From Actinomycetota bacterium (GTDB lineage: Bacteria > Actinomycetota > Thermoleophilia > Solirubrobacterales > Solirubrobacteraceae), in NCBI GenBank assembly GCA_009699505.1, contig WLOB01000004.1, positions 1 to 36,592 on the forward strand: a stretch of 36,592 nt of DNA, read 5' to 3'. Shown piece by piece: positions 1 through 36,592 of the stretch; positions within the stretch are counted from its first letter, which is position 1; every line of letters begins with the position of its first letter. The notes under the pieces were generated by a model that worked only from the letters and a program-made list of their open reading frames with translations, did no database searches and was not told the origin of the DNA. The position numbers were made by a program, and so were the translations under genes.

Positions 1-2
1 CG

Positions 3-218
3 CTCGCGAAGAAGCACTTGGGGCGCGGGCCTGAAAGTACGCGCGTGACCATCGACGGCGATCTCGTCGTGGTGTTGCTGCGCAACGGGTTGGGGTCGTC
101 GGAGCGGCTGCTGGTCGGTGAGGGAGAAGGAGACGCGGTGCTCGCGTTTCGGCGGGTTATCCAAGACGTGCTGCGTCGACCGGCGCGGGGGAGGGGGCTT
201 GACGTCCATGTCCGCTAA
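3..218 (+). pseudogene. DUF2294 family protein, 5' cut by window edge and C-terminus truncated
   Basis: The reading frame is open from base 3 and begins in mid-domain. It shows the DUF2294 signature GRGPES, then RVTIDGD, VVVLLRNGL and an SSER segment. This matches the intact copy at 26286-26666 (GKGPES, MALLRGGF). The frame stops after a short Arg/Gly-rich tail (RRPARGRG) where intact members carry about 40 more residues with a second conserved block (GR-V, then DPD and F-L near the C-terminus). I see no continuation in the other frames. It is therefore probably a decayed copy or a C-terminally shortened variant. The function of DUF2294 is unknown. This is one of four DUF2294 genes in the window. 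Confidence 0.6.
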
Positions 219-246
219 AGGGGATTAGCGGGCGTGTACGCCCGGC

Positions 247-264
247 GTTCGCCGTCCGGCGAAC
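247..264. repeat. Short inverted repeat, possible terminator
   Basis: Arms GTTCGCCG and CGGCGAAC (8 bp, perfect) are separated by 2 bases. The site lies 29 bases after the DUF2294 remnant and in the gap before the convergent gene at 480-1085. It could be a terminator, but there is no T-run and the loop is too short for a classical hairpin. Nothing else recognisable lies in 219-479. Confidence 0.3.
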
Positions 265-479
265 GGAATGTTCGGACCTTGGGCGTCCGGCCTCAGCCCG
301 CGGACGCTCGGGCCCCAGCGGGGTCTCCAAATCAGATCCTCTATGGCGACTTTGCGCGCGGCCCGCCTCGGGGTCGCGACATTCGACCGCGCGCTGGGGA
401 GGCGAACCTGAACAGCAGGTCGGCAACGCCGCGGATTTTTGGCGGTGGCGTCGCGACGGGGTGCGTGCTTTCAGCGGCC

Positions 480-1085
480 TTACGCTCGGCGTAGCCGACG
501 TCGGAGGGGCTGCGGATCGTCCGGCGCGATGCGCAGCGTGCCGAGGAACGTGGCGAGGGCGTCGTACTGCGAGACGAGCATCACGAGCTCGACGACGTCG
601 GACCGGCCGAGGTGCGCGCCGAGGGCGTCCCATGTGGCGTCGTCCAGGTCGCCATCGGCAACGAGGGAGTCGACGGCCCGCAGTACGGCACGGTCGCGCG
701 GCGACCAGCCGTCGGCGTCCGGGCCGTCGTGGATCCGCGTGAGTGTCGTGGCGTCGATCCCGTGCCGGCGGCCGAGCCGTTCGTGGTGCTGGTGCTCGTA
801 GACCGCGCGTCGCAGGTGGGCGACGCGGAGGATCACCATCTCGGTGTCCCGGCGCGGCAGCCGGCCGCCGGGCATGAGGTGTCCCGCGAACCGCAGCCAC
901 GCGCGGAACAGGCGGCGGTTGCGGCCCATCGTCGCGAAGAGGTTCGGCGATGCGGTGCCCATGCCGAGTCCGGCGATGCGGGTGATGCCCCAGTTGATGG
1001 CGCCGAGGTCGCGCAGTCCGCCGGGCACGACCCGCGGCGACGCGCCGGGGCTCGGGAGGGGCCGGATCGATCGCGGGGACGCCAT
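480..1085 (-). CDS. Carboxymuconolactone decarboxylase (CMD/AhpD-like) family protein
   Basis: This 201-aa protein has an AhpD-like helical fold signature: a 'REMVILRVA'-type helix (here DTEMVILRVAHL) followed by YEHQHHERLGRRHGI. It matches the CMD subfamily that lacks the Cys-x-x-Cys redox pair and has YE-H-H instead. No CxxC is present, so a peroxidase-like thiol activity is not supported. The substrate is unknown. The first ATG gives a proline/arginine-rich N-terminus. A later internal start (for example the Met before GTASPN) would remove an unconserved extension, so the start is uncertain. It is read in the same direction as the SDR at 1152-1988, with a 66-base gap, and may be co-transcribed with it. 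Confidence 0.8.
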   Translation of the reverse strand: MASPRSIRPLPSPGASPRVVPGGLRDLGAINWGITRIAGLGMGTASPNLFATMGRNRRLFRAWLRFAGHLMPGGRLPRRDTEMVILRVAHLRRAVYEHQHHERLGRRHGIDATTLTRIHDGPDADGWSPRDRAVLRAVDSLVADGDLDDATWDALGAHLGRSDVVELVMLVSQYDALATFLGTLRIAPDDPQPLRRRLRRA

Positions 1086-1151
1086 GCGGCGTTCGGTACC
1101 CAGCGCTCGGCGGCCCGACGCGGGGACGGGCCTCCGGGGTTCCTGCCGGGT

Positions 1152-1988
1152 TCAGTCGTCGTCCGTCGGCTTCCCCATCGAGCCGTGGAGCTTGGCCTTC
1201 AGCGGGTCGGGGAGGATCTTGGCGGCGGCGGCCATGAGCTTGCCGGGCGCGCCCGCGACGACGTGGTCGTCGCCGTTTTGCAGCGCCTCGTAGCCCGCCT
1301 GGGCGACATCTGCCGGGTCGGTCTTCGGGCCCTTCGCGGCCTGGGTGTCGTCCATGTCCGCCCGGTCGAAGAACGCCGTGTCGACCGGTCCGGGCTGCAG
1401 CGCCGTGACGGTCACACCCTGGTCCTTGATCTCTTCGCGTAGCGCCTCGGTGAAGGACTGCACGAACGACTTCGACGCGGCGTAGGTCGCGTAGTAGGGG
1501 CCGGGGAGCAGGGCGGCGACCGACGAGGTGACGAGGATCTTCCCTTCGCCGCGGAGGACCATGTCCGACGCGACGTGGTGAGCGAGGTGGACGACGCCCT
1601 TCACGTTGAGGTCGATCATGCGGAGGTGGTCGTCCAGTGGCGTCTCGAGGAACGACCCGCCACCGACGGCAAATCCGGCGTTCAGCGCGATCGCGTCGAG
1701 CGGCCGGCCGATCTCGGCGATCCGGTCGCGCAGTTCGTCCACGCCCGCGGCGGTGGCGAGGTCGACCTGCAGGGCCTCGGCGTGCTGGCCGTGGGCGATG
1801 AGCTGCCCCGGGATGCCCTCGATGGCCGCGTCCTCGGCGACGACCAGGACGTCGTGGCCGTCAGCGGCGAAGAGTCGCGCCAGTTCGAGCCCGATGCCGC
1901 TGGAGGCGCCGGTGACGACCGCGAAGCGGTGGTCGGGATCGGCGGCCTCGGCGGGGATGCCGTTGGCGGGACGGGGGGTGATGCTCAT
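1152..1988 (-). CDS. Short-chain dehydrogenase/reductase (SDR)
   Basis: A 278-aa classical SDR. The Rossmann cofactor motif TGASSGIG lies near residues 25-32, followed by LNAG in the central strand, the catalytic Ser in TSSVAAL, and YAASK supplying the Tyr and Lys. PGPVDT follows, which is common in this fold. The substrate cannot be deduced. The start MSITP was chosen because it gives a normal SDR length; the frame continues upstream without conserved sequence. A divergent SDR paralogue starts at 2106, leaving a 117-bp shared promoter region. The two proteins share the same C-terminal pattern (GDDHV, then a KL-KL tail), so they are paralogues. Confidence 0.9.
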   Translation of the reverse strand: MSITPRPANGIPAEAADPDHRFAVVTGASSGIGLELARLFAADGHDVLVVAEDAAIEGIPGQLIAHGQHAEALQVDLATAAGVDELRDRIAEIGRPLDAIALNAGFAVGGGSFLETPLDDHLRMIDLNVKGVVHLAHHVASDMVLRGEGKILVTSSVAALLPGPYYATYAASKSFVQSFTEALREEIKDQGVTVTALQPGPVDTAFFDRADMDDTQAAKGPKTDPADVAQAGYEALQNGDDHVVAGAPGKLMAAAAKILPDPLKAKLHGSMGKPTDDD

Positions 1989-2105
1989 GTCCGCTCGCTG
2001 CCCACTGCCGGGCGATCGCGAACGGGCGCCCGTCCGCTCCGCCCCGAGCGGCGACGCGACGGGCCCGAGAGGTTTGTCCCGTTCGCGCCCGGGCAGCGAG
2101 CCGCC

Positions 2106-2936
2106 ATGAGCACGCAGCGATGCGACGACGGGACCGACGGGGTGCGCCGCCTGGCGGTGGTGACGGGTGCCACGGCGGGCATCGGCCATGAGCTCGCACG
2201 CGTCTTCGCGAGCGAGGGCTTCGATCTGGTGATCGCCGCGGAGGACGACCGGGTGAGCACCGTCGTCAGCGAGCTGCGCGCGTCGGGGGTCGAGGCGCAC
2301 GGGGTGCAGGTCGACCTCGCCACCCGGGCGGGCTGCGAGACGTTGGCCGCCGAGGTCGAGGGCCGGGGCCGTCCGGTCGACGCGCTCGCGCTGAACGCCG
2401 GTGTCGGGGTGTCGGGCCCGTTCTTGGAGTCGGGGACCCTGGAGGACCAGCTGAACGTCATCGATCTCGACGTCGGGCACGTCGTCCACCTCGCGCACCG
2501 GCTGATCCCGGCGATGGTCGCTCGTGGTGAGGGCCGGGTGTTGATCACGTCGTCGATCGTCGCGACCGTCGCGGCGCCGTACCAGGCGACGTATTCCGGC
2601 TCGAAGGCGTTCCTGCAGTCGTTCTCCGAGGCGCTGCGGCAGGAGATCGCCGACAGCGGCGTCACCGTGACCGCGCTGCAGCCGGGCGGCACCGACACCG
2701 AGTTCTGGGAGCGCTCCGGCGCGACGGAGCAGGACACGAAGGTCACCGACACGGAGTTCGAGGACCCCGCGAAGATCGCCCGGGACGGGTTCGACGGCCT
2801 GATGCGCGGCGACGACCACGTCGCGCCGGGGCGGCTGATGAACGCCGTCCTCGCGAAAGCCGGCTCCGTCCTGCCCGACGCCGTCACCGCGAAACTCTCG
2901 TCGAAGCTGACGAAGCCCGGGACGTCGTCGGACTGA
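2106..2936 (+). CDS. Short-chain dehydrogenase/reductase (SDR), paralogue of the divergent gene
   Basis: A 276-aa classical SDR. It has TGATAGIG (cofactor binding, about residues 20-27), LNAG, the catalytic TSS, YSGSK (Tyr and Lys) and QPGGTDT. The ATG at 2106 gives the usual family length. It is arranged head-to-head with the SDR at 1152-1988 and converges with the P450 gene at 2988-4274. Neighbouring oxidoreductases (a second SDR and the P450) suggest oxidation of a lipid- or terpenoid-like molecule, but this is inferred from context only. Confidence 0.9.
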   Translation: MSTQRCDDGTDGVRRLAVVTGATAGIGHELARVFASEGFDLVIAAEDDRVSTVVSELRASGVEAHGVQVDLATRAGCETLAAEVEGRGRPVDALALNAGVGVSGPFLESGTLEDQLNVIDLDVGHVVHLAHRLIPAMVARGEGRVLITSSIVATVAAPYQATYSGSKAFLQSFSEALRQEIADSGVTVTALQPGGTDTEFWERSGATEQDTKVTDTEFEDPAKIARDGFDGLMRGDDHVAPGRLMNAVLAKAGSVLPDAVTAKLSSKLTKPGTSSD

Positions 2937-2951
2937 ATCCCGGTAAGACGG

Positions 2952-2975
2952 GCGGGCGCCGACGGCTGCGCCCGC
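2952..2975. terminator. Bidirectional terminator hairpin between convergent genes
   Basis: Arms GCGGGCGC and GCGCCCGC (8 bp, perfect) with an 8-base spacer. It sits in the 51-bp gap between the stop of the SDR at 2936 and the stop of the P450 at 2988. There is no T-run, as is common in GC-rich actinobacteria. Confidence 0.55.
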
Positions 2976-2987
2976 GCCGCTTGCGGG

Positions 2988-4274
2988 TCAGCGGCGTGTC
3001 GCCACGACGAGCGCGCTGCGTTGCGGCACGAGGACGGTCGCGCGCTGCACCGCCCGCTCGGGTTCCCTCGAGAGCGGGCGCAGTCGCAGCGCCGCGAGGA
3101 CCGTCGGGACGGTCGCCCGCAGCTCGACGCCCGCGAGCGGCTCGCCCGGGCACCGCCGCTCGCCGATCCCGAACGGCAGGAACGTCGGCGGAGGCGGACC
3201 GTCGAGGAAGCGCGACGGGGCGAAGCGGTCGGGGTCCGGGAACGTGGCCGGGTCGCGGTTGAGCAACGTGAACGCGACCATCACGTCGGTCCCGGCCGAC
3301 AGCGCGTGGCCGCCGACGACGACGTCGCGCGTCAGGGTCCGCAGCGAGGCCAGCGCAGGCGGGTGCAGGCGCAACGCCTCGGACGCCACGGCGTCGAACG
3401 CCGGCGCGTCCGGACCGTCGCGATCCAGCGCGTCGACGAGCGCGGGATCCCGCGCAAAGCGGTCCAGGACACGGGTCAGCGCGATCGCCATCGGCTCCTG
3501 CGCCGCGGCGAGGACGACGAGCAGCTCGTCCACGATCCGCTCGTCCGACAGCTCGGACGCGGCGACGTGGGCGAGGATGCCGTCGCCCATCGGGATCCGT
3601 CCGGACCGCCGATCGGCGACCTCGCGCGTCAGGAGGCCCCGCAGCGGTCGCAGGCGCCGTTCGAACTCCGCGTGCAGCAGTGGACCGAGCGGCCGCTGCT
3701 CGTCGCGGTCCGGCGGCGTGAGCGGCGGGTTGCCGGGCGTGCGCAGCGCGGCGCCGACGGCCTGGACGACCATCCGGGCGCGGACGTCGTCCTCGACGCC
3801 GAGCACGAAGCGGACGAACAGGTCCTCGGCCAGCGTCCGGGTCCGCGACAGCAACCGGAACGGCCTGCCGATCGGCCAGGTCTTGACGTGCGCCCGCGCG
3901 CGCTCGGTCATCGCGACCTCGCGCTCCGCGACGCGACGGGCATCGAAGGGCGGGGTGATCCGCGCGCGGACCTGGCGGTGCTCGTCGCCGTCGCTGCCGA
4001 ACATCGACCGCGCCGATGCCTGGGGGAGGACGCGACGGCGAGCCTCACCGGCCCGCGACGCCGTCGGGTCGGCGTCGGCGACCAGCTCGATCGCGTCCGA
4101 GGTCGCGGCCACGACGACCGGGCCGACTCCCGCGAACCGCAGCGTGAAGACCGGTCCGTACCGCGCCCGTGCCCGCAGCAGCGCGCCCTGTGGATCACGG
4201 GCGAAGACCGCCGCCTGCGCGAGCGGGTGAGCGGTGGGGCCAGGGGGCAGGGCAGGGCTCGGGTCGGCGCGCAT
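2988..4274 (-). CDS. Cytochrome P450
   Basis: This 428-aa protein is a heme-thiolate monooxygenase by motif. It has a proline-rich N-terminus (PALPPGPTAHP), the K-helix ExxR in SEALRLHPPA near residue 298, the meander DPDRFAPSRF, and the heme-binding loop FLPFGIGERRCPGE with the cysteine ligand near residue 375. The I-helix carries AAAQEP where most P450s have an acid-alcohol pair (AGxET/DT). The Glu is kept but the Thr position is Pro, which may change oxygen activation. No transmembrane anchor or redox partner gene is seen nearby. A SigF-like promoter lies just upstream. Substrate unknown. Confidence 0.93.
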   Translation of the reverse strand: MRADPSPALPPGPTAHPLAQAAVFARDPQGALLRARARYGPVFTLRFAGVGPVVVAATSDAIELVADADPTASRAGEARRRVLPQASARSMFGSDGDEHRQVRARITPPFDARRVAEREVAMTERARAHVKTWPIGRPFRLLSRTRTLAEDLFVRFVLGVEDDVRARMVVQAVGAALRTPGNPPLTPPDRDEQRPLGPLLHAEFERRLRPLRGLLTREVADRRSGRIPMGDGILAHVAASELSDERIVDELLVVLAAAQEPMAIALTRVLDRFARDPALVDALDRDGPDAPAFDAVASEALRLHPPALASLRTLTRDVVVGGHALSAGTDVMVAFTLLNRDPATFPDPDRFAPSRFLDGPPPPTFLPFGIGERRCPGEPLAGVELRATVPTVLAALRLRPLSREPERAVQRATVLVPQRSALVVATRR

Positions 4275-4285
4275 CGCCCGGTTCC

Positions 4286-4309
4286 ATACCCCGGGGCGTC
4301 ACCCTCAAC
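4286..4309 (-). promoter_or_regulatory. Possible SigF-like promoter upstream of the P450
   Basis: On the minus strand, GTTG (4309-4306), 14 bases and then GGGTAT (4291-4286) resemble the SigB/SigF pattern GTTT-N14-16-GGGTA. The -10 element lies only about 11 bases from the ATG, which would give a nearly leaderless transcript. The -35 is imperfect. Confidence 0.35.
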
Positions 4310-4391
4310 CGACACCAGCCGACCGCGGATAGACGTCCTCAGCGGCGACCCGGACCGCATGGCTGAGCCGGGGGCTGGGCATCGATGGGCC

Positions 4392-4745
4392 ATGAAGCAG
4401 CCGATCAAGGTCCGCGGCCACTCCCTCATCGACTACGGCTTCCTCGCCGTCGCAATCGCCGGTCCGATCGCGCTGGGGCTGAAGGGCGCGGCGCGGGCGC
4501 TCCCGTTTGCCTTCGGTGCGACCCAGGGGGCATTGAACGCGACGACCGACCAGCCGTACGCCGCCAAGCGGCTCGTGCCGTTCAGGCTGCACGGCCGGGC
4601 CGAGTCGCTCGCCGTCCCCAGCTACGCCCTGGCGATCGCGACGTCGGGCGCCCTGCACCAGCCCCGCGCCAAGGCGTTCTTCGCAGCGCACCTGCTCACG
4701 CTGGCCACCGTCTACACGCTGACGGATTGGAACGCCGACAACTGA
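4392..4745 (+). CDS. Small conserved membrane protein, function unknown
   Basis: A 117-aa protein. It has three to four predicted hydrophobic segments: FLAVAIAGPIALGL near residues 17-30, a second around ALPFAFGATQGAL, and two in the C-terminal half (SYALAIATSGAL and the FFAAHLLTLATVYTL region). Charged and polar motifs include HSLIDYG at the N-terminus and TDQPYAAKRLVPFRLHGRAE in the middle. The DQP...F-LHG arrangement looks like a conserved signature, but I do not recognise a named family. The start at ATG 4392 follows no clear Shine-Dalgarno. Confidence 0.65.
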   Translation: MKQPIKVRGHSLIDYGFLAVAIAGPIALGLKGAARALPFAFGATQGALNATTDQPYAAKRLVPFRLHGRAESLAVPSYALAIATSGALHQPRAKAFFAAHLLTLATVYTLTDWNADN

Positions 4746-4772
4746 CGGAAGCGCCACGGCGTCTCTCGATGC

Positions 4773-4808
4773 GCGTATCGCTGACGCCTGGCGTATCGCT
4801 GACGCCTG
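4773..4808. repeat. Perfect 18-bp tandem duplication
   Basis: The unit GCGTATCGCTGACGCCTG occurs at 4773-4790 and again at 4791-4808 with no mismatch. It starts 27 bases after the stop of the membrane-protein gene. It may be a replication-slippage product or a pair of protein-binding sites. Confidence 0.85.
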
Positions 4809-5210
4809 CTGTGAGTCGCAAGCGCGCGGCGTCCGAGTCCTTCTGAGCGCGTAGGCCCATGTCGAACCGGGTGCCGGCCTCGTGAGAGCAAGGCGGGTGT
4901 CGTGCGCGATCTGTTCTTCGATCCGGTGTTGCCCACGCGCACATTGGGTTGGTCCGACACCCCGAGCCCAGTACTCCCCGAGCGGCGGAGGACGGCCTCG
5001 CCGAACGCGTCCGCGGGCCGATCCGCGCCACTGGTCGACCGATCCTGCCGCAGGCTCGAACGCTGCCCGACACCCCTAGTCGTAGGCACACTCAGCGGAC
5101 CGACCGAGCGTGTCGGGCGCCGCGAGAGCGGTGCGACGCTAGGCGGTGGACTTCATGGTCAAACGGGCCGGCTTGCGTTTTGGATGCTCGCCAAGATGTC
5201 ATAGGCGGGT

Positions 5211-5259
5211 GTATCGGCGGGGCGGGCCGACGGTCGCTCCGTCGGTGCCCGGCCGATAC
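5211..5259. repeat. Long imperfect hairpin
   Basis: The outer arms GTATCGGC and GCCGATAC (8 bp) enclose inner arms CCGACGG and CCGTCGG (7 bp) around a 5-base loop, TCGCT. A small internal bulge joins the two stems. The element lies in noncoding DNA about 285 bases before the DUF2294 start. It could be a terminator, a structured leader or a small RNA. Confidence 0.55.
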
Positions 5260-5543
5260 CGCGTTTGCCGGGCTCGCAGGAGGGCCGTCGGACGGTGCCC
5301 GGTGAGGACGCCGCCCGCTCGGCCCGGTGCATTCGGTACCCCATCAGCCGCTCGAGATTCAGACGACATCGCGAACGCTTTCGCATCCGTTGTCGATCGG
5401 TGTCCGTAGGGTCTGGTTGCGAACAGGCCGGTCTGTCGAAGGGCCGGCGTTCGAGTAAGTACAAGGGGTCCCGGCTTGGGTGGCGATGGAAGCGCCTTTG
5501 GGTCGGTCCGTGACAGCGTTGGCAGCGACCTAGGGGGAATGCG

Positions 5544-5897
5544 ATGTCGGAGTCGCGGCAGACGGACTTTCAAGCGCTCTCGACGGAGATCGCACAGATC
5601 TACAAGACCCACTACGGCCGCGGGCCGACGAAGATCACCGCCGCCTACATGGGCGACGCGGTGGTGTGCCTGCTGGAGGACGTCAACCTCCCCGCACAGA
5701 CCGCGCTGCTCAATCGCGGCAAGACCGACCTCGCGCAAGCGATCCACGCAGAGCTGCAGCTCGGGATGGCCGACGCGATGAGCGAGACGGTCCAGCGGAT
5801 CACCGGCCGGACCGTCCGCACCTACGTGCCCGGCTTCAACGCGACCGGCAACGCGACGACCGACGTCTTCTTCCTCGAACCCGTAGCCGCCGCCTGA
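5544..5897 (+). CDS. DUF2294 family protein
   Basis: A 117-aa protein that covers the full DUF2294 domain. It has an N-terminal helix (ALSTEIAQIYKTHYGRGP), then TKITAAYMGDAVVCLLEDV, a central helical region (LAQAIHAELQLGMADAMSETVQRI), and the C-terminal block TGRTVRTYVPGFN followed by TTDVFFLEP. It aligns throughout with the copy at 27081-27413, which shares GRGP-KI, the V-R-YVPG-N block and F-LEP. The family function is unknown; small DUF2294 proteins are soluble. A purine-rich GGGGGAA precedes the ATG and serves as the ribosome-binding site. It is transcribed alone. Confidence 0.85.
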   Translation: MSESRQTDFQALSTEIAQIYKTHYGRGPTKITAAYMGDAVVCLLEDVNLPAQTALLNRGKTDLAQAIHAELQLGMADAMSETVQRITGRTVRTYVPGFNATGNATTDVFFLEPVAAA

Positions 5898-6000
5898 CGC
5901 CGGTCACCTCCGCCTGTCGGATCCGTTGCAGCCGACCGGCGAGCCACTGACGGCCCTCGCTTGCCGGGTCGTCGCAGCTCGGGTCGGGAGTAGGTCCCGG

Positions 6001-6255
6001 TCATGAATCCATCCCGGGACAAGCGGCTTCGTCGATGAAGTGGGCGAAGGAGACCGTTCCGGCGGTTCGCCCATCCTCGGGGTTTTCGTGTGGGGGTCCG
6101 GAGATGTGGACGCGGACGAGGTACTCGGCGCGGTCGCGGGATTCGGTGTAGGTCGTGCCGCCGCCGATCATGCCGGTGACGTCGGGGGAGACGAAGTGCC
6201 AGCCGAACCCCGGCTCGAGGGTGTGCAGCACCCGGACCGGATCGCTCGACGCCAT
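6001..6255 (-). CDS. HicB-like (DUF1902-type) orphan protein
   Basis: This 84-aa protein has the compact beta-beta-alpha-beta layout of HicB-like proteins: FGWHFVSPDVTGMIGGGTTY, then ESRDRAEYLVRVHI, and a final short strand ending TVSFAHFID. The typical HicB core is 'SPD-PG--GGG-TYEE-RDRAEE-V', which this follows closely. HicB proteins are usually antitoxins of HicA mRNA interferases. No HicA-like ORF (short, with a G-x-H motif) lies on either side, so it is an orphan or has another role. No C-terminal DNA-binding domain is present. Confidence 0.55.
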   Translation of the reverse strand: MASSDPVRVLHTLEPGFGWHFVSPDVTGMIGGGTTYTESRDRAEYLVRVHISGPPHENPEDGRTAGTVSFAHFIDEAACPGMDS

Positions 6256-6300
6256 CGGCTGGACCGTAGCGCGGGGCGTCGCGGTCCGGGTGTTGCGCGG

Positions 6301-6981
6301 TCAATCGATGCGGGTGGAGCCGCCGGCCGGGCCAGTCCCGGTGCGGGCGTCGTTCCCGTTGCGCGGGCGCTCAGCGCCGTCGGACGCTACGGCGTCGCGG
6401 TCGTTCCTGTGGTCGCGGTGCGGGACGTCGCTGGTGGTGGTCGTCGGGGTGGCGGGGGGAGCGGTCCTGACGCGGGTCGTGTCCTGATCCAGGCGACCGT
6501 GCTGGGCGACAGGCTCTTCGTGCTTGATGCGCGGCGCGAAAACGTTGAGCAGCAGCAGTGCGGCGGCGATGGCCCAGCCGAGGTCGGTGGCCCAGTTGGC
6601 GGCGGCCAGACCGAGGACGCCGGGGCCGTTGACGAGGTCGAGGACCACGCACGCGGCGAGCGCGAGCCCGACACCCAGGCCGAGCAGCTTGGCAAGGAGG
6701 TGCTGTGCGGCCGCGAACAGCAGGATCACGCCGGCGGTGGTGGTAAAAAACGCGGTCCAGCCGTTGGCCTCGAAGCCGAGGAACTTTGAGCCGCGCGCGT
6801 CGCCGTCCGGGAACCCGCCGGTCGGAGTGCCGCCGGCGTGGAGGAACAGCACGAGTCCGGCGGCGGCCAGGATCGTGCCGAGGACCAGCGCCGGGCCGCG
6901 CGCGAGACCGGCGCCCTTGACGACGTGCGTGTCGGAGGTCGACGTGGTGGTGATGTCGTGGTGCTTCTTGCGGTTGAACAT
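6301..6981 (-). CDS. Four-helix membrane protein (DUF4383-like)
   Basis: A 226-aa protein. Four hydrophobic segments are visible: ALVLGTILAAAGLVLFLHA, a segment around AFFTTTAGVILLFAAAQHLL, GLGVGLALAACVVLDLV and LGWAIAAALLLLNVFA. A loop reads FLGFEANGW. This arrangement resembles the actinobacterial DUF4383 family, but the match is by eye. The C-terminal 75 residues are hydrophilic, rich in Thr, Pro, Arg and Asp, and probably disordered in the cytoplasm. It follows the gene at 7047-7658 in the same direction with a 65-bp gap that contains a small inverted repeat. The two genes may form an operon. Confidence 0.6.
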   Translation of the reverse strand: MFNRKKHHDITTTSTSDTHVVKGAGLARGPALVLGTILAAAGLVLFLHAGGTPTGGFPDGDARGSKFLGFEANGWTAFFTTTAGVILLFAAAQHLLAKLLGLGVGLALAACVVLDLVNGPGVLGLAAANWATDLGWAIAAALLLLNVFAPRIKHEEPVAQHGRLDQDTTRVRTAPPATPTTTTSDVPHRDHRNDRDAVASDGAERPRNGNDARTGTGPAGGSTRID

Positions 6982-7007
6982 GCTGCGGGCCTTTCGGCAT
7001 CGGAGGG

Positions 7008-7035
7008 GGCGGCCGTCCCGGGTCGGGTGGCCGCC
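7008..7035 (-). repeat. Inverted repeat between two membrane-protein genes
   Basis: Arms GGCGGCC and GGCCGCC (7 bp) flank a 14-base spacer in the 65-bp gap between the genes at 7047-7658 and 6301-6981. It may be a weak terminator or an attenuator between the two reading frames. Confidence 0.35.
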
Positions 7036-7046
7036 GGGGGTGCTGC

Positions 7047-7658
7047 TCAGTCGGCTTGCTCGACCTCGTCGGCGTTGACGTAGGCGCCCTGGTCCGACAC
7101 GACCTTCGCGTCGGGGGCGTCGAGCTTGAGGGTCTTCTCGGGGTCCTTCGGGGCCTGCGCGACGGGCCCCTCGAGGTCTACGAGGTCGCCGACAGCAGGC
7201 CGATAGGCGCCGCTGGCGGGTTCGTCGACGCCGACGTCGCCGGCGTACTCAACGAACATGCGGTCCTCGGCGGAAACGCCGACAAAGAACCCGCCGTCGG
7301 TGACGGAGAGGACCTTCACACTCTTGCCGGTCGCGTCCTTGTCGACCGCACCGGTCTTGCCATCGGTGCCCAGCAGCGACCGGCCGTCGGCGGTCAGCGT
7401 GCCCGCGTCCTCAGACGTCGAGGTGGCCGTGGTGGAGGCGGGCGTGGCGGCCTGTGCGGGCGTAGTGGCGGCCGGAACGGCGGCGGTGCTGGTGCTCGCG
7501 GTGTCGGTTTCCTCGTCGTCTCCGCCGCTGGCAATGAGGACGATCGCGAGGATCACGAGCAGGAGCAGCAGGAGCGCCAGGAGCCACTTCCACCACGCGC
7601 CGCCCTTCTTCTCGGTGCCGACTGGGCTGGCGCCATGCTGTTGACGGGGGGTGCTCAC
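7047..7658 (-). CDS. Membrane-anchored extracytoplasmic protein, function unknown
   Basis: A 203-aa protein. After a short basic, cytoplasmic N-terminus (EKKGG) comes one strongly hydrophobic helix (WWKWLLALLLLLLVILAIVLIA), then a Thr/Ala/Ser-rich linker of about 55 residues. A folded domain follows (ADGRSLLG through EVEQAD) with repeated short strands such as KVLSVTDGGFFVGVS and MFVEYAGDVG. The domain recalls a small OB- or DUF-type beta domain exposed outside the membrane. I do not recognise a family. The GTG at 7658 was chosen over the TTG at 7673 because GAAGGA lies 7-8 bases upstream of it. Confidence 0.65.
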   Translation of the reverse strand: MSTPRQQHGASPVGTEKKGGAWWKWLLALLLLLLVILAIVLIASGGDDEETDTASTSTAAVPAATTPAQAATPASTTATSTSEDAGTLTADGRSLLGTDGKTGAVDKDATGKSVKVLSVTDGGFFVGVSAEDRMFVEYAGDVGVDEPASGAYRPAVGDLVDLEGPVAQAPKDPEKTLKLDAPDAKVVSDQGAYVNADEVEQAD

Positions 7659-7729
7659 AGGAAGGTCCTTCAATCAGAGAGAACGGTGAACGCAAGCGCG
7701 ATCCGGGGTTCGGGGTCGCGCCGCGCGGG

Positions 7730-7763
7730 TGCTGTCCGCCCCCGGGGTCGGGGGCGGACAGCA
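7730..7763 (-). terminator. Strong hairpin terminator after the PRC-barrel gene
   Basis: A 15-bp perfect stem (TGCTGTCCGCCCCCG pairing with CGGGGGCGGACAGCA) has a 4-base loop. It lies 11 bases past the stop of the minus-strand PRC-barrel gene and before the next gene. There is no T-run. Confidence 0.75.
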
Positions 7764-7773
7764 GTGGTGCTGC

Positions 7774-8538
7774 TCAGCGGCGGTCGATGCCGTCGGTGGA
7801 GTCGGTGTCGATGCGCTCCTTGCGGAGCTCCTCGTTGACCTGGACCTCGTCCTGGACGACGTCCTTCTCGAGCCTGACGCGCTCCTTCGGGACGGCGGTC
7901 TTCTCGACGACGGGCTCTTCGGCGTGGAGCGTGACCTCGTGCTCCTCCTCCGAGATCGCGGGGCCGTCGGTGGCGGAGCCGACGTTCTGGTGGGTGATCG
8001 GCTCGCGCTCGAGGCGGACCTCTTCGTGCGAGACCGGGACGGTCTCGGTGACGTTCTCGGTGACGACGTGCTTGCGCAGGCGGACCGTGCCGGCCTCGCG
8101 CTCGGTGGTGCCGACGCGCAGCTCCTCCTCGGAGCGTGTCATCGCGTCGTCGGTGTTCGGGCCCGACGTGTCGTGGCCGGCGCCGCGGCCAGTGGTGTGG
8201 CCGTCGGTGTGGGTGTGCTCCTCGTAGTCGGTGCGGCCGTAGTAGCGGAAGAGCTCGGCCTCCTCCTGCGGGGAGAGGTGCTGGCCGCCGTCGATGTTCG
8301 GGGCGCCCTTGACCTTGTCCTTGTCAAACGGCACCGTCACGGTGTCGCCGGTGGTGGTCGCCTCGGCGATCGGCACGAAGGAGGACTTCGTGCCGAAGAG
8401 GCCGGTGTTGACCAGCGCCCACTCGGGCTGGCCGGTGCGGTCGTCGAGGTAGATCTCGTGGACCTTGCCGATCTTGTGGCCGTCGGGGCCCTCGACCGTG
8501 CGGCCGGTCCAGTCCTGGATCTCGTTGCTCGTCGGCAT
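7774..8538 (-). CDS. PRC-barrel / DUF2382 (YsnF/AvaK-type) stress protein
   Basis: A 254-aa protein. The N-terminal PRC-barrel (residues about 5-80) includes GRTVEGPDGHKIGKVHEIYLDD, WALVNTGLFGTKSSFVP and VTVPFDKDKVKGAP. FRYYGR follows, then an acidic, His-rich linker. The C-terminal DUF2382 half runs from about residue 130 (SEEELRVGTTEREAGTVRLRKHVVTE, then VPVSHEEVRLEREP and VRLEKDVV). Such proteins are linked to general stress and storage-granule or surface roles, with unknown biochemistry. The paralogue at 12294-13091 shares every block. A SigF-like promoter and a strong terminator frame the gene as a single transcript. Confidence 0.92.
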   Translation of the reverse strand: MPTSNEIQDWTGRTVEGPDGHKIGKVHEIYLDDRTGQPEWALVNTGLFGTKSSFVPIAEATTTGDTVTVPFDKDKVKGAPNIDGGQHLSPQEEAELFRYYGRTDYEEHTHTDGHTTGRGAGHDTSGPNTDDAMTRSEEELRVGTTEREAGTVRLRKHVVTENVTETVPVSHEEVRLEREPITHQNVGSATDGPAISEEEHEVTLHAEEPVVEKTAVPKERVRLEKDVVQDEVQVNEELRKERIDTDSTDGIDRR

Positions 8539-8700
8539 CGTGTTCTCGTTTCGCTCAGGGATGGCGGATGGGCACGCGGCGATGCGTCGGCAGCGCCGTC
8601 GTGGTCATGCGGATGCACCGTTCGCGGTCTTCGCGGTCGGATGAGAGGTGGCCCCGAGGGGCCGGACAGGCATCGAATGCTGATGCTTCTGTGCTCTTCC

Positions 8701-8724
8701 TTACCCAACCTCCGGGGCACAAAC
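8701..8724 (-). promoter_or_regulatory. SigF/SigB-type promoter for the PRC-barrel gene
   Basis: Reading the minus strand, GTTTG (8724-8720) is followed by GGGTAA (8706-8701), with exactly 14 bases between GTTT and GGGTA. This matches the GTTT-N14-16-GGGTA class recognised by SigB/SigF/SigG-type factors, one of which is encoded at 27951-28721. The predicted leader is about 155 bases. Confidence 0.65.
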
Positions 8725-8841
8725 GCGACATCACAAAATGTCTTCGGATCCCCGCCCGCGGCAGACAAATACCCACATCGTTAGGCGGCTCTACGACCGG
8801 AGGAGCCATCTGCCATACCGCCGCCTGGGGCGGTTGTGGAA

Positions 8842-8863
8842 CACGGTGTTCTGTTTCACCGTG
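8842..8863. promoter_or_regulatory. Candidate operator (inverted repeat) before the TetR-HTH phosphatase
   Basis: Arms CACGGTG (8842-8848) and CACCGTG (8857-8863) have an 8-base spacer. It overlaps a second palindrome, GAACAC-G-GTGTTC. The site ends 36 bases before the chosen ATG. TetR-type HTH proteins commonly bind such sites near their own genes, so autoregulation is plausible. Confidence 0.4.
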
Positions 8864-8899
8864 GTTAACTGCGTCAATGACGGCCGAGATGCATCGCTG

Positions 8900-10324
8900 A
8901 TGAACGACGAGGAGGAGCGTCCGGCCGTTCGGCGCCGACGACGCAGTGACGCAGCGCTCAATCGCGCGCGGATCCTGCACGAGGCCGCCGGGGCGCTGGC
9001 CCGCGACCCCGACGTCGGGATCGCGGAGATCGCGGCTGCGGCGGGGATCAGCCGCGGCACGATCTACCGGCATTTCCCCAACCGCGACGAGCTGCTCGAC
9101 GCGGTCCGCCGGCAGGCCCGTGATGACCGCGAGCTCAACGAGGACGACGCACTGCGCCCCGCCGGCGAGTTGGCGAACACCACGCCGACGCCGCTGTCGG
9201 TGACCGAGGTCCTCAACCGCGTGCCGCCGTTTCAGCTGGCCGAGCAGATCATCGCCGAGGCGCAGCGGATCGACGGGGTCGCGTCCGCGGCGGTCTACCT
9301 CGTCGACCTCGACGGCACGAGCATGCAGCGCCTGGCCGGCGCCGCGACCTTCCCGGACGCGATCTCGGTCCCGCTCGCGGTTGGACCCGAGATCCCGCGG
9401 GAGGGCATCGAGCCGCTGCGCGCGCGGATTGATGAAGCGCTCCCGGGCACCGCGGTCGCGCCCTTGCTGCTTCGCGGTCGGGCGGTCGGGGTGCTGATGG
9501 CCGTCGGTCCGGCGGACGACGCGATCCGCGATCTCGCGCGCGAAGCCGCGGTGGCGCTGGCCCTGGCGGGCGACTACACCGACGCGATCGAGACCGGCCA
9601 GCGGCTGCACCCGATCTCCGCCGCCGCAGAGATCCAGCAGATCCTGCTGCCCCCGCGCCTCGTGCGGATCACCGGGGCGACGCTCGCGGGCAACGTGCTT
9701 CCGGGGTACGAGATCGGTGGGGACTGGTTCGACTACGCAGAGAACGCGGACTGCACCTGGGTCGGGCTCGCCGACGTCGACGGCACCGGCGACTTCGCCT
9801 CCGCCGTCGCCGCCGTGCTGCTCGGCGCGTTCCGCGCGGCCCGGCACCGGAGCGATGACCCCGCCGGCGCGATGCGTGCGTTGCACGACGTCCTCGCGGG
9901 CCTCCCTGCCAAGACGGGTGGTGCGACCGCGACGATCGCGACGTGGAACGCGCCGGCGTCGTTGTTTCGTTGGGTGACGGCGGGGGAGATCCCGCCGATG
10001 CTGATCGACGCCGACGGCGCCATGGAGCTCCTCGACGCCGGCCTGCCGCGCCTCGGCAATCCGGAGATGCCGAACGAGCTTGCGGTGCACGAGCGGCGGC
10101 TGCAGCCGGGTGAGCGGCTGCTGCTGCTCTCCGACGGGCTGCTCGGACGCAAGACCCGCGACGGCGGAACCCTCGGCACCGCCGGCGTTCACGCGGCAGC
10201 GATCAAGGCGCCGCAAATTTCGGCGGCCGGAACGCTCCGAGCGATCGAGGACGTCGTCCGCGAGAACGTGAAGGACCCGCTGGGTGATGACGCAACCCTC
10301 GTCGTCCTGGTCCCCAACCCCTGA
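8900..10324 (+). CDS. TetR-type HTH / GAF-like / SpoIIE-PP2C phosphatase fusion
   Basis: A 474-aa protein. Residues about 15-68 form a TetR-family HTH: ALNRARILHEAAGALARDP, then IAEIAAAAGISRGTIYRHFPNRDELL. A GAF-like sensory region spans about 105-235 (FQLAEQIIAEAQRIDGVASAAVYLVD, VAPLLLRGRAVGVLMAVGP). A PP2C/SpoIIE phosphatase follows with GGDWFD near 273, ADVDGTGD near 290, LLLLSDGLL near 410 and DDATLVVL near 463. These Asp residues are the metal ligands of the family. RsbU/SpoIIE phosphatases dephosphorylate anti-sigma-factor antagonists. A DNA-binding TetR head on such an enzyme is unusual. The ATG at 8900 was chosen because upstream codons look noncoding and overlap a palindrome. Confidence 0.85.
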   Translation: MNDEEERPAVRRRRRSDAALNRARILHEAAGALARDPDVGIAEIAAAAGISRGTIYRHFPNRDELLDAVRRQARDDRELNEDDALRPAGELANTTPTPLSVTEVLNRVPPFQLAEQIIAEAQRIDGVASAAVYLVDLDGTSMQRLAGAATFPDAISVPLAVGPEIPREGIEPLRARIDEALPGTAVAPLLLRGRAVGVLMAVGPADDAIRDLAREAAVALALAGDYTDAIETGQRLHPISAAAEIQQILLPPRLVRITGATLAGNVLPGYEIGGDWFDYAENADCTWVGLADVDGTGDFASAVAAVLLGAFRAARHRSDDPAGAMRALHDVLAGLPAKTGGATATIATWNAPASLFRWVTAGEIPPMLIDADGAMELLDAGLPRLGNPEMPNELAVHERRLQPGERLLLLSDGLLGRKTRDGGTLGTAGVHAAAIKAPQISAAGTLRAIEDVVRENVKDPLGDDATLVVLVPNP

Positions 10325-10386
10325 CCGGAAACGCACCGTTGGCCGCGGTCACCGGTGAACCGCCCGGTGGCTCGGCGGTGCGGAGT

Positions 10387-10413
10387 GGTCGCCCACCCGA
10401 GGGGCGGGCGACC
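10387..10413. terminator. Bidirectional terminator between convergent genes
   Basis: Arms GGTCGCCC and GGGCGACC (8 bp) continue past one mismatch into CCC/GGG around a 3-base GAG loop. It lies between the + phosphatase stop (10324) and the - DUF3618 stop (10424), so it can serve both transcripts. Confidence 0.75.
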
Positions 10414-10423
10414 TTCCGGTGGA

Positions 10424-11071
10424 TCAGGTGGCGTTGGGCGCCTGGTCCCTGACGTCGGACGCAGCGGACTGCGCCTGGTCCTTCGCTTCGTCCTTGACCT
10501 GCTCGGCGTGCTCCTGCCCGCTCTGCTGAGCCGTCTCCTTCACGTCGGCCACGGCGGTCTGCGCCGTGTCCTTCGCGTCGTTGACGGCCTGCTCGACGTG
10601 CTCGCCGGCGGTCTGGGCGACCTCCTGGGCGACCTGCTTGCCGTGGTCGATCGCGGTGGATGCGGTCTCCTCGACGGACTGCCGGACACTCTGCGCCGCC
10701 GGCCCGATCTGCTCCTGCTCAACCCTGGTGGTCGGGATCAGGAGACCGGCGACAAACCCGATCGCGGCTGCGCCGATGGCGAGGCCGAGGGGGTTGTCCT
10801 GCGCCATCCCGCCGGCGCGGCGGGCCTGCTGCTTGACCTGCCCCTTGTCGGGGGTGGCGTCGGAGACCGTGGACGCGTGGTCCTGGACCGTCCCGGCGAT
10901 GCTGTCGGTGACGCCCCCGATCCTGGTCTTGACGGCGCTGACGCGCTCTCCGACGGCGTCCTTGGTGCGGGCGGGCACGTCGGCCTTGTACGCCAGCGCG
11001 TCGGCGGTCTCGCCGAGGCGCTCGCGGGTCTGCTCTACCTCGTTGCGGATGTCCCGCGCGTCTTCGCCCAT
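10424..11071 (-). CDS. DUF3618 family membrane-associated protein
   Basis: This 215-aa protein starts with the DUF3618 signature (ARDIRNEVEQTRERLGETADALAYKADVPARTKDAV). A heptad-rich helical region follows, then one membrane segment (LGLAIGAAAIGFVAGLLIP near residues 96-114). The C-terminal tail is a long Ala/Gln/Glu/Lys-rich helix with repeats of the LEA/apolipophorin kind (AVNDAKDTAQTAVADVKETAQ). DUF3618 proteins usually sit beside holin-superfamily III proteins in actinobacteria and are thought to be envelope-associated. Here its start overlaps the end of the holin-type gene by 37 bases. It is the last gene of a three-gene operon. Confidence 0.88.
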   Translation of the reverse strand: MGEDARDIRNEVEQTRERLGETADALAYKADVPARTKDAVGERVSAVKTRIGGVTDSIAGTVQDHASTVSDATPDKGQVKQQARRAGGMAQDNPLGLAIGAAAIGFVAGLLIPTTRVEQEQIGPAAQSVRQSVEETASTAIDHGKQVAQEVAQTAGEHVEQAVNDAKDTAQTAVADVKETAQQSGQEHAEQVKDEAKDQAQSAASDVRDQAPNAT

Positions 11072-11466
11072 TCGACATCCTCCTTCACGGTCTCGATGGT
11101 CTGCTCAGGAACTGGGGGTGTCGCCTTCTGGATCCGGCCCTTCCCCAACAGGCCGGCCACTGCCGCGATCACGAGGTAGATGACCATCACGATCGCCGCA
11201 GCGATCCACGTCTTCATCCCGGTCGAAAGCAGCGCGATCAGCAGCGTCGTGAACGCCGCGAACGCGAAGAACGCAAACAGTGCGGCCGCGCCGATCAGAC
11301 CAGCGCCGGCTCCGAGCTGCTTGCCCTTGGCGGTCATCTCCGTCTTGGCGAGCTCGATCTCGAGCTTCACCAGCTGCGACGTGTCCTCCGACAGGCGCTT
11401 GAACAGCTCGCCGGCCGGGGCGCCGCGCAGCTCGTCCTGCGTGGGATGCTGGTCGGGGGTACTCAT
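11035..11466 (-). CDS. Phage holin superfamily III (actinobacterial Act_PHS) membrane protein
   Basis: A 143-aa protein. An amphipathic N-terminal helix (AGELFKRLSEDTSQLVKLEIELAKTEM) precedes KGKQLGAGAGLIGAAALFAFFAFAAF and IAAAIVMVIYLVIAAVAGLLG, two long hydrophobic hairpins. This is the typical Act_PHS layout. Despite the name these proteins are chromosomal envelope proteins with no shown lytic role. The tail (EQTIETVKEDVEWAKTR) is also typical. The ATG overlaps the upstream stop by one base (TGATG), so translation is coupled to the gene at 11466-12071. The downstream DUF3618 gene overlaps its 3' end. Confidence 0.88.
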   Translation of the reverse strand: MSTPDQHPTQDELRGAPAGELFKRLSEDTSQLVKLEIELAKTEMTAKGKQLGAGAGLIGAAALFAFFAFAAFTTLLIALLSTGMKTWIAAAIVMVIYLVIAAVAGLLGKGRIQKATPPVPEQTIETVKEDVEWAKTRGTSATR

Positions 11467-12071
11467 CACGACCCCAGCGGGTTGGCGGGCGTCCCCGTAG
11501 GCGACGTGTACCCCGGCGCCGGAGTCGTCGCCCGCGGCGCTCCGTCCGCGACCGGCGTCGGCGACGGGGTCGGAGAGGTCAGCTGCGGCGCCGACGGGCC
11601 ACTGGTGCTGCGGGAGATCGTGCGCTCTGCACTGGAGGCCTTCAGCGCCCGCGACGCCGCGAACCCGACCGCCAGGCCGCCCAGCGCGGCGGCCCACGGG
11701 TTGCGGCGCGCGAAGCCCTCAAGATCGCTGAGGAGCGACTGGCCGTCGGTGCGCTGCAGGTACGACCCGGCCTTCTCGACCTGCAGGGCGGCCTGGTCGG
11801 CGAGCTTCGCCGGCGCGTCGTTGCCCTGCTCGCGCAGGTGGTCGCTGATGGACCGCAGGTCCCCTGCGGTCGCGGTCGCGCGCTCCCCGGCCTGGGTGGA
11901 GCGCTCGTCCAGCTGCGCATGGATCTGGCTCTTGGCCTGCCCGGCGGCATCCTGCGCCTTGGCCTGCGCCTGGCCGGCGGCGTCGGCCGCCTTGTCCTTC
12001 GCCGCGTCCGCGGCGTCGGAGGCCTTCGCCTTCGCGTCGTGGGTACTGCTCGAAGTGGTCTGCTCTGCCAT
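11466..12071 (-). CDS. Ala-rich coiled-coil protein with one membrane segment
   Basis: A 201-aa protein. The first 50 residues are an Ala/Lys/Asp/Gln repeat helix of the LEA/apolipoprotein kind (DAADAAKDKAADAAGQ). A region typical of actinobacterial envelope operons follows (LRSISDHLREQGNDAPAKLADQAALQVEKAGSYLQ), then FARRNPWAAALGGLAVGFAASRAL, a short hydrophobic hairpin near residues 125-145. The tail is Pro/Thr/Ser-rich and probably disordered. It is the first gene of the operon with the holin-type and DUF3618 genes, with a one-base overlap at its end. Function is unknown; a stress-related membrane or nucleoid-proximal role is only a guess. Confidence 0.75.
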   Translation of the reverse strand: MAEQTTSSSTHDAKAKASDAADAAKDKAADAAGQAQAKAQDAAGQAKSQIHAQLDERSTQAGERATATAGDLRSISDHLREQGNDAPAKLADQAALQVEKAGSYLQRTDGQSLLSDLEGFARRNPWAAALGGLAVGFAASRALKASSAERTISRSTSGPSAPQLTSPTPSPTPVADGAPRATTPAPGYTSPTGTPANPLGS

Positions 12072-12293
12072 CCGAAACGTCCTCGTCGAGATCTCTCGCC
12101 ACCAGAGGACCCGGCGGCGCCTGCACCCCGGACTACCCGACACCGCAGCCAATAAGCGCAACCCCGAGATCGACGGCCCCACGACGCGCGAAGCGGTACG
12201 GGGACCGGTCGGCGGGTAGCTGCCGCCGACACCGGCAACCGGCTGTCTCGACCAGAGCGCGCCGGACCGTTCCTTCGAGACGAGAGAGCCCCC

Positions 12294-13091
12294 ATGCCCA
12301 CCATCGACGAGGTCCGCGCCTGGCGCGGCCGCCACGTGATCGGAAACGACGGCCACAAGATCGGCACGATCGACGAGCTGTACGCCGACGACGAGACCGG
12401 CAGCCCCGCGTGGGCACTGGTCCACACCGGCCTCTTCGGCCGCAAGTCGTCGTTCCTGCCGATCTCCGACGCCACCCAGGACGGCGACGACGTACGCGTC
12501 CCGTTCGACAAAACGTTCGTCAAAGACGCGCCCGGTATCGACCCCGACGGCCACCTCAGCCCCGCCGAAGAGGACGAGCTGTTCCGCTACTACGGCCGCC
12601 CCGCGGCCCCCCAGGACGCCGACCCGCAGCACCCCGACGAGTCGGTGGCGCAGGACGTCGCCCCCGCGGGGCACGTCGAGCAGGCCGAGACGCCCGGCGG
12701 GCTGCCCGGCCGCGCTCGCGACGTCGACGGTGCAATGACGTTGTCGGAGGAGCAGGTGGAGGTCGGCACGCGTGAGCTGCCCGCCATGAAGGTCCGGATG
12801 CGGAAGGTCACCGTCACCGAGAACGTGCAGATGACTGTCCCCGTCACCCGCGAGGAAGTCCGCCTCGAGGAGGTCCCCTTCGACGCACCCGACGACCCCG
12901 ACACACTCCCCGACGGCGAAGTCACGCTCCGCCACGAGGTCCCGGTCGTGCAGACCCGCACCGTCGACAGCGAACGCGTCCGCCTCGAAAAAGACCGCGT
13001 CACCGACCAGGTCGAGATCACCGAACCTGTCCGACGCGAAGAGGTCGACGTGCACCACAACCGCATCGACGACACGACGCTGCCGACCTGA
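12294..13091 (+). CDS. PRC-barrel / DUF2382 stress protein, second paralogue
   Basis: A 265-aa protein with the same two-domain order as 7774-8538. The PRC-barrel comes first (GRHVIGNDGHKIGTIDELYADD, WALVHTGLFGRKSSFLP, VRVPFDKTFVKDAPG, then FRYYGRP). After a linker rich in Asp, Pro and Gln, DUF2382 begins near residue 145 (SEEQVEVGTRELPAMKVRMRKVTVTE, VPVTREEVRLEEVP, ERVRLEKDRVT). The gene is divergent from the coiled-coil/holin/DUF3618 operon across 222 bases. A GGTAC-N14-GGGTA sequence ending at 12215 could be a weaker SigF-type promoter. The ATG follows the purine-rich GACGAGAGAG. Confidence 0.92.
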   Translation: MPTIDEVRAWRGRHVIGNDGHKIGTIDELYADDETGSPAWALVHTGLFGRKSSFLPISDATQDGDDVRVPFDKTFVKDAPGIDPDGHLSPAEEDELFRYYGRPAAPQDADPQHPDESVAQDVAPAGHVEQAETPGGLPGRARDVDGAMTLSEEQVEVGTRELPAMKVRMRKVTVTENVQMTVPVTREEVRLEEVPFDAPDDPDTLPDGEVTLRHEVPVVQTRTVDSERVRLEKDRVTDQVEITEPVRREEVDVHHNRIDDTTLPT

Positions 13092-13106
13092 GCCCCGTTC
13101 TGGGGC
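13092..13106 (+). terminator. Small hairpin terminator after PRC-barrel gene 2
   Basis: Arms GCCCC and GGGGC with a 5-base loop begin immediately after the TGA stop at 13091. Confidence 0.5.
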
Positions 13107-13548
13107 GGGCCAGACTCGTTCGTACGCCCGCGCGGGCCGATGATCGCCCACGTCCCGGCAGACGATCCTTTCTGGGACGCCTGCGTTGCCCCCGGGGCCA
13201 ACCGGCCCGCGTCTCCCCTCGAACGCATGGTCCTCGTCTGTGGGGTTCTCCGGACAACGAACGTCCAGTTTGCCCTACGGAGGAAGTTGCAGTCAGACGA
13301 CAGGTGTTCATCTCGCGATCTCGCCAAGACGACGTACGCTTCGCTGCGGACGACAGGTTTGCCCAGCAGCACTCCCGCCTTGGGCGACAAGAAATCGCCG
13401 ACGCCACGATCGCGGCCACCGGGCCGTGTGCCGGGAGGATTCACCGAACCGCCGCATGGCGGGAGGATCGTCAACGACCGCACTAACGCTTCGAGCGCAC
13501 CCTTCGTGCGCCGCGGTGCATGGTGCGAGGAGCCAGCCAGGTACCGAT
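13107..13548. other. Intergenic stretch without a convincing gene
   Basis: About 440 bases. Open frames cross it on both strands but have no recognisable family and lack clear starts. An inverted pair, CGTCCC and GGGACG, occurs near 13151-13180. Overall base composition is slightly less GC-rich than the flanking genes. I see nothing else that can be supported. Confidence 0.4.
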
Positions 13549-13851
13549 GTGAGCAGCAAGACACCCGACCGCCGCCCGTCCGCTCGGCCCCTGCCGCGGC
13601 CGGACCGGACCCCGCCCGCAGTCTTCGTCGAACCCGCACCGTCACCGCTTGCTGCCGAGGAGCGCCAGCGCGTACTCCAGTCGCTGGAAGCCCTGCACCG
13701 CGTTCTCGGCCGAACGATGCGCACCCTGGACGCGTTCATAGCCCACGTTGGTGATGCTGCCAATGCGACAGACGACCGCCAGGTTCCGTCCGCACTCGCC
13801 TCACACATTCGAGGCCCCAGCGACCGAAACTCCGAAGATGACCCTCGGTGA
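13549..13851 (+). CDS. Hypothetical protein, 100 aa
   Basis: The GTG at 13549 opens a 100-aa frame. The first 35 residues are Pro/Arg-rich and likely disordered. A predicted amphipathic helix follows (AEERQRVLQSLEALHRVLGRTMRTLDAFIAHV, residues about 36-67), then a polar tail. No family is recognised. A GAGGAG sequence lies about 16 bases upstream, rather far for a ribosome-binding site. The end overlaps the next frame by 14 bases, which favours it being real and coupled, but coding status is uncertain. Confidence 0.4.
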   Translation: MSSKTPDRRPSARPLPRPDRTPPAVFVEPAPSPLAAEERQRVLQSLEALHRVLGRTMRTLDAFIAHVGDAANATDDRQVPSALASHIRGPSDRNSEDDPR

Positions 13852-14167
13852 CCGCTCTGCTCTGACGCCCGCCTCGAGCGGGCGGCAGAGCGGTGCGGTG
13901 GGTGATCGCGACAACCTCACGGAGCAGCAGCGAGCGTTGGTCAACGCAGCGCACGACGCGATCGTCTACTCGAAAGCGAAAGGCGCAGACGGCGTAGGTG
14001 ACCGCCGCCGTGCCGCCTTCAACGACGCCCACCGCCGATCGTCCGAAGCGATCGCCGCCGCCGCGGCCGCCGGCGTTCCCCGCGACGTCCTCGAAGCCAC
14101 GATCAAAACGGCAATGACCGACGAGCGACGCCCAGAAAGTCAAGCCACTGCTCGCCGGCGAACATGA
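13838..14167 (+). CDS. Hypothetical small helical protein, 109 aa
   Basis: The frame from ATG 13838 encodes a mostly helical, soluble protein: LTEQQRALVNAAHDAIVYSKAKG, then RRRAAFNDAHRRSSEAIAAAAAAGVPRDVLEATIKTA. The second half reads like a short HTH-containing helical bundle (SEAIAAAAAAGVPRDVLEATI), similar in rhythm to small phage or plasmid DNA-binding proteins. That reading is speculative and no family is recognised. It overlaps the 13549-13851 frame by 14 bases. Nothing is recognisable in the following 225 bases. Confidence 0.5.
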   Translation: MTLGDRSALTPASSGRQSGAVGDRDNLTEQQRALVNAAHDAIVYSKAKGADGVGDRRRAAFNDAHRRSSEAIAAAAAAGVPRDVLEATIKTAMTDERRPESQATARRRT

Positions 14168-14392
14168 CGCTTGAACCAACGAAGCCGAACAAGGCCGACC
14201 TCTGCATCGGGTCCGACCCGACGCGTGTAGTCGCCATGGCCTCCGGCAGCTACTCAACGGTCAGCGAGCGCGTAAGCACCTCAGCTGTCGTCTGATAACG
14301 GCTAGATCTGACGACGCCAGCGCGCCGGCGGCGTCCCGCTCAAGGATCGGCTGCCGGGGACGTCCGGTGATCGTCGAGCGTTCCGGGCGCGC

Positions 14393-14836
14393 CTACGCGG
14401 TTTCAAGAAGGCGTCGCGCCTGGCCGTAGACCCGGTCGGGTGTGGGGGTGCGGCGTGCGTGATCGTCGACGTCCGCGCGCTTGATGGTGAGTGCGAGTTC
14501 GCGGGCGCCGCCGCGCGGGGCGTCAAGGACGCGCCGCGTGTGGTCCAGGAGCGTCTCGCCGTCGCGTTTGGTCAGGAGCTCGAGCGCTCCGTACTCGTCG
14601 TCGTCGAGGCCGACAAGTAGCGCGACGTCGCCGGGGTCGTGCTCGGACCGCTCGGCGACGTCGTGGACGAACGCGACCGCACGGGCGCTGGTGGGGACGG
14701 TCTCGGCGACCCGCTGGACGTGCTCGATCATTGGCCGGCCATAGCGATCCTGCTGATCGCCGTGGACCCGCCGCGCGAGACGCGCCGCGCGACCGGTGGA
14801 CGTCAGCGACGCAGCGCCGTCGGAAGAACCGGCCAT
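14393..14836 (-). CDS. SpoT/MESH1-like HD-domain protein, cassette copy 1
   Basis: A 147-aa protein with the small HD phosphohydrolase layout. ARLARRVHGDQQDRYGRPMIEHVQRVAETV supplies the first His, AVAFVHDVAERSEHDPGDVALL the HD pair, and ELALTIKRADVDDHARR the final Asp of the H-HD-D metal site. The order and spacing (including LTKRDGE) resemble small alarmone hydrolases and related HD proteins. However, the HDxxED motif reads HDVAER: the Glu is present but the Asp is replaced by Arg. Activity against (p)ppGpp is therefore doubtful. It is divergent from the gene at 14997. The second copy at 32456-32899 differs at only four residues by my comparison. Confidence 0.8.
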   Translation of the reverse strand: MAGSSDGAASLTSTGRAARLARRVHGDQQDRYGRPMIEHVQRVAETVPTSARAVAFVHDVAERSEHDPGDVALLVGLDDDEYGALELLTKRDGETLLDHTRRVLDAPRGGARELALTIKRADVDDHARRTPTPDRVYGQARRLLETA

Positions 14837-14996
14837 GGCGCGACGGTAGCGAACCGCCCGCCCGCTCGCGCCCGAATGACCCGCTGCTTGCCCGCTCCCG
14901 CGGCCCCGGCGGTCGGCACTTCAGCGGCGTGCTTCACTGGATGCAAGCGATGGCAGGTCGCTGCCTCCTTGCGGGGGCCGTCGACGGGGCATCGAG

Positions 14997-15422
14997 ATGT
15001 CGACCGACGAGGCCAGCATGTTCGAGAACGGACGTGGAGGACAGGACCGGGAAGTTCGCGGAGCGCCGGCAGGTGCGGCGTCCGTGCAGTCGCCGCAGGA
15101 CGTCGCGTCGTTGCTGCGTGCCCACGGTGGGGACTACGCGCGACTGCTCCGGCAGCGTCGTCCCGGCACGCGGGCGGACGGCAGCGGGTGGCGGTTCTAC
15201 GCCGACGCGACGGCGCGCGCAGCGCGCAACGACATCGAGGTCCACCAGATCCTCGTCGACATCAGCGTCGCCGCCCAACACCTCGGAACCAACGACGCTC
15301 TACGGTCCTACGCGACGTCGAAGCGGCGACGGGTTGAAGGCCCGCTGGCCGCGGCGTTCCTCGAGGGGATGCTCGACCGCGTCGATCGCTTTCCTCATGA
15401 CGTGCTGCGTCTGGACCGCTGA
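14997..15422 (+). CDS. Hypothetical protein of the duplicated cassette, copy 1 (141 aa)
   Basis: The 141-aa product has a variable N-terminal third (about residues 20-40) and a well-kept remainder: RAHGGDYARLLRQRRPGTRADGSGW, FYADATARAA, IEVHQILVDISVAAQHLG, YATSKRRRVE and AFLEGMLDRVDRFPHDV. It appears to be a soluble helical protein. No known family or catalytic motif is recognised. It is transcribed divergently from the HD gene across 160 bases and lies 71 bases before the third cassette gene. Copy 2 at 33051-33476 has the same length and differs at about 15 positions, which supports real coding under selection. Confidence 0.7.
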   Translation: MSTDEASMFENGRGGQDREVRGAPAGAASVQSPQDVASLLRAHGGDYARLLRQRRPGTRADGSGWRFYADATARAARNDIEVHQILVDISVAAQHLGTNDALRSYATSKRRRVEGPLAAAFLEGMLDRVDRFPHDVLRLDR

Positions 15423-15493
15423 GCGCCGCAACACCCGCTTCACCCGTCTTTCACCTCGACGCCGGGGCGCGCTCCTACCCTCAAGACGTGGGG

Positions 15494-15811
15494 ATGTCGA
15501 CCTCTGACCCCGAACGCTTCGACGCGCTGCTGCTCGCGCTGGCCGATGCGTGGCGGGCGAGCGCGGCCTCCGGGCACGGCGAGCCGGTCGTGTTCTGGCG
15601 CGGCGACCACGGGGCGCACCGAGCGTGGCCGGCCGAGGTCGAGGTGATGACCCGCGTAGAAGCTGAGGAGCTCGTGCGACGGGACCTCGCTCGAGCGGCG
15701 CACCCGGCCAGCGAGGTGATGATGGTCTCGCCTACCCGGCGCGCCCTCGACGCGACGCTCATGCTCGACGAGGGTGGGACCACGGCGCCCCGGACTCCAG
15801 CCAACCGCTGA
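15494..15811 (+). CDS. Hypothetical protein of the duplicated cassette, copy 1 (105 aa)
   Basis: A 105-aa product. Conserved stretches shared with copy 2 are ASGHGEPVVFWRGD, GAHRAWPAEVE, MTR-EAEELV-RD and AAHPASEVMMVSPTRRALDATL. The alternation of short strands and helices suggests a small alpha/beta domain. No family is recognised. The ATG at 15494 was chosen over the GTG at 15488 as the more usual start; both are possible. The extreme C-terminus is variable between copies. Confidence 0.65.
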   Translation: MSTSDPERFDALLLALADAWRASAASGHGEPVVFWRGDHGAHRAWPAEVEVMTRVEAEELVRRDLARAAHPASEVMMVSPTRRALDATLMLDEGGTTAPRTPANR

Positions 15812-15849
15812 TCAACCGACCCGAGCATCCCTGGCGACGGGCCGCGCGC

Positions 15850-15868
15850 GATGTCCCAGTCGACGATC
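15850..15868 (+). repeat. 19-bp motif, half-site 1 of a recurrent palindrome
   Basis: GATGTCCCAGTCGACGATC differs by one base from the sites at 33903-33921 and 36335-36353. It lies 38 bases after the last gene of cassette copy 1, at the distal edge of the duplicated block. Confidence 0.8.
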
Positions 15869-16031
15869 CCTTCCAGGACGGACGCGGCGGCAATCAGAGC
15901 GGCCGAAGCGCTGTCACCTACGGTCGAGCTTGCTGGGGGCTATGACCCGAATGCGACGAGTTCCATCCCAGCACCGCGAACTCGCCGCTATTTGCGGGTT
16001 CCGTCCGGGACCGATGCGTTAATACCGATCG

Positions 16032-16310
16032 ATGTCCGACCCGGCAGTGCTTCCTCTTCCTGGAGTTCCCGCCCCGCGCTCCTCGCGGCCGACCGGCGTT
16101 CGCGTCGGTGTTCGCGCCGGTCAGCGCCTGAACCGCCGCACGTCCTTGGTTCTCAGTCACGAGGACGAGCTGCTGCTCGACGCGCTGCGCGACTCGATCG
16201 GCCCGGACGCCGGCATCGGCGAGACCCTGCGAATGGGTCTCCGCCGGCTCGCGGTCGAGAAGGGCATCGATGTCACCAAGCTCAAGCAGGAAGAGGCCGC
16301 CGCGGCGTAG
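16032..16310 (+). CDS. Small RHH-like protein
   Basis: A 92-aa basic protein. After a Pro/Arg-rich start comes RLNRRTSLVLSHEDELLLDALRDSIG, then GETLRMGLRRLAVEKGIDVTKL. A strand followed by two helices of this spacing is typical of ribbon-helix-helix DNA-binding proteins (as in CopG, MetJ and plasmid partition or control proteins), but the call is structural and by eye. It ends with an Ala/Glu tail and a strong terminator. It lies at the left end of the plasmid-like backbone, where it could be a transcriptional or copy-number regulator. No clear ribosome-binding site precedes the ATG, so the transcript may be leaderless. Confidence 0.6.
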   Translation: MSDPAVLPLPGVPAPRSSRPTGVRVGVRAGQRLNRRTSLVLSHEDELLLDALRDSIGPDAGIGETLRMGLRRLAVEKGIDVTKLKQEEAAAA

Positions 16311-16324
16311 CCCCCACCAACGAA

Positions 16325-16354
16325 GAAACCCCCCGCGGGCAAGCGGGGGGTTTC
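16325..16354 (+). terminator. Strong rho-independent-type terminator
   Basis: A 12-bp perfect stem (GAAACCCCCCGC pairing with GCGGGGGGTTTC) with a 6-base loop lies 15 bases after the RHH-like gene. Confidence 0.9.
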
Positions 16355-16400
16355 GGGTCCTACATAGCCGCTTACCGCGGCGACCGAGACCAATAGATCT

Positions 16401-16420
16401 GCTGCGCATTCTAGCGCAGC
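16401..16420. repeat. Second short hairpin upstream of the Rep-like gene
   Basis: Arms GCTGCGC and GCGCAGC (7 bp, perfect) with a 6-base loop lie about 155 bases before the next gene. It may be an operator, or part of a leader structure controlling the Rep-like gene. Confidence 0.45.
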
Positions 16421-16575
16421 TCCTCGGACGGATCGACCGAAGCGCGAAAGCCTTAGCTCTCGCGGCGGTTTTCTGATGCCGCAAACGCGGCGCGTCTGTC
16501 CGGGCCCTCGACGGCGGGTGTCATCCCGAGCGCCGTCACCCATGCCCGTGCGCGGCCTTCTGGCCGGCGTTCGGG

Positions 16576-18294
16576 ATGGCCTCCTCCGCCACCATCACCC
16601 GGCCCTCCGCGGGGTCGCGGACTCAGGTGTTGCCGCCGTCGCTGGCGGCCGCCCGGGCCCGCGGCTTCACCGTGCGCCCCGCCCCGACGCCCCCCAGGGC
16701 GCCGTGGGCCCCTGCGCCGCGCCGCCACACCCCCGACGAGCTCGTCGTGCTCTTGGGCGTCGCCGTCGCGCGCCGCGGCATCAAGAACACCGTCGACGTC
16801 GGCGTCTTCGCTGCCTGCCACGCCCTTCTCGTCCACGTCCGCCGGCAGGCCGCCACCGCTGCCCGTGGCCGCCGCGGCAACGGTGCCACCGCCCGCACCT
16901 CGAGCTCGCTGCTCGTCCGCTCGTTGGCTTCGACGATGGGCTGGGACACCACGCGCGATCGCTGGGAGGACCGCGACGTCCACCAGTCCAGCGTCCGCCG
17001 ATGGCTGCGGGACCTGCAGGCCGCGCAGCTGCTGCGGGTCGATGTCGTCCTCGACGAGGAGGGCCAGGAGCGCGCGATCGACGTCACGCTGCTCGAGGCG
17101 CCGTGGATCCCCGACGAGTGGCTCGCCGACGCGCGCCGCCGGCTTGCGCACTGGCGCACGCGCTACGGCCAGCACTTCGAGCGCTCCCGCCGTGCTGGCC
17201 CGATCATGGCCGCCCTCGCCGCCTCCCGGAAAGCGATTGCCGACCGCTACGCCGGGCCACCTGCAGGACGGCGAAAGACGCGATCCCGTGGGATCGAAAA
17301 CGAATCTGGCACACCCCCGTGGGGAGCCAAGGCTAAGACTAAGCCGAAGATGCGTAAGCAGCTTCGGCGTAAGGCCTCCTGTGGCGCGAGCGCCCGCGCG
17401 CAAGCGCGCGAAGGAAACACGCGAAACCAAGCGCCGTCCGATCAGACCCTGCGTCCCACGCAAAATGCTGATCCCACTCCGTTTGGCAGCGAAGAGTGGG
17501 AGTCGGGAGCGGATCTCGAGTCGCTCGAGTTGCGGGTCGCCGCACGGAAGCAGCGTGCGCTCGAGCTGCGGAGCCTGGTGCTGGGACAGCTCGCCGATTC
17601 CGAGCGGATCGTCCGAAATCACGCGCCGACCCCGGAGGTGCCGCTGCCCGCGCTGCCGCCGCTGCGGCGCGCGATCGCCGGGCGCCTGGTCGGGGTTGAC
17701 GACCTGGCCGCCGGCGTCCCGATCCCGGGCCTCGGCGACAGGTACGTCCGTCGCCTGCACGCTGCCGCGGCGCGCTGGGTGCACTTCGCCCCGGCCGGGG
17801 CTCCGACGCCGGCGGTGGGGCTGCTTGAGCTCGCCGAGCAGATGCCCGGCCGCTCGATCGCCGAGCTCGTCCGCCACTTCGCCCGCCGCGCCGGCGCGAT
17901 GCGCGACGACGCCAAGACCAACGGACCGGCCGCCCAACAACGCCTCGACGCCGTCGTCCGGCGAGCCCGCCGCGACCCCGCGGGCACCCTGCAGGCGTGG
18001 CCGAGCTGGCTGCGCCGAGACGGCGACCGGCCGGTCCGCGGCGGCGACTGGGAGCGCTTCCTGCAGGTCCACCGGCTGCCCACCGACCACGAGCTCGCCG
18101 ACCCCCAGACCCGCCGTTGGCTCCGTGACGCCACCGCCCTCTGGTTCGGCACCCCGCTGGCCGCCGTCGAGCTCACCGACCCCGCCGGCCACTACGTCTA
18201 CGTCCCCCTCCACGCCCCCTCGCTCCGCCGCCGCGGCGACCGCACCCGCTCCCCCTGGCGCAGCACCACGCCCCGACGTCGCGGCCGCGCGTAG
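16576..18294 (+). CDS. Candidate plasmid replication-initiation protein with winged-helix region
   Basis: A 572-aa, strongly basic protein. Residues about 115-155 look like a winged helix (VHQSSVRRWLRDLQAAQLLRVDVVLD, then the wing EGQERAIDVTLLEAP). The middle (about 240-310) is a Lys/Arg/Ala/Gln-rich linker encoded by unusually structured, less GC-rich DNA. The C-terminal half is helical, contains LLELAEQMPGRSIAELVRHFARR, and ends in an Arg-rich tail. I do not recognise a named family. The location on a backbone with relaxase, ParA and toxin-antitoxin genes, plus DNA-binding features, makes a replication initiator the best guess. A large transcriptional regulator is the alternative. The start is uncertain because no clear ribosome-binding site is seen. 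Confidence 0.5.
   Translation: MASSATITRPSAGSRTQVLPPSLAAARARGFTVRPAPTPPRAPWAPAPRRHTPDELVVLLGVAVARRGIKNTVDVGVFAACHALLVHVRRQAATAARGRRGNGATARTSSSLLVRSLASTMGWDTTRDRWEDRDVHQSSVRRWLRDLQAAQLLRVDVVLDEEGQERAIDVTLLEAPWIPDEWLADARRRLAHWRTRYGQHFERSRRAGPIMAALAASRKAIADRYAGPPAGRRKTRSRGIENESGTPPWGAKAKTKPKMRKQLRRKASCGASARAQAREGNTRNQAPSDQTLRPTQNADPTPFGSEEWESGADLESLELRVAARKQRALELRSLVLGQLADSERIVRNHAPTPEVPLPALPPLRRAIAGRLVGVDDLAAGVPIPGLGDRYVRRLHAAAARWVHFAPAGAPTPAVGLLELAEQMPGRSIAELVRHFARRAGAMRDDAKTNGPAAQQRLDAVVRRARRDPAGTLQAWPSWLRRDGDRPVRGGDWERFLQVHRLPTDHELADPQTRRWLRDATALWFGTPLAAVELTDPAGHYVYVPLHAPSLRRRGDRTRSPWRSTTPRRRGRA
17343..17368. repeat. Inverted repeat inside the Rep-like gene linker
   Basis: Arms GCCGAAG (17343-17349) and CTTCGGC (17362-17368) with a 12-base spacer sit among repeated CTAAG/CGTAAG words (about 17331-17373), followed by GCGCGAGCGCCCGCGCGC-like self-complementary DNA. 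Origins inside rep genes occur in some plasmids, so this is a possible initiator-binding site. Confidence 0.35.
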
Positions 18295-18366
18295 CCCGTG
18301 CGCACGCCTCTGCACACTGGGCCGCTTGGCGCGGCGATGACCCCGAAACGTACTCTTCCCGTTGTG

Positions 18367-18374
18367 TTGTACAA
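18367..18374. promoter_or_regulatory. Possible operator of the toxin-antitoxin operon
   Basis: The 8-bp palindrome TTGTACAA lies 12 bases before the ATG of the Phd-type antitoxin gene. Phd/YefM antitoxins repress their own operons through short palindromes. Confidence 0.3.
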
Positions 18375-18386
18375 GGGTGGCTTCTG

Positions 18387-18677
18387 ATGTACGTTTTGGA
18401 CGTGTCGTCTCCCGCCTCTCTCAGCGTCTCTGAAGCCCGACGCCAACTGTCGTCGATCATCGACCGCGTTGGTGTCGAGCACGCGCCGGTCTATCTCGCG
18501 CGTCGCGGCCGGCGTGTGGCAGCGGTAATCGATGCCGATGACCTCGACCAGCTCCTGGCGCTCGCCGAGGACATGGCCGACATCCGTGCTGCCGAACAGG
18601 CACGCGAAGAGCTTCGCGTGACCGGCGAAGCACCAATCCCGTGGGAGCAGGTCAAGGCCGACCTCGGCCTGACGTGA
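18387..18677 (+). CDS. Phd/YefM-family antitoxin
   Basis: A 96-aa protein. It has the Phd/YefM fold order: SLSVSEARRQLSSIIDRVGVEHAPVYLARRGRRVAAVIDADDLDQL (DNA-binding and dimerisation half), then a helical, acidic, toxin-binding tail (LALAEDMADIRAAEQAREEL). Members bind and neutralise a cognate RelE/ParE-fold toxin and autorepress. The downstream toxin gene overlaps the stop by four bases (GTGA), a classic coupled arrangement. The ATG at 18387 was chosen; an internal GTG at 18402 would also preserve the conserved core. Confidence 0.92.
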   Translation: MYVLDVSSPASLSVSEARRQLSSIIDRVGVEHAPVYLARRGRRVAAVIDADDLDQLLALAEDMADIRAAEQAREELRVTGEAPIPWEQVKADLGLT

Positions 18678-18940
18678 GCTACCGCATCACGCTCGCTCCC
18701 TCGGCCGCCCGTCAACTCCGCAAACAGGACCCGCAGGTCCGTCGACGGATCCAGGCCGCACTCGAGCTGCTCGCCGACGACCCGCGGCCACCGGCCGCGA
18801 CCCGCCTAGTCGGCGGCGCGGGCGAGTGGCGGGTCCGGACCGGCGACTACCGCGTCATCTACGAAATCCACGACGACGAACTGCTCGTCCTCGTCCTCCA
18901 GCTCGGACACCGCCGCGACGTCTACCAACGACGCCACTGA
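18674..18940 (+). CDS. RelE/ParE-superfamily toxin
   Basis: An 88-aa protein with a GTG start overlapping the antitoxin stop. It shows YRITLAPSAARQLRKQDPQVRRRIQAALELLADDPRPPAATRLVGGAGEWRVRTGDYRVIYEIHDDELLVLVLQLGHRRDVY. The R-G-GEWR-R-GDYRVIYEI core and the terminal GHRRDVY are diagnostic for this superfamily. RelE members cleave mRNA on the ribosome and ParE members inhibit gyrase. The conserved Arg-rich C-terminus fits the RelE-type subgroup, but I cannot separate them from sequence alone. A plasmid-maintenance role fits the neighbouring partition and relaxase genes. Confidence 0.93.
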   Translation: MSYRITLAPSAARQLRKQDPQVRRRIQAALELLADDPRPPAATRLVGGAGEWRVRTGDYRVIYEIHDDELLVLVLQLGHRRDVYQRRH

Positions 18941-19032
18941 CCGACACCACCGCCCCCACTGCTGAAAGCCGCGTTCGGTCCGCCGGTGGCTCCGCAGGCC
19001 GTGGTCGCCTACGGTGAGCATCGAGACGATCT

Positions 19033-19251
19033 ATGCCTTCGGATTTCATCCCGCCAAAGACACTGGCCGAGATTCGCGGCGAGCGCACGATTACCGACAA
19101 GATGCGCCGGCAGATCGAAGCCGAAAAGGCCGAGCTCCGGGCGTGGGCGGAGGATCTGCACCGCCCGGACCCGCAGCTGCCGGCTCGCCAGACAGAGGTT
19201 GCCGATAGGGACCGCCTGGCAGGCGAAGGCCTCACCGACGAGGGCCCCTAG
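19033..19251 (+). CDS. Hypothetical 72-aa protein upstream of a DUF2283 gene
   Basis: A short, charged protein. The N-terminal part reads DFIPPKTLAEIRGERTITDKMRRQIEAEKAELRAWAEDLHRPDPQLPARQ: a long amphipathic helix with a hydrophilic tail. No family is recognised. It is followed after 6 bases by the DUF2283 gene at 19258, so the two are probably co-transcribed. DUF2283 proteins often form two-gene toxin-antitoxin-like pairs, usually with DUF4258, but this partner does not resemble DUF4258. Coding potential rests on gene spacing and composition. Confidence 0.5.
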   Translation: MPSDFIPPKTLAEIRGERTITDKMRRQIEAEKAELRAWAEDLHRPDPQLPARQTEVADRDRLAGEGLTDEGP

Positions 19252-19257
19252 GACGTG

Positions 19258-19476
19258 ATGCCCGAGCCATTCGCCTACTACGACCGTGAAGTCGACATCG
19301 CCTGGATCCCCACCCGGACCCGGCCAGCGGCGCGGCCGGTTTCGAGCACCGAGCGGCCTTGGGGCCTCACTGGTCACGACTCCGATGGGGCTGTCGTCGG
19401 CGTGGAGATCTGGGACGCCAGCACCCGGCTGCCCGCACCGATCCTCAGCGCCCTCCCCGACGCCCCGAGCCCGTAG
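19258..19476 (+). CDS. DUF2283 family protein
   Basis: A 72-aa protein with the DUF2283 layout: AYYDREVDIAWIPTRTRPAARPV for the first strands, GLTGHDSDGAVVGVEIWDASTRLPAPIL for the last strand and following helix. The 'YDREVD-A-I...G-VVGVEI-DAS' pattern is diagnostic. Members are small and often appear in toxin-antitoxin-like gene pairs, but their role is not established. The ATG at 19258 was chosen over the overlapping GTG at 19255. It closes a group that also includes the Phd/ParE pair. Noncoding DNA follows for about 490 bases. Confidence 0.75.
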   Translation: MPEPFAYYDREVDIAWIPTRTRPAARPVSSTERPWGLTGHDSDGAVVGVEIWDASTRLPAPILSALPDAPSP

Positions 19477-19969
19477 AGGCCGGGACCTCTGGATCCGTCC
19501 GCGCGGCAGCAGTGATGGCCGTCGTCGCCTCGCCGGCTGCGGCGGCTGCGGCGGCGTCATCCTCGCCGTCTTCTTGACCGTCGTCCAGGGCCACGCGTAG
19601 CCCCTCGCGCGTGTGAGGTCGGCGCCGTGCTCCGTGGGCCGGGCGACCTGACCGGCGCGAGCTGATCGCCCACCCCGGCCTCGCTGCACGGAGGCCGGTC
19701 CTACATCGCTGCACGCAGCGGCACTGTTGCGTGCACCGCTTGAAAACCGCTTATACCTCGCTCTCAAAGGTGCCTACGGCACCGACGTACAGGTCCGAAG
19801 TTGAGTGCATATCGACGCGTTGCATCGCTTCAAACCTGTTCAAAGGTCATGCGTGTACGACTCGCTGGAGCTCGCCGTACACGCATGACCTTTTCCACCA
19901 AAGCCCTCTTCGATTGCTTTGGCACACATTATCCCAGCCTTGGAGGGGTGATAGGGTCAACGGCAGCTG
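19477..19969. other. Inverted-repeat-rich noncoding region upstream of the relaxase, candidate oriT
   Basis: A stretch of 493 bases without a convincing gene. Its right half (about 19700-19969) is clearly less GC-rich than its surroundings. It contains IR TGCACGCA-N10-TGCGTGCA (19710-19735), GGTGCC-TAC-GGCACC (19769-19783), direct repeats ACCGCTT (twice) and TTCAAA (twice), and a perfect 18-bp inverted repeat (19842-19893). Mobilization origins usually lie next to the relaxase gene and have such structure, so this is a good oriT candidate. The nick site cannot be defined from sequence alone. Confidence 0.5.
19842..19893. repeat. Perfect 18-bp inverted repeat, oriT or terminator candidate
   Basis: AAAGGTCATGCGTGTACG (19842-19859) pairs fully with CGTACACGCATGACCTTT (19876-19893) across a 16-base spacer, and a T-run follows directly. 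It sits 76 bases before the relaxase ATG. This is either an oriT inverted repeat recognised by the MobF relaxase or an unusually long terminator. Confidence 0.7.
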
Positions 19970-22900
19970 ATGCTGTCGATCGGAACGGTCAGCGCCGGAA
20001 ATCAGGCGCAGCGGGAGTACCACGAGCGGCAGCTCGCGCAGTCCCGCGACGACTACTACCGCGAGACCGAAGGGCCCGCCGGCGTCTGGATCGGGGCCCA
20101 CGCCCAGGCCCTCGGGCTCACTGGTGAGGTCGACATCGAGGGGTTCCGGCGGATGCTCGATGGGCAAGATCCGGCGACCGGCGAGGACCTCGGTGGTCGC
20201 ACGGACCGCCGCAAGACCGTGGCGTTCGACCTCGCGTTCTCGGCGCCGAAGTCGGTCTCGTTGCTCAGGATGGCCGCCGACGAGGAGACCGCCAAGACGG
20301 TCGACCGGGCCCACGAGCGCGCGGTCAAGGCGGCGCTCTTGTACATCGAAGAGGAGGGGTGGAAGGGCCGCGCGCGTGTCACGCACGAGGACGGATCTCG
20401 CGAGCGAATCACCGTCCAAGGTAACGGTGTTATTGGGGTGCTCTACCGCCACGAGACGACCCGCAACGCGGACCCGCAGCTGCACTCCCACGCCGTGCTG
20501 GCCAACGTCGTGCGGCCTGAGAAGGGGGACGCGCAGGCGATCAACTCGCCGGTGCTCTACCAGCAGGCCAAGACCGCCGGCAGCGTCTATCAAGCGGTCC
20601 TGCGCGGCGAGCTCGGCGTCGAGCTCGGGATCGAGTTCGACACCCCGGTCAACGGGCTCTCCGACATCAAGGGCTTTGACCGCGGCCTGATCGACACGTT
20701 CTCCACGCGTCGCGCGGAGATCCTCGCGGGACTCGCCCGGGCCGGCTTCTCCGCCGGCGGCGCCGCGGCGGAGCGCGTCGCGCTCGAGTCCCGTCGCGCG
20801 AAGGACATGCAGCTGGACCACGGGCAGTGGCGCGTCGAGGTCCGCGAGGCGCTGCAGCGCGACGGGTTCGGGATCGAACAGGCCCGGGCGCTCGTGCGGA
20901 CGCCGGCAGAACGCCAGCTCGCGCTCACTGGCGCCGGTGGCGGCGTCGAGGTGCCGCGGCCGCGGTCGCTCGAGGAGCGGCTCCAGGCCGCGCCGCTGGA
21001 CCAGCTGACGGACGTGCGGGCAACCGAAGACGCTCGCCCGATCCGGCAGGCCGCGATGTCGGCCCGAGAGGGCTACACCGCCGACGAGGTTGCGGAGGCC
21101 TTGAGCGGGGTGTTTAAGGATCCGCGCCTGGTGCAGGTTCAGGGCGGCGAGCGGCCGCGATGGACGACAGAGCGGCACCTGCAGCTCGAAGAGCGCGTCC
21201 AACGGGACACCCTCGGGCGGATGCAGGACGCGACCGGCCCGCGCATCGATGTTCAGGGCTACGCGGTGCCGACGAAGACCCCCGACGGGTTCAGCCTCTC
21301 GGTCGAGCAGCGGCAGGTCCTCGGGCGGGTCCTTCAGTCCGGGCACGGTGTCGAGGTCATCCGCGCCCGGGCCGGCGCGGGCAAGACCACCATCGCGGGG
21401 CTCGCGCGTACCGAGTTCGAAGCGCACGGCATCAAGGTCGTCGGCGTCGCCCCGACGCTGCAGGCGCTCGCGGAGCTCGACGACGTCGGCCTGGAGAAGC
21501 GCGACAGCCTCGCGCGGACTGCGTTCTCCGACGGCGAGTTCTCGGAGGTCATGCGGACGATGGACCACCAGACGGTGGTCCTCGTCGACGAGGCCGGGAT
21601 GGCACAGACCAGGGAGATCGCACCGCTCCTGGACCGCGCGGCAGAGCGCGGGGCGAAGGTTGTGGCGATCGGCGACGACGTGCAGCTCGCCGCCGTCGGC
21701 GCCGGCGGGTGGTTCCGGTACCTCGTCGAGCACCAGGACGCACCGGTCCTCGCGCTCACGGAGGTGCACCGCCAACGCGACCCAGTCGAGCGGGACCGAC
21801 TGAACGGCCTGCACCGCGGCGACGTCGCCGGATGGATCAGGTGGGCGGACCAGCACGACCGGATCGACGTCCAACCGACGGTCCAGGACGCCTACGGGGC
21901 CACCGTCAGCCGGTTCGAGGGTGCGCTCGACGCGGTCGACAGCGAGATCGACCGCGTGGTCGTGATGGCACCGCAGAACACGCACCGCCGCGCGCTGAAC
22001 GACCAGCTGCGGCGCGTTGTCGCCGGCCGCGGCGTGCTCGACCGAACCCAGGAGCGCGACTACGACGGCCTCCTGGTCGCGCCCGGCGAACGCCTGGTGG
22101 CAACGAGGACCGTGACCGTCGACGGCACCAGCCGCCGGCTCGTCGAGAACGGAGAGCGGTTCGAGGTCCTGACGGTCGGCGCCGCCGGCGCCCGTGCCCG
22201 CGCGGTCGCCGGAAAACGGCGTGGCGAGCTCGTGCAGCTGCCCGCCGAGGTCCTCCGGCCCGACCAGGACGGGCGCCGCGTCGACCACGCGTACGCGAGG
22301 ACGGTGCACAAGGCGCAGGGGATGACGGTCGATCGGTCAATCCTGTTTGCCCCGGACCCCGGGCGGCTGGGCCGCAACCTCGCCTACGTCGGCCTGACAC
22401 GCACCCGGGACCGTGCCGACCTGGTGACCGTCGCCCCCGACCGGCCGGCAGGGCTCGAGCGCCTGGTGCGCGGGATGTCGGAGCGCCGCGATCACCAGGC
22501 CGCCCTGGCGATCGCCAGCCCCAAGCGCCTGGACCCCGAGCGCGTCACACGCATGAGCGTCCCCGAGCTCGCCGAGCACCGCCACGCACTCCTCACCGAA
22601 GCCCGGCAAGCGATGACGCGCCTGTCGCGGCTGGACCGCGAGGCCCGCGGCGCGTGGGCCGGATCCGCGGACGCGAGGACCGACGCGAACCTGCTCAGAC
22701 ACCGCGACCAGCTAGTAGCCCAGATCGAGGCCCGCGAGCGCCACCTCGCCGAGCAGGACCCCGACGGCGAGAAGCAGGGCCGCGGTCTCATGGAACAGAC
22801 CACACGCCAAGCACAGGAGCGTGACCGCGGCGCCCTCGAGCGACTCGACGAGCAGTTGGTGGGCCGAGAGGTTCAGGGGGTCCCGGAGGCCGACGAGCTG

Positions 22901-23959
22901 CAGGCCCGGATCCAGAAGGCCCGCGGGCCGGCCGAGAGCTACCTCAAGCACCTGCTCGAGCGCCTGGATCACGTCCACGGCCAACAGGTCGACCGCACCG
23001 CCACCGTCGATCCGCTCGCGGTGCCCGAGCACGAGCGGCCGGCCCTGGCGTTGGTGCAGGAAGCAGCGCGGTCCGAACAGCTCCGCAGCCTCACGGTGTC
23101 GGCTGCCCAACAGCTCGGGACCGCTCATCCGCAGGTCGCCACGTGGCTCGAGCGCCATCCCCTCCCCCACGCGGTCACGCAGACCCGGTCGGCAGAGCGC
23201 AAGGTGCCCGTGCGCCGGTACTCGCCGCACCAGCAGGCCTTCGCCGACGCCCTCGATGCATGGCACCGGTCCCGGGGTGAGTGGGCAACCCCCCAGGGTG
23301 CGCGTGACGCACAGGAGCTCTCCGGCACCCACGACCGCCTCGAGCGCGCACACGAGGAGCTGACGTCCGCGACGGTCCGGCGTGACGCGCACCTGATCGA
23401 CGAGCCGTCCCGCCTGCGACGCACCGCACACCGCGAATGGCACGCCGTCCTGGACAGCGTCCAGCAGCGCGTCGACCGGGCCCAGCGGCGCCTCGCCGAC
23501 CTCCAGCAGCAACGCGACGCGGTGGAGAACCGGCTCGGGCGACCGTTCGAAGAGCTGGTCGCGGAGAGCCGTGACGCCACCCTGCAGACCCTGATCGCCG
23601 AACGGGATGCCCGCGAGCTCGAGCACGCCCTCGCGCGCCGTGGCCCGGAGGGCTTCGGGACCAACCGCACCGAGAAGCTGCTCGGACCCCGCGACGGCCT
23701 GAACCCCCAGGACCAGCGGCGCTACGACAAGCTCGCCGGCCAGATCGCCGTCGACCACGTCCTCCGCGACCAACCCACCACCGATCGACAGCAGCGCTGG
23801 CCGACGTTGAACGACCTCAAGGTCATCGGACGAGAGATCGCGCTGTGGCGCGACGCGCACGACCTCCCCCTCACCGAGCGGCAGCAACAGATCGCCGAGC
23901 GCCACCGCCCCGTCGAGCGCGACCGCGGCATCGACCTCGGATTTGGGTTCGACCGGTAA
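19970..23959 (+). CDS. mobF: MobF-family conjugative relaxase with RecD-like helicase domain
   Basis: A 1329-aa relaxase-helicase. The N-terminal TrwC-type relaxase begins MLSIGTVSAG. Candidate catalytic tyrosines are Y17 and the pair near 29-30. SAPKSVSLL and the metal-binding histidines in DPQLHSHAVLANV near residue 171 follow. The helicase starts near 455 with Walker A RARAGAGKTT (about 466), Walker B VVLVDEAGMAQ and a RecD-like end (HKAQGMTVDRS, YVGLTRTRD near 800). The remaining 500 residues are charged coiled coil. Relaxases nick oriT and lead the transferred strand into a recipient. No coupling protein or type IV secretion gene is visible, so this supports mobilization only. Confidence 0.95.
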   Translation: MLSIGTVSAGNQAQREYHERQLAQSRDDYYRETEGPAGVWIGAHAQALGLTGEVDIEGFRRMLDGQDPATGEDLGGRTDRRKTVAFDLAFSAPKSVSLLRMAADEETAKTVDRAHERAVKAALLYIEEEGWKGRARVTHEDGSRERITVQGNGVIGVLYRHETTRNADPQLHSHAVLANVVRPEKGDAQAINSPVLYQQAKTAGSVYQAVLRGELGVELGIEFDTPVNGLSDIKGFDRGLIDTFSTRRAEILAGLARAGFSAGGAAAERVALESRRAKDMQLDHGQWRVEVREALQRDGFGIEQARALVRTPAERQLALTGAGGGVEVPRPRSLEERLQAAPLDQLTDVRATEDARPIRQAAMSAREGYTADEVAEALSGVFKDPRLVQVQGGERPRWTTERHLQLEERVQRDTLGRMQDATGPRIDVQGYAVPTKTPDGFSLSVEQRQVLGRVLQSGHGVEVIRARAGAGKTTIAGLARTEFEAHGIKVVGVAPTLQALAELDDVGLEKRDSLARTAFSDGEFSEVMRTMDHQTVVLVDEAGMAQTREIAPLLDRAAERGAKVVAIGDDVQLAAVGAGGWFRYLVEHQDAPVLALTEVHRQRDPVERDRLNGLHRGDVAGWIRWADQHDRIDVQPTVQDAYGATVSRFEGALDAVDSEIDRVVVMAPQNTHRRALNDQLRRVVAGRGVLDRTQERDYDGLLVAPGERLVATRTVTVDGTSRRLVENGERFEVLTVGAAGARARAVAGKRRGELVQLPAEVLRPDQDGRRVDHAYARTVHKAQGMTVDRSILFAPDPGRLGRNLAYVGLTRTRDRADLVTVAPDRPAGLERLVRGMSERRDHQAALAIASPKRLDPERVTRMSVPELAEHRHALLTEARQAMTRLSRLDREARGAWAGSADARTDANLLRHRDQLVAQIEARERHLAEQDPDGEKQGRGLMEQTTRQAQERDRGALERLDEQLVGREVQGVPEADELQARIQKARGPAESYLKHLLERLDHVHGQQVDRTATVDPLAVPEHERPALALVQEAARSEQLRSLTVSAAQQLGTAHPQVATWLERHPLPHAVTQTRSAERKVPVRRYSPHQQAFADALDAWHRSRGEWATPQGARDAQELSGTHDRLERAHEELTSATVRRDAHLIDEPSRLRRTAHREWHAVLDSVQQRVDRAQRRLADLQQQRDAVENRLGRPFEELVAESRDATLQTLIAERDARELEHALARRGPEGFGTNRTEKLLGPRDGLNPQDQRRYDKLAGQIAVDHVLRDQPTTDRQQRWPTLNDLKVIGREIALWRDAHDLPLTERQQQIAERHRPVERDRGIDLGFGFDR

Positions 23960-24040
23960 CGCGCCTCGGCCAACGGCCCGTGACCTCGGCGCCGGAAACG
24001 ATCCGCTGCCCTTCCCGTCCCGGCAGGCCACCTCCCCGAG

Positions 24041-24171
24041 ACGTACGTATACGTTTGTGCACGTAAGCCTACGTCGGTAGAAGAGGACTTTCGCCGACGT
24101 CGCCGAACAACGAACTACGACAAGCAACGAATGCAAACGTATGCATACGTTGGAAAACGTAGGCTTACGTG
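24041..24171. repeat. Candidate partition site (parS/operator) upstream of parA
   Basis: A 131-base block dense in ACGT words. CACGTAAGCCTACGT (24060-24074) has an exact inverted copy ACGTAGGCTTACGTG (24157-24171). Between them is the 16-bp perfect palindrome AACGTATGCATACGTT (24136-24151), and at the left end the palindrome ACGTATACGT (24045-24054). Type Ib partition systems place the centromere and promoter directly before parA, and this fits. Confidence 0.7.
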
Positions 24172-24205
24172 TGCATCATGGGTGCAGGCCGCCCAGGAGA
24201 CCCAC

Positions 24206-25021
24206 ATGAGCTATGCCCCGATCCTCACGATCGCCAACGAGAAGGGCGGTGTCGGCAAGACCGCCACCGCCGTCAACGTCGCCGCCGCGCTCGCGCGCGC
24301 AGGCCTGCGCGTCGTCGCGGTCGACGGCGACAGCCAGGCCGACCTGACCTGGGGCGTTGGCGCCGAGCCCGACCAGGGCCCCGGATTTGCCGAAGCGATC
24401 GAGCACGCCGCCCAGGGGGACACCTTCGACCCCGCCACGCTCCTCCCGACCGTCGTCGACGGCCTTCGCGTGTTGGCCGGCGGGCAGGGCCTCGCAGAGG
24501 TCGCCCCGGAGCTCTACACCGCCGGTGCTGACGGCGAAGAGTGGGTCAGCACGGCGCTGCGCGCCGTCGCCGAGCTCGAGGACGTCGACGTCGTCGTCAT
24601 CGACACCCCGCCGTCCCCAGGGCCGGTCACCATCGGCGCGATCATGGCCGCCGACCTGACGTTGGCGATCGCCAACGCCCGGCAGGCCAACTCCGTCGCC
24701 GCGCTGCAAACCCTCATCGAACGCGCGAAGGCCATCAGCGCACGGGGCGGGCACGGGGGAGTCCGCGTCGTCCTGCAAGGCCACGACGAGCACCGCGTCC
24801 TGCACCGCGACATGCGCGACCGGCTGCAGGCCGAACCCGAAGGCCTCTTCGCCGTCATCCCGCACAGCAAGGACGTCGAAGAATCCCCCCTCGACGGCGT
24901 CCCCCTAGTCGCCTCCCGCGGCCGCGGGTCCTCCCGCACCGCCTGGGCCCTCTGCGACCTCGCCCAGGACGCCTACAACGTCGCCCGCCAGATCCACACC
25001 CAGCAGGTCACCGCCGCATGA
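24206..25021 (+). CDS. parA: ParA-family partition ATPase
   Basis: A 271-aa protein. The deviant Walker A is ANEKGGVGKTATAVNVAAALA near the N-terminus, with AVDGDSQADLTWG (A' motif) and VDVVVIDTPPSPGP (Walker B). The absence of an N-terminal HTH domain makes it a small, type Ib-like ParA. It acts with a centromere-binding partner to position plasmid copies. AGGAGA lies 5 bases before the ATG. The stop overlaps the next start (ATGA), so translation is coupled with the RHH-type partner at 25018. The repeat block upstream is the likely centromere and operator. Confidence 0.95.
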   Translation: MSYAPILTIANEKGGVGKTATAVNVAAALARAGLRVVAVDGDSQADLTWGVGAEPDQGPGFAEAIEHAAQGDTFDPATLLPTVVDGLRVLAGGQGLAEVAPELYTAGADGEEWVSTALRAVAELEDVDVVVIDTPPSPGPVTIGAIMAADLTLAIANARQANSVAALQTLIERAKAISARGGHGGVRVVLQGHDEHRVLHRDMRDRLQAEPEGLFAVIPHSKDVEESPLDGVPLVASRGRGSSRTAWALCDLAQDAYNVARQIHTQQVTAA

Positions 25022-25374
25022 GTACTCGCACCAACTCCCTCGACGCCAACAAGCGCTTCGCCCGCCGCACCCCCGGCAGCATCCAGGCACCCGCCGACGA
25101 GCAGCCCGCCGCGCCGACACCCGCCCGAGCGCCACTGAAAGCCGCGCCCGCGCCGGAATCTGCTCCTGCCGCATCCACCCCGGCTCCGGCGACGCCCTAC
25201 ACCGTGCGGATTCCCTCCGACATCGCCGATGCATGGCGCGCCCGCGTCGCCGACGCCGGCGTCAACCAGACCGACGCCGTCACCGCGGCCTTCCAAGCCT
25301 TCATGGCCATGGACGTCGACGAGTTCGCCACCGCCGTGCTCGCGAACAAGCGGCAACGCCGCCAGGGCGCCTGA
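25018..25374 (+). CDS. RHH-type partition partner of ParA
   Basis: A 118-aa protein. The first 60 residues are Pro/Ala-rich and flexible. The C-terminal part has a strand-helix-helix ribbon-helix-helix pattern: PYTVRIPSDIADAWRARVADAGVNQTDAVTAAFQAFMAMD, followed by EFATAVLANKRQRR. Type Ib partition loci encode such small RHH proteins (ParG/Omega-like) that bind the centromere and regulate the operon. The flexible N-terminal tail of ParG-like proteins stimulates the ATPase; here the tail is longer than usual. It overlaps parA by four bases. The family call comes from fold pattern and position. Confidence 0.75.
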   Translation: MSTRTNSLDANKRFARRTPGSIQAPADEQPAAPTPARAPLKAAPAPESAPAASTPAPATPYTVRIPSDIADAWRARVADAGVNQTDAVTAAFQAFMAMDVDEFATAVLANKRQRRQGA

Positions 25375-25424
25375 GGGTCCTTCGCAGAGAGATATCTCGC
25401 CGGCAGGAAACTGGTCGGCAGTCG

Positions 25425-26030
25425 CTATCTGGCGTCGCTTGTCGGCGGCGCGGCGGCGACCCGCCCGCGCTCGATGGCCCGGTAGACGGTCGAGCGGCCG
25501 ACGCCAAAGAGCTCGGCGAGCTCCGCGGGATTCTTCTCGCCGGCCCGGTGCAGCTGAACGAGGTGCCGCTCCTGGCTCGGGGAGAGCTTGGGCTTGCGGC
25601 CGCGGAGCTTGCCGGCCGCACGGGCGACCTCCAGCCCTTCGCGGGTGCGCATGCGGATCAGGTCGGACTCGAACTCGGCGACCATCGCCAGGACGTTGAA
25701 GAGGAGCCGGCCGACGGGGTCGGTCGGGTCGTGGACCGATCCGCCGAGGTTCAGCTTCACCTTGCGGGTTGTGAGCTCGTCGACGATGTCGCGCGCGTCG
25801 GGGAGCGACCTTGCGAGTCGGTCGAGCTTGGTGACGACGAGCACGTCACCGGACCGGCAGGCCGCGAGCGCTTCGCGGAGACCGGGACGCGCGCGGTTGG
25901 TGCCGGTGAGGCCGTGGTCGACGTAGATCCGTTCGGGCTCGACTCCGAGCGCTTGGAGCGCGTTTCGTTGCGCGGTCAGCTCTTGCGCCGCGGTCGAGAC
26001 GCGTGCGTAGCCGATCTTCAGTTCGCTCAC
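25425..26030 (-). CDS. Serine recombinase (resolvase/invertase, Pin-like)
   Basis: A 201-aa protein with the full resolvase/invertase layout. It begins KIGYARVSTAAQ with the catalytic Ser near residue 10, followed by YVDHGLTGTNRARPGL, LVVTKLDRLARSLPDARDIVDEL, LLFNVLAMVAEFESDLIRMRTREGL and KLRGRKPKL. A C-terminal HTH (NPAELAELFGVGRSTVYRAI) binds the site. The GTG at 26030 was chosen because homologues begin just before the GYARVS motif. Plasmid resolvases resolve multimers; an invertase or transposon role is also possible. It lies 50 bases from the partition operon, convergent with it, which fits plasmid maintenance. Confidence 0.93.
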   Translation of the reverse strand: MSELKIGYARVSTAAQELTAQRNALQALGVEPERIYVDHGLTGTNRARPGLREALAACRSGDVLVVTKLDRLARSLPDARDIVDELTTRKVKLNLGGSVHDPTDPVGRLLFNVLAMVAEFESDLIRMRTREGLEVARAAGKLRGRKPKLSPSQERHLVQLHRAGEKNPAELAELFGVGRSTVYRAIERGRVAAAPPTSDAR

Positions 26031-26285
26031 GCGTAGAAGTGTGCCGTATGACGCCCGCTCATCGGGAATCAATTCGGACGGGGCTATCGGGACGACTGGT
26101 CGTCAGGTCCCACCGGGAGGCCCGAATCGCGGATCCTCATCCCGGTAGACGTTCCTCTATGGGACAGGCTTTCGTCGCTGCTGCCGTTTCGTCGTCCCCG
26201 GGACGCGCTGTCCCGGTACGGGGCGTTCGGTGGTCGGAGCTCGCCGATCCTGGTGTGCACGTGATTAGCGGCATAGGGTGGCGAG

Positions 26286-26666
26286 ATGGCCGTGTCCCCG
26301 GAAGACCGTTCAGGCGAGCTGGGCGATGCGCGTGTCCCGACCGATCGGGAGCGGATCTCGACGGCGATCGTGCACACGTACAAGCGGGAGTTCGGGAAGG
26401 GCCCGGAGAGCATTCGGGTGCACATCGCGGACGACACCGTGATGGCGTTGCTGCGCGGCGGATTCTCGATCGTCGAGGAGTCGCTGCGCAGGTCCGGGCG
26501 GGCCGAGGTCGTGCGCGATCAGCGCCGCGCGTTCGGCGACATGGTCGCCCCGACCCTGGCCGCGGCGGTCTCGGAGGTCATCGGCCGGGAGGTCGTGCAG
26601 GTCCTCGCGGACACCAGCCAGGACCCCGACCTCAGCGTCGTGGTGTTCGTGCTCGCTCGCGCATAG
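26286..26666 (+). CDS. DUF2294 family protein
   Basis: A 126-aa protein. The domain runs from residue about 20: RERISTAIVHTYKREFGKGPESIRVHIADDTVMALLRGGFSIVEESLRRSGRAEVV, then VSEVIGREVVQVLADTSQDPDLSVVVFVLARA. It matches the canonical DUF2294 pattern with GxGPES and the C-terminal DPD-F-L block, unlike the 5544 and 27081 copies, which form a second subtype. It has a short unrelated N-terminus. Function unknown. It is transcribed alone, divergent from the serine recombinase across 255 bases, and followed by an inverted repeat. Confidence 0.85.
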   Translation: MAVSPEDRSGELGDARVPTDRERISTAIVHTYKREFGKGPESIRVHIADDTVMALLRGGFSIVEESLRRSGRAEVVRDQRRAFGDMVAPTLAAAVSEVIGREVVQVLADTSQDPDLSVVVFVLARA

Positions 26667-26680
26667 CGCCCGGCCGTTGG

Positions 26681-26746
26681 GGCATGCAGGGGCCCGGGGC
26701 TGGCGTCGTGCATGGAGCGACCGTGCGAGGCGTGCCCCTGCATGCC
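26681..26746. repeat. 13-bp perfect inverted repeat with 40-base spacer
   Basis: GGCATGCAGGGGC (26681-26693) pairs exactly with GCCCCTGCATGCC (26734-26746). It begins 15 bases after the DUF2294 stop at 26666. It could form a large hairpin terminator or mark the edge of a mobile segment. Confidence 0.65.
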
Positions 26747-27044
26747 AGCCGGGCGGGGCGGCCCGGGACGCTGCGGCGAGCCGGCCGCCTCGCCCGACTC
26801 CGATGGCATCGACCCGGCGGCACGCCGGCTGCCCGTCGTCCCGCCAACCGATGACCATCCGGCACTGCACCTAGACCGGTTCCAGACTGCCCGTTTGACG
26901 TCCGGGGTGTCTCGGGGGTGCGGTGTGGATCCCCCATCGCACGACCGCACCCGCCGAAAGCACTACGACGTCCCGCAGGCGGTCCGTCCGGGCGCCCACG
27001 AGGGGCGCTTGGAAAGGAAGACGGCAGGGTTGCCTGATCCCGAC

Positions 27045-27066
27045 GGAAGTTGTTCGGGAAACTTCC
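27045..27066 (-). terminator. Short hairpin after the minus-strand DUF2294 gene
   Basis: Arms GGAAGTT and AACTTCC (7 bp) with an 8-base spacer lie 14 bases past the stop of the gene at 27081-27413. Confidence 0.5.
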
Positions 27067-27080
27067 TGTCTGGTGTCGGG

Positions 27081-27413
27081 TCAGGTGGTCTTGGGCTCGA
27101 GTAGGAACGCGTCGGTGGCGGTGTTGTCGCGGCCGTTGTAGCCGGGGACGTAGGAGCGGACCTTGCGGTCGAGCACCTGTTCGACGACGGCGACCAGGTC
27201 GGTCTCGATGCTGCGCTGCAGCCGGGAGTGGACGGTGTCCAGCAGCCGGATCTCGCCGACCTCGAGGAGCTTGTTCTGCCCCGGCGTGTTGACCTCTTCG
27301 AGGGTCACGAAGACGGTGTCGGGCAGGATCGTCGCGACGATCTTCTGCGGTCCGCGGCCGTAGAGGTCCTTGTAGACCTGGGCGATGCCGTTGGCGATCT
27401 GCTGGTGCGGCAC
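27081..27413 (-). CDS. DUF2294 family protein
   Basis: A 110-aa protein starting at a GTG (V/M-PHQQ). The domain reads IANGIAQVYKDLYGRGPQKIVATILPDTVFVTLEEVNTPGQNKLLE, then a helix ending VEQVLDRKVRSYVPGYN and TATDAFLLEPK. It is closest to the copy at 5544-5897, with shared GRGP-KI, V-R-YVPG-N and LEP blocks and the same length. No strong ribosome-binding site is visible at the GTG, so the start is not certain, but the family begins here. It is divergent from the sigma factor gene across a structured 537-base region, so the two may share regulation. Confidence 0.8.
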   Translation of the reverse strand: MPHQQIANGIAQVYKDLYGRGPQKIVATILPDTVFVTLEEVNTPGQNKLLEVGEIRLLDTVHSRLQRSIETDLVAVVEQVLDRKVRSYVPGYNGRDNTATDAFLLEPKTT

Positions 27414-27950
27414 GGATGGCAAAAGGGGGGTTCCCGGGAGCGTCGTGGACGACCACAGGTGGGTCGAGGTGCGGTGCCCCGGGGGGTGGGCGGTGACGCT
27501 CGCGCCCGCCCTTCCCGTACCGGGGGGCCTTGCGCGCACGGACTGCACCGAGCACCCTACCGCCGGACCAACAGACCGTCGTCGACGGTGCCCGCGGCAG
27601 CCGCCCAGCGGAGGGACGTCCGCTGGGCGGCAGCCGAAGCGGATCGGGGATGCGTTCCTTCGGGATCGCGTTCCTCTCGGTCGTGCGCGGGGGGCCAAAG
27701 GTCACGAGTTGGCGTTGCACGGGGTGGCGGGGTGTGGTTTGGTGGTGGTGCGCAGCGGGAGCCGCGAGCGCGAGATCGCTGGATCACTGACCCGTTCAGG
27801 CGGGGTTCCGGTTCGCGGTCATCGACTCGGACGTCACGTCCGGCGTGCTCCATCAGCGCCGATACAGCAGGTTGGTGCCTCGGGCGACATCCCCCATCTC
27901 GTCGCCCGCCGGCCGGCCGGAATGAGAACCCCCTGCGTAAAGGGCCATTC
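27414..27950. other. Divergent region between DUF2294 and sigma factor genes, with a long hairpin
   Basis: A 537-base gap that diverges in both directions. It contains a long hairpin (27595-27636), a second palindrome CCGTCG-T-CGACGG nearby, and a GTTT-N16-GGGAG sequence at 27738-27762 that is a poor but possible SigF-type promoter facing the sigma gene. Frames that cross it are shadows with no family match. Confidence 0.5.
27595..27636. repeat. Long hairpin with 18-bp arms
   Basis: The 18-base arms 27595-27612 and 27619-27636 pair with a single mismatch (A-A) around a 6-base spacer; the inner 13 bp (GCCGCCCAGCGGA) are perfect. It lies inside a divergent promoter region, where a terminator would not be expected. 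It may be a structured leader, an attenuator or a regulator site. Confidence 0.75.
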
Positions 27951-28721
27951 ATGCTGCACGAAGTTCCGCGTCGCGATCAGATCGACCTCGATCTGCTGCG
28001 CCGCTACCGCGACCGCGACGACCGGTTCGCGCTCGAAGAGCTCGCCGACCGGTCGATGCCGCTGGTCAAATCGATCGCCCGCAAGTACCGAAACTGCGGC
28101 GAGGACATGGAGGACCTCATCCAGGCCGGCACCGTCGGCCTCGTCAAGGCGATCGAACGATTCGACCTGGAGTCCGGGGGACGGTTCATCTCCTACGCGG
28201 TGCCGAACATCCAGGGCGAGATCCGCAGGCACTTCCGCGACCACACCTGGGCCGTCCACGTTCCCCGCTCGATGCAGGAACTCGACGCGAAGATCCAAAC
28301 GACCAGCCGCCGGGTCGCCGCGAAGACCGGGCAGCACCCGACCGACGAGGACCTCGCCACAGAGCTGCAGGCCCCGGTCTCCGACATCCGCGAGGCCCGG
28401 TCCGCCGGCCGGTCCTACCGTGCTCTGTCGCTCGACGCGCCCGCTGGAGAGGACCGCGACATCGCGGGCACCTTCGGTCGAAGCGACCCGGGATACGCCG
28501 GGGTCGAGAACACCGCGACCGTCGACGTCGCCATGCAGGCGCTCTGCGACCGAGACCGCAAGGTCGTGCGGCTGCGCTACGAGGACGGGCTGTTGCAGCG
28601 CGAGATCGCGGAGGAGATCGGCGTCTCGCAGATGCAGGTCTCGCGCATCCTCTCCGCCGCCGTGGACCAGATGCACGAGCACCTCGACACCGGAAGCCGG
28701 CCCACGCCGCTGGCCGCATAG
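27951..28721 (+). CDS. RNA polymerase sigma factor, SigB/SigF/SigG subfamily
   Basis: A 256-aa group 3 sigma factor. Region 2 includes PLVKSIARKYRNCGEDMEDLIQAGTVGLVKAIERFD and RFISYAVPNIQGEIRRHFRDHTWAVHVPRSMQEL, which recognises the -10. Region 3 is TGQHPTDEDLATELQAPVSDIREA. Region 4 is DRKVVRLRYEDGLLQREIAEEIGVSQMQVSRIL, the HTH that contacts the -35. These factors direct stress or sporulation regulons and read GTTT-N-GGGTA promoters; one such sequence lies before the PRC-barrel gene at 7774. No anti-sigma factor or antagonist gene is adjacent. The ATG at 27951 follows AAAGGG. Confidence 0.95.
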   Translation: MLHEVPRRDQIDLDLLRRYRDRDDRFALEELADRSMPLVKSIARKYRNCGEDMEDLIQAGTVGLVKAIERFDLESGGRFISYAVPNIQGEIRRHFRDHTWAVHVPRSMQELDAKIQTTSRRVAAKTGQHPTDEDLATELQAPVSDIREARSAGRSYRALSLDAPAGEDRDIAGTFGRSDPGYAGVENTATVDVAMQALCDRDRKVVRLRYEDGLLQREIAEEIGVSQMQVSRILSAAVDQMHEHLDTGSRPTPLAA

Positions 28722-28739
28722 ACCGCGCGGGCCCCCGCC

Positions 28740-28762
28740 CGCCCCGCCAAAGGGGCGGGGCG
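28740..28762 (+). terminator. Terminator hairpin after the sigma factor gene
   Basis: Arms CGCCCCGCC and GGCGGGGCG (9 bp) with a 5-base loop, AAAGG, start 18 bases after the stop codon. Confidence 0.75.
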
Positions 28763-28864
28763 AGGCACCGACGCAGCGTGCTGGATCGCCCACGCCGACA
28801 CCGACGCAGGCCACCTCACCCGGGACGCTGCCCCGAACCAGGCCACCACGAACACGACCGCACC

Positions 28865-28884
28865 CCACCCCGGGGCCGGGGTGG
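28865..28884. repeat. GC-rich palindrome downstream of the sigma gene
   Basis: CCACCCCGG and CCGGGGTGG (9 bp arms) with a 2-base centre lie in the convergent gap (28763-29008) before the DUF2188 gene. Possibly the terminator of that minus-strand gene or a protein-binding site. No other feature is visible in the gap. Confidence 0.35.
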
Positions 28885-29008
28885 CCGAACCCACCGACTG
28901 ACGCGCCCGACCCCGCGAGCCGGTGCCCACCGGGTCTCGAGGTCGGCCCGAGCCCTCCGCGTGGGAGCGCTGCCGGCGTCGGGCGGTGTGTCGGTGGTCG
29001 CGAGGGGT

Positions 29009-29236
29009 TCAGCCGGCGGGCGGGTACGGATCGGGCCGGCCGATCGTGTCCTTCTGCCGGATCTGCCCATGACGGTCCTGCACGACGAGTTCGCCGCCCC
29101 CGGAGTTGACGATCAGCGGATGAGCCGCAGCGATCGCTTCTCGCTGCGTGAGGTGATGAGAGCTCGCACGCTGCGCGCCTTCGCGTTTGACGTCCCAGCC
29201 GCCGGCCGGATGCTGTACGACCCAGTAGTTCGCCAT
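29009..29236 (-). CDS. DUF2188 family protein
   Basis: A 75-aa protein that follows the DUF2188 consensus almost from end to end: ANYWVVQHPAGGWDVKREGAQRASSHHLTQREAIAAAH, then NSGGGELVVQDRHGQIRQKDTIG and DPYPPAG. The fold is a small alpha/beta unit of unknown function; proteins of this kind are frequently stress-regulated in actinobacteria. AAGGGA lies 7 bases before the ATG. It stands alone and converges with the sigma factor gene. The 190 bases between it and the hydrolase gene at 29427 show nothing recognisable. Confidence 0.9.
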   Translation of the reverse strand: MANYWVVQHPAGGWDVKREGAQRASSHHLTQREAIAAAHPLIVNSGGGELVVQDRHGQIRQKDTIGRPDPYPPAG

Positions 29237-29426
29237 CGAGTGTCCCTTCGTGGAAGGCCCCGAGCGTCGCAGCCCGCCCCGACGGACCCACCACGCAACA
29301 CGACATGCGGCGAACGCTTGCGACCGCATCGCAGAGCGCACGCAACTCCCGGTCCCCGTCCCGGTAGATGATCCGGACCGGGACGGCCTCACCCTCGATC
29401 GGGTGTATGTCGTCCCTGGTCGCTCC

Positions 29427-30308
29427 TCACGTCAGTCTGAGGCGTCGGTCGAGGAAGTCACGGACGAGCGGGACCACCTCGGGAAGGCTCGTTTCGAGGA
29501 TCCAGTGGCCGGCGTCAAGAACGTGCAACTCGGCGTCGGGCAGGTCGCGGAGATACGCGCGTCCGGCCGCCTCGGGCATGTAGCCGTCGTGCGGGCCCCA
29601 GAGGATCAGGGTCGGCGGTCGGTGCTCGCGGAGGTAGTGCTGCTCCCGCTCGAACCACGCGAAGGTGGTGGCCTGGTCCTCGAAGAGCCGCAGGACGCCG
29701 GCGCGGCGCTCGGGCGTGTTCATGAGCGCCCAGTGCAGGGTCCAGAGGTCGGGTGCGACCCGGTCGGCGAGGCGGTCCGGCAGGTCACCGACGAACTCGT
29801 CCCTGAAGCCCTCTCGGCTGATGTTCGCCGCCAGCGCGGCGCGTCCTCCGTCCGTTGGGTGACCCCAGAACGACTTGAGCGTCTCGTACTTCGGGCCGAG
29901 TTCGTCCTCGTAGACGTCGCCGTTGGCGACGATGAGCGCGGTGACCCGCTCGGGCGCCTCCAGCGCCAGTCGCAGACCGAACTGGGAGCCGTAGTCGTGC
30001 AGCCACAGCGCGTAGCGGTCGAGGCCGACCGTGTCGACGAAGCGGCTCAGGAACGCGGCGTAGGCGTCGAAGGTCCAGGGGAATCGGGCGGGGGCGTCGG
30101 TGTAGCCGAACCCGGGGAGATCGGGGGCGATCGTGCGCCAGCGGTCGCTGAGCTGTGGCATCAGGGCCCGGAACGCGTAGGACGAGCACGGGTAGCCGTG
30201 GGGCAGGAGGAGGACCGGCGCATCGTCGGGGCCGGTGTGGCGGAAGAACGTCCTGACCCCGTCGACGTCGACGGTGTCGCAGTGGACCGTGGAGGGCGGG
30301 GTCGTCAT
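29427..30308 (-). CDS. Alpha/beta hydrolase of the epoxide hydrolase/haloalkane dehalogenase type
   Basis: A 293-aa protein. The oxyanion motif HGYPCSSYAFRAL occurs near residues 37-49, and the nucleophile elbow is HDYGSQFGLRLAL. Asp sits where serine hydrolases carry Ser, as in epoxide hydrolases and haloalkane dehalogenases. LILWGPHDGYMPEAAGRAY and the catalytic His in VLDAGHWILETSLPEVV complete the triad. The substrate is not predictable. A secreted protein gene lies immediately upstream in the same direction with a 10-base gap, and a larger epoxide hydrolase follows beyond it. Confidence 0.9.
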   Translation of the reverse strand: MTTPPSTVHCDTVDVDGVRTFFRHTGPDDAPVLLLPHGYPCSSYAFRALMPQLSDRWRTIAPDLPGFGYTDAPARFPWTFDAYAAFLSRFVDTVGLDRYALWLHDYGSQFGLRLALEAPERVTALIVANGDVYEDELGPKYETLKSFWGHPTDGGRAALAANISREGFRDEFVGDLPDRLADRVAPDLWTLHWALMNTPERRAGVLRLFEDQATTFAWFEREQHYLREHRPPTLILWGPHDGYMPEAAGRAYLRDLPDAELHVLDAGHWILETSLPEVVPLVRDFLDRRLRLT

Positions 30309-30318
30309 GCGCGGGCGG

Positions 30319-31101
30319 TCAGCGGACGCGGATCTTCAGCGGCGCGCCGTAGGTCTTGCCGTCGAGCGAGAACGCGAGGCGGTTCTCGCCTCGGCGGGCG
30401 GCCCTGGTCGAGAGCGTGCCGCGGCGGTCGCGGCTGCTCACCGCGACGGTGCGGACTACGCGCCATCTGCCCCGGGAGAGCCGCGCGGTAACCCGCCCGG
30501 AGAAGTTGCAGCGCACGGTCAGCCTCATGCCCCGGCGGACGCTCCGGGAGGCCGGCGTGCATCGCGGTTGCTGCACCTTCCACCGGGTGGCCTGGACGGC
30601 GACGTCGTCGGTCACGTAGCGGACGTAGCTGCAGAGCAGGACCTCTGACACTCCGAGGCGGATCGTGAAGGGCTGCGTCCGTGTCGACCAGTCGGTGCCC
30701 GTCGCCGGGGGCGTCGGGGCGACGGAGTACTGGGTCTCGTCGAGGATCCATCCCGACCCGCCGCCGCTGGCGCTGATGGCGGTGTTGTTGATGAGCTTCT
30801 GGCGCTGCTGCGCGACGGTCGGGGCGCAGGCGGGGTCCTCGGCTGCGTTCTGCAGGTAGACCGACGGGGTGTGGACGGACGGGAACGACGGGTCCTTGAA
30901 CTCGGCGTGGCCCGCGACGGTCGCGACCTGCGTGGTGCCGGCGACGAGCGGGCCGCTGCCCACGAACGCCGCCGAGACGGTGTTGCCCGGGTAGGCCGGC
31001 GCGGTGGCGGCGTCGGTCTCGATTGGTGTGACGCCGGACGCCGGTCCGGCGAGCGTCCCGACCGCGATTGTGGTCGGGACCAGAATCCACCAGCCGCGCA
31101 C
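30319..31101 (-). CDS. Secreted protein with signal peptide
   Basis: A 260-aa protein from the GTG at 31101. The N-terminus RGWWILVPTTIAVGTLAGPASG is a signal peptide, with likely cleavage near ASG-VTP. The mature protein is rich in short strands and includes two to three Cys pairs (PACAPT; LLCSYV; PRCTP; VRCNFSG), which suggests disulfides and an Ig-like, beta-rich fold. The tail (NRLAFSLDGKTYGAPLKIRV) looks like a terminal beta-sandwich. No family is recognised. It is probably co-transcribed with the hydrolase at 29427, whose start lies 10 bases downstream. The upstream frame extends further but lacks conserved sequence. Confidence 0.7.
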   Translation of the reverse strand: MRGWWILVPTTIAVGTLAGPASGVTPIETDAATAPAYPGNTVSAAFVGSGPLVAGTTQVATVAGHAEFKDPSFPSVHTPSVYLQNAAEDPACAPTVAQQRQKLINNTAISASGGGSGWILDETQYSVAPTPPATGTDWSTRTQPFTIRLGVSEVLLCSYVRYVTDDVAVQATRWKVQQPRCTPASRSVRRGMRLTVRCNFSGRVTARLSRGRWRVVRTVAVSSRDRRGTLSTRAARRGENRLAFSLDGKTYGAPLKIRVR

Positions 31102-31159
31102 AGGGTTGAGATTCCCACGCCGCCGCCGGCGTGTGGTGAACAGGCGGTTGTTTCGGTCC

Positions 31160-32314
31160 TCAGCGCAGGTCGCGGAAGAACGCGCGGATGTCGTCGAGCA
31201 GCAGCTGCGGTTCCTCAAGCGCGGCGAAGTGCCCGCCGCGGTCGACGTCCATCCAGCGCGTGATGCGGTGCGAGGTCTCGGCGTAGCGGCGGATGCCGAT
31301 GTCGTGGGCGAACATGATCGCGCCGGTCGGCACGCTGCTGGGCTCCTCGGGCGCGCCCCATTCCTCGTCCTGCGCGTAGCCGACGTAGGCGGCGCTGCCG
31401 GCGGTCCGGGTCAGCCAGTAGAGCGTCACGTTCGTCAGCAGGCGGTCGCGGTCGACGATCGCGTCCGGAACCGCCTCGCGGGGGTGGGTCCACTCGCGGA
31501 ACTTGTCGACGATCCACGCGAGCTGCCCGACGGGGGAGTCCGACAGCGCGGCGCCGAGCAGCTGCGGCCGCGTGGACTGGATGGCGACATAGCCCATCTC
31601 CTCACGCTGGAACGCGTCAACGCGTGCGACGCGGTCGCGCTCAAGATCGGTCAAAGAGGCCAGCTCGTCCTCGTCGGGGCCGTGGAACGGCGCGCCGATC
31701 GACCCGTTGACGTGCACGCCGACGACGCGGTCGGGCACGGCGCGTGCCACGTCGGGGGCGACGCCGGCGCCGATGTCGCCGCCCTGCACGGCAAAGCGCT
31801 CGTAGCCGAGGCGGTCCATCAGTTGCACCCATGCGCCGGCGATCCGCTGCGTCGTCCAGCCGGGCTCGACCACGGGGGAGGAGAACGCGAACCCCGGCAG
31901 GCTCGGGATCACGACGTGGAACGCGTCGGCCGCGTCGCCGCCGTGGGCCTCGGGGTCGGTCAGCGGCCCGACCAGGTCGAGGAACTCGACGAACGACCCC
32001 GGCCAGCCGTGCGTGAGCAGGAGCGGCAGCGCGGATTCGTGCTTGGAGCGAACGTGGAGGAGGTGGATCCGTTGCCCGTCGATCTCGGTCGTGAACTGCG
32101 AATGGGCGTTGATCGCCTCCTCCTGGGTGCGCCAGTCAAAGGCGCTCCGCCAGTGATCGACGAGCTCGCGAAGGTAGGCGATCGGGACCCCGGTGTCCCA
32201 TCCGTCGCCGGGCAGCGGCTCCGGCAGCCGGGCGTGGCTCAGCCGGGTCTGCAGGTCGTCGATCTCGGCCTGCGGGACCGCGATCGTGAAAGGCGTGATC
32301 TCCGTCGAGCTCAT
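31160..32314 (-). CDS. Epoxide hydrolase (microsomal-type, EHN domain)
   Basis: A 384-aa protein. An N-terminal epoxide hydrolase domain is present (FTIAVPQAEIDDLQTRLSHARLPEPLPGDGWDTGVPIAYLRELVDHWR). The oxyanion motif LLTHGWPGSFVEFLDLV comes near residue 100. The Asp nucleophile is in FAVQGGDIGAGVA, and the catalytic His in DRGGHFAALEEP near the C-terminus. This group hydrolyses epoxides to diols. It is read in the same direction as the secreted protein and second hydrolase, but a 58-base gap and a separate start suggest an own promoter or loose operon. A role in detoxification or catabolism fits, but is inferred. Confidence 0.93.
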   Translation of the reverse strand: MSSTEITPFTIAVPQAEIDDLQTRLSHARLPEPLPGDGWDTGVPIAYLRELVDHWRSAFDWRTQEEAINAHSQFTTEIDGQRIHLLHVRSKHESALPLLLTHGWPGSFVEFLDLVGPLTDPEAHGGDAADAFHVVIPSLPGFAFSSPVVEPGWTTQRIAGAWVQLMDRLGYERFAVQGGDIGAGVAPDVARAVPDRVVGVHVNGSIGAPFHGPDEDELASLTDLERDRVARVDAFQREEMGYVAIQSTRPQLLGAALSDSPVGQLAWIVDKFREWTHPREAVPDAIVDRDRLLTNVTLYWLTRTAGSAAYVGYAQDEEWGAPEEPSSVPTGAIMFAHDIGIRRYAETSHRITRWMDVDRGGHFAALEEPQLLLDDIRAFFRDLR

Positions 32315-32455
32315 GCCTCCATGCTGGCGGCGAACACGGACACGCTGGGTCCTAAGCCGTAAAGCCGACGACCCCCGTGGCTCCCAGAGCGCTCAGAGCG
32401 GATCGGCGATGCTCCTGCTTCGTGGTGGCCAACTTCCGGGCATGACGCGTGGCCC

Positions 32456-32899
32456 TCATGCCGTTTCGAGGAGGCGTCGCGCTTGGCCGTAGACCCGGTC
32501 GGGTGTGGGGGTGCGGCGTGCGTGATCGTCGACGTCGGCGCGCTTGACCGTGAGTGCGAGTTCGCGGGCTCCGCCGCGTGGGGCGTTGAGGACGCGTCGC
32601 GTGTGGTCCAGGAGCGTTTCGCCGTCGCGTTTGGTCAGGAGCTCGAGCGCGCCGTACTCGTCGTCGTCGAGACCGACGAGCAGCGCGACGTCGCCGGGGT
32701 CGTGTTCCGACCGCTCGGCGACGTCGTGGACGAACGCGACGGCGCGGGCACTGGTGGGGACGGTCTCGGCGACCCGCTGGACGTGCTCGATCATCGGCCG
32801 GCCGTAGCGATCCTGCTGATCGCTGTGGACCCGCCGCGCGAGCCGCGCCGCGCGACCGGTAGACGTCAGCGACGCGTCGCCGTCGGAAGAACCGGCCAT
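32456..32899 (-). CDS. SpoT/MESH1-like HD-domain protein, cassette copy 2
   Basis: A 147-aa protein nearly identical to 14393-14836. By my comparison only four residues differ (near positions 8, 26, 105 and 118), all outside the metal site. HDVAER again replaces HDxxED, and RADVDD supplies the last Asp. The ATG at 32899 was chosen because it matches the length of copy 1. An upstream in-frame Met exists but lies in sequence that is not conserved. It is divergent from 33051 over 151 bases. Such small difference at the protein level with more at the DNA level suggests purifying selection. Confidence 0.8.
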   Translation of the reverse strand: MAGSSDGDASLTSTGRAARLARRVHSDQQDRYGRPMIEHVQRVAETVPTSARAVAFVHDVAERSEHDPGDVALLVGLDDDEYGALELLTKRDGETLLDHTRRVLNAPRGGARELALTVKRADVDDHARRTPTPDRVYGQARRLLETA

Positions 32900-33050
32900 G
32901 ACGCGACGGTAACGGACCGCCCGCGCGCCCAGGCGCCCCGGCCAGGTCGCTCCCGCAGCGCCGGGAGTCGGGGGTTCGGCGGCGTGCTTCACTGAGTGGA
33001 AGCGATGGCAGGTCGTGACCTCGTTCTAGGGGTGTCGACGGGGCATCGAG

Positions 33051-33476
33051 ATGTCGACCGACGAGGCCAGCATGTTCGAGAACGGACGTGGAGGACAGGA
33101 CCGGGAAGCTCGCGAAACGCCGGCAGGCGCAGGGTCGGTGCACCCGCCGCAGGACGTCGCGTCGTTGGTGCGCGCCCATGGTGGGGACTACGCGCGACTG
33201 CTCCGGCAGCGTCGTCCCGGTACGCGCGCGGACGGCAGCGGGTGGCGGTTCTACGCCGACGCGACGGCCCGAGCGGCCGGCGACGACATCGAGGTCCACC
33301 AGATCCTCGTCGACATCAGCGTCGCCGCCCAACACCTCGGAAGCAACGACGCACTCCGGGCCTACGCGACCTCGAAGCGACGACGGGTCGAAAGCCCGCT
33401 GGCCGCGGCGTTCCTCGAGGGGATGCTCGACCGCATCGATCGCTTCCCTCATGACGTGCGGCGTCTGGACCACTGA
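33051..33476 (+). CDS. Hypothetical protein of the duplicated cassette, copy 2 (141 aa)
   Basis: The same length as 14997-15422, with about 15 differences by eye, clustered in the N-terminal 40 residues. The conserved core (DYARLLRQRRPGTRADGSGW, IEVHQILVDISVAAQHLG, AFLEGMLDRIDRFPHDV) is intact. No known family. The spacing to both neighbours is the same as in copy 1, so the module was duplicated as a unit. Confidence 0.7.
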   Translation: MSTDEASMFENGRGGQDREARETPAGAGSVHPPQDVASLVRAHGGDYARLLRQRRPGTRADGSGWRFYADATARAAGDDIEVHQILVDISVAAQHLGSNDALRAYATSKRRRVESPLAAAFLEGMLDRIDRFPHDVRRLDH

Positions 33477-33547
33477 GCGCCGCAACACCCGCTTCACCCG
33501 TCCTTCACCTCGACGCCAGGGCGCGCTCCTACCCTAAAGACGTGGGG

Positions 33548-33862
33548 ATGTCGACCTCTGACCCCGGACGCCTCGACGAGCTGCTGCTCTCGCTGGCCCA
33601 CGCGTGGCGAGTGAGCGCGGCCTCCGGACACGGCGAGCCCGTCGTGTTCTGGCGCGGCGACCTCGGGGCGCACCGAGCGTGGCCGGCCGAGGTCGAGGCG
33701 ATGACCCGAGCAGAAGCTGAGGAGCTCGTAAAGCGGGACATCGCTCGGGCGGCACACCCTGCGAGCGAGGTGATGATGGTCTCGCCTACCCGGCGCGCCC
33801 TCGACGCGACGCTCACGCTCGACACGGACGGTGGGGCCACCCGAGCTCCAGCCAACCGCTAG
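33548..33862 (+). CDS. Hypothetical protein of the duplicated cassette, copy 2 (104 aa)
   Basis: The counterpart of 15494-15811. Conserved blocks ASGHGEPVVFWRGD, GAHRAWPAEVE, EAEELVKRD and AAHPASEVMMVSPTRRALDATL are kept. The C-terminus is rearranged by small length changes (LDTDGGATRAPANR versus LDEGGTTAPRTPANR). No family is recognised. Confidence 0.65.
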   Translation: MSTSDPGRLDELLLSLAHAWRVSAASGHGEPVVFWRGDLGAHRAWPAEVEAMTRAEAEELVKRDIARAAHPASEVMMVSPTRRALDATLTLDTDGGATRAPANR

Positions 33863-33902
33863 TTGTCGTCCGGCACGAGCATTCCTTGGCGACGGACCCC
33901 GC

Positions 33903-33921
33903 GATGTCCCAGTCGAGGATC
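33903..33921 (+). repeat. 19-bp motif, half-site 2
   Basis: GATGTCCCAGTCGAGGATC is identical to the left half of the palindrome at 36337-36366 plus two bases. It lies 40 bases past the end of cassette copy 2, in the same position as site 1 after copy 1. Confidence 0.8.
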
Positions 33922-33962
33922 GGCTTGCGGGACGCTGCTTTTCGGGGGAGCGTCCACGGGGG

Positions 33963-34496
33963 TCACCGGGCGAAGCCGTCCTTGACGATCGATGCCCAGA
34001 ACTGGATGTAGGTCTCTTCGATCGCAATCCCGGCCGCGAGGACCGAGCGAAGGCCGGTCGCACCATCACCAGTTTCGTTCTGGTCGTCCAGGGCGGCGGC
34101 GAGCTCTCGGTAGTCGTCGAGCTGTGCCTGGTGGCGCTCCAGTTGGGCGGCGGCGAGGACCTTGGGGTCGCCGCCGGCGAACAGGCGAAGGAGGCCGGGG
34201 TCGCGGAGCTCGAGGAAGTCGCTCGTGGGCTCCGAACGCCAGACGTTTAGGGCGTCTCGGCCTGCGGTGGTGAGGGAGAACAGGCGCCGTCGGCGACCGC
34301 CGCTCTCCTCGTCCGCGTCCAGCATCCCGTCGGCCGCGAGTTTGCGGGTCTCGGTGTACAGCACGGTGTGCGGCAGTGCCCAGAAGTTGAAGACGGTGCT
34401 GTGCGCGAGCGTCTTGAGGTCGTACGCCGTCGCCGGCTGCATGCGCTCGACGAGCGCCAGGACGACGTACGAGGTGGTCGTGAGCTTGCCCGCCAT
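33963..34496 (-). CDS. PadR-family transcriptional regulator
   Basis: A 177-aa protein. The N-terminal winged helix is TTTSYVVLALVERMQPATAYDLKTLAHSTVFNFWALPHTVLYTETRKLAADGMLDADEESGGRRRRLFSLTTAGRDAL, a clear PadR pattern. The C-terminal half (LLRLFAGGDPKVLAAAQLERHQAQLDDYRELAAAL and following) is the dimerisation coiled coil. PadR proteins are repressors that release DNA on binding small phenolic or other ligands. It is divergent from the carotenoid oxygenase gene across 71 bases, which hold a palindrome, so it probably controls that gene and itself. Confidence 0.92.
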   Translation of the reverse strand: MAGKLTTTSYVVLALVERMQPATAYDLKTLAHSTVFNFWALPHTVLYTETRKLAADGMLDADEESGGRRRRLFSLTTAGRDALNVWRSEPTSDFLELRDPGLLRLFAGGDPKVLAAAQLERHQAQLDDYRELAAALDDQNETGDGATGLRSVLAAGIAIEETYIQFWASIVKDGFAR

Positions 34497-34533
34497 TGGG
34501 TTGCAATCCTACCGTGCCCGCAGTACGGTTCCA

Positions 34534-34548
34534 TGCGTACCATACGCA
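34534..34548. promoter_or_regulatory. Candidate PadR operator
   Basis: TGCGTA-CCA-TACGCA is a perfect 6-bp inverted repeat with a 3-base centre, 20 bases before the oxygenase ATG and in the middle of the divergent promoter region. Longer flanking arms TACGGT and ACCGTA (34524-34569) surround it. Confidence 0.55.
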
Positions 34549-34567
34549 CCGCACTATGGAGGACCGT

Positions 34568-36019
34568 ATGTCGAGCACGCAGAAGACCAGCCCGGGCGCC
34601 ACCCTCGGGTTCGCTGACCGCCCCGCCGCCCCGACGCCGCGACGCGAGCTGGAGGTCGACGGGACGTTCCCGTCCTGGCTGACCGGATCGCTGCTGCGCA
34701 ACGGCCCCGGCGCATGGAACGTCGGCAAGTACCGGCTCGCGCACTGGTTCGACGGCTTCGCCCAACTGCACCACTTCGACTTCGCGCAGGGCCGGGTGCA
34801 CTACGCGTCGCGGTTCCTGCAGACCGAAGCGCGCGCGGCCGTCGAGAAGACGGGAAAGCTGCGCACGTCGGAGTTCGCGACCGACCCGTGCCGCTCGATC
34901 TTCCAGCGCGTTCACGCGCTCTTTGACCCGTCGACGGTGCTCACCGACAACGCCAACGTCAGCGTCCAGCGCCTCGGCGACCGGCTGATCGCGATGACCG
35001 AGACCCCGCTGCCGATCACCTTCGACCCCGACACGCTCGACAGCGAGGGGACGGCCTTCGAGGCGCCCGGGCAGGTCACGACCGCGCACCCGCACTACGA
35101 GCGCGGCACGGGCTCCCTGTTGAACTACGCCGCGCACCTCGGGCCGCGCAGCTCGTACCGGATGTTCCGCGTCGACCCGGACACCGCCGAGGTCTCCGAG
35201 CTCGCCCGCATCCCGGTCCGCAAGCCGTCCTACATGCACTCGTTCGGGATCACCGAGCGCTTCTTCGTGCTCGCGGAGTTCCCGCTCGTCGTCAACCCGC
35301 TCGCGCTCGCCGTCTCCGGCAAGCCGTTCATCGCCAACTACCGGTGGGAGCCCGAGCGCGGCACACGCTTCACCGTCATCGACCGCCGGACGGGCCGGCT
35401 GCACGCCCGGATCCAGGGGGAGGCGTGCTTCGCCTTCCACCACATCAACGCCTACGAGGACGGCGACGTCCTCAACATCGACCTCTGCGCCGCCTCCGAC
35501 GCCTCCATCGTCGAGGACCTCTACTTCGACCGCATCGACGGGCGCCTCGCCGCTGGCAGGCCGGTGGCCCGCAACTACCCCCGTCCCACGCGCTTCCAGA
35601 TCGACCTGCAGAAGCGGACGGCGCGCCGATCGACCCTCAGCGATGTCGGCCTCGATCTGCCGGTCGTCAACGCCCCGCGAGTCCGCGAGCGTCCCTACAC
35701 GAAGACCTGGGGCGTCGGCACCAGCGAGGACTGGATCGACCGGATCCACGCCGTCGACATCACCACCGGCGAGTACCGCACCTGGCACGAGGGCGGCACC
35801 TATCCCGGCGAGCCCGTCTTCGTCGCCCGCCCCGGAGCAACGGACGAGGACGACGGCATCCTGCTCACCGTCGTTCTCAGCGAACACCGTGAGACCTCCG
35901 CGCTCGTCGCCCTCGACGCCCGCACCCTCGAGACCGTCGGCCGCGCCGAGGTCGGACACCCGATCCCCTACGGCTTCCACGGCCTCCACACCACTCGAAA
36001 GGCATCGCCCGATGCGTAA
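34568..36019 (+). CDS. Carotenoid oxygenase (RPE65/CCO family)
   Basis: A 483-aa protein with the seven-bladed propeller family features. The four iron-binding histidines are visible: AHPHYE near residue 175, YMHSFG near 224, FAFHHINAYE near 291 and GFHGLH near 470. Supporting blocks are LLRNGPGAWNVG, HWFDGFAQLHHF and GEPVFVARPG. The family uses Fe(II) and O2 to cleave double bonds of carotenoids or related compounds; this one most resembles bacterial apocarotenoid- or stilbene-type enzymes, and I cannot separate them by eye. GGAGG lies 5 bases before the ATG. The stop overlaps the next ATG by 8 bases, so the small membrane protein is coupled to it. Confidence 0.94.
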   Translation: MSSTQKTSPGATLGFADRPAAPTPRRELEVDGTFPSWLTGSLLRNGPGAWNVGKYRLAHWFDGFAQLHHFDFAQGRVHYASRFLQTEARAAVEKTGKLRTSEFATDPCRSIFQRVHALFDPSTVLTDNANVSVQRLGDRLIAMTETPLPITFDPDTLDSEGTAFEAPGQVTTAHPHYERGTGSLLNYAAHLGPRSSYRMFRVDPDTAEVSELARIPVRKPSYMHSFGITERFFVLAEFPLVVNPLALAVSGKPFIANYRWEPERGTRFTVIDRRTGRLHARIQGEACFAFHHINAYEDGDVLNIDLCAASDASIVEDLYFDRIDGRLAAGRPVARNYPRPTRFQIDLQKRTARRSTLSDVGLDLPVVNAPRVRERPYTKTWGVGTSEDWIDRIHAVDITTGEYRTWHEGGTYPGEPVFVARPGATDEDDGILLTVVLSEHRETSALVALDARTLETVGRAEVGHPIPYGFHGLHTTRKASPDA

Positions 36020-36275
36020 GACGCTCTCCGCCCTCATCACGACCGACGCCCGCGCCAAGATCCTCGGCCCGACCGTGACCGCCCCCGTCGCCGTCGTCGC
36101 CCTCGCCACGGCTGCCACCGCGTTCGGAGCCGTCGCGATTGGGCGCCTGGCGATCGCCGAGGCCGTCGTCCGGAAGCTCCGGGTCACCGACGTCACCATC
36201 GGCACCCTCAGCGTGGACCACATCACCATCGGCGGCACCCCCTGGGGGCCCGACAGCGCGGACACCCCGGCCTAA
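36012..36275 (+). CDS. Small one-helix membrane protein coupled to the carotenoid oxygenase
   Basis: An 87-aa protein. After a basic start (RKTLSALITTDARAKILGP) is a hydrophobic helix, VTAPVAVVALATAATAFGAVAIG, near residues 22-44. A C-terminal segment with an alternating pattern follows (RVTDVTIGTLSVDHITIGG), which could form a short repeated beta structure. No family is recognised. Its start lies inside the oxygenase frame (8-base overlap), so the two are likely translated together. It might anchor the oxygenase or act on its hydrophobic substrate, but that is speculation. Confidence 0.65.
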   Translation: MRKTLSALITTDARAKILGPTVTAPVAVVALATAATAFGAVAIGRLAIAEAVVRKLRVTDVTIGTLSVDHITIGGTPWGPDSADTPA

Positions 36276-36336
36276 GAAGCTAGGACGCGGCGGGACTACC
36301 GCCCGGCAAGCGCCCAAGAGAAAACGATTGTCGGGA

Positions 36337-36366
36337 TGTCCCAGTCGAGGATCCTCGACTGGGACA
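36337..36366. repeat. Perfect 30-bp palindrome
   Basis: TGTCCCAGTCGAGGA is followed directly by its exact reverse complement, TCCTCGACTGGGACA, with no spacer. The left half belongs to the 19-bp motif shared with 15850 and 33903. A loopless palindrome is a poor hairpin, so a protein-binding or recombination site is as plausible as a terminator for the small membrane gene. Confidence 0.85.
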
Positions 36367-36547
36367 CACGCGGTCGACGCGGGCTGCAGCCGCAGCTCGC
36401 GGTCCGTGCTGCCGTTCATCGGACGAGAAGCGGCCCGCGTGCCATGCCCGCTGGCCCCCTTCAGCGGACATGTCGTCGCGAGCCTCTCTTCGCGCCGGCG
36501 ATCGCCGCTGTTGATCGCGGATCTACGGTGCGCGTAGTTGTTGAGCG

Positions 36548-36592
36548 TCAGACGGGCGGCTCGATGGTGGATGTGTCGTTGGGGTCGGCGAG
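36548..36592 (-). CDS. C-terminal end of an unidentified gene, cut by the window
   Basis: Reading the minus strand, an open frame enters from the right edge with ADPNDTSTIEPPV and stops at 36548. It is far too short to identify. The call rests only on the acidic, proline-containing tail and an in-frame stop. The region 36367-36547 shows no convincing gene. Confidence 0.25.
   Translation of the reverse strand, partial: LADPNDTSTIEPPV

What the first reader, a model, noticed from the sequence alone, without database searches (positions are those of the whole stretch)
14393..15868. Three-gene cassette duplicated about 16.6 kb apart in direct orientation
An HD-domain gene divergent from two unknown genes is repeated at 32456-33921 with the same order, spacing and gene lengths. 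The HD proteins differ at about 4 of 147 residues and the middle protein at about 15 of 141, so selection acts unequally. The copies bracket the plasmid-like backbone. Homologous recombination between them could excise or amplify everything in between. The unit may be a functional three-protein module not described before.
Basis: seen in the sequence. Interest (0 to 1): 0.75.

Follow-up and report, generated by a model that had tools for sequence, protein, structure and literature searches.

The report
Duplicated plasmid cassette flanked by resolvase sites
A plasmid-like piece of DNA from a bacterium of the genus Patulibacter carries two old, still-maintained copies of a three-gene block (one gene related to alarmone-degrading enzymes, two of unknown function), and the copies end at short sites that look like the cutting sites of the plasmid's own resolvase, which suggests that this enzyme reshuffles the plasmid's modules.

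Summary
In detail: 14397-15880 and 32460-33934 are direct copies, 89% identical. All three genes are under unequal purifying selection (pN/pS 0.06, 0.31, 0.39) with equal synonymous divergence, so one old event, not recent amplification. Gene 1 is a divergent small-alarmone-hydrolase-type HD protein that usually occurs alone; gene 2 is a helical family seen only in Patulibacter; gene 3 is an orphan. No other locus found holds the trio. The new result is the boundary: the homology stops at the centre of a ~29-bp imperfect palindrome. Related palindromes are scattered between modules (strong: 13151, 15852, 33905, 36337; tentative: 14333, 29357). They match the crossover site (site I) upstream of the contig's own serine resolvase (26138) and of 12 homologous plasmid resolvases; a matrix built only from those outside sites ranks exactly these places first. 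Half-sites are shared with a plasmid-like contig of another Patulibacter. Best reading: a serine-resolvase-shuffled mosaic, like Acinetobacter pdif modules in layout but with a different recombinase. Activity is not shown, and solo site I copies are inert in Tn3.

The parts
14393..14836 (-). Copy A gene 1: 147-aa HD protein of the small-alarmone-hydrolase type
   Evidence: 97% to copy B; profile hit to 7smg (p)ppApp hydrolase 2.4e-13 and RSH hydrolase domains; metal-ligand positions H39, H58-D59 and the KRAD aspartate present, HDxxED read as HDVAER
14997..15422 (+). Copy A gene 2: 141-aa helical protein, Patulibacter-only family
   Evidence: 90% to copy B; homologues in 3 of 232 genomes of the order; AF2 five-helix bundle of copy B, mean pLDDT 79
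15488..15811 (+). Copy A gene 3: 107-aa orphan protein
   Evidence: 83% to copy B; pN/pS 0.39, p=0.013; no family or clear homologue
32456..32899 (-). Copy B gene 1 (HD, SAH-type)
33051..33476 (+). Copy B gene 2
33542..33862 (+). Copy B gene 3
15852..15880 (+). resolvase site-I-like sequence ending copy A; left half shared with copy B's site, right half different
   Evidence: external-matrix score 15.6 bits, third in the window; homology between copies stops at the site centre
33905..33934 (+). resolvase site-I-like sequence ending copy B
   Evidence: external-matrix score 15.2 bits; shares TGTCCCAGTCGAGGATCGGCT with Patulibacter G007 contig C85
36337..36366 (.). perfect 30-bp palindrome made of the same half-site twice
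   Evidence: external-matrix score 15.1 bits; DNA fold z -6.2
13151..13179 (+). site-I-like sequence left of copy A region
   Evidence: external-matrix score 17.0 bits, second in the window; left half identical (17/17) to a sequence upstream of the G007 C85 resolvase
14332..14362 (-). weaker related palindrome about 31 bp left of copy A (tentative)
   Evidence: GTCCC..AGGATC..GGGAC pattern, all genome hits on this contig; only 7.7 bits by the external matrix
29357..29385 (+). weaker related palindrome (tentative)
   Evidence: 9.8 bits by the external matrix; left half 15/17 to that of 13151
26040..26166 (-). res region of the resolvase: site I at 26138-26166, probable accessory site near 26040-26068
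   Evidence: top external-matrix hit, 21.6 bits; alignable with upstream regions of homologous resolvases
25425..26072 (-). small serine resolvase, proposed to act at the sites
   Evidence: Pfam Resolvase 4.8e-40; up to 82% identical to resolvases on actinobacterial plasmids
19970..23959 (+). TrwC/MobF relaxase-helicase of the backbone
   Evidence: Pfam TrwC 3.8e-67
24131..25021 (+). ParA-type ATPase of the backbone
   Evidence: Pfam AAA_31 8.2e-26
18387..18940 (+). Phd/YefM antitoxin and ParE toxin pair of the backbone
   Evidence: Pfam 3.3e-14 and 1.7e-14

Best explanation
The contig is part of a mobilisable Patulibacter plasmid or integrated element built as a mosaic. Its modules are delimited by short imperfect palindromes that are solo copies of the crossover site (res site I) of its own small serine resolvase. 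The three-gene cassette is present twice because two related modules, each carrying the cassette and ending at such a site, were brought onto one replicon in a single old event, most likely by recombination at the sites between related plasmids or in a cointegrate. Both copies have been kept under purifying selection since. Shown: the duplication, its age and constraint, the site sequences, their match to outside res site I sequences, and the homology breakpoint at a site centre. Inferred: that the resolvase cuts these solo sites, that the joining was intermolecular, and what the cassette does. Gene 1 most likely hydrolyses an alarmone-type nucleotide; the role of genes 2 and 3 is unknown.
For: Homology of A and B ends at the centre of the palindrome: left half TGTCCCAGTCGA(C/G)GATC is shared, right halves CCTTCCAGGACG and GGCTTGCGGGACG differ, and the next 50 bases are 28% identical. 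GTCCC-N16-19-GGGAC occurs 7 times against 0.85 expected, but 0 times at N8-15 and once at N20-30. The pattern GTCCC..AGGATC..GGGAC is found in the 4.37-Mb genome only on this contig, and 3 times in 100 related genomes. Homologous plasmid resolvases have a comparable 28-30-bp site upstream. A matrix from 12 such outside sites ranks 26138, 13151, 15852, 33905 and 36337 as the window's five best; 5 places at 15 bits or more against 0.31 per shuffled window, 0 of 300 shuffles with 4 or more. With the plasmid's own site held out, the same approach puts the site next to the resolvase first on two other plasmids. A second Patulibacter plasmid-like contig (G007 C85, resolvase 78% identical) has solo sites sharing half-sites with the window. 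Retention of both copies.
Against: No recognisable site lies at the left end of copy B (best 8.0 bits), and the one left of copy A is weak (7.7 bits). The left end of homology falls at the HD stop codon, which also fits loss of similarity in unselected flank. In Tn3, two copies of site I without accessory sites do not recombine (stated in PMC12217951). The resident site I appears to have centre TT/AA whereas the dispersed sites have AT, so they would not be expected to recombine with the resident res. Of three other plasmids with this resolvase type, two show only the sites next to the resolvase plus at most one borderline extra, and on the third (pZXY24) no place stands above the shuffles. 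Most sites lie at the 3' ends of genes, as terminators would.
Confidence: 0.55

Rival explanations
1. Ordinary ancient duplication (or two independent acquisitions of related DNA) by homologous or illegitimate recombination; the palindromes are unrelated to how it arose and the homology edges are simply where selection stops.
For: Left edge at the HD stop codon; the HD-to-middle spacer has decayed to about 73% while the genes are conserved. Other intra-contig paralogues exist (two DUF2382 genes, three MpsC genes).
Against: On the right, similarity continues about 50 bases past the gene 3 stop, is strongest in the half-site, then ends abruptly at its centre; the same half-site recurs elsewhere on the contig and in another species.
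Confidence: 0.25
2. The palindromes are contig-specific transcription terminators, or operators of a plasmid regulator, placed at gene ends; the cassette simply carries its own terminator.
For: Most sites are intergenic and downstream of genes; 33905 lies between convergent genes; the one at 36337 folds strongly (z -6.2).
Against: No clear U-tract; four of five sites tested do not fold clearly better than shuffles; the conserved part includes the loop, not only the stem; the site next to the resolvase lies in a divergent promoter region at the place where homologues have res site I.
Confidence: 0.12
3. A functional three-protein module (alarmone-type hydrolase with two partners, for instance antitoxin-like) amplified for dosage.
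For: Same order and spacing kept in both copies, all three genes under purifying selection.
Against: No other locus found has the trio; homologues of genes 1 and 2 occur apart; no synthetase or toxin gene adjoins; no defence-family hit for the three genes.
Confidence: 0.08

Closest known systems
Resolvase-mediated shuffling at res sites (Kholodii 2001, 'The shuffling function of resolvases', cited in PMC12217951 and PMC9501444)
   Same: Exchange of DNA between plasmids at res sites by small serine resolvases encoded on the elements
   Different: Described exchanges, as far as read here, use whole res sites; the dispersed copies here are site I only, without visible accessory sites. The 2001 paper itself was not read
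pdif modules of Acinetobacter plasmids (XerC/XerD; PMC13141974, PMC6449649)
   Same: Plasmid built of small gene modules bounded by short recombination sites, with movement through cointegrates
   Different: Host tyrosine recombinases there; here a plasmid-borne serine resolvase and a different site sequence; activity not shown here
Small alarmone hydrolases (MESH1, 7smg (p)ppApp hydrolase, phage and plasmid HD hydrolases)
   Same: Size, HD motif set, profile similarity 2.4e-13 to 7smg and weaker to MESH1 and Rel hydrolase domains
   Different: HDxxED motif reads HDVAER; no synthetase or toxSAS neighbour seen; activity untested

Membership tests
Small alarmone hydrolase (RSH-type HD hydrolase) | sequence homology to solved SAH/RSH hydrolases | tested here: met
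   profile of 13 homologues hits 7smg 2.4e-13, Rel 7.9e-06, MESH1 0.004
Small alarmone hydrolase (RSH-type HD hydrolase) | metal ligands H...HD...D | tested here: met
   H39, H58-D59 and the aspartate of KRAD present in both copies and mostly conserved in the family
Small alarmone hydrolase (RSH-type HD hydrolase) | catalytic HDxxED motif | tested here: inconclusive
   reads HDVAER in both copies; E kept, D replaced by R; effect on activity unknown
Small alarmone hydrolase (RSH-type HD hydrolase) | hydrolysis of (p)ppGpp or (p)ppApp | not testable with these tools
   needs an enzyme assay
res site of a Tn3-type small serine resolvase (sites at 13151, 15852, 33905, 36337) | 28-30-bp dyad site I of the cognate resolvase type | tested here: met
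   the external-site matrix ranks them just behind the resident site I
res site of a Tn3-type small serine resolvase (sites at 13151, 15852, 33905, 36337) | accessory sites II and III next to site I | tested here: not met
   no second site among the 16 best places lies nearby, whereas the resident res has one at 26040; hence called site-I-like, not res. The matrix was made for site I, so weak accessory sites could be missed
res site of a Tn3-type small serine resolvase (sites at 13151, 15852, 33905, 36337) | recombination by resolvase | not testable with these tools
   needs a plasmid assay
pdif module | XerC and XerD arms around a central spacer, Xer-dependent | not tested
   no Xer site model was run; site length varies 27-30 bp and the match is to serine resolvase sites

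The most novel reading that the evidence does not exclude
Patulibacter plasmids use a plasmid-borne small serine resolvase and solo copies of its site I with a self-complementary AT centre as a module-shuffling system, a serine-recombinase counterpart of pdif modules, and the duplicated cassette is one of its cargo modules.
Probability: 0.3. Interest if true: 0.65.

Novelty: new variant of a known kind. Interest (0 to 1): 0.45.

Why it matters
If the solo sites are active, a simple plasmid resolvase would be doing what XerCD/pdif does in Acinetobacter: cutting and joining gene modules without a transposase or an integron. It would also mean that site I without accessory sites is used in nature, against the rule known from Tn3. 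The cassette itself adds a lineage-specific, alarmone-hydrolase-like cargo gene retained in two copies.

Tried and rejected
Middle protein in viral contigs: none; in plasmids: none. DNA of 13.0-18.5 kb in plasmids: no match. The Pfam GNAT hit of the middle protein (E 0.0066, below cut-off) was rejected: AF2 gives an all-helical bundle. Fold search of the middle protein: no Foldseek match at E<=0.001; the best VIA-align Z of 8.3 is within the range common for helical bundles, so nothing is concluded. Third protein AF2 model: pLDDT 52, not used. First idea that GTCCCAGTCGA is a genome-wide element: its other occurrences share no wider sequence and look mostly coding. Model R1 was built from window sites and is circular for them; conclusions rest on the external matrix. 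A GTCCC..GGGAC palindrome at 31055 and matrix hits at 14962, 21182 and 24016 were not taken as sites: the first and third lie in reading frames, and none has the shared centre. The weak hit at 5994 (13.0 bits) is left open.

Full report
What is there. The window is a complete contig (36,592 bases, 71% GC) of a fragmented, 75%-complete genome of a Patulibacter species (the genus follows from the same-genus genome G001, whose 5,521,807-bp contig is P. minatonensis DSM 18081). A 1.48-kb block occurs twice in direct orientation, 14397-15880 and 32460-33934, 89% identical. Each copy holds an HD-type gene on the minus strand and two small genes on the plus strand. Between the copies lie a 572-aa protein, a Phd/ParE pair, a TrwC-type relaxase, a ParA ATPase, a small serine resolvase, MpsC proteins and two hydrolases.

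Age and selection. Counted by Nei-Gojobori, synonymous and nonsynonymous differences are 26.0/4.0 (HD), 17.0/15.0 (middle) and 11.5/12.5 (third, gap-free part), with pN/pS 0.06, 0.31 and 0.39; each is below 1 (p = 2e-12, 0.0006, 0.013). HD differs from the other two (p = 0.006 each); synonymous divergence does not differ between genes (p 0.24 or more) (other estimators). So this is most simply one event, old enough for 15-22% synonymous change, and both copies stayed functional. It is not a recent amplification.

The genes. The HD protein belongs with small alarmone hydrolases: a profile from 13 homologues hits a solved (p)ppApp hydrolase at 2.4e-13, Rel hydrolase domains at 8e-06 and MESH1 at 0.004; a phage metal-dependent phosphohydrolase family gives 1.5e-12. 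Metal-ligand positions are kept but HDxxED reads HDVAER, so activity may be altered. Homologues are in 9 of 61 genomes searched (own included) and on rhizobial and other plasmids. In none of the fetched loci, which reach about 1.5 kb to each side, do genes 2 or 3 lie beside them. The middle protein is found in 3 of 232 genomes of its order, all Patulibacter, in varied chromosomal contexts in P. minatonensis. In the window's own genome it also occurs on two plasmid-like contigs, on both near a nuclease-like gene; one (C141) also has ParA and a resolvase, the other (C145) a relative of the 572-aa protein. Its model is a five-helix bundle with no clear relative. The third protein has no convincing relative and no confident model. 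The trio is therefore not a conserved module as far as searched.

The boundary. After the gene 3 stop, the two copies stay similar for about 50 bases, most strongly in GATGTCCCAGTCGA(C/G)GATC, and then diverge completely: 28% identity over the next 50 bases. The same 19-mer is at 36335, inside a perfect 30-bp palindrome; 0.01 matches to it, at up to three mismatches, are expected in the window by chance. Palindromes of the form GTCCC-N16-19-GGGAC number 7 against 0.85 expected, and the excess is confined to that spacing. The version with AGGATC in the centre is found in the genome only on this contig.

What the palindromes are. A related site lies at 26138, 66 bp upstream of the serine resolvase. 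Resolvases roughly 69-82% identical to it on plasmids of Pseudonocardia, Kocuria, Arthrobacter, Clavibacter, Nocardioides, Rhodococcus, Curtobacterium and Leifsonia, and on pAG1 of C. glutamicum, have a comparable 28-30-bp dyad upstream, in the place of res site I. That serine resolvases cleave at the central 2 bp of site I is stated in PMC12217951. I built a half-site matrix from 12 of these outside sites only. In the window its five best places are 26138 (21.6 bits), 13151 (17.0), 15852 (15.6), 33905 (15.2) and 36337 (15.1). Shuffled windows have 0.31 places at 15 bits or more, never four in 300 trials. The test is independent of the window's sites, although the outside sites were picked partly by eye near the expected position. 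The sites at 14333, 29357 and 5994 are weaker (7.7, 9.8 and 13.0 bits) and tentative.

Half-site reassortment. The left half CGTCCCGGCAGACGATC of 13151 is found unchanged in Patulibacter G007 contig C85, about 70 bp upstream of a resolvase 78% identical, where it continues differently; the stretch TGTCCCAGTCGAGGATCGGCT of 33905 is there too (C85 near 28892), again with another continuation. Halves shared and partners changed, with the joint at or near the centre, is what site-specific recombination leaves behind. On C85 a 54-bp stretch matching the window's res region (26040-26093) lies 4.8 kb from the resolvase and inverted, which also suggests rearrangement.

Mechanism and doubts. The simplest account is that resolvase-driven recombination between such sites, probably in a cointegrate of related plasmids, assembled this mosaic and brought in a second cassette copy. 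Doubts: copy B has no visible left site; the dispersed sites lack visible accessory sites, and Tn3 site I alone does not recombine (PMC12217951); the resident site appears to have centre TT/AA while the dispersed ones have AT, so they may pair with each other but not with the resident res (my reading of the centres); of three other plasmids with the same resolvase type, none shows such dispersal beyond one borderline place. Terminators remain possible, since most sites sit at gene ends.

Verdict. Observation confirmed; the module claim is not supported; the excision claim has no evidence. The boundary sites make this a probable case of resolvase shuffling, close to known kinds of plasmid module exchange, in a genus for which I found no earlier description in the searched library.

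Noticed in passing
19842-19893: Imperfect inverted repeat (about 52 bp) some 75 bp upstream of the TrwC relaxase gene; candidate oriT or regulatory site.
   Followed up: no
26856-26892: 37 bases identical to own contig C141 1820-1856, where they form the 3' end of another resolvase gene and its downstream sequence; here no resolvase ORF adjoins, so perhaps a remnant.
   Followed up: partly
5544-5897, 26286-26666, 27081-27698: Three MpsC-family genes on one contig.
   Followed up: no
7774-8538 and 12294-13091: Inverted pair of PRC-barrel/DUF2382 genes, 73% identical DNA over 312 bp, flanking a gene with TetR-type HTH and SpoIIE domains at 8738-10324.
   Followed up: no
L038 (own contig C173) 758-2087: Truncated HD homologue (residues 15-81, 91% identical) directly before genes that look like an Xre-RES toxin-antitoxin pair; the TA identity is by eye.
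   Followed up: no
L128, L129 (own contigs C223, C217): Two further relaxases about 66% identical to the window's, so the strain may carry at least three related mobilisable elements.
   Followed up: partly
G007 contig C85 27484-32952 (L135): The resolvase and the sequence matching the res accessory region are 4.8 kb apart and inverted relative to the window.
   Followed up: partly
33963-36019: PadR regulator divergent from an RPE65-type carotenoid oxygenase, lying between the site-like palindromes at 33905 and 36337; looks like another bounded module.
   Followed up: no
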